From Antedon mediterranea (Eukaryota > Echinodermata > Crinoidea > Comatulida > Antedonidae), in NCBI RefSeq assembly GCF_964355755.1, contig NC_092678.1:2813922-2877921 (forward strand): DNA of 64,000 nucleotides, in the 5' to 3' direction. A program made the position numbers and the translations under genes. The notes below the pieces were generated by a model. That model did not search any database. It was given only the letters and a program-made list of their open reading frames with translations, and was not told where the DNA came from. Below, in pieces: positions 1 to 64,000 of the stretch. Position 1 is the stretch's first letter. Each line of letters starts with the position of its first letter.

Positions 1-139
1 AAAATATCGGTTACCAGGTTCTAAAATTCAAAAAAAGAATTAAAGGCAATTTCAATGTTGGTTGATGATTCAAAGAAAGTAAGAGAACTATATAACAACT
101 ATACAATAACAAACACTTTAAACACTGCGACACTGATGA

Positions 140-2611
140 TCAGCAAATGAGTGGTCGTGCGGTTAAAACAGTTAAACCGTATTTACGTAGCCATAACATC
201 AGCAAGGTTTCAAAGTCGTCTCGGACCAGGACTATAAACCGTAGGTCCGGTGTACACTTTACAGAACCTAGTACATCGTTCAAGACCAGTAGGGAGTTAC
301 CAACCAGTGTACTAGTACACACACAGGCACTGTCACTTTTACTGAAGCGGTCACCTAGTATAATATATAATTTACCTTCCATGTAATCATGGCCAATCTT
401 CTCACCATTCCACTTGAGTCTTCCCACAGGATGATCAGTTAGGGCTACAATCTGCAGGGTGACACTGGTGCCAAGTACCAGGCCTGAGAGTGTGTGGTGT
501 TGGGTGTTTGGGTCCATTATGGGTAACACTGGTTTGCCATCTTTTAGTAACAGATATCCCTGAATATAGGATCAAAGAAACATATAACTAATTTACCAGT
601 TTTAGGTAAAAGTTGAATTAAAAACTGTATTTTAGGACTGTTATTTACAGAAATGGCAGCATCTGCAAAAGGTTGAACTGCATCCCATGTAATGTCGATC
701 CCTGTACCATGCATGCCTGCCAGGCGTGGAGTTGGTGATGCTGGAACAGCTGGACAGCAGACAGTAAGAGGTGATGACTCGTCACTCATTATTCCACACA
801 GTACATCAGAAGAGGGTTTCATTGTCCGCCATCCTGCATATGTCTAAAACGCAAGAGGACACCAAATGGTTTAGTCTATTCGAAGTCTGTCAAATATTGC
901 TTAACACAGGTTAAACATACAATGAATGATTCTATATTCAATTCCTGTTTTACATATTACTAATCGAAACATTTTCATGAATCTTGAGTGTAATTGTATA
1001 ATTGAACGAAAATTGTGCCATTTACCTTAGCTGTCACTTCATAGTACTCGCCTGGTTTAAGATTGTTTAGTTTATATCTGATCTGTGTAGCCTTGGAATG
1101 TTCAACATCAACTGTGACATCACCATGAAGTTTACCATTCACATAAACACTAACAAACAGAATTAAAAATTCACTTAATGATAAAATAACAAACTAATCT
1201 ATGTATATTGAAGCCATATGCCTCAATTGTTACATGTATTTATGGATAATATTAGAATCCTATCGCAATATCGTGTTTCTCATAGCGTTGAATAGGGCCT
1301 AAGTATTATACTTTTGTCTTTTATTTATAAACATAACCTGATTTATATTTCTTCAGGTTCCAACTGTCTGTGTACTTAAAAAACATCAATTGTTGGACCA
1401 ATTTGTACAAGGTAAAGAATTCTATATAAACACTTTCTAACCAGTATGATGAGATGACTTTGCCCTTTGATCCTTTCGCCTTCGACCAGCTGATTTGTGC
1501 AGTATAAGCTTCACTAGATGACTCCACCATGAGGTTTGGTGGATTGGGTTTCATTGGACATGTAATTCTGATGTGATCAGAAAGGTCGCTGTTTCTACCA
1601 TCGTCGGTAATTGACTGGATTTGGTATCTATGAGTTGTGCCTATCCAACATATAAATAACAAAGTTAGTGTTAGAGCAATTTAAGTACTAAGTTTTGATG
1701 TTTTTACATGTACCAGGGATTTTTCTGCAGTATTCTTTAGGTTTTGGAGAAATTATTAATTAGTAATTATTAATACTTACCAGGTTTGATATTTGAGATG
1801 CATTTTTCTATTGTACCAATCGCAATGATCGATCCTTTCCTTTTTCCATTCTTATAGAACTGGTACCCTATGATCTCAATAGATTGATGGCAAATCCCTG
1901 GCTTCCAAACCAGTACAACTTCTTGAACACCAAGACTTTTTACAACCATAGCAGGTGCCTGGGCACGACCTCCTGTTAAGCACTGATGGATCTCTGACAC
2001 TGTCTGGAGAGTTCCTCTTTTAGGGTCTGAGTGAGAGAAGCTGGCAGTAACAAAAGCTCTGGAAAACAAATGGATTAAAACATGATTTGTTTTTAGGTGA
2101 GGTGTATAAGCGCATCATTTGTAGGCTTGTTCGTGGCCTTTTCATTAATTGTATGGGCAGTAGGGCTAGTATGTGTCATGGTTTATAGCAGCCTTTTAAT
2201 CAATTGCGTAGACAGTACCTGTATACACTGTTGTCCATCAGTTGTTTAATAGTGATAGCATTGGCTAAGTCTGCATTCCAACTGTGTCTAATACATTCAT
2301 TGCCAGCATCATCCATCACTTCACATCTACAATATAAACAAATTCTGTTACTTTTACTCTCTCTTATTCAGATCTTTAACAAAGCAAGCCTGTATGAGAA
2401 AAAGATAATAGTGGAAAAAAGAACACAAAGAGTTATACCTGCCATGGCTTTGGATGTCACCAGAGAACGTCATTCCTTCAACATGAACCATGTAGTGTGA
2501 GAATGTGTATGTGGCACTGATCACTCTTGCACACTGCCATTGTAAGCTAATACTGCTGTCTTTTGCATTAGTTCTGACAACTACCACTGGGGTTGGAAGT
2601 ACCACATTGGC
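140..2611 (-). other. C-terminal FN3 set (exons 30-36)
   Basis: About four FN3 modules. Landmarks are ISLQWQCARVISATYTFSHY; VVLVWKPGICHQSIEIIGYQ with ISNIKPGTTHRYQIQSIT; QISWSKAKGSKGKVISSY with LNNLKPGEYYEVTAKTYAG; and IDITWDAVQPFADAAISGYL with LSGLVLGTSVTLQIVALTD. The 3' exon 559-140 continues about 90 residues beyond the last FN3 with no recognisable domain. A donor at 648/649 (intron 560-648) is preferred over one at 596/597, because the latter would leave a 37-nt intron and break the frame. Confidence 0.65.
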
Positions 2612-5600
2612 CTAAAGTAACAAGAGAGATGGTCAAAGGTTATACTTACTTTATCATTGATTGAAATTTGTTATTATATCAATCTCAAATATTTGGTGCA
2701 ACTTGTAGATGTGAAGGGGTAAAGGAAATGTTGACTTAAAATAGGAAAAACCATACAAGAAAATAACATAAAAAAATGCATGCCAATATACAAGAGACGA
2801 ATTCAAGTACCTGTTGTTTAAATTCATGCGTACTGTATAGGTAGAATTGTTGTATCTGTTTCCATTTCTAAATTTACAAACTGTATTACTAGTATTAAAT
2901 TTCTAATTTTGATCATCTACCTTATTTTCAGGCTCACTACTTTCACCATTTAAAATCAAATTGGCTTTATCATCACTTTCCGTCACCATACTTTCACTGT
3001 TGACATCAGAAGATGAACTTAAAGAAGAGTCACTGCTATCTGTATCGCTATCAGAGGAGGAAGTTGTAATCTCAGTGTGGTCTGCATTTTCTTTAAGGGT
3101 GTTGCCACTTATTTCAACGTTACTCACACCTTCATCTCTGACACAATGTTGTCTGTCTGAAGTATCTCTAGGTTTGTTTTCAAAATCTTTATCCATCTCC
3201 TCTCCTCTGAACATTTCATTATCATTCATTTCTTTACTTAAACTTAAAATATTGTCTTCTTTTTTCCCATTTGATAATTCATTATTATTTAAAGCATTCC
3301 CATTGTTTGTTTCATTTATTTCATCTTTGGTATTACTATTATTATCTTTAATTTCCCTGTTGTCTTTTTTTACCAGTACATTACAGGTTTGTTCATGCAA
3401 CATAGGGTCATGCAAAGGAATCTGGGAGAGGTCATGCACAGGGTGAGATAACTCATTATTTATATCTTGCTCATGTTGAACCAATTTTGAAACCAGTATG
3501 GTTTTTGAGTTTTCAATTTGATTGGATTGCTGAGTTGGATTGGCATCTGTCAAATCTGATGATCTGTCATCGTTTACATCATTTTCAACATTATCTCTTT
3601 CAATGAGAACATCTCCATTATCCTCATCATCTTCAGGTTTCTCTAACATGCTAAATGTGTCCCTATATTCATACTGACTTTCATAACATGCAGAATTAAT
3701 GTTTACCTCTTCACGCTTTACATCAAATGTCAGATTTCTGTAAAAGAAACATGAATAATCTTGATGAAAAAACAAATATTCATAGAATGAGTATTGTATC
3801 ATGTAATATAAATGAATATTCATATTTATATGATATTCATAGTATATATCACAGACATGTTTATTTATAATGATTGCAATTTTTATTCTGTTTTATATAA
3901 ATTCTATGTTACCGGGTTGTTAAATGTTTATTCTTGTTAATGTTATTTTGCCACCAGCACTATCAGGAGAGTCTTTTATAGCGATATTTTTTGCTTTTTG
4001 ACAATCCGTCAGGATAATGTTCTGCGCTTTTTCTCTGCTTGTTGTTGTTCTATGTAATTTATGCTTTTTGTATTGTTTTTGTTTTTTTTTTACTGGATAA
4101 TAAATGAATATGAATATGAATATGAGTTTATGCAAATTAAGTTGTACTTGCCTTCCTTGGGCGTCGTCAAATAATGGCTTTCCAAAATTATCCAATAATT
4201 TGGAATGTTCCATTGATGTATCAACTGTCGGAAGGAGCTCCTTACTTAAACCTAGTAGAAAAAGTTGTAATAGATTACTAAAGAATTATTCTAAACAAAT
4301 GTAACAAAAATGTATAATATATACATTATGTATTAACCATAGAATATTATTTATAAGATATTCTAATTTGATTCATAGATACTCTACTATGCTTGCTTAA
4401 TAAGAATATGTTTATTATACTTACAATGTTTAATATACTTACAATGAGTTTTCTGTTTTGCTTCAGCAACTTGTATGAAAGGGAGCTCTACCAGGGTATT
4501 TCCAGCTGGAGGTACGAAAGCGCTTGTGTCCAGGGGTAAGGTCAATTCTAATGGGTTTGATTTCAATGCTTCGCTTGACCCTAAAATAAAATATTTCATA
4601 CTACAATGCAAAAAATTAAAAATACAGTATTTTATACTATAATGCAAAATTATAAAACACAATTGTGTCCCAAAGATATTCAATTCAATGATGGACATTG
4701 TTGCATTTTTAAAGCTTCTTTAGAATCAGTTTTTTTTTCACATTGTGCCTTCCATACTACTATTAATTTGTTAATGTTATTTTCTCACCTTCAGCTTTGG
4801 CCTGAATGTAGAAGTTATATTCAGTGTTCAGTTCACAGTCTTCAATTAAAACTTTACATTGTCTGCTTTCATTCTTTGGCTGTACCTGAAATGATCACGG
4901 TACGTATTCAGAATTTATTATATTTTCTGTTTCACAGATAAATACAAATAGGTAGTTAGATTATAGCTTAAGACTAAAAGACCTAAAAAAAACAATAACA
5001 TAAGTGTCATAAAGAGGCTTTTAATTGAAGTTACTTTGATTTGTTGATAGATAAAATGGGGTCTAGATATTAAAATGCAAAAATGCAAATAAGTTGTAAT
5101 GTATTCTACACTATATGCACATATTACAGTAAGTAGGAAAGATACATTTGTTCAAACAGCAAAGAAATAGTGTATTTCATATAGCAAAATATACATTTAC
5201 CTTGTGTCCGCATTGCTTTCCATTGGCATATATGGTATAAAAAACAGCACACGATCGATTGTCCAATGTTGGCCAACTTAAGTAGAATGAATGGTCATTT
5301 TCAGCGATTAAACACGACACCAATGGCCCACCAAATGTGCTCGTCACTTGACGTTTTACTAACTGTAAACAAAATAAAGAATGAATGTGTCTATTGGTCA
5401 ACATTTATATCAAGGTTATTGCATGTAGTGTAGTTAATGTGCATCATTAGCTATTAGTGTAAGGTCATCTAATTGCATATCACTTAGATCAGTTGGTGAT
5501 AATGTTTAATGGCAATTTATGAGTTGGTAATACATTAGTTTACAACATTAATTAAATCTGGAATAAAGAAGTAAAGAATTTTTTAATTAAATTCATAAAT

Positions 5601-8600
5601 AGCTTGATATATTATGATACTACTAATGCAATAATTATAATAATGGACTTTACAAATTGAAACCAAAAACCGAATCTTTTATTATTTCTACCTGTATTAA
5701 AATATCAACTCACCAGCTTATTTGATTCCAGAGGGAGGAAGGTCCTTTCTGATGGAACAGCCACAACGGATACAACGTGTGACTCACCCCCTGGTAACCC
5801 TGATACGACAACACTTGTACATGTTACTGGTATGAAATTCCTGAAACATACCCCATCAATAAACACCTACAGAAGGGAAAATAGCCAAAATAAATATGAA
5901 TAGGAATAAATGTTTAATTACAAACCTTTTTACAGACAGATGAGGAGCAATGGAACCAATGACAGACACAAAGGATTGGAACAGACAAGAAGCAATGACT
6001 TTGCAGTAGATGTACGTTGACGTAATTCCAGAAACTGTGATTGATCACCTCTCCACTAATCAATGTAAACAATGGTAACAAACAAAGCATAACTACAACA
6101 ATAGAGTTAACTTTCTGCCATTGTTCAAGAAACACAAGTAGATATAATCTTCTATTCAGATTGGATTTTCATTCACAACAAAAAGACACAGGTAAGATTT
6201 CACAGGTCATAAACTCATTTCTTTTTCAATACATTTGATTTGTTACAAATAATTTCATACCTGATACTTTTGTAGCTGCATTGCGTCCTCACTAGCAAGA
6301 GTTTCCCACGTAACTTGTACCGCACCAGGCTCTATGATCCAGCCCTTAATCTCTGGCACACAATTCCACCACTGCCATCTGTTTGTCTAAAAAGAAATAA
6401 ACTCGTTAGACATTAACTTCACAGGGATAGTCTGCTGTATTAGTGGTGTCCATCAGAAGGTCTTTCCTCCCTTTGAAATAAAATGGTCAGATAAAGACCC
6501 ATTATTACTGCGCTATAATGAAGGACATTTTGGAAATCTGGGTTCTGTTAAACATAACTTACTGGTCCCAATTCATCTTCTTCGAAGTCCTCTGTTGCTA
6601 TAGAAAAAGTATCTTCTTCATCATAACTGTCGTCTTTGTCTGTTTTAAGTACCCAAAATCGGCTGGTGATAGAAAATGAAATAGAATTGAACTAAAACTG
6701 AATAATTTGATCTTTTTTTTTTACTCTCATTTTAGGCAAATTGCCAAAGGTAACCACAAGTGAATTCCTTCATTATCCTTCTCAAAGGTGGCAATCCTGT
6801 TGACAAGACAAACATATACACAAGATGCTCATACATATCATGCCTATTGTGGTTCACAATGTTTAATATTTTCAATTTTGGGACTCTTTGTAGAATAGAA
6901 TGATGACCAACCAAGAACAAGAGCAAGTCTACTCCAGGAAGAAGGAATCTTGTATCTGGAAAGATACCAGAAGACAATGAGGTATGAGACCTTTTTTTTT
7001 ATAGGACTTACTTTGAGGTAAAAATACTGCTGTTCAGCGAATCAAATCCAACAGCTAGTGCTCTCACAACAACTAATCCAGGCCGCTTTAGACAGATAGC
7101 TTGCTCATCCTTATATATCTACAAAATGATTATATAATATATTGCTTAAAGTGCATAAAATAATGTAATTTGAATAAGGGCTACAATCTGTGGGATGAAC
7201 TTACTGTGTAGGGTTGAGTGTGCAGCTTTTATAAAAACACAGGTTTGGCATTTTGTATTCCTGGATATCTCTTAATAGTATTTTTTGTATTTCCCTTTAA
7301 AAACAGTTGATAACAATTCTACCCCTAAGGTCCCATATGAGTCTCCAATTAGATAGACCTACCCTTGTGGTAGCACTATGCAATTCAGGAACAGATCCAT
7401 CCAACGTATAGAGAATAGTCGCATCTTCTGTTGGACTCTTTAGTAAAACCTTGTGCCATTGTTTCACGATCCCTCCATTGCATTCTGATGTAATCATTGG
7501 GGTACTGACATAATTATCTGTAAGAAAACCAAAATTTAAAAGGCTTTTGTAAATTCTATTTCCTGGTGTGACAATAGTTTGTTCCTGGTATAAGGCCATG
7601 TACAGTCATGGTCCGGACAATACAACTTTGACCTGGACTAATATGTCTAGTTTTCAAGAAATCCTGATTAAATCTTGAATGCTTTTAATAGTAAAAACTA
7701 ATTAAAAACATTTTGGGGTTTAAGAAGTCTGGTTTAGGGAGAATTTCTGGTTTTCAGAGTGTCTGGTTTTGGGGAAATTTTCAGTCTTAAAGTTCCCAAT
7801 ATTCTTCTTCGTTGGTCTAATACTATAAACATTTTTCAAACTACAATTGTTCAAATAAATTTCAGTACCATCATTAATAACATTGACAATAAAAATGCAT
7901 CCTGGTGCTCCGACAGATGTGATATGATATTTTCCATAATTTTGAAACTTCTGTAAGAAAGATTTGTCTTTGTCGCTGCTCGCAAAAGCATCTGTTCCTA
8001 CAACGGGCTCATACGGTTCTGAATGATCTGCTGAATTCACATATATGATGTTGTGATGTTCTTGATCATCATTCCATGTCCACATGATTGACTGACCCTG
8101 GAGAAAGGATATGAAGTGAATATCAGTGAAATAAAACTATATTACATTTTCTACTATAGGCTCCAAAATACTTTTTTTTCGCCTATCATATTTAGTAAAT
8201 GTTCAGGTTGTTAGTATGTGTTCTTTATTTTTTGTAGATATGCCATTTTATTTATTCAAGGTGTTTATACTTTTACACTTTTTGCCATTTTTTAGTCCGT
8301 TTATGTGTGTGTATCTTTTTAATCGGATTTGCCGACAACCGACATTTCTTTGTTTTTTACGAAGACAAATAAAGTTTCTTCTATCTTGTATCTTGTGATA
8401 CAACATTGTACCACTCCATTCATACTCATGTGACGCCAACAGAGTTCAACCTCAATACATACCTTTTGAATTGTGACCCTTGCGGGCTTGAAACCTTTCT
8501 TTGTGACATTCACTAAGACATATTCTGGGTTGTTGCTAACGACAACAGAACTTAAGATGCTGCAACTAATGTCTTCATCCTATAAGAAAAAATATTACAA

Positions 8601-11600
8601 TTAATAGTTACATCTCCTTTTAGGCTAAACATGACTACCTAATAAAAAAATAGGAAGATAAATATAATATTTACCATGAATTTGTCCCCTTTAGTAGAAA
8701 ATGCCCTGCTGTAGTAATGGTAGAGTCCTGATTGTGTAAAACGCTTAGCAATGCACCTCCTAAAAAAATATCAAATTATTATTACCACAAGATATCCAGA
8801 TAAACTTTAAAAATGCTATAAATATTGACCTGTATTATGATTACCTTGGCAGAAGAATGTCTTCTGTATACATCTTAAGATTGTGTATTTCATGTGTATT
8901 GTTGACCTTTGTGACCCCATGCTTACTCATCTGTGACCATAACCAAGCAACGCAATCATTGACATCTACTAGAACGGGATCTGGCAGAATCACATTGTTA
9001 GCTATGGACACCTCATGAACCTGTAAATAACACAAAATTTATTTTACCCGTCCATGATATCTATCTGGCGCTTTACAGGCAGTTGACCGTTGTGTCTCAC
9101 TTAAGTTTACATTTGTGGGGTTATATTTGACCTTGGGATAATGATGAAGATAATGATAAAGTTTGTAATTTTACCTTGGCCTGTGTCTTCACCACAAATG
9201 ACCCAAACATATCTTGAATTCCAGAACTAAATAACCAAATTTTTAAATGTTATGTTTATTTTCATCAATTTCCTTTTACATCGCAATTATTATGTAGTGG
9301 TCTTTTAAAAGTTTTAAAAGTATGTTTAACCTTTTGTAGAAAAACTCTCCTGTATTGACAACTTCATATAGATAAGCTCCTGCATAAGAGTGTGGTTGTC
9401 CACTGCAGAAGCCATCAGCAATAGGATGTCCACTACTGGTCACCTACAAAAAGCATTGAATTAACTTTATCTATAAAGTATAAATTGACAACATTATCCA
9501 TTGTGTTTTTTAGGTTTCTTTTGTGTGGCAATATTCACTATAGTTCCCTTCATGAAATTAGCTTTGGAACTATTTGTTCAATAGTTTGTCAATAAAGTAA
9601 TAGCAACTGCTCGTTTCGGAATCTTTCATTTATAAACCAAGGAAATTATTTTTATATTTTATACCTGAATAATGTTATGCTCTATCTTAGATCCTTCCCA
9701 CGACCACCACATTCTGTCACCAACATGTACAGTTTGCGTTTTTGGTTGTAATCCGGTTTCAGTCACTTTGATAAAATGGTCCTGCAAACAAGATCATAAA
9801 ACCGAATCATCAGATTTGCTGTTTGCTAGGATTGAACTACTGTTGACTAAAGGCCAACACAGACAACATCGTACAACGAGGCCTGACGAAAAGTCTTGGC
9901 TCGTCGGTGCTGTCTGAATTGAATCCCAGCAAGACTAGTCATCTTGAGATAGGATCAAGCATAGTTGTTAGGTCGTTTTTTCCTGACAAGACGAGTCTCC
10001 AGTTTACCTTAATATGGCTTATATTTGAATTTATTAAATATTATAAAGTCCATACCTGCGAACCTGGTTGGACAATGATAGAGCAGCTACCAACACTCAT
10101 CGTTGAGTCTGATATTCGATACTGAAATACTCCTGTAGTGTTAAACTGCACACTGGTGACCCCAAAACATGTTACAAGAGATTCAGCAGTATGATCCAGA
10201 TATTGACATTTGTCTAGAAAAAAATTATTTATTGGCATTGTGGAATGTGAGTAGGCAAGACTTGTGTCACTATCTTCAGATAAAAGCAATGTCACTAGAT
10301 GGACATTGATATATAATGGTCTCATGATTTTGACATCATTTGGCACAATCTTTATTATAGTTACACCCGGCAAAATGGCGAAAGGTTATGAGGTCAATCA
10401 GGTGTGTTTCTGTCTATATTTGTTGGTTAGTAGGATTACTCAAAAAGTTATTGCCTGATTTTCTTAAGATTTAAAAGGATGGTTTCATAGCTGTATGGGA
10501 ATACATGATTTGACTTTCATATGTCTAGGTGCAGGTTTGTGCTACCTCAGTGCCCTTCTAGTTTCTTTCTAGGTTTGATACCTTAATATGTAATATAGTT
10601 TTTGACATCTAGATTTATTAGAATGACTTACTGTTGCAGTCAACTTCAGAACCACTCTTTCCATCACCTGCCACACAACTATCAATCTGTGAAAAAAACG
10701 TAAGTAAGAATAAATTGAAAAGCTCATTATCATTAATTTGTATGTTTAGATAAGATATACATTTTATGTATATTACTTACCAACATAATTGAGAATGTAT
10801 TAATGACTGTATCGACATTCCATTCCCATTGAATACGATCCCCAGAACAAATTGTTTGCAATTCTGAAAATGCAAAAAAAAAAAACAACCAATGATTCAA
10901 TTTAGATCTTCCATTCTAACCATATTGGTATGATAACTGCAGAAGGCAGATGATTGGTATGAGACCTTTAAAATATAATACAGTTTGATTTCACCTACCA
11001 GGGTAGAATCCTTCTGCTGATACCTCAATCGGATGCACGGTCTGTTTTGGTTTTACAAGGATAATTCCAAAGTTTTTATTCAAACCATCGATAGTTTGAT
11101 CGCCATAGTAATAAACACCTCTAGACTTGAACACATGACACAGCATTCCAGAACGACTGATAAAAAAATTATCTTTTAATTAAAAGAAGGAAAACTGTTT
11201 TGAGCCTTATGGCTAATCTCTAAGATTCCCCGAATTTCATACCCATTCCCTACTACTGTGTGCTCTAACATAAACTCTTTATAAGATGGTTAAAAATCTA
11301 AACATAGAGTGTATGCATCCTATCTAACTCATGAAAATAGTCTTTCGATTCAACTCCATCCTTCGTATAGTATTTACCTGGGACCTTCTGAAATAAATCC
11401 ACCTCTAACCGAACTCAAGTTCTCGCTTCCTGTCAATGAGGCCGACTGTACTTGTATAATTTGATGTTGTTTCTTGCACTGTAACATAAATAGTTTATCC
11501 AATTAAATTGTAGCTTTTAGTTTACAAGCTCAGGCCATTGATGCACATCATTGTACACTGTACCATTTTTCTGTATAGTATTATGTCTATTTGTTTCAAG

Positions 11601-14600
11601 ACAGTTCAATTTAGGGTGAAGGTCTAATCATAGAGATCTCTATGGTCTAATGCATAATTTAGTCTTGTGTTTGTGTCTAAACAAAGGGTAATAGTTTAAT
11701 GGACTTTCCTAATGTAATTTTACTACTTTATAAATATGGAAATAAAGGTCCATGTTGATTCACTCGAGTACCTTAGGCCTTAGAGTTTAGCCCTCAACAT
11801 ACCTTAAGTCTACTCCATTCCCACCAGACCTTATCACCTTCTTCTATAGTCAGAATGCGTGGATTGAAGCGTATATCTGTAACATCAACCTTGTGTTCTC
11901 TTTGTATCTCTTTTACTTGAACGATGCATAACTGTAATTGCCCTCCTGTCTTTCCCACTGTTTGAAAATAGAACATTCCAGGAGATCTACAACAAAAATA
12001 AAAGTTACAGTCATCTTTTAAAAAGAACAAACAAAGAGCATTTATTTTAAGGTACTGTAAGCGCAGGTGTTTGACCTTTGTACCCAATTGTACATCTGGG
12101 TGGAGAGAGGCAAACGTAAGTAAAGTGTCTTGTCTAAGGATACAAGGAATGCGACGAGTGTTGGACTTAAACTCCCGATTAGTATTCCAACGTCAGTGGT
12201 GTAACGCATATATTATTGCCTGTTTTTTTCTCTGGGCACTGCTCATGGGCCCCATAAACTCCAGGGCCCCTGGGTTTATCAAGTGAGTGCTTGTAGCCAT
12301 TGTCCAACGTCCAACACACTGCGCCATACAGCCTTACAATGAAGTAAAGATTTACCTCAAACCTAATTTCCTTATGTTAAATTTAAATCCAATTTCGACT
12401 TACTCAAATTTCTTTTTAAAACTTCCTGTCTTTGAAGGCTCCACACCACTACAAGAATAAAAACCGCCAATATGTTATATTTATTAAAAGCAACCTGAAT
12501 GACTATACTTGGAATAAATTTCAACAAAATTGTTACCTAGATTTTGTGGTAAGAACACCTGTGTGTCTGGCACAAAGTTGTACCTCATTGATGCTGCGTA
12601 GACTCCCACATCCAGACCAAATCCATTTGATGGTGTTACCTTGAAATATCTGCCAGGCATTGTCTTTAAACCCTTCATCTGTTACCTGGCAACAGAACAA
12701 ATTAATAATTTGATTATTAAATATGTCTAATTATGACTAAAAATGTCATAAAATCAAATACTAACAATGTTTGATAATTATCTATTTATCATTACTGTCA
12801 TTATTTTTAATTTACAAACTAAATAAATATATATTACCTCGGCTTGTATTATTAATTGAGAATAGACTGTAATATTTAGAAATTTTCCCGTTCCTATGCC
12901 AGCACTAAAAACATAATAATAATAATATTAATAAATACTAGTATAATGACGTCAAAATAAATTACAATGTTGCTTTACAATATTCATACATTGTGTGGAA
13001 AAGGTTGCATGCATATTTTTTAATTTCTAATACATTACAATCAATTTTTTAGTTTTAGGACTTTAACCGTAATTGTACATCTCATGATAAAACCACCATA
13101 AAATAATTCTAGTTATATAGATTAACCAATGACTAATTGGTTTTTGATTGAAAGCAAAATCAGATATTGTCAGTGATTGTGATTTATTTGTTGATTTTAA
13201 TCATGAATAATCTTTTTGTAAATATACACCCTACAAAGCTAATATTTACATAGAGGGGGCTAACAATGAATTCCAAAAGTTAGTAAACATCCATATTTGT
13301 CAAAAATTTTATTTCATGGGTACATTTTTTTAATCCATCAGTGGTTCCTCTTCCCCCTCCACTCCACCCTTTGAATCTATTTAAGAAATATCATTTTTTA
13401 GACCCATTTCACCATGGCAGATCGAAGGTAGTTAGGTAGATAAAATTTGTATATTTTTCCTTGAAAAAGTTACTCTAAGGTAAAATCGTACAAACTGCTA
13501 CAGGTTTTTAGTGTACCTACCTAAAAAATCGAAAATCGCCTTCTAAGTTGAATTCAATATCGTATTGACCTTCAAAGGTCGGTTCACCAGAATCATACCC
13601 TCCAATGACCTCTAAGACTAACTGGTTGTCAAGAACAACCTGATGACATAATGTTAGAAATATTACATTAATTTAAATTTACAATAGGCCTACATATTAC
13701 TTATGAATTATGTATTTAAAAAAAATAAATAAAATAATAGGAATAATAATAATAGACGGATTTGCATAAAGTATAAATTGAACTGTGATCTGCATTTCTA
13801 ATTGTTTTTACTGATTTCAAAATAAAAATTCAAATTCTTACTTGTTTAACATTTTGACTTGTACCGCATGCCCACGAAATGGAAACAACCTATTAAATCA
13901 CAAATTATTATACTTCTGATATTCAATTTCAACAAAAATAGAAACTGCTACTTCTTGAACTCTTCCTGAAAACTTGGCTATTTTTTATATTGTTTAATTT
14001 AGATTGTTTTTTGTATCTCTTTTGAGATCTATCTATTGTTGGTCATATAACATACACATTGAACATGTTAATCAGTAATTTGCCTTGGAATATATATCGC
14101 ATTTTATTCCATTGAGAATTAATATAGAATAAAAAACATTTGTAATAAATTGACAATTATAAACACACGTTCATTTTAAAAACAATTTTTGTTTGTCAAA
14201 TTGAGAAACAGGTGTGTCACTATGACAACCTTTGATGCTGTTCTTTTTATTAAATATCATAATGGCATCTTAATGAAGTTATCACAATGTTACAAACTCC
14301 AACAATCAATAATGTAATAAAATATACTATATCTTATTTCAAAACCTAATTATTACAAAGCTTTGGATATTGTTGTTTTATGATGTTTGAAGACAATTTA
14401 AATTGCTAGTATTTGGTATTTGATCAATTCTTATAAAATATTATTATACTTGTTGGACATTTGTGAAACTGTTTTATTGGCTCTTTTCTAATCGGTTGAA
14501 AATAAATATTATATTCATAATAATGCATATTCTGAAATAATTTACCATCTGAAAAGCATACAAAACAGTTATATTTTCCTCCTTTTAAGCAACTGCTTAA

Positions 14601-14907
14601 ATCACCATTCTTACCTGTCCACTTGTTATAATTAGGTCGTCAGGAGTGAATCCGTCCTTAGTTAACTGGACATGAACCACGCTACCTGGTTCTACAAAAA
14701 TACAGAAAAGACTGTTTAAATTCAAGTCAACTTTTACTACTTAGTTGTCCCTTTGGTACATAAAATTGTTTAAACTAATGTTATTATTTTACTTTTAAAA
14801 ACGATTATTCATTTAAAATTTTTACCTGGTCTGGTTAATTGATGACCAGGCTTTGGCCGGTGTAGACCATCCCATCGGTCATCTTCTTTAGAAGCACCTG
14901 TCCCCAT
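140..14907 (-). CDS. Large multi-domain protein: seven cupredoxin-like repeats, chitobiase C-terminal-like domain, FN3 domains
   Basis: Not recognised as a named gene. I assembled 36 coding exons with compatible phases, totalling 5,667 nt (1,888 aa plus stop): 14907-14826, 14691-14615, 13889-13842, 13639-13521, 12904-12838, 12685-12537, 11986-11803, 11478-11378, 11156-10999, 10863-10781, 10686-10632, 10213-10056, 9781-9665, 9443-9331, 9226-9175, 9020-8845, 8759-8675, 8579-8463, 8097-7824, 7517-7363, 7118-7012, 6662-6563, 6386-6261, 5866-5714, 5362-5201, 4885-4789, 4580-4443, 4251-4152, 3737-2921, 2611-2439, 2326-2219, 2058-1781, 1640-1442, 1149-1026, 843-649, 559-140. The donor at 7824 is the weakest call. 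The start begins MGTGASKED, fitting the myristoylation pattern M-G-x-x-x-S; no signal peptide or membrane segment is visible, so an intracellular, perhaps membrane-tethered protein is inferred. The last exon ends at a TGA at 140. Domain order: cupredoxin-like repeats about aa 29-738, chitobiase-like about 739-859, FN3 about 865-1075, acidic insert 1118-1390, FN3 about 1391-1830. Confidence 0.82.
2921..3737 (-). other. Single 817-nt exon encoding an acidic, Ser/Asp/Asn-rich insert
   Basis: This is by far the longest internal exon of the 140-14907 gene, where the others mostly run 50-280 nt. It encodes about 272 residues rich in D, E, N, S and Q with no predicted fold, ending in a run that contains SSSDSDTDSSDSSLSSSSD. 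The Ser in acidic context is suitable for CK2-type phosphorylation (inference). It separates the first FN3 pair from the C-terminal FN3 set. The intron upstream of it uses a GC donor. The open frame on the opposite strand at 2961-3446 is a compositional shadow. Confidence 0.75.
3738..4151 (-). other. GC-AG intron in the cupredoxin/FN3 gene
   Basis: On the minus strand the exon ends GGAAG and the intron begins GCAAGT, the classic GC-donor consensus, and ends TTTACAG. No in-phase GT donor nearby joins to the following acidic exon. The GC junction gives a compatible codon (AG plus A, Arg). Confidence 0.6.
4443..6386 (-). other. First fibronectin type III pair (exons 23-27)
   Basis: Two FN3-like modules. 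The first has VQVTWETL, then LQKYQVFIDG, then VVSGLPGGESHVVSVVAVPS. The second has YLSWPTLDNRSCAVFYTIYA and LNTEYNFYIQAKAEG. These keep the FN3 core: Trp in strand B, Tyr or Phe in strand C, and the L-x-P-G/N-T-x-Y turn before strand F. The modules are split by introns within the domain, as in the C-terminal FN3 block of the same protein. Confidence 0.65.
6563..7517 (-). other. Chitobiase/beta-hexosaminidase C-terminal-like domain (exons 20-22)
   Basis: The exons read ATILYTLDGSVPELHSATTR, then a strand with IYKDEQAICLKRPG, then VVVRALAVGFDS and SSIFTS. This matches the known CHB_HEX_C pattern I-x-Y-T-x-D-G-S-x-P followed by Y-x-x-x-I-x-L and V-x-x-R-A. In bacteria and plants this small beta-sandwich accompanies glycosidases; in animals it occurs as an isolated accessory fold. 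No catalytic glycosidase domain accompanies it here. An acidic linker with FEEDELGP follows and joins it to the FN3 block. Confidence 0.6.
7824..14691 (-). other. Seven tandem cupredoxin-like repeats (exons 2-19 of the 140-14907 gene)
   Basis: Each repeat has the cupredoxin edge pattern of a hydrophobic strand, then G-F-x-P, then a G-D/Q-x-V/I-x-W-x-W strand. Examples are IRFNPRILTIEEGDKVWWEW (about aa 218), GLQPKTQTVHVGDRMWWSW (about aa 437) and KGFKPARVTIQKGQSIMWTW (about aa 631). Other repeats begin near aa 40, 131, 320 and 524. A later strand of the type F-x-x-x-G-x-Y/F-x-Y/F follows each, for example SGLYHYYS and TGEFFYKS. Type-1 copper proteins carry one His after the W-x-W strand and a C-x(n)-H-x(n)-M loop. 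A His follows in some repeats (EHHN, EHNI), but the Cys-His-Met loop is not visible in any repeat, so copper binding is doubtful and a structural or protein-binding role is inferred. Confidence 0.7.
12063..12340 (-). repeat. Degenerate tRNA-derived SINE-like element in an intron
   Basis: Read on the minus strand it has an A-box-like TGGCGCAGTG near 12322, an interrupting segment with a GC-rich palindrome (CCAGGGGCCCTGG), then a B-box-like GGGAGTTTAAGTCC near 12170. A conserved-looking tail follows: TTAGACAAGACACTTTACTT and TTGCCTCTCTCCACCC, ending in a TGGGTAC motif. That tail resembles bodies of tRNA-derived SINEs I know from marine invertebrates (recall, not a search). It lies in the intron between exons 11986-11803 and 12685-12537. 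Confidence 0.5.
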
Positions 14908-17080
14908 GATGACACTCACAGAAAATCAATAGCCATCCTAAAAAAAAAATATCGTACCTACTATTAGTTTGATTTTTGGTACATACCTCATCCGGCCTTG
15001 AAACTTTTTATAATCATGAAAAATACCGTATTGGATCATTTTTTGATACCTCCATGGTTGAATTATCTGGTCAAAATTAAACTATACAAACTAGAATATA
15101 ACTTTGCGATATCCAAGAACTCAATGAATCATTTTGATGATAGTAATCACGCGATATCTTCTTTTTCTTTGTTTCCTTACCACATATTGTCCACAAAAAA
15201 GAGCGATATCACTTAATATTCAGTTCAGTATTTGTATAAAGAGATGTTTTTTTTAAATGATAACTAAGAATATTCTGGCATGTATTCCTTTACACTTAGC
15301 TGTCTGATGAGTTGTTTTAAGATTGTCCACAAAACAGAGAGTTCAATTTAGATACTACTTTTAGTAATGAATTCTCTATAAAAGAGATTTTTTTCTCGAT
15401 TAAACTAAGAATATAGTGGCGTAATGTATCCCTTTTGACAACAGTCTACCTTTACACCTACTGTCTGACGAGTTGTTTCCTTGCTGCTTCCTGGATACAG
15501 TATCACAAAGAATAATCAATGAATACCAGGTGTTTTTTATGACTGTTGCTACTTTTCAAATCACAGTATTAAACTAGTCAGTATAATGTATTTATATGCA
15601 TTACATTATAATATACTCATGTAACCTGATAACTGATGAAGTGCATAATGTAATTCTCACAATTTATGTACGCCCTCATTTATGCCACTAATCTAATTTT
15701 TCTTTAGAAATTTTTCATAAATAAATAGTAGTAACAGCAACAAAAATGCTTTTTATTGCACAATATTGCTCTGTTTTATCAGAAAATACAAGAAGTTTAA
15801 CAATATAATTTAGGCTAAAGATGTTTCCTGTAATTGGCGAGATAGCAGTTAGATGCATGTGAAAAAAAAGTCATTTCAAAATTATTCTACTGCATTTTTG
15901 ACTGCATTAACATTTTATGTTTTTTAATGTGTCTCAAAGTAGTAGTTTTAAGGCAAAGAGGTTAAAACAAATTAGTAACCACAGTACAATAATTTTGACA
16001 CGATCCCTAAAGGAACAATATAATTATTACCATGCATTTCCCTACTGAAACCGGCTACTAACATTTGATCATAAAGTTTATATAACATAAAACTTTGATC
16101 CAAGTCTCGTCCATAATCCAATTATTATATCATATTATATCTGAAGCAGATTATTGAGAAGTTTAAAACTTAGAAAAGTCAATATACCTTATTCCTTTGC
16201 GTAGTCTAGAGTAAAGGTACCTAAACATTATATTATGTGGTGTTGTTGATCTTAGATCTCCAACTTGACACCAACATGCTCCACTAACCTTGAAAGGAGA
16301 TTTACTTTGGGGGCAGTATACTATTTAGTTGTTGTCAGTTGCCAAGGTTCTTTTGATTGAAGGCACAGGTTCTATTTACACGGCAAACAATTACAACTAC
16401 AACACAATGGTACTTTAATTTCTTTGTTGTACTGCAGATCTAGTGATAAGAACATCCAGGTAATAATGATTTGATTCAATAAATTCCACTAAAAATTCAT
16501 TCAAATTGAAAATGTTTATGTTTTATGTGAATAAAAGAAAATAAGGTACTTTCATAATGAGTTTAAACATCATATTTATTTTTAATAACAACATATATTT
16601 TATTACCTCCATTGTTCTGGCAATAGTTTTTAATCAAATTAAATTGAACAAATTGGAAAAAATAAAGCACACACGCATACGATTTTTAATAATAAACTTT
16701 TAATATAGTTTTGTAATTCACATCAAACACCACACACAAGGGTAGTCACAATTGCATTACAATTGGTGCAGATAAACTCAATCTTCATATAATTATTTTA
16801 TTTTACCAAAACCCACAAACACAGAAAGACAATGATGTAGAAATATTTAAACTTCTTAATCTTAACTATTTAATTTCAGGTGGGAAATTATTCGAAACAA
16901 GACATAAAATAATGTAATGCAGTTATTAAGAGTTTTTGTTAATTCAAGCCCTAACTTCTACAGACATACACAAAGTAAGTGACATTAGTAATGTTAATTT
17001 AAAGGTATGACATGGAAATGTTAATATATCTGCATTTTCTGAATATATTATACATTTCTAAATGTCTATTGACTTTAATA
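14908..17080. other. Intergenic AT-rich DNA upstream of the cupredoxin/FN3 gene
   Basis: No coding sequence or RNA gene seen. It must include the promoter and any 5' untranslated exons of the minus-strand gene that starts at 14907, but I cannot place a transcription start. Confidence 0.5.
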
Positions 17081-17500
17081 GGGAGGTTTCGCAACCTTAC
17101 GAATACGATAACGAAAACGGATACGTCATACATTTTTTAAACTTTTGAGCTGATCCCCATTTCATATTCGTAAGCGTATTTGTGTTGACGAATATCACCA
17201 GTCATATTCGTAACTACAAAACGAGTATATACTAAAGTAATTTACTAAAATGCCAAGTCAATTTTGATAAATAGCAGTTTTTAAGGGCCTCACTCGCCTT
17301 GATGTTACGCTAGGCCTAGGCAGCCAAGCACCAAGCAACACGTACCTGCGCTTCGCTCAAATTTACCGCAGTCATATTTTGGACGCGCCTCAATATTTCG
17401 TTGCCATGCGAAACAGATTTTTTTATGGCTTACGAAAACGAATACGTGTGCGTGATGTATCTGTTTTTGTTATCGTAATCGTAAGATTGCGAAACCTCTC
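17081..17500. mobile_element. MITE of about 420 bp with about 48-bp terminal inverted repeats
   Basis: The left end starts GGGAGGTTTCGCAACCTTAC and the right end, reverse-complemented, starts GAGAGGTTTCGCAATCTTAC. The similarity continues through ACGATAACGAAAACGGATAC-like sequence. The interior is non-coding. Flanks are AT-rich (TAATA on the left, TATTA on the right), so the exact target duplication is unclear. It lies in intergenic DNA. Confidence 0.75.
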
Positions 17501-17790
17501 TATTATTATCAAAATTGAGAGAGACAGAGATGCACCTATTGTATAAACCAAGGTAGTTTTTTTGTAAAGAAGCTTCAACTATATTAGAATCAACAATTAC
17601 CTATTTTACAAAACAATTTTAAAATGTATTATATTTTATTACCACACCCCTGGAATGTCTCCTTTTTTCATATTTCAATATAGTGAATATAAAACTCAAG
17701 ATTTAGTAGTTTTCTTTACAAATTTTGGACATAATTCACTTTTACATAAAACCTCAATCATAAACTTTTCATGTGATCAATTAATTATAC

Positions 17791-18016
17791 CAAGGCAATC
17801 TAATAACAGGACACTGAGCTCGCCTTGCCAAGACAGGAACGTGTAACAGTCCTTTGATCTTATGTCTGGCTGCAAGAAATACCAACACAGTACATACATG
17901 TACATATTCTCTGCGGCACGCAATTGCCTGTTAAAAGGTGTGGAATTGATCGTGTCAAAGCCACAGAGAGACCCTTTGATCTCCTCTGGAGCTCAGCATC
18001 CTGTTGTTAGGATAAG
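17791..18016. mobile_element. MITE, CAAGGCAATCTAAYAACAGG family, copy 1
   Basis: The left terminus CAAGGCAATCTAATAACAGG is matched in inverse by TCCTGTTGTTAGGATAAG at the right. It shares termini and internal blocks (GGACACTGAGCT, AGTCCTTTGATCTTA, CCCTTTGATCTC) with the copy at 25119-25250 but carries an extra internal segment of about 90 bp. Confidence 0.7.
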
Positions 18017-19204
18017 CATACAGATAAGATAGTTTTTTCAACAAATATTGTGAGAACAATTCCTAGCCTTAAAACAGACTTGGGATTGCTAGGTACAAAT
18101 TTTCTTAATTATGACAGAGGCACTTTCTTACTCGGTAGTTTCTCGCTCAAGGCAGAACATAATATTAGTATTTGAAAAAACAATTGAACATAATTTCTAA
18201 AGCAAGTATTCTCAATGTACTTAATTAGTATAAAGTACAAACATAAAGACAAACATCTGACCTAAGTTAATATAAAAGTTCTACCTAATTTCACCACAGG
18301 AAGCCCAAACAAAACACACCTGATGAACTATAGCATTCCTGAGTCTACACACATATACCTGCTACACCATACTATTAATTCCATATATGTATATCTTAAT
18401 CTATATATATATATAATTTATTTTACAAACAAATGAAATAATTTGTAGTTGCATTGTTTTCTACACCAGAATAATTTATTGCACTACAACATCAGCAATA
18501 AATTAATTTAGCATTGTTTTTCTTTTTGCATTGAAAGCTCTGTTACGACACTATGGCAAATATCAAGTATCTTTATATTCTAGCTAGGCGTATACATGAT
18601 TTTCTCTAAAAAGTTTAAAGGGATTCGCAAATGACATTTTCCTATTAAGCAAGTAAAAAATTAAGTAGTATCTGTTGAAAATTTAAAAAACAAAACTGCA
18701 TTTTAAGGCGGATGGAAGCAAGATTTGAAATTGAAAATTGAATCTTAAAAAGGGTGTTTTCTATGAAATAAAACAAGCTTAAATGTCCCAATACAATAAT
18801 TATCACAATACAATAATTATCACAAGGGATTCAGAATATATACATGTAGTGAGAATATTCCATATAAAAAGAAATATATTTACAATAAATTTTACCAAAG
18901 AGTAATCTTATAGCTATTTAAATATACTTTGTTTTACTTTTAAATCACAATAATTTTTTCATTTCAAAGACTTATCTACATTGATTTCTATTCATAAAAG
19001 GCATCTGATAATAATTTAAAGCAAAAATATCTTCTAAAAATATAAACAATGATCAAAAACATAGTACTTCATATACATATAGTCACACGTTTTAAACAAT
19101 TCAGCCCAAAATCTTATTCAATACTTTTGTATCTGCAAATAAAGTGAACGATTTTGTTCATTGCGAATTACCATTTCAACTAAGTATCAAGATACACCAC
19201 TAGC
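18017..19204. other. Intergenic AT-rich DNA, nothing recognised
   Basis: No open frame with coding character, RNA gene or clear repeat. It contains a short (TA)n-like run near 18400 and a direct repeat of CAATACAATAATTATCA near 18790-18820. Confidence 0.5.
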
Positions 19205-19297
19205 GTTGGGAAGGTGTTGTTCCGTTTACCCTCCCCTACAAAGTGGCATGTTGGGAAGGTTTTGTTTCGTTTACCCTCCCCTACAAAGTGGCATGTT
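19205..19297. repeat. Two-copy 45-bp tandem duplication
   Basis: Units begin at 19205 and 19250, each with GTTGGGAAGGT and then CGTTTACCCTCCCCTACAAA. They differ by a few substitutions. Confidence 0.85.
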
Positions 19298-19377
19298 GTA
19301 TTTTAGAAACCAATATGCTATGATCATGGTGAGAGCATCTAACAATTCTTGAAAATAATGCAATAGACTGCAACATC

Positions 19378-20386
19378 GTGTGCAATGTCACTTATCTTCA
19401 AGTCGCAAGTTTATTTGAAGAAGTTTAGTTGTGTGCAATGTCACTTATCTTCAAGTCGCAAGTTTATTTGAAGAAGTTTAGTTGTGTGCAATGTCACTTA
19501 TCTTCAAGTTGCAAGTTTATTTGAAGAAGTTTAGTTGTGTGCAATGTCACTTATCTTCAAGTTGCAAGTTTATTTGAAGAAGTTTAGTTGTGTGCAATGT
19601 CACTTATCTTCAAGTCGCAAGTTTATTTGAAGAAGTTTAGTTGTGTGCAATGTCACTTATCTTCAAGTTGCAAGTTTATTTGAAGAAGTTTAGTTGTGTG
19701 CAATGTCACTTATCTTCAAGTTGCAAGTTTATTTGAAGAAGTTTAGTTGTGGGCAATGTCACTTATCTTCAAGTTGCAAGTTTATCTGAAGAAGTTTAGT
19801 TGTGTGCAATGTCACTTATCTTCAAGTTGCAAGTTTATTTGAAGAAGTTTAGTTGTGTGCAATGTCACTTATCTTCAAGTTGCAAGTTTATTTGAAGAAG
19901 TTTAGTTGTGTGCAATGTCACTTATCTTCAAGTTGCAAGTTTATTTGAAGAAGTTTAGTTGTGTGCAATGTCACTTATCTTCAAGTTGCAAGTTTATTTG
20001 AAGAAGTTTAGTTGTGGGCAATGTCACTTATCTTCAAGTTGCAAGTTTATTTGAAGAAGTTTAGTTGTGTGCAATGTCACTTATCTTCAAGTTGCAAGTT
20101 TATTTGAAGAAGTTTAGTTGTGTGCAATGTCACTTATCTTCAAGTTGCAAGTTTATTTGAAGAAGTTTAGTTGTGTGCAATGTCACTTATCTTCAAGTCG
20201 CAAGTTTATTTGAAGAAGTTTAGTTGTGTGCAATGTCACTTATCTTCAAGTTGCAAGTTTATTTGAAGAAGTTTAGTTGTGTGCAATGTCACTTATCTTC
20301 AAGTCGCAAGTTTATTTGAAGAAGTTTAGTTGTGGGCAATGTCACTTATCTTCAAGTTGCAAGTTTATCTGAAGAAGTTTAGTTGT
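19378..20386. repeat. 53-bp minisatellite, about 19 copies
   Basis: Exact 53-bp spacing of GTGTGCAATGTCACTTATC. Variation is almost confined to one C/T site (AAGTCGCAAG or AAGTTGCAAG) and occasional GTGGGC or TATCTG variants. Each unit contains TCTTCAA and, 13 nt later, TTGAAGA, a 7-bp inverted repeat able to form a hairpin. The array ends about 455 bp beyond the CERK stop codon on the 3' side. Confidence 0.95.
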
Positions 20387-20705
20387 TCTTTGGGTTTCAG
20401 AACATAATGGAAATGTTGATCATTGTCTCAAGGTGACTAGTCTCAATACTGTCATTTTATAGCGTAATAACTTAGACTCCTAACACTAACTGTTCAAGTG
20501 ACTGTATTGTTTTTATTTGCTTTGCAGCAGAAGTTACAAGATGTTTTGTCTTCAAATTGTTCTATTCCTCTGGCGAACACATTGATCAGCTGACAGTGAA
20601 CACTGTAAAATAAAGAAGAGAACTCAACATTAATATAAAGGAAAAGAGAATAGTTTGGTGACTACATACTTAAAGGTTAGAATTTTAATTTTGTTTTAAT
20701 AAATG

Positions 20706-20711
20706 TTTATT
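20706..20711 (-). terminator. Candidate polyadenylation signal for CERK
   Basis: AATAAA on the minus strand, 131 nt past the stop codon. A second AATAAA occurs at 20512-20517, just before the 53-bp minisatellite. Which is used cannot be told from sequence. Confidence 0.35.
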
Positions 20712-20841
20712 TAATTGGTACGAAAGCCTTAAAGGTGTTCATAGGGTGTACAGGCATTTTGGTTTATGGCTGTCATTTAGCGGGAAGATGCAAGTATAGT
20801 GCTGAGGTCCCTTAAGCTGTAGCTCATCTTTTTTTTTTAAC

Positions 20842-23800
20842 CTACTTAACATCTATCGCAGGAAGTCTGTTAATTTCTCCATCAATGTTCCAAGAGCTTG
20901 AACTAATCGTACTCGTGGAACGTGGAAGGTTGTAGCTACCCGATGACCTCCTAAATAAACCACTATCAAGGTCTAGGCTATCCATTGTAGCACTATAAGC
21001 TGGGATTGATGTCTCGTCAGGTGTCAAAGGTCGGAATTTGAACTTCTTTACACGGTGGACCTCAACGAAATTAAAATCAAACTGAAATGTATAAAAAACA
21101 AGAAATATTTTGAGCAGTATTATTGTGATACCAAGGATTATATTGGCATAATCAAGATTAAATTAAATGATTATTTGTGCTAATATTAAAAAGAAAACCA
21201 TGGTTTCTTACATGGTTGGCCGATGAACTCAATCGCATCAAATGTCTGAGGTAGTTTAATCGTGAACATTTGCGAACAACAATTAAATCGACACAACCGT
21301 TACCAAGATGTGCTGCTGGCGAGACACCGGTGGGTGATTTGTCGCACATGCCACTCACAAGGGCAGCATTCACGTACATATATTCTCCCTTGATGCTATT
21401 CCAATGATCTAAATTTTAACAAAATTACAAAGTTTTAATCATTAATTTCACGACATAACCAGACTACAAGAGCCATTATAAATGTAACCAACTAATATTT
21501 TGTTTACCAGTTTCATCAAGGTCTATTTCACCTACTCCTCCCTCTGCTTGCTGTGACCTTTGATTCGTATTTATATCTAACATAGATTTCTTCCGAGTAC
21601 ATATATTGCACCTGTAAATTGAAAACAAAATAAAATTAAAAAGTAGCCTCCAAGATATCTGATGTACTACTCAACTAACATTTAAATTTCTTCATTTCTT
21701 GTCCTTACCTCCCTTAATTATTGTTTAGTATCCATTTTCAATTTAATAATCAATAATTATTTTCATTCATATAAATAACCAACTCAACGATATAATGAAT
21801 CAAAATGATCTCAAGTTTGTCAAAGGCATTTATTTTCAATCAGCTTTTATGTATTGGAGCATTGATGCTTAACACAGTTTCTACTAAAAATGTACCTTGC
21901 TCCACAAGGGTTCTGGTCCATAGGTGAATGACCCTCATCTAAATTTGGTACATACTTCACCTCTCCATGGTATGACTTGTTCCCCATGAATTGCATGGCG
22001 CCTATTAATGAAAATATAAGACATTTTTAGAATGAAATTAAACATTTTTTTATAGTAAATTTGGTGAAATGCTTCTTTTAAGCTCTGTCTACACTATCAC
22101 ACTAGTATGACAAGTGTTATGTGCTCATTATATTCATCATGTCCATATTTGGGCACAGCACATTTTTTGTCGCATAAAGTTTGATAGTGTAGACAGAGAT
22201 TTACACTTATTAGTGTCGATATCAATAGTTGTAAATATATTGATTAGAAGGAATTTTAACTTATTTTTTTTAATAAACAAGTTTTATTCTTCATTTCAGC
22301 CTACCTGCTAATTCATATCTTTTTGGGCCGACCCATCGGTAGTTCTCGCTTTCACGCACAACATCACCGAAGAACCCATAGCCAAGAAACGAGACTGTGT
22401 ATCGTATCAACTCGTTATCATGAAACACAGAACAGACATCCATTCCAAGAGTCTCTCCTAGAAAAGGTAATTAAGATGTCATATCACTATCATATTGAGA
22501 ATATCACTACCATATTTGGGCACATCACACTTTTTTGTCAAACTAGTTTGATAGTGTAGATGGGGCTTTAGATCCAATTTAGTGGTAGATGTTTTAATAT
22601 ATTTCATTCTGAAAAAAGTAGTAATTTTTAATGAAGAGAGAAATTAAAAAAAAAAAGTCCTTGTGAATTTGTAACAATGCTAACACTTACCAAGTATTAT
22701 TTGAAGTGCTGATGTCACAGGGTCATTGTACCCTGTAGTGTCATAAACAACAACATCTGTAGAGCCTAAAAAGACAAATAAATAATGCATACAGTAAGAA
22801 AAAATTTAATTAAAATGAGTGAATTAATATTATAAAAAAACAAACAAAAATAAGATGTATGTACTTTTAAAATGCTGCCACCAAAAAATATTTGAAATAT
22901 TAATACTTTTATAGATTAAAAAAAAAAATAAAACCCATAAAAAATATGAATAAAACACACACACAAAATTGCTTAAATAAACATTTAATAGAACAATCAC
23001 CAATAAATTTTAAAATAAAGGAAAAATTCTGTTATTTTAGTTTACCAGTTTGGCTTGCAAAATGTTAATTAGCTGAAAATATAAGATTTGTTTTAAAATT
23101 ATAAATTTTTTTTTTAAAGGTATAACCAACCAACCAAGCTGCTAGGAATCCATCTTGTGCTGTGGCACGTCAATGACTTCTTCTACAGGTAAGCTTATTT
23201 ATACATTTACAACTTGGGGCTTCTTTTAAAAAATAAAATGAGTATTTGTAATTACTAGAATACATTATTCAAGGTTTTACTGTGCAGTATGTGACGACTA
23301 AACTTAAGCTCTGTCTACACTGTGATGTGCCCATATATGGAAATGGTGTGGTGTATTAATTTTATACCTGCTGGGATGATTCCAATCTTCAGTTTGGGCG
23401 GAATCAACTTTGACCCTTGGTCATTGATATCTATCCCAGCATCCTTTTGTGTTCGGAGTATCAACCCATTGACAACTTCAGCAAATGTACCATCCCCGCC
23501 AACGCACACAATTCTGAAAAGAAAGTACTTCCAAATTATTATTTATAATATACAGTACATACCTGTATAGGTTAAATTGTTTTTTACAAAATCCAATTTG
23601 GAGAAGAACACTTAATTTACATACTGTAATGAATAATTAAATAATTATTAATAATTTAGTTTGTTATGACATTTTGCCGCTGCATAAATTTATTACAACA
23701 TCTAGCAACATTGTCTGGGTGATGTTTAGCTTGTCAAAATAAATTATCAATGTAGTCAATAAATTAGACAACAACAATTATCCTGTTCTATTTGGATAAA

Positions 23801-26800
23801 GATTCTTAGAAAAACATTGCGACCTAATACTCTACACAACGTTCGCATTTTGTAATGTAAATGTGCTGAATCACCTAAGGCTAAACCAGGGTTGATTGAA
23901 ATTTTCTATTACATGTTGTCGATCAGTTGACTACCTTAGGGTAACCAAGATTCAGTCAACATGTTTCTTTTTAAATATCCCATTTAAATAAAACATCTCT
24001 TAATATGTCAATTAGTCCAGAAAAAAGTGAGGCAAAATTCTATATTTCAAACTTTATTTTCTCATCTTTAGACGAATAAAAAATAGATTTAGATTTTGTT
24101 TTAAATCTGGTTTTATCAACCCACTTAAATCAAACCACTTAAATCAAACTGCTGTGATCCTTAGTGTTCAGTATAAATAATTCTTTAGAGAACAAACATT
24201 TACACAAGGTGTTATACAAAGACTTAGGGAGTGGAATAATTATCTTACCCATCAACGTCATTGAAATCTATATCTAGCATTAGTTGCCATGCATGGTTAG
24301 CGTGTGTAGTCTCTGAAAGGAGATCAGATTGTGTTGATAAATGGCATTTAATACAATCATTCATGCTAAATGGACGTAATGAACTCAAAGTTGATTTGAT
24401 AACTGAATGTACAGTATAATGTGCTATCAGAAGTAATAATAATTATCCATAATGATTTCTTTATCATTTTATCACAACCGTGTATATATAAACAAGTAAA
24501 CGCTGTTGTAACCAGTGTATCACTATGCTTTGTACATTTACTGTGAAATATTTCAGAAGACCAATAAATAAGGACTCACCTATAACTTCAGTACTAATAC
24601 CTGCAAGCTCAAACAAAGGTGCGACCTTCTTCTGGTATATTTTAGGGGCTTTCCCTTTTCCACCATAAGGATTAACTATCACAAATATCCGTTGTGGTCT
24701 CACTGGCCCTAAAGTAAAAGTAAATCTTATTACAAAGCCCTTATTATGAAATTAATAATCTCCATTTTGAGAACAATGTTTTTTATGACGCACAACCAAT
24801 ATTTACTTTGTCATGCAATATTGTAATAAAGTTAACCGGACTTACGCTTTCTTCTTGTTTTTTAATATTTGGTTTCTATTAGCTTTTTAATTGAAATTGT
24901 AAACAACTTGCCAGTTTCAATTGATGTCTGTATACGTTTTATCCATTTATCTCTTGTTGCTGCGTCAGGACACACAAATGTTTCTGAATATAACCTCCAT
25001 TTGTTTCCCTTTTTTCTCTTCACAGAATGAACTAAAAGTGGAAGAGATGGTAACATGAGGCATTTGTTTTTGACAAAAGGTACAGTATTTTTGCATATCA
25101 CACATTTCACAATCTAATCAAGGCAATCTAACAACAGGACACTGAGCTTGCCTTGATATGAACTTGACCATTAGTCCTTTGATCTTAAGTCACAGCCACA
25201 GATAAACCCTTTGATCTCAGAGCTCATCATCCTGTTGTTAGATTTCCTTGAGTCTAATTCACACTATACTCCACATGCTTACAAATTCATATTGTAATAT
25301 CAAATCATATCAAATACATCTTGAAAATTAATTTCCTCTTCTCGAAGCAAAAAACAATTTAATTCATTTATTCGAATTAGATATACAGTAGCGTCTTAGT
25401 GTGTCTCAGAATTCTGTTTCAAGTTGAAACATTAAACTAAGTAATTAGATAATTGTAAATAAGTTCATATATCCATGAATTGTCAAAAGTGTCCTTGAAC
25501 AACTGGAAGAAAATTAATCTTACCTGAAGCACATGACTTACATACATACATATATTATACAATACAATAGATATAGATTATGAGATCCTGGTAATAAGTC
25601 AAGTTTAATATTTGTGGTTTTCACCTTTCCTGATGTACCAGTTCCCAATATGGTACAAGGTCAAAGGTCCTTTAATAATAGTAAATAATCTCAAAGTATA
25701 TCAAGGTAATTGTATTTTGACTATTGCATCCTATTGCAAACACACTGCTAGCTACTGTACATCTAAACTCAGTTAATAAGAATTTAATATTTATTTTAGT
25801 AAAATAAGAAAACAGACCTGTAAATTCTCTATTGTTTGATTGAGAAGGTTTGTCTGTTGGTCCTGCTTTTATTGCGACTATTTCGGTAAGCTTTGCTCGA
25901 TTGATGGATCGATCTGCAAAATGAAATGGCTGTTAAATTTGACGAAAGATAACATGAGCAGCTGAAGATTATAAAAACATTGTTGTCTCTGCTAATTAAA
26001 GTATCTGCGAATAGATTTGACACCATCAACCTAACCAATGACCTTGATAAGCCAATCATAGCTGCTACCTTAAGTAACACTTTTAAGTGTTGTGTATATG
26101 CCATAAGAAATGTAAATTAATTGTTTAATATTAAAAAACCCTAGGCCTCAACCCGATAAAGGCCTCACACTCACATAATTGGCAAGCGAAACACAATGAT
26201 TAAATTTAAATAACAACATAAACACCATATGGTTTGTCAACACATTAAAACTGCGCTATATGGAATAATATAAAAGAGAAGCACAACATAATACAGTTGA
26301 TTTAACATAGGATATAGTATTTCTTCCAAGTGAATTGTATAAAATACTTTGAAGACATATTTTTGGTGTACAGTATGTTCAATAATTAAGGTTTTAAATT
26401 TATTTTAAAGAGAATAAAAATGATGTATAAATAAATTTAAATGGACAAAATTCATAATGTTGGCAAAAACCCTCCAGTATTTGTTTTTATTATAATTAAT
26501 TATACTGGTCTAAGTGGATATATTCTTTTAACTAATAAAATGTTAACATTACCATGGATACAGTATTCAAAGTCAAAATTTTCGTATAAATTCTGCTCTG
26601 GCAAATCCAAAGAAAATTCACGCCTTTTTTCTGTTCCTAATTTAACAACCAAACATGAGAATCAGTTTGAAAATTATTATTCTAATAATATATTACGTTA
26701 ATAAAGTGAATGGCAATTTTTTTTTAATTGATAATGATACAAAATATCTTGCATTAATTAGATTATGTTAATTAATAGCAACGATTTATACTGTAGGTAG

Positions 26801-28340
26801 TAATTACTGTAGAAGTTACAATGTTAAGATATATAAATCCAAGGGCAAATTACTCAAAAAATGACAATGCTGACATGGGTATCAGTGGCTGGATTTCAAA
26901 GGAGATACAAAATAAAATAAGCAAAAGGCTAAAACAGCCATAAAAATGTGCAGAGCTTTCGGGCAAAACTAGACCTTCATCAATGCAAGTATATATGTAT
27001 ACACTGTCTTATTGTAATCTCAGTTTGAGTGTACACTTTGTAACCATTTAATGACTGTTTTATAGCTCAATTATTGTATAGTGAAAGGTCAAACAATGGT
27101 GTATACAATTTTGTGATGAAATAAAGGAGATGAAATAGAAATACAGTAATACGATTATAGGAAGTCCAGTAAGACACTTAAATATGCATAATTCAGGAGT
27201 GATTTATTGTGAAAACAAAGGTTTTCAATGGCTAGTGAGTAATCTGGAATACTGTACTTTTATTACTATTGAGTATTTTGCAAATTATTAAAACTATTTT
27301 ATTTTTACGCTTTTTTAAAATTAAAACATTTTATGCTGTATAAAGGGTAAAAAAATAATATTTAGTACTTTAGTCAGATGTGAAGAACTGATAATAATAA
27401 TAATATTCATATAACATATATAGTACACTAATTATACGATTAAAATTAGTATAGTATTAAAATAAATGATATCCTTTATCAGTTATAAATACTAATAGTA
27501 ATTTGTAAATGGGAAGGAATTCTAAGAAATAGCCAAGCAATTTTTACTTATTAAAGGTGTGAAGTAGGAAGGCAAAACTAAATAAAAGCACATTGTTTTT
27601 ATGAATGCAAGTGTGAATTAACAGTATAATCTTTTTGATTGATCTTTTTGTTAGGGTTACATGCTTAAAGCACTTGTGCTTATTTTGTATCCCATTCCAT
27701 TATCTTATTATTTGTATTGTATTTGTATATGTTTTTATTTTGATTATGGAATAAAAATGTCGATGAATTGAATTAACAGTATAAAAGGAACATTTTGCAA
27801 TCTGTGTTTTATTTATATATATATATGTATATGAATGTTTATTTTACTGTAGTTAGTGCGGACTTTCTATATTTAACCTCAACCACGATTTATTTATGTA
27901 TAATTTATTTTGTAAATAATTTGAGAAACCTTTTTATATAAAAAATGGTGAACTAGTTATGCTGCAAGCTAAAGCGTGTTCTTCTACAGTAAATAGTATA
28001 TTATATAAATGTGCAAAAACATTTGATTAATATAAGTTCTATTTCTAGAGTAGAAAATAAAAAAGTAGGCGTTTCCCATCATCTTCAGATAAACATCATC
28101 ATGATGTAGGCCTCATAGATAGATGCAAACATAAGTTTTCTCAACAATTTAGCAAACACTATACATGGGCCTAGGCTTAATATACACAATTTTAGATACA
28201 AAATACTAGGCCTCTGTTTTTAGTATCAAGAACTTACGTCGTAGAGCCACTTTATCCCACGTTAGCACTTTGGAATTTAAGCAGACTTCGTATGGTTGAT
28301 CGTCAATTTCCAGAACTGCGGATAGTGTTTCTAGTGCCAT
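20842..28340 (-). CDS. CERK: Ceramide kinase
   Basis: Phosphorylates ceramide to ceramide-1-phosphate using ATP at Golgi and plasma membranes. Thirteen coding exons with matching phases total 1,617 nt (538 aa; human CERK, from memory, 537): 28340-28238, 26636-26553, 25913-25818, 25031-24912, 24708-24580, 24312-24249, 23513-23368, 22765-22691, 22457-22305, 22001-21896, 21611-21508, 21408-21212, 21081-20842. A PH-like N-terminal region is followed by the diacylglycerol-kinase-type catalytic domain from about aa 140: IVNPYGGKGKAPKIYQKKVA, IVCVGGDGTFAEVVNGLI (nucleotide loop, about aa 203), IGIIPAGSTDVVVYD, and SFLGYGFFGDVVRESENYRW. The CERK-specific CxxxCxxC motif is present as CGARCNIC, as are GVSPAAHLGNGCVDLIVVRK and FVEVHRVKKFKF. 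The C-terminus extends into a Ser-rich stretch and ends INRLPAIDVK. The intron at 24709-24911 uses a GC donor. It is divergent from TBC1D22. Confidence 0.95.
22082..22199. mobile_element. TTAA-flanked MITE (GCTCTGTCTACACTATCA family), CERK intron copy
   Basis: TTAA at 22078-22081 precedes GCTCTGTCTACACTATCA. The right end TTTGATAGTGTAGACAGAGA is followed by TTTA, a one-base variant of TTAA. The interior keeps GTCCATATTTGGGCACA. TTAA target duplications are typical of the piggyBac superfamily; no transposase is present. Confidence 0.75.
22474..22568. mobile_element. TTAA MITE family, truncated copy in the next CERK intron
   Basis: Contains ATGTCATATCACTATCATAT, CCATATTTGGGCACATCACA, and the right terminus TTTGATAGTGTAGATGGGGC. 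The left terminus is missing. It sits just upstream of the CERK exon 22457-22305. Confidence 0.7.
23308..23350. mobile_element. TTAA MITE family, left-end fragment
   Basis: TTAA at 23304-23307 followed by GCTCTGTCTACACTGTGATG and TGCCCATATATGG. The rest of the element is lost. The fragment lies about 20 bp from the CERK donor at 23367. Confidence 0.6.
24709..24911 (-). other. CERK: GC-AG intron in CERK
   Basis: The exon ends GAAACTG and the intron begins GCAAGT. Joining to the acceptor CTTTAG at 24709 restores the expected reading into RPQRIFVIVNPYGGKG, whereas reading through runs to a stop. Confidence 0.7.
25119..25250. mobile_element. MITE, CAAGGCAATCTAAYAACAGG family, copy 2
   Basis: The left end CAAGGCAATCTAACAACAGG is mirrored by TCCTGTTGTTAGATTTCCTT at the right. 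TCTAA occurs immediately outside both ends and may be the target duplication. It lies in the CERK intron between exons 25031-24912 and 25913-25818. Confidence 0.75.
26553..26636 (-). other. CERK: Symmetric 84-bp exon of CERK, possible cassette exon
   Basis: Minus-strand acceptor TTAAATTAG and donor CATG/GTAATG, phase 1 on both sides. It encodes 28 residues including RREFSLDLPEQNLYENFDFE. Exon 1 also joins in phase directly to the 25913-25818 exon, which in turn reads straight into FTVHSVKRKK, the segment best matching the human PH region. Inclusion or skipping therefore both preserve the frame. Use of this exon is inferred, not shown. Confidence 0.6.
26637..28237. other. CERK first intron, AT-rich
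   Basis: No coding sequence, RNA gene or clear mobile element recognised. It contains short simple TA/TAA runs near 27390 and 27810. Confidence 0.5.
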
Positions 28341-28859
28341 GTCGATAGAAAACACCCATCATATTGTCTCCTTAACTTTATTGCTTTTTAATATACATAT
28401 TTCTAACGTTGCCAATCTATTATTTTAATGAAAATTCAATTTTTTAGAGAGACTCCTGCAATTGGTTCTGTTCTTCGTGAATGATCTTTACATACTGTGT
28501 TTGTTTTGTTTTGTTGATTACTAGACAGCCAATCAAAACGTCTTATCAGCAATCAATTAGTGACACCCTAGGTTTCTATTTATACATATTTTGATAATTA
28601 AAATCATATTATTTGACAGTTCATTAATTTTAAACAACACAAATAGATAATTTTAGGCATTAAATTACGTGTTTATAGGAATCTAGGATTGAATTATATT
28701 ATCAATATTTTTTACAACAAAAAAACGTTAAGGCATAATTTTAGTAAGTTAGGTAGGCTTGTGCGACGTAATCAGTATGGCGGATCTGAGTTTCAGAAAC
28801 TAAACATTAAAGTTCCAAGTTAAAAGTCTGTTTTAAGTCTTTCTGCTAAGTTTTTCGAT
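28341..28859. promoter_or_regulatory. Divergent CERK/TBC1D22 promoter region
   Basis: 519 bp separate the two start codons, which point away from each other. No TATA box is obvious at a sensible distance for either gene. A motif GTATGGCGGATC at 28775-28786 resembles the YY1 core (ATGGCGG) often found just downstream of TSSs in divergent TATA-less promoters. Both transcripts are inferred to start within this interval. Confidence 0.6.
28777..28803 (+). other. Upstream ORF ahead of TBC1D22
   Basis: An ATG at 28777 opens an 8-codon frame (MADLSFRN) ending at TAA 28801-28803, 56 nt before the main start. It would be in the leader only if transcription starts upstream of 28777. A translational effect is inferred. 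Confidence 0.3.
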
Positions 28860-31084
28860 ATGGCAAATTCAGAAAAAAGAACAACTACAATAGGTGGAGG
28901 GTTTGGCAGTACAAGTGCACCGAAAAAGGGGACGTATTGGAAGAAAGGAGCTGATAAAGTTCCAGGAAGGTAAGCCCACCCCCACCCCCTAACAGAAGAT
29001 TTTTTCGAAGGGATCGAGAGGCCTTATACCCCGATAAAGCTCAGCGGTTGACCGCCATGACGTCCTTAGGCCTAGCTTAGAAAATTTATTTCCCTCAATA
29101 AGTAATTCAAATGAATACAAATGAATAAATATATTTTCATGGCTGTGTGTAGGCCTACAGTAGGCCGAATTAAGATAAGTGTCAACTTTCGTTACTGTTT
29201 GTTTTGATGAAATAAATTAAAATTAAATAATTTTAGACCCTACCTAAAAAATAAAAGCTGTGGCTAAATAAAGATACGGTACTGTATCCTAACTTCCGTT
29301 AGGTACAGCAGGTAGGGTAAAATTGCATTGCGTCATAATCAGCCAATGGGTTGCTGGGACGTATAAGGACTTTGGATTTTTTTTCTTATTGCGTCTGTAG
29401 AGAATGCCTATCGGCAGCGCCAGGCTGCATGAATGTGTGCTCTGATTCTGTGACTCAGCCCCGGCACTAGACCTAGCAAAGTTTAACAACGGGTGACAAC
29501 GTCGATGCTGTATTAATAGAGCAAGTTTATGTGGTTGATGGACGTTACATAAAGCATTTAAAACATGCACTCAATCTCAAATATTATTCCATTACACAAC
29601 ATACAGTAGTAGTAGTATTATAGTCCGATATCTTGATACAGTAGCCAAATTAAAAGTAAAGGAATTATAATTCAATGTTGGAAATGAGATTTTGATTCCA
29701 AATGAAGTATTTAGGCCTATAATTGTTATTAATTTTGTTTACAGACACATAAACAACAAGCAAATGCGGACAATATAGGGGCCCTCAAATATTATGATTT
29801 AGACAGTAGTCCCAGGGCTTAGTCACAGACACATGCAGCTGGCCCCAGCCTGGTACTGCTTTCCCTACACAAACAAACTCATATAATGAGGCTATAGGTT
29901 ATAGTACGTAGTAGGCCTCTTTTGAAACGGTTTTGTGTATTCTAGAATTAAAATCAACTTGTTTTGGCTTTTTAATAATAACAGACGTAGGCTACATTTA
30001 GTTTTTGTCACACACGACGGTGATAGTAGCAATAAATGAAGCATAAAGAAATTTTAAGCGGTTGATCACTGTTTTCGCAATATGAAAACAAATCCAAAGT
30101 CCTTGCACAATGACGTTACACATGTACCACGTCCCCACTGGATGATTATGACGTAATGCAATTTTACCGTACCTTTAGCAAACGGAAGTTAAGATACGGT
30201 ACCGTATCTTTAGCCATGGCGAAAAGTAAACAGATTAATCAGTACTACTACTAGGCTAGTCAAGGCATAACTTTACTAGTAAGGCAGGGTAGCTATGAGA
30301 GGAGAATTCCCTTTCCGTTGGGGGAAACATCAAAAAAATTATGACAGCAGATGGTTGTACAATGTCTTAAATATTGTAAATTTGGTTGTGTGTACAGTAA
30401 GCCTTTTTGTTATATTTTAATGCAGAAAACAAGACACATAAATAAAAATTCAGTTTCTTTGTAATCCGGGAGAAAAAGCTTGTTAGGCCGGGAGACGAGT
30501 TTAGAATACACGGGTGTCCCGGCCAAAACAGGAGTGTTGGCGTCTATATAAATTAAATATATTTGCATGGAAAGGTCAAGACAGCTGTTTTAAATTGGGA
30601 TTTAAATACAGAATTTCTGTGCTGCTTATAAAATTAGTACTGCTAGGAGAAGTAAACAATAAGTTGTACTCTTATAGAATAATGTTATGAGTTTATTTAA
30701 CCCCTGAAAAAAAAAATGTAAAAGATAATTTTTTGTAAAACGTTGACCAATTTGATGCAATTATTTTCCTCAATATTTTTGTAATGCTAACATTTTAATT
30801 AATTTAAGTACATTTCACAGAAAGATTTAATGCATACAACAAAATGCTTATATACACAGTTTTGATTGCTTTTTAAGATTCAGAAATCCCATGCAAACGC
30901 TATACTACTGTCATTGTTTGTCATCTCGCAAAGATAAAACTTCTTTTTAAAATTGTGTAGCCCATATAGCTCTTTAATAATTTGAAAGCTTTTCCGTGCA
31001 CTGCTGTAATGTTTTAATATTCTGATGTACTGTAAATAGTAGAAATACTACAATTACATTATAGAAAGTAGGAAGTATTATGTT

Positions 31085-31118
<34 letters not shown>

Positions 31119-34100
31119 TGTCTACCATAGATATTTGATTGTGTTTTAATGTTTCATACTTCCTCATTGTTTTACAGAGTATGTATATTTTTCCATTTTG
31201 TACCATACAGTATAAGAAAAATATCTAGTTTGTATAATGCCATCCCAATTAGTTTAACCCAGTGGAACTATTCTAGCCTCATGTATGTTTTAGATTTTTC
31301 CAATTATGCCATAGTTTTTAATATTAACATTTTTACTTTGTTTAACTTGTTTATTTCATTATTGAAACTATTATTTTTTTATGTTCAGTGCATTTCATTT
31401 GGATGGGAGTGAAGTGTACGTTGGATTTATGAATTTGCTTTACTTTTTAATTGAATTTAAGAATATTTAATTTGGATTTATATTTTTTAATTTGACTTTG
31501 ACATTTAATTTTGAACAGGGTTGGTTTATAATTTCCTTTTTTGGAATTCTTCTAACCATAATGCACTGTTCTAAATCTACATTTGCCCTATGCTACAGTT
31601 ACCTGGTTCGAATGCATAGCAATACAGTAGTATAGTGCATGTTTCGCATGAATACACAAAAAATCTTATCAAGTTTAAAAGAAGTAGTAAAAGTTATATT
31701 AGTACATTACTGTTGTTACTTTAGTACCCTCCATGAATGTATAGCATTAACCTATATATTAGTACATTACTGTTGTTACTTTAGTACCCTCCATGAATGT
31801 ATAGCATTAACCTATCGTTATTATTTACTTAATATGCTAATTGCACTTTCACACTATATTGGTAACAACTTTTACTAAAAATGAACAACTATATTTTATT
31901 TATATAGACTGGGAAGTTAAATTCCTATTTGTTAGTAGGTAATGAAGTGTAAACAAAATAACACATTATGTAAAGTGTATCATGAGAGGTGATACTGCAT
32001 GATTTACGGAAAACAGGTCTTTTTATGTTCATTAAACTTCATTTAACTAATATTTCAAATGTTTGGTGCTTTCCAAATTTTGTTTTTTATAACAAAAAAA
32101 GTAATATTACCGTAATAACCAGAGAAGTTATTGTATTAAACTAATATTGTTTAACAAAAAATTCTTTAAAATTGCATATTAGCTATTATATCTTTACACA
32201 TTTTTTTTTCTAATTTTTAAAACATTGTTAATGAATACTGTTGTGTATTAATAATGTAGTAGCAAGTGATTAATTATTTGCTGTACTGTAGAAGTTATAA
32301 AGTATGATATGACAATAGTTATTATTACAGTAGTATAATATAGCAGGAAAAATAAACATCTTTTCACTCACCCCCCCCTCCCCCTCACTCTTTCACCCCC
32401 CTACCCCCTTACTCTTTCACCCCTTTCCCCTTTCTCAAACCCCTTTCTAAAAAATATATAAACATGTATGTAGTATAGTTAAAATACTAAATAGTTTTTG
32501 GTATTTACAGTTCAAACCATTTTTGTTATTGATTTTTTTTATATTTGATGTATTGGTTGCCTTATTTTAATATGCAAATTGTCTCTTATATCTCATTGGA
32601 AAGCACTTAAACTTCCCAAAAGCAATGCCATTATAATCCTCAACTATAGTAAATCGGTCACAATCATCAAGATATAATTGAACCATTGAGACCAATAGTC
32701 TATGCATGAACCAGTCAAGCATTACATGTTCTAACAGTGATAAATTCTATGTTGTTAGCATGCGTCCAGTGTACAGTGCGAAGTACGGCACCGAAGAGAT
32801 AGCAGCTCAGACTCGGTTACGGGATCATACGGCAACAAAAGGCAACAAAAAGAAGAAAGATACGTTTGCGGATTTCGATTATAGAATGAATGATGCGTGG
32901 GACGTTGACGAGGAAGAGTTGAACGCTATGGCTCTAAGTAAATTGCAGGAACGAGAACAATTAGCAATTCAGCAAGAGCTTAATGAAAGTGTTCATGATA
33001 CTGGGCAAAATGATGCAAAAGTTAAAGGTCAGGATTCATTATAGATTACTAATTACACTAATTTTGTCCATACCTACAGTACTTTTTATATTTTTTTGTT
33101 GTAATTTAAAATTAAGAAAAGACTCGTTCTACCTTCAGAACCATGGAGTGAGTGAGCCTCAAATTGTCAATGTTATGGCTACGTATAGTTCCACTGTCTT
33201 AACCGCTCGGTCACCCACTCTTTTATCTTACCACCAACTTCAGTTTTCTAATAATAAATTCTTTTTTCACCGCCATCAGATCCTTCAGTAAGTTCAGAAA
33301 TACCAACAGATGTAGCAATAATAAATGAACCCAGACCAACAAGTCCTATCAGGATGTCGTCGGAACCAGTAGCAGACGTCGAGTTGTCAAGGCAACATAA
33401 GTTTGGTCTATTATTATCAGGTCCAAACACAGATTTAGGTTGGTAATATTTACAGAAATAAATAACATTTTTATTGGTTTAATATTACAATGTTACCATC
33501 TTTTGGTTGAGATGTTGGGCTGTACATGGGCTGCTGCACGGCCTTTTGGGCTGTCCATGGGCTGCTCTACGGCCTTTTGGGCTATTCATGGGCTGCTCTA
33601 CAGCCGGTTGGGCTGTTCATGGGCTGCTCTAATGGCTTTTGGGCTATTCATGGGCTGCTGCATGGCTTTTTGGGCTATTCATGGGCTGCTCAATGGCCTA
33701 TTGGTCCGTTCATGGGCCGCTGAATGGCCTTTTGGGCTATTCATGAGCTGCTGCACGGCCTTCTTGGCTATTCATGGGCTGCTCAATGGCCTATTGGTCC
33801 GTTCATGGGCTGCTGCATGGCCTGTCGGGTCGTTCATGTGCTACTGCAAGGCCAAAAAGTCAATGTGGTAGTGTCACCCTTTTAAATTTACATAACACAC
33901 AAAATAATTTGTACTTCCATTAATTTTAACAAATCTAAAATGCCCCAACAAATTACCTATTGCTATTAGCTACTATTACTTTGTGAATATATGATAATAT
34001 TAAATTACCATAGTAAATTCATGCAGCAGTATTTAATACAATAATCTAAATTTATTATAAAAAATTCTCCAAAGAGACATCAATCATTATAATAGCTGTA

Positions 34101-37100
34101 AAATATTATAATCTGAACCATTGTAGAGTTTAACCAATCACTGACGTTGAGCACTTCACTTAAAATGATTACTAATATTGAGCATTGGGAATAGATTGCC
34201 ATAGCTTTACTTTTCTAATTCCATTTTAATTCAATCTAAAGACTGAAATTCAAAAATAATCCAGATTGAAATGCTATTCTTGAAGCCAATTTTGTAATTA
34301 TTTTAGGTGGAGATGAACACCGTTTTAACCTAACCAGTCAGCCAAACATTTAATAAAATCTTGCATGTGTATCGAACTCTTCTTTCCAACGATATTAATA
34401 GATAAAATTTTTTGTTTTATTTATTTTTATGAGAATTGATGCGGTTTTTAGATGCTTTTTATCTGTAAATATGTTATCACTGATAATAAAATTACTAATA
34501 AAATACCTACCCAACAGAAATAGAGATTCTTGATAGTACTAACATTTGACACTCGCTCCCTAGACTTATCTAACTACACCCTTGTATATCCTATATCATT
34601 AGTTGGTATAATTACACTATCAAAATGTGAGAAAAAAATGTGATGTGCCCATATATGAACATGATGATGTCATATCACTACTATTTAGGAATATCACAAC
34701 TATATTTGGGCACATCCTACTATTTTTTGTCAAACTAGTTTGATAGTGTAGACAGGACTTAAAGAATACGTTTTATCTCTCCTGTAATGTTGCACTGTTG
34801 ATTGTGTGTCCTCACATGATCACCAAATAATAAGGTAATTGTCACATTAAATTTTTCACTTGGAAAGCTAACAAATTTTATATATTTTTTATTATTTCAG
34901 AGGAATTAAGAAAACTCAGCTGGAAAGGAATACCAACGCATGTGAGACCAATGACTTGGAAAATTTTACTTGTAAATATAATTTCTTTGCATACAATAAA
35001 AATGATGATACAGTCAACTCTCCTAAAAAACGGGAAAATCTCCCAAAAATTTATTAAAAATATATTTGAAATACCAGAATTTTTTGAAACCAGACATATT
35101 AGGTGTCCAGTATTGGGAGAGTTGACTAGAAACCAACTAGATCACTAAAATATTGTAAGAACAATCCAAAAAGATAAAAAGGAAAATTATTGAGTATAAA
35201 CAAACATCTGTAAAATTTGCTATTATTAAGTATTCTTAAACTCTGTCTACACTATCAAACTTTATGTGACAAAAAATGTGATGTGTCCATATATGGACAT
35301 GACGATGTCATATCACTACCATATTTGAGCACATCACTACCATATTTGGGCACATCACACTTTTTTTGTCAAAATAATTTGATAGTGTAGACAGAGCTTA
35401 ACAAACAGTATGTCAAAGTTTGTCTGATTCCTTTGGGATTTGGTAATCTCATTTCCAGATGACGTTGATGTTACATTGTCTGCTTGTTTTTAAAATATTG
35501 GTATTCAAACTTTTGAATTTATGAGGCATGTATTGTAAGAGGAGATGTACTGTATTAGAAAAGGGCAATTAGTACATACATGTATCCTCAATTTACTCAT
35601 TAAAATCATCACTAACAAATAACAATTTATATTTGCATAAAGTTTCTTAAGACCTTTTAAAGAGAATTAAAATATTACACTTGTAGGGATATAGTTTAAG
35701 AATTAGTTGGGTGGGCGTCATCAATTTAAGTAGTTTTTTGGATGGGTGGTATCATAAAATAACCTCTAGGCTGGGGAAATAATTTTTCCCCATCATAATT
35801 TCATCCTTCATTTATTAGTTTTTTTTCTTCTAATTGTTCTTTACTTCTTTAGGGATACCTACCAGCAAATATCGATAGACGAGATATTACTTTAGACAGA
35901 AAACGAGAAGAATATTTTAATTTTATCGAGCAGTACTATCACACAAAAACAGAACCTCACAATGAAGAAATGTTTCGACAGGTAATTACAGTAAGATGCA
36001 AATTATCATTTTAGTATCGGTTCCTCTTGTTGAATGTATTTTTAATTTATTAAATATTAATAAATAAAGTTTATTTATTTTAAAAAAAGGGCACTTTAAG
36101 GAAGTGCGAACCTCCGCCTAGGCATATGAATATTAAGTGACGTACATACAGCTATAAAACCATCTTTTTAAATCTTATGAAAATCGGGCAAAAACTTTTT
36201 GATCCATTTGATTGATTTGTAATCCTGCTAACAAAAACACACTCGACTACATAACCTCTCGTCATTCTGGCGGAGGTAATTAAAAAGTAGCAAGATTAAA
36301 GATGTATTGTCCCCCTGAAAAAATAAATTTTTAGAATTTGTTTGTTGAATATGCCATTTTAATGTCACATAATAGTTATTCACTTTGACAAAAAATTGGA
36401 TCGAAAAAAAAAAAATTACTTACCTGAAAAAACTGTAATTTAGAGCAAAAAATAGTCAAATTGGCTGCCAGCCAATGGGTTTTGATTGAATTTAACTGTT
36501 TATTTTGTCATTTTATAAGTGAAAACATTATTTTTTCGGGATTTTTTTCTACGGAAGTAATTAACTTGGTTAAAATTACAAAATGGCATATTCGAGGTTT
36601 GATTTTAATAATCTTCATTTTTCATGTTTTTGGGGGACAATACATCTTTAAACAATATTTATTATGATTGTTTTTATAATACAGTAGAACCCCTATTTAA
36701 AGGATCATCGTTGGGTCCCAACAAAGTGTTCTCCAAAAAGGAGTGTCCTCTTAAAAGGAGTGTCCTCTTAAAAGGAGTGTCCTCTTAAAAGGAGTGTCCT
36801 ATGAATAGGGAAGCATGTCCTAAAGGAATTTTACTGTTTAAATTCACTTTTTCACTAAATCATTTTTATCTTGTAGTATACTTCTCGCTGAAACAAAGTT
36901 AAATGTAAATGTTAGGCTTAGACAAATACAAATATGTTGTTTGATTATTTTTCTAAATTATTTGTGATGTTGGCCTCCGTGCAGATACACATTGATATTC
37001 CAAGGACCAATCCCCTCATTCCCTTGTTCCAGCAAGAGTTAGTTCAGCAGGTAAGTGTCTGGATAGAGTCTATCATCACAGGGTTGATTAAACTGTTTCT

Positions 37101-40100
37101 CCACGACTAAGCTGCTATTTTAAATGCTGAATATAAGTATTTTTATTTAGCTTACCTAAATTTTGCAATGATTTTTTTTATACCAATAAAATATTTGTAT
37201 ATATTTTGCACAAAAAATCTAAATTTTATATTTTTAAAATGTGCTTTCTTTTTCAATGTTACTTTTTCATTCTTTACTTTCTAAACTTTTTATTCTTTCT
37301 TGCTTCTTAGTAAATTACCTTTAGGATCCATTCTCCTTGGTATGTTTTCAAAATACTGTAATTTTGTAATTTTAACCAACTTTTAATAACTACATAACCT
37401 TTTCTCATTTTTCACAGACTTAAGTCAACATTTCTTTTGTAAAATATTAAATTATAAATCTGCCCTCAAATTTCAGATATCTAAGCCTTCATGCCAAATA
37501 ATCCTTGGACTTAAATGTGACCAGGTTTCATGTTTTCATTCATTCATTCAATCTTTTATTTTTAAATCTCTGGTCCATAGAAAATAAAATTGCATATCAA
37601 ATTTTTTTTTTAATCAACTGTACCGACTAATTACTACAAGACGACGCATTCTCATCTCAGGATGGCATTCTACCTGAAGGGAATTTTTAACTTTAAGATG
37701 TCTATAATCAGTGAGATTAAAACATTTTCTCTGTCTACATACACACCAGGCATTATATTGATTTTCATAAAAAGAAGGAATTCTACATTCTGTATATTAC
37801 AGTATTTTCAATTTTGGTTAATTTTATAAAAAACCTGTAAACTTCCACCTATTATTGCAGTATAATGCCCTAAAGTGTCAGTTTTTCATTTCTTTTTTAT
37901 ATTTCTTATTTCTATTAATTTTTTTTTGCTTAGATGTTGTACAGTATTTTATAAAATGTCTTTACTTTAGCAATTTTGTCGTGGAGATATGGTAAATCTA
38001 TACCCTAGATTTTTCAAATATATTATATATTCTACAAATAGAGCATTTTCTTTTATTTTTGTTTGGTGGCGCTGTTTTCACAGATTCAGAAAGATATACC
38101 CCGAATGCCGCATCCGCTGTTACGTGAAGTAATTGTTCAAGAGGTAATTTATCCGTCCTGTTGTGGTACCGTCTATGAGAAGGAGGAGAAAGGGTTGCTT
38201 AGCATCCATCTTCAAATCAATTCATATCTGTTAAAATCATTTTTGTAATAATATTTTGTTGAGTTTATTTTTTGTTTGTAATTTAGTCCCTCCTATTGTA
38301 AAAACAATTAATATAGACATAATAAGAAATTGCTAAATTTATTATTACAGTAAACAATATTGCCAAAATAAGCCAAAAACAAAAAGGAATAAATTTGTAA
38401 AGTAAATAGCTATTAAAAAATAAATAAAAATAAAATTGGTAAAATAAATTCCCACAAACTTATTTCTTTATATCTAGTTTCAAAATAGTTGATATTTTTC
38501 TATATCCAAATTAATTTTACTAAATTGATATAAGATATTTAATATGGAAAAAAGTTATTGATAAAAGAAAGCTAAATTGATGGACTTAGATTGTCGTGCT
38601 CGTAATATTGTCTGTGACTGTTGTCATTTATGCTCCATCATCTTATCATCACTACATTTTGTGTTAATTTTCTTTCATTATTTACCACACACATTTTTAT
38701 GAATTCACATTGTTACTGCCCTTAATTAACCCTTACTCCTCCTTATCCTACACAGGAGCCTAAATGTACCCCACTTTGCATGCATGCTTGCTTTTTATAT
38801 ATATTTTTGGTGTTTTTTTTTGTTTCACTAAATTTGTTATGTTATGTTTGTGTTTTAACAAAAAAAAAACACAATTAACCTGAAATATTGGACACAAAGA
38901 TGCAGAATGTGGTAAAGTTTACGACAGCAAATTTTTGTTCAAATTTGTGGTTGAGGGTTCTGTTTACATCATCTTTTATTACATTTCTTAGTTCTTCATT
39001 TTTAGGTTATTCTTAATTCATATTATTTTGTATACATGATATGACACTTTAGTATCTTGGTTAAATATAATATGTTACACTCTCGCAATTAAAGTTCATA
39101 AAATGTACTACAGTCAACTCTCCCAATACTGGATTCTCGAAAAACCAGAGACTCCCAAAACCAGACCCTCTTCCAAAACCAGACTTTTCTTGAGTTCCAA
39201 CAGTTCCTAAATTTTTTTTAACCATAAAACCAGACATATTAGACCAGCCCAATGGTGTATTGGGAAAGTTAACTATGACTATACGTACACTGTTGAGAAT
39301 GTTTTTCCTGTTTCAATTATTTGTGAATACAACTTTAAACTGTTACAAATATTATTTCAATACTTTTCTTAGATATTTGAAAGGATATTATACATTTGGG
39401 CAATCCGTCATCCAGCAAGTGGTTACGTCCAAGGAATCAATGATCTAGTCACACCATTTTTTGTAGTGTTTTTATCTGAATATTTAGGTAAGTAATTTCC
39501 ATAAAAGTCCCTTTGTGCCGAGCTCAACCAAACAGCAAACTACTACTAAATGTTCACGTTCTTGATGCTCTTGCTTTCGCCAACAAATCACAGTCCTCTA
39601 CTAAATGTTGACGTTCTTGATGCTCTTGTTTTCGCCAACAAATCACAGTCCTCTACTAAATGTTGACGTTCTTGATGCTCTTGTTTTCGTCAACAAATCA
39701 CAGTCCTCTACTAAATGTTCACGTTCTTGATGCTCTTGTTTTCACCAACAAATCACAGTCCTCTACTAAATGTTCACGTTCTTGATGCTCTTGTTTTCAC
39801 CAACAAATCGCAGTCCTCTACTAAATGTTCACGTTCTTGATGCTCTTGTTTTCACCAACAAATCACAGTCCTCTACTAAATGTTCACGTTCTTGATGCTC
39901 TTGTTTTCACCAACAAATCGCAGTCCTCTACTAAATGTTCACGTTCTTGATGCTCTTGTTTTCACCAACAAATCGCAGTCCTCTACTAAATGTTCACGTT
40001 CTTGATGCTCTTGTTTTCGCCAACAAATCGCAGTCCTCTACTAAATGTTCACGTTCTTGATGCTCTTGTTTTCGCCAACAAATCACAGTCCTCTACTAAA

Positions 40101-43100
40101 TGTTCACGTTCTTGATGCTCTTGTTTTCGCCAACAAATCACAGTCCTCTACTAAATGTTCACGTTCTTCATGCTCTTGTTTTCGCCAACAAATCGCAGTC
40201 CTCTACTAAATGTTCACGTTCTTGATGCTCTTGTTTTCGCCAACAAATCACAGTCCTCTACTAAATGTTCACGTTCTTGATGCTCTTGTTTTCACCAACA
40301 AATCGCAGTCCTCTACTAAATGTTCACGTTCTTGATACTCTTGTTTTCGCCAACAAATCACAGTCCTCTACTAAATGTTCACGTTCTTGATGCTCTTGTT
40401 TTCGCCAACAAATCACAGTCCTCTACTAAATGTTCACGTTCTTGATACTCTTGTTTTCGCCAACAAATCACAGTCCTCTACTAAATGTTCACGTTCTTGA
40501 TGCTCTTGTTTTCACCAACAAATCACAGTCCTCTACTAAATGTTCACGTTCTTGATGCTCTTGTTTTCACCAACAAATCACAGTCCTCTACTAAATGTTC
40601 ACGTTCTTGATGCTCTTGTTTTCGTCAACAAATCACAGTCCTCTACTAAATGTTCACGTTCTTGATACTCTTGTTTTCGCCAACAAATCACAGTCCTCTA
40701 CTAAATGTTCACGTTCTTGATGCTCTTGTTTTCACCAACAAATCACAGTCCTCTACTAAATGTTCACGTTCTTGATGCTCTTGTTTTCGCCAACAAATCA
40801 CAGTCCTCTACTAAATGTTCACGTTCTTCATGCTCTTGTTTTCGCCAACAAATCGCAGTCCTCTACTAAATGTTCACGTTCTTGATACTCTTGCTTTCGC
40901 CAACAAATCACAGTCCTCTACTAAATGTTCACGTTCTTGATGCTCTTGTTTTCACCAACAAATCGCAGTGCTCCACTAAATGTTCACGTTCTTGATGCTC
41001 TTGTTTTCACCAACAAATCGCAGTCCTCTACTAAATGTTCACGTTCTTGATGCTCTTGCTTTCGCCAACAAATCACAGTCCTCTACTAAATGTTCACGTT
41101 TTTGATGCTCTTGTTTTCACCAACAAATCGCAGTCCTCTACTAAATGTTCATGTTCTTGATGCTCTTGTTTTCACCAACAAATCACAGTCCTCTACTAAA
41201 TGTTCACGTTCTTGATGCTCTTGTTTTTGCCAACAAATCACAGTCCTCTATTAAATGTTCACGTTCTTGATGCTCTTGTTTTCGCCAACAAATCACAGTC
41301 CTCTACTAAATGTTCATGTTCTTGATGCTCTTGTTTTCACCAACAAATCGCAGTCCTCTACTAAATGTTGACGTTCTTGATGCTCTTGTTTTCACCAACA
41401 AATCACAGTCCTCTACTAAATGTTAACGTTCTTCATGCTCTTGTTTTCACCAACAAATCGCAGTCCTCTACTAAATGTTCACGTTCTTGATGCTCTTGTT
41501 TTCGCCAACAAATCACAGTCCTCTATTAAATGTTCACGTTCTTGATGCTCTTGTTTTCACCAACAAATCGCAGTCCTCTACTAAATGTTCATGTTCTTGA
41601 TACTCTTGTTTTCACCAACAAATCGCAGTCCTCTACTAAATGTTCACGTTCTTGATGCTCTTGTTTTCACCAACAAATCACAGTCCTCTACTAAATGTTC
41701 ACGTTCTTGATGCTCTTGTTTTCACCAACAAATCACAGTCCTCTACTAAATGTTGACGTTCTTGATGCTCTTGTTTTCACCAACAAATCACAGTCCTCTA
41801 CTAAATGTTCATGTTCTTGATACTCTTGTTTTCACCAACAAATCACAGTCCTCTACTAAATGTTCACGTTCTTGATGCTCTTGTTTTCACCAACAAATCG
41901 CAGTCCTCTACTAAATGTTCATGTTCTTGATGCTCTTGTTTTCGCCAACAAATCACAGTCCTCTACTAAATGTTCATGTTCTTGATGCTCTTCTTTTCAC
42001 CAACAAATCACAGTCCTCTACTAAATGTTCATGTTCTTGATGCTCTTGTTTTCGCCAACAAATCACAGTCCTCTACTAAATGTTCACATTCTTGATGCTC
42101 TTGTTTTCACCAACAAATCACAGTCCTCTACTAAATGTTCACGTTCTTGATGCTCTTGTTTTTGCCAACAAATCACAGTCCTCTATTAAATGTTCACGTT
42201 CTTGATGCTCTTGTTTTCGCCAACAAATCACAGTCCTCTACTAAATGTTCATGTTCTTGATGCTCTTGTTTTCACCAACAAATCGCAGTCCTCTACTAAA
42301 TGTTGACGTTCTTGATGCTCTTGTTTTCACCAACAAATCGCAGTCCTCTACTAAATGTTCACGTTCTTGATGCTCTTGTTTTCGCCAACAAATCACAGTC
42401 CTCTACTAAATGTTCATGTTCTTGATGCTCTTCTTTTCACCAACAAATCACAGTCCTCTATTAAATGTTCACGTTCTTGATGCTCTTGTTTTCGCCAACA
42501 AATCACAGTCCTCTACTAAATGTTCATGTTCTTGATGCTCTTGTTTTCGTCAACAAATCGCAGTTCTCTACTAAAGGTTCACGTTGTTGATGCTCTTGTT
42601 TTCGCCAGTAAAACGCAGTCCTCTACTAAATGTTCATGTTCTTCATGCTCTTGTTTTCACCAACAAATCGCAGTTCTCTACTAAATGTTCACATTCTTGA
42701 TGCTCTTCTTTTCGCCAACAAATCGCAGTCCTCTACTAAATGTTCATGTTCTTGATGCTTTTGTTTTCACCAACAAATCGCAGTTCTCTACTAAATGTTC
42801 ACATTCTTGATGCTCTTCTTTTCGCCAACAAATCGCAGTCCTCTACTAAATGTTCATGTTCTTGATGCTCTTGTTTTCACCAACAAATCGCAGTCCTCTA
42901 CTAAATGTTCATGTTCTTGATGCTCTTGTTTTCACCAACAAATCGCAGTTCTCTACTAAATGTTCACATTCTTGATGCTCTTCTTTTCGCCAACAAATCG
43001 CAGTCCTCTACTAAATGTTCATGTTCTTGATGCTCTTGCTTTCGCCAAAAAATCGCAGTCCTCTACTAAATGTTCACGTTCTCGATGCTCTTGTTTTCAC

Positions 43101-46100
43101 CAACAAATCGCAGTTCTCTACTAAATGTTCACGTTCTTGATGCTCTTGTTTTCACCAACAAATCGCAGTCCTCTACTAAATGTTCACGTTCTTCATGCTC
43201 TTGTTTTCACCAACAAATCACAGTCCTCTACTAAATGTTCATGTTCTTGATGCTCTTGTTTTCACCAACAAATCACAGTTCTCTACTAAATGTTCATGTT
43301 CTTGATAATCTTGCTTTCGCCAACAAATCGCAGTCCTCTACTAAATGTTCATGTTCTTGATGCTCTTGTTTTCGCCAACAAATCACAGTTCTCTACTAAA
43401 TGTTCATGTTCTTGATGCTCTTGTTTTCACCAACAAATCACAGTCCTCTACTAAATGTTCATGTTCTTGATGCTCTTGTTTTCACCAACAAATCACAGTT
43501 CTCTACTAAATGTTCATGTTCTTGATAATCTTGCTTTCGCCAACAAATCGCAGTCCTCTACTAAATGTTCATGTTCTTGATGCTCTTGTTTTCACCAACA
43601 AATCACAGTCCTCTATTAAATGTTCATGTTCTTGATGCTCTTGTTTTCGCCAACAAATCGCAGTCCTCTACTAAATGTTCACGTTCTTGATGCTCTTGTT
43701 TTCGCCAGTAAATCGCAGTTCTCTACTAAATGTTCACGTTCTTGATGCTCTTGTTTTCGCCAGTAAATCGCAGTCCTCTACTAAATGTTAACGTTCTTCA
43801 TGCTCTTGTTTTCACCAACAAATCGCAGTCCTCTACTAAATGTTCACGTTCTTGATGCTCTTGTTTTCACCAACAAATCACAGTCCTCTACTAAATGTTC
43901 ACGTTCTTGATGCTCTTGTTTTCACCTACAAATCGCAGTCCTCTACTAAATGTTCATGTTCTTGATGCTCTTGTTTTCACCAACAAATCACAGTCCTCTA
44001 CTAAATGTTCACGTTCTTGATGCTCTTGTTTTCGCCAACAAATCACAGTCCTCTACTAAATGTTCACGTTCTTGATGCTCTTGTTTTCACCAACAAATCG
44101 CAGTCCTCTACTAAATGTTCACGTTCTTGATGCTCTTGTTTTCACCAACAAATCGCAGTTCCCTACTAAATGTTCACGTTCTTGATGCTCTTGTTTTCGC
44201 CAGTAAATCGCAGTCCTCTACTAAATGTTCATGTTCTTCATTCTCTTGTTTTCACCAACAAATCGCAGTCCTCTACTAAATGTTCACGTTCTTGATGCTC
44301 TTGTTTTCACCAACAAATCGCAGTCCTCTACTAAATGTTCATGTTCTTGATGCTCTTGTTTTCGTCAACAAATCGCAGTTCTCTACTAAATGTTCACGTT
44401 CTTGATGCTCTTGTTTTCGCCAGTAAAACGCAGTCCTCTACTAAATGTTCATGTTCTTCATGCTCTTGTTTTCACCAACAAATCGCAGTTCTCTACTAAA
44501 TGTTCACATTCTTGATGCTCTTCTTTTCGCCAACAAATCGCAGTCCTCTACTAAATGTTCATGTTCTTGATGCTCTTGTTTTCACCAACAAATCACAGTC
44601 CTCTACTAAATGTTCATGTTCTTGATGCTCTTGTTTTCACCAACAAATCACAGTCCTCTACTAAATGTTCACGTTCTTGATGCTCTTGTTTTCACCAACA
44701 AATCACAGTCCTCTACTAAATGTTCACGTTCTTGATGCTCTTGTTTTCACCAACAAATCACAGTCCTCTACTAAATGTTCATGTTCTTGATGCTCTTGTT
44801 TTCACCAACAAATCACAGTCCTCTACTAAATGTTCACGTTCTTGATGCTCTTGTTTTCACCAACAAATCACAGTCCTCTACTAAATGTTCATGTTCTTGA
44901 TGCTCTTGTTTTCACCAACAAATCACAGTCCTCTACTAAATGTTCACGTTCTTGATGCTCTTGTTTTCGTCAACAAATCACAGTCCTCTACTAAATGTTG
45001 ACGTTCTTGATGCTCTTGTTTTCACCAACAAATCACAGTCCTCTACTAAATGTTCACGTTCTTGATGCTCTTCTTTTCACCAACAAATCACAGTCCTCTA
45101 CTAAATGTTCACGTTCTTGATGCTCTTCTTTTCACCAACAAATCACAGTCCTCTACTAAATGTTGACGTTCTTGATGCTCTTGTTTTCACCAACAAATCA
45201 CAGTCCTCTACTAAATGTTCACGTTCTTGATGCTCTTGTTTTCACCAACAAATCACAGTCCTCTACTAAATGTTCATGTTCTTGATGCTCTTGTTTTCAC
45301 CAACAAATCACAGTCCTCTACTAAATGTTCACGTTCTTGATGCTCTTGTTTTCGTCAACAAATCACAGTTCTCTACTAAATGTTCATGTTCTTCATGCTC
45401 TTGTTTTCACCAACAAATCGCAGTCCTCTACTAAATGTTCATGTTCTTCATGCTCTTGTTTTCACCAACAAATCGCAGTCCTCTACTAAATGTTCACGTT
45501 CTTGATGCTCTTGTTTTCACCAACAAATCGCAGTCCTCTACTAAATGTTCATGTTCTTCATGCTCTTGTTTTCACCAACAAATCGCAGTTCTCTACTAAA
45601 TGTTCACGTTCTTGATGCTCTTGTTTTCGTCAACAAATCGCAGTTCTCTACTAAATGTTCACGTTGTTGATGCTCTTGTTTTCGTCAACAAATCGCAGTT
45701 CTCTACTAAATGTTCATGTTCTTGATGCTCTTGTTTTCACCAACAAATCGCAGTCCTCTACTAAATGTTCACGTTCTTGATGCTCTTGTTTTCACCAACA
45801 AATCGCAGTCCTCTACTAAATGTTCACGTTCTTGATGCTCTTCTTTTCGCCAACAAATCACAGTCCTCTACTAAATGTTCATGTTCTTGATGCTCTTGTT
45901 TTCACCAACAAATCGCAGTTCTCTACTAAATGTTCATGTTCTTGATGCTCTTGTTTTCGCCAACAAATCGCAGTCCTCTACTAAATGTTCACGTTCTTGA
46001 TGCTCTTCTTTTCGCCAACAAATCACAGTCCTCTACTAAATGTTCATGTTCTTGATGCTCTTGTTTTCACCAACAAATCGCAGTTCTCTACTAAATGTTC

Positions 46101-49100
46101 ACGTTGTTGATGCTCTTGTTTTCGCCAGTAAATCGTAGTCCTCTACTAAATGTTAACGTTCTTCATGCTCTTGTTTTCACCAACAAATCGCAGCCCTCTA
46201 CTAAATGTTCACGTTCTTGATGCTCTTGTTTTCGTCAACAAATCGCAGTCCTCTACTAAATGTTCATGTTCTTGATGCTCTTGTTTTCGTCAACAAATCG
46301 CAGTTCTCTACTAAATGTTCACGTTCTTGATGCTCTTGTTTTCGCCAGTAAAACGCAGTCCTCTACTAAATGTTCATGTTCTTCATGCTCTTGTTTTCAC
46401 CAACAAATCGCAGTTCTCTACTAAATGTTCATGTTCTTGATGCTCTTGTTTTCGTCAACAAATCGCAGTTCTCTACTAAATGTTCACGTTCTTGATGCTC
46501 TTGTTTTCGCCAGTAAAACGCAGTCCTCTACTAAATGTTCATGTTCTTCATGCTCTTGTTTTCACCAACAAATCGCAGTTCTCTACTAAATGTTCACATT
46601 CTTGATGCTCTTCTTTTCGCCAACAAATCGCAGTCCTCTACTAAATGTTCATGTTCTTGATGCTCTTGTTTTCACCAACAAATCGCAGTTCTCTACTAAA
46701 TGTTCATGTTCTTGATGCTCTTGTTTTCGCCAACAAATCGCAGTTCTCTACTAAATGTTCACATTCTTGATGCTCTTCTTTTCGCCAACAAATCGCAGTC
46801 CTCTACTAAATGTTCACGTTCTTGATGCTCTTGTTTTCACCAACAAATCGCAGTTCTCTACTAAATGTTCATGTTCTTCATGCTCTTGTTTTCACCAACA
46901 AATCGCAGTTCTCTACTAAATGTTCACATTCTTGATGCTCTTCTTTTCGCCAACAAATCGCAGTCCTCTACTAAATGTTCATGTTCTTCATTCTCTTGTT
47001 TTCACCAACAAATCACAGTCCTCTACTAAATGTTCACGTTCTTCATTCTCTTGTTTTCACCAACAAATCACAGTTCTCTACTAAATGTTCACGTTCTTCA
47101 TGCTCTTGTTTTCGCCAACAAATCGCAGTCCTCTACTAAATGTTCACGTTCTTGATGCTCTTGTTTTCGCCAACAAATCACAGTCCTCTACTAAATGTTG
47201 ATGTTCTTGATGCTCTTCTTTTCGCCAACAAATCACAGTCCTCTACTAAATGTTCACGTTCTTGATGCTCTTGTTTTCACCAACAAATCACAGTCCTCTA
47301 CTAAATGTTCACGTTCTTGATGCTCTTGTTTTCACCAACAAATCACAGTCCTCTACTAAATGTTCACGTTCTTGATGCTCTTGTTTTCACCAACAAATCA
47401 CAGTCCTCTATTAAATGTTCACGTTCTTGATGCTCTTGTTTTTGTCAACAAATCACAGTCCTCTACTAAATGTTCATGTTCTTGATGCTCTTGTTTTCAC
47501 CAACAAATCACAGTCCTCTACTAAATGTTCACGTTCTTGATGCTCTTCTTTTCACCAACAAATCACAGTCCTCTACTAAATGTTCACGTTCTTGATGCTC
47601 TTGTTTTCGCCAACAAATCACAGTCCTCTACTAAATGTTGATGTTCTTGATGCTCTTGTTTTCACCAACAAATCACAGTCCTCTACTAAATGTTCACGTT
47701 CTTGATGCTCTTCTTTTCGCCAACAAATCGCAGTCCTCTACTAAATGTTCATGTTCTTGATGCTCTTGTTTTCACCAACAAATCACAGTCCTCTACTAAA
47801 TGTTCACGTTCTTGATGCTCTTCTTTTCACCAACAAATCACAGTCCTCTACTAAATGTTCACGTTCTTGATGCTCTTGTTTTCACCAACAAATCACAGTC
47901 CTCTACTAAATGTTCACGTTCTTGATGCTCTTGTTTTCACCAACAAATCGCAGTCCTCTACTAAATGTTCATGTTCTTGATGCTCTTCTTTTCGCCAACA
48001 AATCACAGTCCTCTACTAAATGTTCACGTTCTTGATGCTCTTGTTTTCACCAACAAATCACAGTCCTCTACTAAATGTTCACGTTCTTGATGCTCTTGTT
48101 TTCACCAACAAATCACAGTCCTCTACTAAATGTTCATGTTCTTGATGCTCTTGTTTTCACCAACAAATCACAGTCCTCTACTAAATGTTCACGTTCTTGA
48201 TGCTCTTCTTTTCGCCAACAAATCGCAGTCCTCTACTAAATGTTCATGTTCTTGATGCTCTTGTTTTCACCAACAAATCACAGTCCTCTACTAAATGTTC
48301 ACGTTCTTGATGCTCTTCTTTTCACCAACAAATCACAGTCCTCTACTAAATGTTCACGTTCTTGATGCTCTTGTTTTCACCAACAAATCACAGTCCTCTA
48401 CTAAATGTTCACGTTCTTGATGCTCTTGTTTTCACCAACAAATCGCAGTCCTCTACTAAATGTTCATGTTCTTGATGCTCTTGTTTTCGCCAACAAATCA
48501 CAGTCCTCTACTAAATGTTCATGTTCTTGATGCTCTTGTTTTCACCAACAAATCACAGTCCTCTACTAAATGTTCACGTTCTTGATGCTCTTCTTTTCAC
48601 CAACAAATCACAGTCCTCTACTAAATGTTCACATTCTTGATACTCTTGCTTTCGTCAACAAATCGCAATCTACTAAATGTTCACCAACAAAACCATCTTG
48701 TGTGAGCTTCATTCTAATTTGTATAATTTTTTTCAGGTGATAATGTAAAGCGGGTTGAAGATTACGACGTAAAGCAACTTAACGGTGACAAACTTAGAGT
48801 AATAGAAGCTGACACATTTTGGTGTATGAGCAAACTACTTGATGGCATTCAAGACAACTACACATTTGCTCAACCTGGCATTCAAACCAAAGTGAAACAG
48901 CTGGAGGAGTTAATTAAAAGAATAAATGGTAATTATACTGTGTATGAGTGTTTGCAGTACTTGTACTCTTAATTGGAGTGTGAGTGTTTGCAGTAGCTGT
49001 ACTCCTAATTGGCGTGTGGGTGTTTGCAGTAGCTGTACTCATGCTTGGCGTGTGGGTGTTTGTAGTAGCTGTATACTCCTAATTGGTGTGTGAGTGTTGG

Positions 49101-52100
49101 TAGTAGCTGTACTCTTACTTGGCATGTGAGTGTTTGCAGTAGCTGTACTCTTACTTGGCGTGTGAGTGTTTGCAGTAGCTGTACTCTTAATTGGCGTGTG
49201 AGTATTTGTAGTAGCTGTACTCTTACTTGGCGTGTGAGTGTTTGCAGTAGCTGTACTCTTACTTGGTGTGTGAGTGTTTGCAGTAGCTGTACTCTTACTT
49301 GGTGTGTGAGTGTTTGCAGTAGCTGTACTCTTAATTGGCGTGTGAGTGTTTGCAGTAGCTGTACTCTTACTTGGTGTGTGAGTGTTTGCAGTAGCTGTAC
49401 TCTTAATTGGCGTGTGAGTGTTGCAGTAGCTGTATTCATAATTGGCGTGTGAGTGTTTGCAGTAGCTGTACTCTTACTTAGTGTGTGAGTGTTTGCAGTA
49501 GCTGTACTCTTAATTGGCGTTTGAGTGTTTGCAGTAGCTGTACTCTTAATTAGCGTGTGAGTGTTTGCAGTAGCTGTACTCTTAATTGGCGTGTGAGTGT
49601 TTGCAGTAGCTGTACTCTTAATTAGCGTGTGAGTGTTTGCAGTAGCTGTACTCTTACTTAGTGTGTGAGTGTTTGCAGTAGCTGTACTCTTAATTGGCGT
49701 TTGAGTGTTTGCAGTAGCTGTACTCTTAATTAGCGTGTGAGTGTTTGCAGTAGCTGTACTCTTAATTGGCGTGTGAGTGTTTGCAGTAGCTGTACTCTTA
49801 ATTAGCGTGTGAGTGTTTGCAGTAGCTGTACTCATGCTTGGCGTGTGAGTGTTTGCAGTAGCTGTACTCTTAATTGGCGTGTGATTGTTTGCAGTAGCTG
49901 TACTCTTAATTGGCGTGTGAGTGTTTGCAGTAGCTGTACTCTTAATTGGCGTGTGAGTGTTTGCAGTAGCTGTACTCTTAATTGGCGTGTGAGTGTTTGC
50001 AGTAGCTGTACTCTTAATTAGCGTGTGAGTGTTTGCAGTAGCTGTACTCATGCTTGGCGTGTGAGTGTTTGCAGTAGCTGTATTCATAATTGGCGTGTGA
50101 TTGTTTGCAGTAGCTGTATTCATAATTGGCGTGTGAGTGTTTGCAGTAGCTGTACTCTTAATTGGCGTGTGAGTGTTTGCAGTAGCTGTACTCTTACTTG
50201 GTGTGTGAGTGTTTGCAGTAGCTGTACTCTTAATTGGCGTGTGAGTGTTGCAGTAGCTGTATTCATAATTGGCGTGTGAGTGTTTGCAGTAGCTGTACTC
50301 TTAATTGGCGTGTGAGTGTTTGCAGTAGCTGTATTCATAATTGGCGTGTGATTGTTTGCAGTAGCTGTACTCTTAATTGGCGTGTGAGTGTTGCAGTAGC
50401 TGTACTCTTAATTGGCGTGTGGGTGTTTGCAGTAGCTGTATTCATAATTGGCGTGTGGGTGTTTGCAGTAGCTGTATTCATAATTGGCGTGTGATTGTTT
50501 GCAGTAGCTGTACTCTTAATTGGCGTGTGAGTGTTTGCAGTAGCTGTACTCTTAATTGGCGTGTGAGTGTTTGCAGTAGCTGTACTCTTAATTGGCGTGT
50601 GGGTGTTTGCAGTAGCTGTACTCTTAATTGGCGTGTGATTGTTTGCAGTAGCTGTACTCTTAATTGGCGTGTGAGTGTTTGCAGTAGCTGTACTCTTAAT
50701 TGGCGTGTGAGTGTTTGCAGTAGCTGTACTCTTAATTGGCGTGTGATTGTTTGCAGTAGCTGTACTCTTAATTGGCGTGTGAGTGTTGCAGTAGCTGTAC
50801 TCTTACTTGGCGTGTGAGTGTTTGCAGTAGCTGTACTCTTACTTGGCGTGTGAGTGTTTGCAGTAGCTGTACTCTTAGTTGGCGTGTGGGTGTTTGTAGT
50901 AGCTGTACTCTTACTTGGCGTGTGAGTATTTGTAGTAGCTGTACTCTTACTTGGCATGTGAGTGTTTGCAGTAGCTGTACTCTTACTTGGTGTGTGAGTG
51001 TTTGCAGTAGCTGTACTCTTAATTGGCCTGTGAGTATTTGTAGTAGCTGTACTCTTACTTGGTGTGTGAGTGTTTGCAGTAGCTGTACTCTTAATTGGCG
51101 TGTGAGTGTTAGCAGTAGCTGTACTCTTAATTGGCGTGTGAGTGTTTGCAGTAGCTGTACTCTTAATTGGCGTGTGAGTGTTGCAGTAGCTGTATTCATA
51201 ATTGGCGTGTGAGTGTTTGCAGTAGCTGTACTCTGAATTGGCGTGTGAGTGTTTGCAGTAGCTGTACTCTTAATTGGCGTGTGAGTGTTGCAGTAGCTGT
51301 ATTCATAATTGGCGTGTGAGTGTTTGCAGTAGCTGTACTCTGAATTGGCGTGTGAGTGTTTGCAGTAGCTGTACTCTTAATTGGCGTGTGAGTGTTTGCA
51401 GTAGCTGTACTCTTAATTGGCGTGTGAGTGTTTGCAGTAGCTGTACTCTTAATTGGCGTGTGAGTGTTTGCAGTAGCTGTACTCCTAATTGGCGTGTGAG
51501 TGTTTGCAGTAGCTGTACTCATGCTTGGCGTATGAGTGTTTGCAGTAACTGTACTCATGCTTGGCGTGTGGGTGTTTTTTTCAAAATTTCTGCTTTTAAT
51601 TGGCGTGTAAGTGATTGCAGTAGCTGTACTCTTAATTGGCATGTGAGTGTTTGCAGTAGCTGTACTCTTAATTGGCATGTGAGTGTTTGCAGTAGCTGTA
51701 CTCTTACTTGGCATGTGAGTGTTTGCAGTAGCTGTACTCTTACTTGGCATGTGAGTGTTTGCAGTAGCTGTGCTCTTACTTGGCATGTGAGTGTTTGCAG
51801 TAGCTGTACTCTTACTTGGCATGTGAGTGTTTGCAGTAGCTGTACTCTTACTTGGCATGTGAGTGTTTGCAGTAGCTGTGCTCTTACTTGGCATGTGAGT
51901 GTTTGCAGTAGCTGTACTCTTACTTGGCATGTGAGTGTTTGCAGTAGCTGTACTCTTACTTGGCATGTGAGTGTTTGCAGTAGCTGTGCTCTTTCCTGAC
52001 GTGTGTTTGCAGTAGCTGTATCCTTACCTTGCCTTTGTTTTTTTACCAACCATATAGTCAGTTTACTGATGATGTGATTATATAGCATTTGTAATCTGAA

Positions 52101-53366
52101 TGGTTTGGTATTTTATTTTTCAGTTCACTTACAAAAACACCTTGAGCAGAATTTAGTGGAATACTTGCAGTTTTCCTATCGTTGGATGAACAATCTGCTT
52201 ATGAGGGAGTTACCACTTCATTGTACGATACGTGTTTGGGATACATATATGGTAAGGAATATTCTGCATCATCAGTCGTATGGTTCACTTACACTAAAAG
52301 TATTATAATTCCTTAATGAATACTTGTAGGTGAAACATGTTCATGTATAGTGTGAATTAATAAAGCAGTTTAGGCTTGGTTTACTTCCTGGCAGCCTATT
52401 GTCTAGTGATGACCAATCACCTTTGACTTCGCTCACTTTTTACTAAATTTACTTATTCCATAAAAATGTTGAAGAGTACAATTGAAATGTTTAAAAACAA
52501 GGCCATATACATGGCTGCAGTCACATGCATGCTCAAATTTGTGACAGTGAGCTGTAGAGTCTACCACTAATTCCTTTCTGTGTAAACTGTAAACCAAGAT
52601 CATACTTGCGACTAAATAAAAGATTTTTATTTCAATTTTATTTTATTTTTTTTAGAGTGAACCGGATGGCTTTGCGGAGTTCCATTTGTACGTCTGTGCA
52701 GCATTTCTACAAAGATTTTCTAAAGAAATTCAAGATCAAAGAGACTTCCAGGTGAGAACCAGACGTTAGTCCATCTTTATGTTATTGTAAATTGAGAAAG
52801 CAAAGAATACTGTATGAGTCTGATGATACTGCAATTGGTTTTTTTATAGACATTTTTTGTGATATGAGATCCCAGACAATTTTTTTTTTCTTTATGAGTC
52901 TGATGATACTGTATCTACAATTTGTCCTTTATTATAGACATTTTTTGTTATACAAGATCCCAGACAATTTTTCTTTTCCACCAAAAGAAAAAAAAAGATA
53001 AAAAATTTAAATCGGGGACGTACAACAAAAGCAGAGTCTGAAAACATTGTACTATCTTAACAGTAGCAAAAACACAGACACTTATAAATATATCGCATAC
53101 GAATTCCCAATGTGATACTCTATTCAGCTTCTAACTCTATGATGTAGTTGTGTGTCATAGAATTTATCTATAAATTAAAAATTATAATGTAATTGTGTTC
53201 ACCATTTTAATTTGTTTTTCTTTTTTTAAAGGGAATATTACTTCTGCTACAAAATCTACCTACAGCTAAGTGGGGTGAAAACGAAATTGGACTATTACTT
53301 GCCGAAGCCTATAGTTTAAAATATGTATTTTCTGGAGCAAGGAACCATTTAAACCAAAGTAAATGA
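28860..53366 (+). CDS. TBC1D22: TBC1 domain family member 22 (Rab GTPase-activating protein)
   Basis: Stimulates GTP hydrolysis by Rab proteins; the family is linked to the Golgi. Coding exons: 28860-28969, 32759-33027, 33280-33438, 34901-34971, 35853-35981, 36985-37050 (or 38084-38143), 39373-39487, 48737-48928, 52124-52251, 52656-52751, 53232-53366. With exon A the total is 1,470 nt (489 aa); with exon B, 487 aa. The N-terminus has TYWKKGADKVPGSMRPVYSA, as in vertebrate TBC1D22 (WKRSAKLPGS-PVYG, from memory), then a low-complexity linker and LRKLSWKGIPTHVRPMTW opening the TBC domain. The arginine finger is IHIDIPR (Arg253) and the glutamine finger is SGYVQGIND (Gln288). Further landmarks are FWCMSKLLDGIQDNYTFAQP, WMNNLLMRELPLHCTIRVWD, FHLYVCAAFL and LLAEAYSLKYVF. 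It is intact, with no frameshift. The A and B paralogues cannot be told apart here. Confidence 0.95.
29261..30216. mobile_element. 956-bp non-autonomous DNA transposon with TIRs of about 130 bp
   Basis: The left end runs TGGCTAAATAAAGATACGGT, then CTAACTTCCGTTAGGTAC, GTAAAATTGCATTGCGTCAT and AAGGACTTTGGATTTT. The right end is its inverse: AAATCCAAAGTCCTTG, ATGACGTAATGCAATTTTAC, AACGGAAGTTAAGATACGGT and TTTAGCCA. The right terminus contains a perfect 18-bp palindrome AGATACGGTACCGTATCT at 30192-30209. No transposase is encoded. It lies in TBC1D22 intron 1. Confidence 0.8.
31084..31118. repeat. (TAA)n microsatellite
   Basis: About 11 consecutive TAA units in TBC1D22 intron 1. Confidence 0.9.
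31695..31815. repeat. Two-copy 60-bp tandem duplication
   Basis: The block TATATTAGTACATTACTGTT through TGTATAGCATTAACCTAT is repeated with exact 60-bp spacing and no visible differences, so the duplication is recent. Confidence 0.9.
32368..32450. repeat. C-rich homopyrimidine tract
   Basis: About 80 nt almost free of purines, with many runs of four to nine C (CACCCCCCCCTCCCCCTCAC and following). The complementary strand has enough G-runs for a G-quadruplex. It lies about 310 bp upstream of TBC1D22 exon 2. Confidence 0.8.
33512..33855. repeat. 31-bp imperfect minisatellite, about 11 copies
   Basis: GGGCTATTCATGGGCTGCT recurs every 31 bp with substitutions, interspersed with GGCCTTTT or GGCCTATTGGTCC variants. 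GC-rich against an AT-rich background, in TBC1D22 intron 3. The open frames it creates are not genes. Confidence 0.9.
34611..34761. mobile_element. TTAA MITE family copy in TBC1D22 intron 3
   Basis: The left end is decayed (ACACTATCAAAATGTGAG). The interior has ATGTGATGTGCCCATATATG and TATATTTGGGCACATCCTAC. The right end CTAGTTTGATAGTGTAGACA is followed by GGACTTAA. Confidence 0.75.
35011..35127. mobile_element. Pogo/mariner-like MITE, CAGTCAACTCTCC family, copy 1
   Basis: TA then CAGTCAACTCTCC at the left, and GGGAGAGTTGACT at the right as its inverse. No coding capacity. It lies about 40 bp downstream of the TBC1D22 exon ending at 34971. TA insertion and CAG...CTG ends are Tc1/mariner-type features. 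Confidence 0.7.
35240..35397. mobile_element. TTAA MITE family, best complete copy (158 bp)
   Basis: TTAA at 35236-35239 and 35398-35401 flank the element, which starts ACTCTGTCTACACTATCAAA and ends TTTGATAGTGTAGACAGAGC. The interior has two tandem CATATTTGRGCACATCAC blocks. It serves as the family reference in this window. Confidence 0.85.
36093..36284. repeat. Possible decayed repeat bounded by CCTCCGCC/GGCGGAGG
   Basis: GAACCTCCGCC near 36107 and GGCGGAGGTAATT near 36269 form a short inverted pair in TBC1D22 intron 5. Only the ends are suggestive; no coding sequence. Confidence 0.3.
36300..36647. mobile_element. 348-bp MITE with perfect 16-bp TIRs and TTAA duplication
   Basis: It starts AGATGTATTGTCCCCC and ends GGGGGACAATACATCT, with TTAA at 36296-36299 and 36648-36651. 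Similarity of the arms extends further (GAATATGCCATTTT against AAAATGGCATATTC). A piggyBac-type target site; no transposase. Confidence 0.85.
36683..36810. mobile_element. Pogo-like end fragment with internal 17-bp repeats
   Basis: Begins CAGTAGAACCCCTATTTAAA, typical of pogo/Tigger-like termini, followed by about three copies of AAAGGAGTGTCCTCTTA. The far end ATGAATAGGG only partly mirrors the start. Confidence 0.5.
36985..37050 (+). other. TBC1D22: TBC1D22 alternative exon A (arginine finger)
   Basis: 66 nt, phase 0 on both sides, acceptor CCGTGCAG and donor CAG/GTAAGT. It encodes IHIDIPRTNPLIPLFQQELV then QQ, nearly identical to the vertebrate TBC1D22 segment, and includes the catalytic IxxDxxR motif. 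Confidence 0.85.
38084..38143 (+). other. TBC1D22: TBC1D22 alternative exon B (second arginine finger)
   Basis: 60 nt, phase 0 on both sides, acceptor GTTTTCACAG and donor GAG/GTAATT. It encodes IQKDIPRMPHPLLREVIVQE, a diverged paralogue of exon A that keeps IxxDxPR and the terminal V-Q-E seen in vertebrates. It lies 1,033 nt downstream of A and fits the same place in the protein. Including both would also stay in frame but would duplicate the finger. Confidence 0.75.
39111..39274. mobile_element. Pogo/mariner-like MITE, CAGTCAACTCTCC family, copy 2
   Basis: TA then CAGTCAACTCTCCCAATAC at the left, and GTATTGGGAAAGTTAACT at the right. The interior shares AACCAGACATATTAG-like sequence with copy 1. 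It lies just upstream of the TBC1D22 exon 39373-39487. Confidence 0.7.
39541..48690. repeat. 55-bp minisatellite, about 166 copies, filling a TBC1D22 intron
   Basis: Spacing is 55 bp throughout. Each unit contains CTCTACTAAATGTTC, GATGCTCTTGTTTTC, then CCAACAAATCACAG or CCAACAAATCGCAG. Variation is mostly at a few fixed sites (CACG/CATG, TTGTT/TTCTT, GATG/CATG, TCAC/TCGC, CAGTCC/CAGTTC). The array begins about 54 nt after the donor at 39488 and ends about 45 nt before the acceptor at 48736, so it makes up about 99% of a 9,249-nt intron. No protein frame is open through it. Confidence 0.97.
48940..52035. repeat. 36-bp minisatellite, about 85 copies, filling the next TBC1D22 intron
   Basis: Units carry GTGTTTGCAGTAGCTGTACT and CTTAATTGGCGTGTGA with 36-bp spacing. 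One-base deletions (GTGTTGCAG) recur, and there are regional variants: CTTACTTGGCATGTGA dominates the last 400 bp. An atypical unit with TTTTTTTCAAAATTTC lies near 51570. The array starts about 11 nt after the donor at 48929 and ends about 90 nt before the acceptor at 52123. Because 36 is a multiple of three it opens long frames on both strands (up to 372 codons), which have no other coding character. Confidence 0.97.
52812..52977. repeat. Two-copy diverged direct repeat of about 80 bp
   Basis: GTCTGATGATACTG and, further on, ATAGACATTTTTTG and GATCCCAGACAATTTTT each occur twice, in the intron between TBC1D22 exons 52656-52751 and 53232-53366. Confidence 0.8.
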
Positions 53367-55245
53367 AACTATTAACATCCTAAGATGAGAACAAGATTAG
53401 CATAACAAATGGTATTTTATTATATTACTGGAAGATGAAAAAGAAGTCATGCACTGGATAGGAGGTATAGAAGGTGGGCTACATCAAACGAAACCAAAGA
53501 CCGTTCAAGTGATGGTGTTCATAGCACTGCAGCTGCTCCACTTGTTTATGGTTGCCTGGCTTTGTTGGTGTAAAGGAAGAAGTACTGCAACGTTACGCAT
53601 GTTTCATCTTCGAGGTATTGTTTCTGATTGTGATCCTACGAACTACATTGTTTTTTATTGCAATCCTACGAGAGGTATTGTTTTGCCACGCATCTATTGT
53701 AATGTGAATCAAGGGGAACGATATTTTTATTTAACCTAGCTAGGCCCAGAGTCTAGCGATTAATGTTTAAAAAGAAACAACGAAGTACCAGGCACCCTCT
53801 TCGTACAGAGCATGCAGTAGTACTAGATGGGCCTACCATAAATGAAACCTAAATAATAAAAATAAACATCACACGTGTGGCCGATTAACCCTTTTTTCAT
53901 CAAATAAGTATCAACATTTTTAATGAAATGTTTTTTTTCACTCCCAGTCGTCTGTGCACTCTGTAATGTGGGTCATGGGTTATTGGATTTTATTTTAGCG
54001 GTGTTCGTATATGGCCATATTTAGAATTGATCAAAAAATCAAAAAAGTTGCCGCAAATTGGTACAATCATGTTTTTTTTTATAAAGGCCATCAACCCGTA
54101 ATTAATTTAATCAAGTATTAGATTGGAGCTATGATGTTTAATCAAAATCATTTTTAATAACTTAATTTATTTAACAAAATATTGAATGTATTTTTTTTTA
54201 TATAAATCGCTTTTAATTTTACTTTTAAATTTTGTTTTGGCAACTCAATGAATTAATACTGACTGTATCTAAGCAATAATATTTTAAAAGTAAATGATAT
54301 AGTTGATATTGAAAGTTAATTTTTATAATGGATATCGCCTAAATGCCATACTATCTTTCTTGGGCTAATGTTACCTTTTGTTCTCATGAAATCATATTTG
54401 TTTGCCTTTATGTTTATACGCTAAATCATTAGTGTTAATGTTTATTATTTAGACTGACTTATTTAAGCTGCTTAAGCTCTGAGCCAGTTTAGTCAGTGAG
54501 TGCTCATAGCCGTTACGCCAATGATTTTATGGATCATAAGATTGTTGTTTTTTTTTAACATGCCACCATATGTACCACATTCGCATAGGCATTCTGTATT
54601 ATTGCTTTTCTCTAACAGTCAACATTTCAATTGATGAATTAGTTGTACTGTATTAATGTACATAAAATGTTAAGCCATGTCCACTTGTATAAATTGTATT
54701 TAAATTAGAATATTACATTATAAAAAAATAAAAGAAAAGTAAAAAAAGACAAATTTGTGACGAAAAATGGTGTTGGTGTACGCTGATATATTGAAGCAGC
54801 AGATTGATAGGTCTGTAACAACCCCAAGTAGTACTAGAGGTCAAAGGTCATAGTTCAAATCCAATTAATCAAGCATATTTATAGCTTCAAAGCACTGAAC
54901 TCAAAACTAGGCTGGCCATAGCGATACGTGACCACGGACGGCAACAGTTAGGATAGCCTTAATAAACAATAGCCTGTCGTAGACTGAATACGTTTGTCAC
55001 TCGTGGACTAACAACAAGGGCCTCGTAGAAAAATATTTGCTTGTGAACTGTGTTGTCTCATTGTAGTAGTCCGCTATGCAATGCACTACAGTATATGCAC
55101 ACACAATTACGTTTGCCAGAAACTCGGAACCCAACGTTTACTGTCTGTAAAGATGTATACGGATCACTAAACCGTTATAAATAAAAGAGCTGTATATGCA
55201 GGGTAGATATAACATATATGTAATAAATTTAAATTTATTAACGGA
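53367..55245. other. 3' flank of TBC1D22 and intergenic DNA
   Basis: Adjacent AATAAA motifs at 53855-53860 and 53861-53866 are candidate polyadenylation signals, about 490 nt past the stop. A 96-codon open frame at 53449-53739 lacks splice or domain support. Nothing else recognised. Confidence 0.5.
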
Positions 55246-56133
55246 CCATGCTTCGGGCATAGCCCATCATAGTAAGTGACCAATGCTTCGGGCATAGCCC
55301 ATCAAAGTGACCAATGCTTCGGGCATAGCCCATCAAAGTGACCAATGCTTCGGGCATAGCCCATCAAAGTGACCAATGCTTCGGGCATAGCCCATCATAG
55401 TAAGTGACCATGCTTCGGGCATAGCCCATCATAGTAAGTGACCAATGCTTCGGGCATAGCCCATCAAAGTGACCAATGCTTCGGGCATAGCCCATCATAG
55501 TAAGTGACCAATGCTTCGGGCATAGCCCATCAAAGTGACCAATGCTTCGGGCATAGCCCATCATAGTAAGTGACCAATGCTTCGGGCATAGCCCATCATA
55601 GTAAGTGACCAATGCTTCGGGCATAGCCCATCATAGTAAGTGACCAATGCTTCGGGCATAGCCCATCAAAGTGACCAATGCTTCGGGCATAGCCCATCAT
55701 AGTAAGTGACCAATGCTTGGGGCATAGCCCATCAAAGTGACCAATGCTTCGGGCATAGCCCATCATAGTAAGTGACCAATGCTTCGGGCATAGCCCATCA
55801 AAGTGACCAATGCTTCGGGCATAGCCCATCATAGTAAGTGACCAATGCTTCGGGCATAGCCCATCATAGTAAGTGACCAATGCTTCGGGCATAGCCCATC
55901 AAAGTGACCAATGCTTCGGGCATAGCCCATCAAAGTGACCAATGCTTCGGGCATAGCCCATCAAAGTGACCAATGCTTCGGGCATAGCCCATCAAAGTGA
56001 CCAATGCTTCGGGCATAGCCCATCAAAGTGACCAATGCTTGGGGCATAGCCCATCAAAGTGACCAATGCTTCGGGCATAGCCCATCAAAGTGACCAATGC
56101 TTCGGGCATAGCCCATCATAGTAAGTGACCAAT
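55246..56133. repeat. Composite 31/35-bp minisatellite, 27 units
   Basis: All units share ATGCTTCGGGCATAGCCCAT. They end either CATAGTAAGTGACCA (35-bp unit) or CAAAGTGACCA (31-bp unit). The two lengths are mixed in the first two thirds; the last third is almost purely the short form. GGGC-ATA-GCCC is a small inverted repeat in each unit. Confidence 0.95.
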
Positions 56134-56672
56134 CGTATCCAACAATGCATTGAATCTAGTTAAATTTGAGCCAGAGCCAATCGGGCTTGCTTATTAAGCT
56201 TTATGCACAATTATATAATCTAATTTTCAAACGGATGTTTATTGAAGTGCCGCACACGATAGGCCATGTCACATGGTAAGTAATGTTTCTATTTATAGTT
56301 TATTGACACGAATAATAAAGAGATAATAAATGTATTTTAAATTTATCGGTTTAAATTTTCATATAATTTTTTTTTTTTTTTTCACATGTGGACAACGACA
56401 AATCAACATGTACTGCAACCAAGACTGGTAACAAACATAGTAAGTATGTTTTAGTTTGATAATTTATTGTAAAAATAAATAGCTATGCAAAGAAATATGA
56501 CGATAAAAATACAATACAAAACATGAACTTTTTATTAAATTTTAACTTTTTATTAATATTACAAGCTGAGCAATTGCGTTGTACTTTGTGAAAGAACACC
56601 TTTCTGCTTAACAAGTTTTTCTGTTAGAAAGACATTAAAGTATTTGTATGAATGTGAAATATTGTTTTTTAG

Positions 56673-56789
56673 ATTTCCAAATACTTGTATGGAGTAAGCC
56701 CACCTGGTAACACTCATGTTATGGGGATATCATCATGGTTCACACCAGAATGTATCTGCCAAATAAGCTCACATCACATAATAATGGTA
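56673..56789 (+). other. Exon-like segment, unrecognised
   Basis: Acceptor-like TTTTTTAG and strong donor ATG/GTAAGT bound a frame open for 38 codons (ISKYLYGVSPPGNTHVMGIS and onward). No family recognised; it could be a non-coding RNA exon or chance. Confidence 0.25.
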
Positions 56790-56850
56790 AGTACCAAAAA
56801 TCTTGTAATAGTAACCCACACCCAAATAGTAACCCCCCTTCAATAGTAAC

Positions 56851-56963
56851 TGTAATATACGGATTAGTAGAGCACCCTCTATGTTAGAGAGTATAAGGAT
56901 AGAGAATAAAATGATGGCGAAGCAAGCACATGTGTTTCCGTGTATTTATTAACGGTACGAACA
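56851..56963 (+). mobile_element. Possible short 5' LTR of the Ty3/gypsy remnant
   Basis: A TG...CA segment (TGTAATATACGG to GGTACGAACA) lies directly before TTTATATTGGCGACGAGGAT, a sequence type that follows the 5' LTR in Mag-like Ty3/gypsy elements. No second LTR copy was found downstream, so the boundaries are tentative. Confidence 0.35.
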
Positions 56964-56999
56964 TTTATATTGGCGACGAGGATAAATATGTGAGTTAAT

Positions 57000-58220
57000 A
57001 TAATAAGTGAAGGATAAGCTGACAAAAGAACAACTTAATTGAAGATAAATTAAAGAGAGTGGCGTCACACGATCTGTTAGCTCGTACGCTGACTAGATTT
57101 GACCCAGATGAAAACCCGTCCAACACAGCGGCGAGGTGGGATATGAATAGCCAGGCTAGATACGTACTTCATAGCAAAGAGTATTACAAAGGATGAACAG
57201 TCCCAACTGTTGCTTTTAGCCAGGACTAAAGTCTATGACATTTACAATACATTGGCAGAAAGAAACGATAAATTTCAAAATGTGAAAGAAAAATTAACAC
57301 AACATTTCAGTCCTGACACGGCTACGAAATATGGCCAAGCACTGTGAATTTGCTGATCTGGCTAAAGAACTAAGAGCACAAATTTTACAGAAAACTGTAA
57401 ATAAGAAGTTGCGCAGAGAATTCTTGAAACAACCTGATTGGACATTAGACAATGTTTTGAAGGAAGCCAGGGCTATATAAGTGTCGGAGGTATGAGCAAC
57501 AGATATGGAAAAAGTAGAAATTCATAAAGTACAAACTGGACACAGACCAGTTCAATCACAACCACAAAATACAAAATGTCGAAACTGTGGAGCCACAGGG
57601 GAAGTTAGAAGCTTTCTTAGTATGGTTAATTATAGCACAAAGTATGTGCCCGATTTTGCGACGAAAAAGAAAAATGTTAACTTTGTGTGGAAAAATGAGC
57701 ACCAACAAGCATTCGATGAGTATATTCCTTGCACTTTGTAATGCACCAGTCATGGGTCATTTTCAAAACGCGAAAGAGACATTTGTGATAATTGACGCAA
57801 GCCCTGTAGGAGTATCCGTGATCCTTTCACAAAATACGCCAAAGCACGATGATAACAGAATAGTAGCATATGCCAGTCAAAGCCTGTCCAATGTAGACAA
57901 AAGACATTCGCAAACGGAAAAAGAGGCACTTGTCATTGTCTAGGCAGTGGAACACTTTCATTTATTTTTATTTGGAGAAAAATTTACGCTTATCACCGAC
58001 ACAAGCTTTTGGAAGTTGCCTTTTGAAGTTATCTATGGAAGTTCCACATCAAAGCCATCAGCAAGAATTGAACGCTGGGTACTACGTCTTCAACCATAAA
58101 CTTTTGAAATATAATATAAACCAGGTGACCAAAACCCTGCTGACTACATGTCAAGACACCCAGTTTATACTTGTAAGTATAATGTTAATGACGATACTGA
58201 AGAATATATAAAATTTATAA
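57000..58220 (+). pseudogene. Collapsed Ty3/gypsy retrotransposon: gag remnant joined to reverse transcriptase/RNase H remnant
   Basis: A gag-like stretch (LARTLTRFDPDENPSNTAARW near 57080, then a frame with LREFLKQPDWTLDNVLKEAR-like sequence near 57420) runs to a partial zinc knuckle (CRNCGATG near 57580). This is joined without a break to the RT thumb/connection (FLSMVNYSTKYVPDFA near 57615), so protease and most of RT are missing. RNase H follows (FVIIDASPVGVSVILSQ near 57785, RHSQTEKEAL near 57905), then ADYMSRHP near 58140. Frameshifts and an in-frame TAG at 57940-57942 show that it is dead. Confidence 0.8.
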
Positions 58221-59340
58221 CACTAGAGGGTGAGCTCGCTTTGCTCGCTCTCCCTCTAGGAAGTGTAGACGATGGTTCTCTGAATGATAATGACTCGGGA
58301 CGTAAACAGTTTTAGAAGGACATTCTGGCCTGGACAATTTCGGTCGGTTACCGTTTTGATATTTGTAAAACTAAACGTACTCACTAACCAAAGTGTCTTT
58401 GATTAATAGCGTTTAAGGCGTATAGTGTTTATTGTAGATATGAAAAGTGGTAAAAAAGAATAACAAATGCTTGGTCAATTGTAGATAACAGTCCGAAGAA
58501 ATCTACTAAAAATAGTATAATTGGGTTATAAATATAATATTGTGGATGGGCGTTTATTAGATGTATTTGGGGTGGGGTTGAGTAGCGAGATATTATTTTA
58601 ATTGATGTTTTATTGGGGAAGTGTTCCGGGCGTTTATTCAAATAAATACCATCCTAATTGGTATAATTAATACATTATTCCGCGACACAGTGGCCTAAGA
58701 AGAAAGACGTTTTAGACGGCTTGCAAAAAAAAATGTTGTTAATGCTACTAAATTGGTCGCTTAATTTTACAAATCTCGTACAAAACTGCTGAATGGTGTT
58801 GAATTTTTAAGGATCACTAAAAAAGGCAAAAAATAACAGTAATTTGAAATCTTGATTTGAAAAGCAGCCATGTTTTGTAAGTTGTTGCATCACATATCAT
58901 GCAACTTGCTCACAATGGGTGAATCTACAAAAACCATGCTGGGCCGCCAAATTAAAACAGTGTTTAGTCTCGGCAGCCGTCCAACCGTATCGACTGATCA
59001 CATAGTTTGCAGTTTTAATTATTCCTGGATCAATGCTCAGTATAGTCGGTCGAGTTTGAATCTGTGAAATGTGTAAGTAAGTATCACCGCTTTAACAATT
59101 CACAATGTGTGAGCATTTTGAGGTAATTAATTTGTATGATTTAGGTTGTGTTTCCGCAGCTTTATGTCCATGCATTTATAAATTTCTGAATTGCAACCAA
59201 ATTTGATCCTCGTCTTCAGATAAATTATTCTTCTTCTATTAACCCATTTAGTAGCACCTCCGTTGGTTGGCCTAAGTTGGTAAACATCACCTACGGTATT
59301 TGTTTTATACAGTTACAATGTATGAAGTTTCCGAATATTA
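58221..59340. other. Non-coding DNA between two retroelement remnants
   Basis: No supported gene. The segment just after the gypsy remnant holds a short inverted repeat, TAGAGGGTGAGC/GCTCTCCCTCTA, at 58226-58259. Confidence 0.4.
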
Positions 59341-60186
59341 TCGACCATCAAAGTGTTCCCTGCAAATTAGAACTCGCTCACCAATTTTGAACTGTTCAGA
59401 ATTTTTTGGTGGATGACGTCTTTCTTCCCTATCCGCAGCCGCTCTCAGCCTAGAACTCACCACTTCTGCTGCTCTTTGCATCATTTTTTATTGTTGCTCT
59501 ATATAGTCTTCATCCCAAATTGAGCTTGCATTATCTAGGATAAGGTCGATAGGCAATTTTGGTTCTCTCCCCATCATCAATAAGTAAGGCGTAACACCGT
59601 TCACCGTATGTTGGGTGGTATTATAGATAACTACTACATGTCCTAGCATCTCAGACCATCGTCTTCGCTCTGCTGGTTTCATAGCTCTCAATAAGCTGCA
59701 CAAAGTTAAGTTTGCCTGTTCCCAACTGGGTGGTAACCTGAAGTTCTGGATTTTGTTATGTTATACAGTTTGCACAAAGCCAAAGTTTTTACTCTGATCT
59801 GAATGAATTCAACCGGGTACCCCATAGCAAACAAACCAATGATCTTTCAGAGCTCTCTCTACCCCCTTTTGCGGACTGGTCTTTGCAAGCGACAGTAGCA
59901 GCAAACTTTGAATAGGCATCTGTCATTACAAAGACATCTTTGAACCCTCCTATTCCTCTGTCGAGCTTTAGGAAATCAATAGCTAAAGTTCTAAAGGTTT
60001 GAAAGCGAGAAGATGATGTAGTGGTGGTCTGATTTTAGAGGTTTGTGATTTACTCACAGCACACCGAAAACATCGGCCTTGGCTTCTGGCTAATAAGATC
60101 TGGAGTACCAGTGGTGGACTTCGCTGTGTGGTTAGGCCTTGGAGTGCTGTCGTTAATGCTTGTATCATATCATCCATCTCTGCCAT
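59341..60186 (-). pseudogene. Ty3/gypsy integrase remnant, opposite strand
   Basis: Reading on the minus strand: end of a zinc-binding segment (CFRCAVSKSQTSKIRPP), the start of the catalytic core (LAIDFLKLDRGIGGFKDVFV, then MTDAYSKFAATVA), the middle Asp region (GVPG, then HSDQSKNF), the C-terminal core (YNTTQHTVNGVTPYLLMMGR), and a downstream segment with FKIGERVLICREHF. Several stops and frame changes interrupt it. It is oppositely oriented to the gag/RT remnant at 57000-58220, so it is a second insertion or an inverted part of the same one. Confidence 0.75.
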
Positions 60187-60345
60187 ATTGCTATGTTAAA
60201 ATATGGGAATAATTAATCTATGCACAATGTCAATATGTAGTATAATAATGGACTAAAGGATATGCAATTAAAATAAAAAACAAAGCATTAATGAAAAATA
60301 TCACTGATGAAATTTTAAGAAAGAATGTCATTTTATTGTTTGCAG

Positions 60346-60465
60346 GAAAATTGGTGCTAGGGCAAGTAAAACAAATTGCCCGTTGACGTTGCCAACCCAT
60401 AAAGATGATACTAGTCTGTGGCAGTGTCGATTCTGTTTACAGGATGACTTTCCTGAACTAAGTGA
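60346..60465 (+). other. Exon-like segment with a CxxC motif, unrecognised
   Basis: Acceptor TTGTTTGCAG and donor GAG/GTACCT bound an open frame that includes LPTHKDDTSLWQCRFCLQDD then FPELSE. The amino-acid composition looks protein-like, but I cannot name a family. Confidence 0.3.
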
Positions 60466-60970
60466 GGTACCTAAAACATTACTTATTAAACAAATATTTG
60501 CGCAAAGTATCTACATAAATTAATATTGTAGTATGAGAGGACAGGTCTATCAAACATCTCCAAATCAAATGCTTAAATCTTCCCTTGCACGTTGTGTAGT
60601 GTCCATGTAATCAGTGTGTTTTTCTTTGTCATGTTTCTAATTTTATTCATTTGATTTTGTGTAGGTATGGAGTCATCTTGAAGGTGGTAATTTACCCAGG
60701 TCAAGCAATTGGTGTCAAAGTGCGTCTTTATAATGGGTTGATGTGATTTATTCCAACAAAAGCAATTAGTGATAAACATGTTAAAAACCAAGAAGATAGT
60801 GAAGGTAGGTTTAACATAAATACCATTTATCTTTTAATTAGTACTTAAACCAAACCTTTTGCTATTTAAGCCTATTTCAAGATCACACTAATGTCATTGC
60901 TTAACATATAACTTCATGATGATCTTACACATTGTAGAGTGACTAAGGTGGATGTTGATATGTTTATGGT

Positions 60971-61108
60971 AGATCTAAGAAGCAGAAGCTCAGACCTCTA
61001 GGACAGCAAAGGAGAATGGGTGCCACAGAAAAATATTTACAAACAACCATGATGCAGCAGATGAGGCCACAAGAAAGAGGACAGTATAAAGAAAGCTTAG
61101 CCAATCAA
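60971..61108 (+). other. Exon-like segment, basic and Gln-rich, unrecognised
   Basis: Acceptor TATGGTAG and donor CAA/GTGAGT bound about 45 codons including KKQKLRPLGQQRRMGATEKY and LQTTMMQQMRPQERGQY. It could belong with the segment at 60346-60465 to one plus-strand gene; the joining exon was not found. Confidence 0.3.
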
Positions 61109-62229
61109 GTGAGTTTACAGTTTGTAATGAAGTCGTTGCTCCACCAAGATCAGGAAAACTTAATTTAGAATATGGTCTGGTATTGTTCCATACTCACCAT
61201 ATTAAAAGTTATAACAAATAGATTTAGAAACATGTATAGCCTACATCATACAGAAGAGCTAGCTACAAATGCTTAATAACGTCTGTTTTCAATATTTGTT
61301 CTTCACAGCTTATATCAAGCGTGTTATTGTTCATTTAACAACATTACCTTCAAACATGCAGAGAAAGTTCTGGTGGATATGGACCAAGGAGAGGCATTGT
61401 TAAACCAATTTGCATGTATTCTCTATAAAATCCTTTTTTTTGTCTTGTGTGTGTTCGTCCCACTTTTATTATCATACTCTGTTATAAGTATTATATTTTT
61501 AAAGCATATTTTTTCCTCTCGTTTATATGTTACAATGTTAAAAGTAAACATTTGCTGTATATGCATAAAATGATTGATTTTGATGTTTGTAAAATCATAT
61601 TAAAAATAATTAAATTATATAAAAAAAATGGCAATAAAAAGATGATAAAAATTGATTAAAAACGTACTTTTGACAGTTGTCATTATTCTATAATGTTCGT
61701 GTTCGGGTAGAGAGGCTATAAACTCAGGGGAGGAATATAAAATACTCTCCCTTTTCACCAAGACAAAAAAGGATGACATGAGTATGAAGAATGAACAAGT
61801 TTGGAAATAAGATATTTAGAATGGATAGCATGGAGTGATCTATTTAATGAGAACCGTAAGGTTAGAGTCTATAGAGTGTGCAAGTCCAAAATAGTATTTT
61901 GGTTCTGTGTGTATGTGAGACGCTTCATACCCGGATGTAAACTTTAAAAAAAAAGGTATATATCTATACTAAAAAAAGACTTTAAATAACTTTATACATC
62001 CAACGCCTTAAATTAAATTCCCACTTTGCTTGAGATATTGGAATGGATGCTTTGTTATTAATGTGTCTATAAAATATCGAAGATTTGTTTTTCTCAATAA
62101 ACTTATATCTATATAATATACATAATATAATAACAGGATTTTTATAGCGCACTGTAGGCATATATACTTTGCATGAGCAAGTATAATAACAGCGCACTTT
62201 GATAAAAGTACTTTGACAAATTATTAAAA
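61109..62229. other. AT-rich DNA, nothing firmly recognised
   Basis: An open frame at 61373-61573 begins MDMDQGEALLNQFACIL and then becomes hydrophobic low-complexity sequence; not supported as a gene. Confidence 0.4.
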
Positions 62230-62965
62230 TAAAAACAAATTGTATAACGAATAAAATTCGGAACTACTGTATTTACGCCCATTGGTTTGTTATACACTAT
62301 TCCTTCACTTCAATATGTAGGCTAACAAATTAAAGCAATAGGAACTTTGACTTTACGCAAATACATAACGAAAGTATAAAAATGACTATATTATTTTTGG
62401 TGTTTTTCGTGGTGTATTAATTATTTGATACGTAGAGATAAAAAAAAGTGGATAAAAATCGAATGAAAAACACATTGCTGCGGAAACACGAATTAAGTTT
62501 ATTCATTTACATTTTATTTTTATTTCACTGGTTTCAATACAAATCGGGGTTTTTTTTAACAAACAAACTGCCAATCAATACAATTCGGAACTACTTACGG
62601 CCATTGATTTAGTTATACACAGAGTATTCCTTTACTTTGAAATATCTGTAAGCTACAAAATGAAAGCATTATTGGATTTGGGGTGCGCCTCAGATAGTTA
62701 CAACGTGCATGAGCGGGACAGACTTCTGTCAATCAGTCGGCAGAGATTACACAATTTTAGTGATAACATGAATTGGTAAGTTATCGAATTAAGATGTAAA
62801 GTATTGGAAATAATAACAATGATTATGACTCAACACAAAAAGTAGTCGAAATTAGATTGGTGTATTTTTCGTTGATATTTGATATTTAGCGGAAACACGA
62901 CACTCATTTGGATTCATGTGTTTGTGTTTTTACAATTTACATTTTTGTTTATTTCATAGTTTTTT
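62230..62965. repeat. Diverged tandem duplication with a unit of about 350-400 bp
   Basis: Blocks recur in the same order: AATTCGGAACTACT (62257, 62581), GCCCATTG or GGCCATTG, TTATACAC, ATTCCTT, GCGGAAACACGA (62479 and 62888), then TTTATTTTTATTTC- or TTTGTTTATTTCATAG-like ends. Similarity is patchy, so the duplication is old. A GTTTCCGC block also occurs inverted at 59150. Confidence 0.6.
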
Positions 62966-63127
62966 ATATTCTCCTCAAGTATTCTCAATTGTTCTTTACG
63001 TCAGAGTAGGGCAAAACATCTAATCACTCAACTCCCTGACGCAAAACTACAATTACAATCCTGTTGGTGCAGTAGGGCCTACCCGCTGCTTACTTGGGCT
63101 CGAATCTAACCACTAGCCATCAGCGCA

Positions 63128-63199
63128 AGCTCGGTGGTCTAGAGGTATATACGCCAGGCTAGTGATCTGGAGGTCGTGGGTTCGAGTCCCAACCGAGAA
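63128..63199 (+). tRNA. tRNA-like sequence (possible SINE head or tRNA-Thr pseudogene)
   Basis: A box TGGTCTAGAGGT and B box GGTTCGAGTCC are near consensus. A 5-bp anticodon stem CCAGG/TCTGG encloses the 7-nt loop CTAGTGA (anticodon AGT if functional). The acceptor arm pairs only over five bases (CTCGG/CCGAG), the D stem has a mismatch, and the T stem has one mismatch. This is more likely a tRNA-derived SINE or pseudogene than a working tRNA. Confidence 0.5.
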
Positions 63200-63222
63200 C
63201 TACTACTACTAAGTATTCTCCA

Positions 63223-63738
63223 ATGAACAAGGGGAAGAGCGACTTCCCCGCTATGAACAAAGGAAAGAGCGACTTCCCCGCTATGAACAAGGGGAAGAGT
63301 GACTTTCCTGCTATGAACAAGGGGAAGAGTGACTTCCCTGCTATGAACAAGGGGAAGAGTGACTTCCCTGCTATGGACAAGGGGAAGAGTGACTTCCCTG
63401 CTATGGACAAGGGGAAGAGTGACTTCCCTGCTATGGACAAGGGGAAGAGTGACTTCCCTGCTATGGACAAGGGGAAGAGTGACTTCCCTGCTATGGACAA
63501 GGGGAAGAGTGACTTCCCTGCTATGGACAAGGGGAAGAGTGACTTCCCTGCTATGGACAAGGGGAAGAGTGACTTCCCTGCTATGGACAAGGGGAAGAGT
63601 GACTTCCCTGCTATGGACAAGGGGAAGAGTGACTTCCCTGCTATGGACAAGGGGAAGAGTGACTTCCCTGCTATGGACAAAGGGAAGAGTGACTTCCCCG
63701 CTATGGACAAGGGGAAGAGTGATTTTCATGCTATGAAC
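63223..63738. repeat. 30-bp minisatellite, about 17 copies
   Basis: Units read AAGGGGAAGAGTGACTTCCC then TGCTATGGAC with exact 30-bp spacing. The first few units are diverged (ATGAACAA, GAGCGAC) and the central units are nearly identical. All frames stay open because 30 is a multiple of three; the open frames at 63139-63819 are artefacts. It starts 23 bp after the tRNA-like sequence. Confidence 0.95.
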
Positions 63739-64000
63739 ACAGCCGATGCATTCTCTATACTAAATAATAACTGTGAACTGATTATTGTCATTGCTTTCCA
63801 CAATAAAACTACTATTTGATTGTTTTATCAAACAAATAAATAGATAAAATAAGCCAGCGTGTTAAGAGATTTTCATAGAATTTAGGCGCCTCTTCTAATA
63901 GGACAAATTAGTTAAAGCAAAATAAATGTAAGTGGTAATGGATAATATATAAAATGGCCGTTCGTTAAAAACACAACACACACTCGAACCTTGCAAACAA
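63739..64000. other. Terminal AT-rich DNA
   Basis: Nothing recognised. Confidence 0.5.

Follow-up and report, generated by a model that had tools for sequence, protein, structure and literature searches.

In the crinoid Antedon mediterranea, the gene TBC1D22 carries a real tandem-duplicated exon pair, here called A and B, whose members are most likely alternatives for the segment holding the arginine finger of the TBC domain. TBC1D22 is an animal gene whose product is a Golgi Rab-switching enzyme. Judged from the DNA, it is probable that the pair arose by an old tandem duplication, that the two exons are used as alternatives, and that the B form is a second GAP, most likely with changed Rab use. 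The window is the whole stretch of DNA that was analysed, 64,000 nucleotides in length, and the parts of the gene model lie in it as follows.

32760..33027, + strand: first modelled coding stretch, N-terminal region, 5' boundary uncertain
33280..33438, + strand: exon e2
34901..34971, + strand: exon e3
35853..35981, + strand: constant exon upstream of A and B (GYLPAN...MFRQ), aligned to 6d0s and 2qfz
36985..37050, + strand: exon A, the canonical finger exon, IHIDIPRTNPLIPLFQQELVQQ, 66 nt, 22 codons, phase 0-0
37051..38083, + strand: A-B intron, 1033 nt, with a dispersed repeat at about 37527-37795
38084..38143, + strand: exon B, the divergent paralogous finger exon, IQKDIPRMPHPLLREVIVQE, 60 nt, 20 codons, phase 0-0
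39373..39487, + strand: constant exon downstream of A and B, IFERILYIWAIRHPASGYVQ..., with the YxQ glutamine finger
48737..48928, + strand: exon e6
52124..52251, + strand: exon e7
52656..52751, + strand: exon e8
53232..53366, + strand: last coding exon, stop TGA

The identity of the gene, named as TBC1D22 in an earlier sequence-only reading, is borne out by its nearest solved relatives, which over the whole TBC domain are TBC1D22B and TBC1D22A (6d0s, 427.6 bits, and 2qfz, 398.6 bits, for the B form), followed by Gyp1 at about 246 bits. The Pfam TBC domain, with a cut-off of 25.2 bits, scores 135.5 bits without either exon, 154.1 bits with exon B and 159.4 bits with exon A. The modelled gene is otherwise open through to its stop codon, and another exon is likely upstream of the first modelled stretch. 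A genome search with the constant part of the domain found five matches at E <= 0.001, all at this locus; TBC1D22 thus appears to be single-copy here, in a search that a very diverged copy could escape. No relative of the domain was confirmed in non-eukaryotic viral contigs (7 pattern matches) or genome contigs (23).

Exons A and B share their two flanking constant exons, whose facing junctions (upstream end 35981, downstream start 39373) are both phase 0. The sequence-only reading had placed the two exons 1,033 nt apart, both phase 0-0 and with good splice sites; the coordinates proved exact, and each exon is bounded by AG and GT. Its further claims, that the exons are paralogous, encode the same place in the protein and each keep the arginine finger IxxDxxR, also hold, with IHIDIPR in A and IQKDIPR in B, the motif being as given in the available part of PMC13090580. 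The stretch after the arginine differs between the two exons as claimed; its length, put at 14-16 residues, is in fact 15 in A and 13 in B. The glutamine finger YxQ, whose role in TBC GAPs is described in the same partial text (PMC13090580), is present as GYVQG in the constant exon that follows.

The acceptor of exon B scores 8.8 bits and its donor 7.6 bits, both inside the ranges of the constant exons of the gene (acceptors 5.5-10.2 bits, donors 2.1-12.3 bits). When the region between the constant exons (35982-39372) was filtered at the weaker of A's and B's own scores, a threshold that speaks to uniqueness and not to strength, eight acceptors and three donors passed, and of the spans that these sites delimit, A and B alone were open in phase 0 with a length of 45-150 nt. 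Against known finger segments exon B scores 38, the 7236 bounded open peptides of the window averaging -10 (s.d. 7.6), and the only higher scores belong to A itself and to peptides that shorten or extend A in frame.

The two exons are identical at 35 of 60 nucleotides (58%), on which ground a recent segmental copy or an assembly duplicate was rejected as the source of B. Against the genome, exon B and exon A (65 of its 66 bases) each gave a single match, at their own place, so that no other origin for B was found there. The exons have ten residues in common in the pairwise alignment and nine in a MAFFT alignment, the count depending on the alignment, yet only two of the ten are encoded by identical codons. 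By codon position, identity is 14, 15 and 6 of 20 (Fisher one-sided P = 0.002); at the first two positions none of 399 control spans comes up to the identity of B, and the third-position value of 6/20 compares with a control mean of 0.26. In neutral simulations with 50% of sites replaced, ten identical residues and an open frame survived in 5.7% of runs, or in 0.8% if AG and GT had to be kept too; with 70% replaced the first figure fell to 0.08%, and with 90% replaced to none of 100,000 runs. Third positions near the control mean indicate near-complete replacement, which makes the 90% simulation the relevant case. The overall identity of 58%, taken on its own, would leave the 50% case possible. 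The pair looks like an old duplication in which B was kept as protein-coding.

Exon A is identical to human TBC1D22B at 20 of 22 residues and to yeast Gyp1 at 15 of 22. For exon B the corresponding values are 10/22 (TBC1D22B), 9/21 (TBC1D22A) and 9/22 (Gyp1), and outside the swapped exon this TBC1D22 and Gyp1, whose letters were used without the C-terminal part, agree at 95 of 196 positions. Yeast Gyp1 (1fkm, 2g77) belongs to the same TBC subfamily by sequence, and its fingers are R343 and Q378, according to the accessible portion of PMC3676764; unlike the pair found here, the Gyp1 chains have a single A-type segment over the finger stretch. The idea that exon B corresponds to the exon of TBC1D22A, with which it has an R-M pair in common, was not supported, its identity to TBC1D22A being no higher than to TBC1D22B.

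That B departs at sites which A has in common with yeast (9/22 against 15/22 for Gyp1) could reflect a loss of function. Exon B might accordingly be a former working alternative exon, now a fading relic that is spliced seldom or not at all in this crinoid. Its divergence where A agrees with both yeast and human TBC1D22B would suit such a history, and the past constraint seen above would show equally in an exon lost recently; against this, the frame of B is open, its D and R are kept, and its splice sites score within the range of the constant exons, and we regard a relic as improbable. Slightly less probable still is a B form that is inactive or regulatory, binding a Rab or partners while being inefficient as a GAP, and so tuning the amount of active enzyme. 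Two residues are lost and a conserved stretch is replaced directly after the finger, as might be expected of such a form, but IxxDxxR and the glutamine motif of the constant exon are both present, and an inactive protein would have no need of the arginine, which is nevertheless preserved, with different codons in the two exons (AGG in A, CGA in B).

Mutually exclusive exons have been recognised by a length within 20 residues of each other, at least 15 residues, the same splice-site type and frame, and a homology score of at least 15% of the self score (PMC3228551, from the text available). A and B have 22 and 20 residues, AG/GT boundaries with phase 0-0 in both, and a score of 31/114, or 27% of self. 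When eight internal exons were tested, a qualifying intronic partner turned up for A alone (1 of 52 open candidates), with none for the other seven (0 of 95). No built-in exclusion device, whether steric spacing, incompatible splice classes or frame loss, is present in the pair: the 1033-nt intron rules out steric exclusion, the introns are GT-AG throughout as printed, and, both exons being multiples of three, double inclusion or double skipping would keep the frame. A frame-based device is found in 60% of human clusters, as far as the available text of PMC5740500 goes, and the A/B pair is without one. Such devices are common but not universal in mutually exclusive pairs.

Frequent splicing of A and B together, into one protein with a longer loop, is forbidden neither by frame nor by spacing or splice-site type. 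However, such a protein would bear two finger motifs in tandem, the best Pfam stretch of the A+B form begins only at profile position 44, and each of the four closest solved relatives among the matches listed has one finger segment; we judge this outcome very unlikely. Since double inclusion adds 20 residues beside the finger and double skipping removes the finger, the use of one exon of the two would be the arrangement that makes sense for the protein. The chance that B is an intronic open stretch that happens to resemble a finger is negligible: it is only 20 residues long, and by itself too short and divergent for phmmer, which found no match to solved structures up to E = 10 where exon A alone does match, but its position, strand and phase are as they should be, and the splice filter, the Pfam gain, the peptide ranking, the exclusive-exon criteria and the codon-position pattern all single it out.

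Complementary stretches that might form RNA stems follow both exons.

37098..37124, + strand: candidate stem arm 48 nt past exon A, complementary to 37961-37987 upstream of B, -30.8 kcal/mol
38171..38201, + strand: candidate stem arm 28 nt past exon B, complementary to 38723-38753, -31.1 kcal/mol

All four arms of these two stems lie clear of the dispersed repeats listed for the introns after A and B, where 40 of 474 and 40 of 435 repeat candidates were scored. Both candidate stems are stronger than the best of 20 shuffles (-29.4 kcal/mol). Other stretches of the window, with repeats not removed, pair at -31.1 or stronger in 7 of 12 cases and at -30.6 or stronger in 8 of 12; because most pair as strongly, the stems are not counted as evidence for exclusive splicing. 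The strongest pairing of the A/B stretch (-34.5, 36280-36319 with 36620-36659) lies wholly upstream of exon A. TGCATG, an RBFOX-type motif, is present as two overlapping + strand copies past exon B (38777-38786); it was rejected as evidence, the window holding 41 copies against 45.3 expected, with no enrichment.

Returning to the duplication with alternative use, we propose that the exon carrying the catalytic arginine of TBC1D22 was duplicated in tandem long ago to give A and B, which would be used alternatively, as a rule one in each transcript. The A transcripts would encode a canonical TBC1D22/Gyp1-type Rab GAP. Those with B would encode a second protein of the same fold, predicted to have GAP activity, with the arginine finger in the swapped exon, the glutamine finger in the constant exon that follows it, and a post-finger loop that is two residues shorter and of different sequence. 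Given that the altered stretch directly follows the arginine reaching into the Rab active site, B would most likely change Rab choice or rate.

The human proteins TBC1D22A and TBC1D22B resemble A and B in offering two post-finger versions of one domain, encoded there by two genes and here by two exons. Their post-finger stretches, identical at 6 of 15 positions, are among their least conserved parts. TBC1D22B is a GAP on RAB1B, and TBC1D22A binds RAB1B negligibly, as stated in the available excerpt of PMC12631847. It is conceivable, though unlikely, that form A, which is TBC1D22B-like, switches off Golgi Rab1, and that form B, altered only in the finger exon and the loop after it, serves another Rab as its GAP. 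Exon choice would then do in one gene the work of the two vertebrate genes, and the post-finger segment would be a portable TBC specificity module, arrived at through a duplicated exon in this crinoid and through a duplicated gene in vertebrates.

A catalytic arginine also sits in the swapped exon of the enzyme KHK, where both forms retain it (PMC9741552, in part). The two cases differ in that KHK works on an ATP-dependent substrate of its own, whereas the arginine of TBC1D22 acts in trans, on a Rab, and is followed by the loop that changes. More generally, A and B resemble the tandem duplicated exon substitution events or mutually exclusive exons of PMC9741552, PMC9013439 and the human survey PMC5740500, in which, in the portions at hand, one protein exchanges adjacent internal exons that are homologous and alike in length and phase. 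The term 'TBC1D' is absent from the main texts of PMC5740500 and PMC9741552, and 'TBC' from that of PMC9013439. The earlier remark that no description of this in TBC1D22 genes was known agrees with the titles and abstract beginnings of the open-licence literature, where none was found. The novelty is that of a new gene for an already known kind of exon pair.

Rab choice by TBC-domain GAPs is hard to predict from sequence. Two GAP-Rab pairs show uncompensated interface differences, according to the excerpt of PMC13090580. If the proposed use of A and B is true, this crinoid would naturally make two enzymes that differ in nothing but 20-22 residues around the arginine finger. These would offer a clean test of whether Rab choice is set by that short segment, and splicing control would act directly on the catalytic finger. 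One gene could in this way make two enzymes with different active-site loops.

The TBC1D22 gene of Antedon mediterranea carries two exons for the catalytic arginine finger (the arginine of IxxDxxR), a canonical one, exon A, and a divergent one, exon B. They lie 1033 nt apart, both between the constant exons that end at 35981 and start at 39373.

32760-53366, + strand: TBC1D22 gene, ten coding stretches, exon B being extra
36985-37050, + strand: exon A, encoding IHIDIPRTNPLIPLFQQELVQQ, phase 0 at both ends
38084-38143, + strand: exon B, encoding IQKDIPRMPHPLLREVIVQE, phase 0 at both ends

The first boundary of the gene is uncertain, with an additional 5' exon likely upstream. The domain assembled with exon B matched human TBC1D22B (6d0s, 427.6 bits) and TBC1D22A (2qfz, 398.6 bits) over the full length, with yeast Gyp1 third at about 246 bits. 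When the constant part of the domain was searched against the genome (354 Mb, 18 contigs), five exon matches were obtained at E <= 0.001 and, given that every one is at this locus, TBC1D22 appears to be single-copy. Genome-wide, 47 TBC-domain matches were found; the longest (600 nt, the second being 375 nt), at G000:C9:5015755-5016354 on the - strand, is within an 846-residue open frame and is perhaps an intronless TBC gene.

Several lines of evidence indicate that exon B is more than a chance resemblance. Using generic splice matrices of our own, exon A scored 7.7 bits at its acceptor and 13.0 at its donor, exon B 8.8 and 7.6, and the remaining exons 5.5-10.2 and 2.1-12.3. When the weaker of the A and B scores set the threshold, A and B were the only open phase-0 spans of 45-150 nt to pass between the constant exons. 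The finger segments of Gyp1 and of the two human proteins TBC1D22A and TBC1D22B served to score all open, AG...GT-bounded peptides of 54-72 nt in the whole window, on both strands and in three phases. The top five of 7236 were A or its in-frame pieces and extensions (nested spans counted separately), and exon B ranked next, at 38 (background mean -10, s.d. 7.6, n=7236). The Pfam TBC score rose from 135.5 bits without either exon to 154.1 with B and 159.4 with A. One result speaks against exon B: by phmmer, its peptide alone found no solved structure at E up to 10, whereas that of exon A alone matches the TBC1D22B and Gyp1 structures. The criteria for mutually exclusive exons (length, frame, splice type and a homology score of at least 15% of self; PMC3228551) were run on the eight internal exons: among 52 open candidates for A only exon B passes, at 27%, and none of 95 passes for the other seven, one of which had no candidate. 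The sequence-only reading, which had proposed duplicated finger exons, was right, and the observation now has more support than that reading could give it.

In the pairwise alignment of A and B, 10 residues are identical, only 2 of them with the same codon (4.0 expected from the codon usage of the gene); even for the finger arginine the codons differ, A using AGG and B using CGA. At codon positions 1, 2 and 3 the two exons agree at 14/20, 15/20 and 6/20 sites (one-sided Fisher test, P = 0.002). Against 399 control spans aligned in the same way, identity at positions 1 and 2 is 0.725 for B, reached by 0/399 (maximum 0.70, mean 0.414), and third-position identity, 0.30, is close to the control mean of 0.258. 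Silent sites look worn out and protein positions preserved, a combination expected of a duplicate that is old and has been kept for the protein it encodes; a recent loss of use would also be compatible with it.

TBC GAPs are described, in passages of two papers, as using a dual-finger mechanism (PMC3676764, PMC13090580). Since the swapped exon itself contains the arginine, and GYVQG, the glutamine motif, belongs to the constant downstream exon, both catalytic fingers are present in either form. What changes is the post-finger stretch, 15 residues after the arginine in A and 13 different ones in B. Exon A shows good conservation, being identical to human TBC1D22B at 20/22 residues (182/253 outside the exon) and to Gyp1 at 15/22 (95/196 outside, counted as far as the Gyp1 sequence used extends); exon B is identical at 10/22 and 9/22, respectively. 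Human TBC1D22A and TBC1D22B share only 6/15 residues of this stretch, whereas they share 198/251 outside the exon. In a scan of 224 fifteen-column windows of the two, the post-finger starts, columns 52 and 53, gave an identity of 0.40, a value also found at column 124; only the window at column 123, a loop with gaps, was lower (0.36). In human cells, according to passages of one study, RAB1B is acted on by TBC1D22B and bound negligibly by TBC1D22A (PMC12631847). This difference, together with the post-finger divergence, makes the stretch a reasonable candidate determinant of Rab preference, although the paralogues differ elsewhere too. In the literature passages searched, nothing states which of the post-finger residues touch the Rab.

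As for how one exon might be chosen, frame, spacing and splice-site type revealed no sequence device enforcing exclusivity. Both lengths are divisible by three, so that double inclusion and double skipping keep the frame; with 1033 nt of intron between the exons, steric exclusion is ruled out; and all splice sites are ordinary GT-AG as printed. In passages on human mutually exclusive clusters, possible steric interference accounts for 9%, splice-class incompatibility for 0.79%, and 60% hold exons of length not divisible by three (PMC5740500), a frame device that the A/B pair, in contrast, does not have. Long-range RNA pairings start 48 nt after A and 28 nt after B, both stronger than 20 shuffles, but pairing equally strong occurs in 7/12 other stretches of the window; an RNA-structure route is a candidate idea. 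At 38723-38786, a candidate stem arm that could pair with sequence immediately downstream of exon B is followed, after about 25 nt, by two overlapping TGCATG motifs. The layout resembles an RNA bridge and has no statistical support.

Two of the features in and around the gene are very long minisatellites that fill TBC1D22 introns.

39543-48684: minisatellite, 55-bp unit, about 166 copies, TBC1D22 intron
48945-51993: minisatellite, 36-bp unit, about 85 copies, TBC1D22 intron
about 37527-37795 and 39095-39277: dispersed repeats, at least 39 and at least 44 other places, 69-97% identity
23318-23542 and 24467-24751, - strand: diacylglycerol kinase catalytic domain (Pfam), 33.2 bits, which exceeds the cut-off, and 20.6 bits, which does not reach it
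57518-57940, + strand: reverse transcriptase RNase H-like domain (Pfam, 58.0 bits), read as a retroelement remnant
59491-59760, - strand: frame with no Pfam match

Further exon-like frames occur on the - strand at about 21000-29000, around the kinase matches. We take the two frames with kinase matches to be ceramide kinase; as CERK also adjoins TBC1D22A in the human genome, CERK and TBC1D22 may be an ancient gene pair.

A pair of this type in TBC1D22 is not described in the open-licence titles and abstract starts searched, and a supplementary table may list it. Judged from sequence, alternative and exclusive use of A and B with a changed choice of Rab is plausible. The two exons fall into the established class of tandem duplicated alternative exons; their site, in the catalytic finger of this Rab GAP, is unusual.
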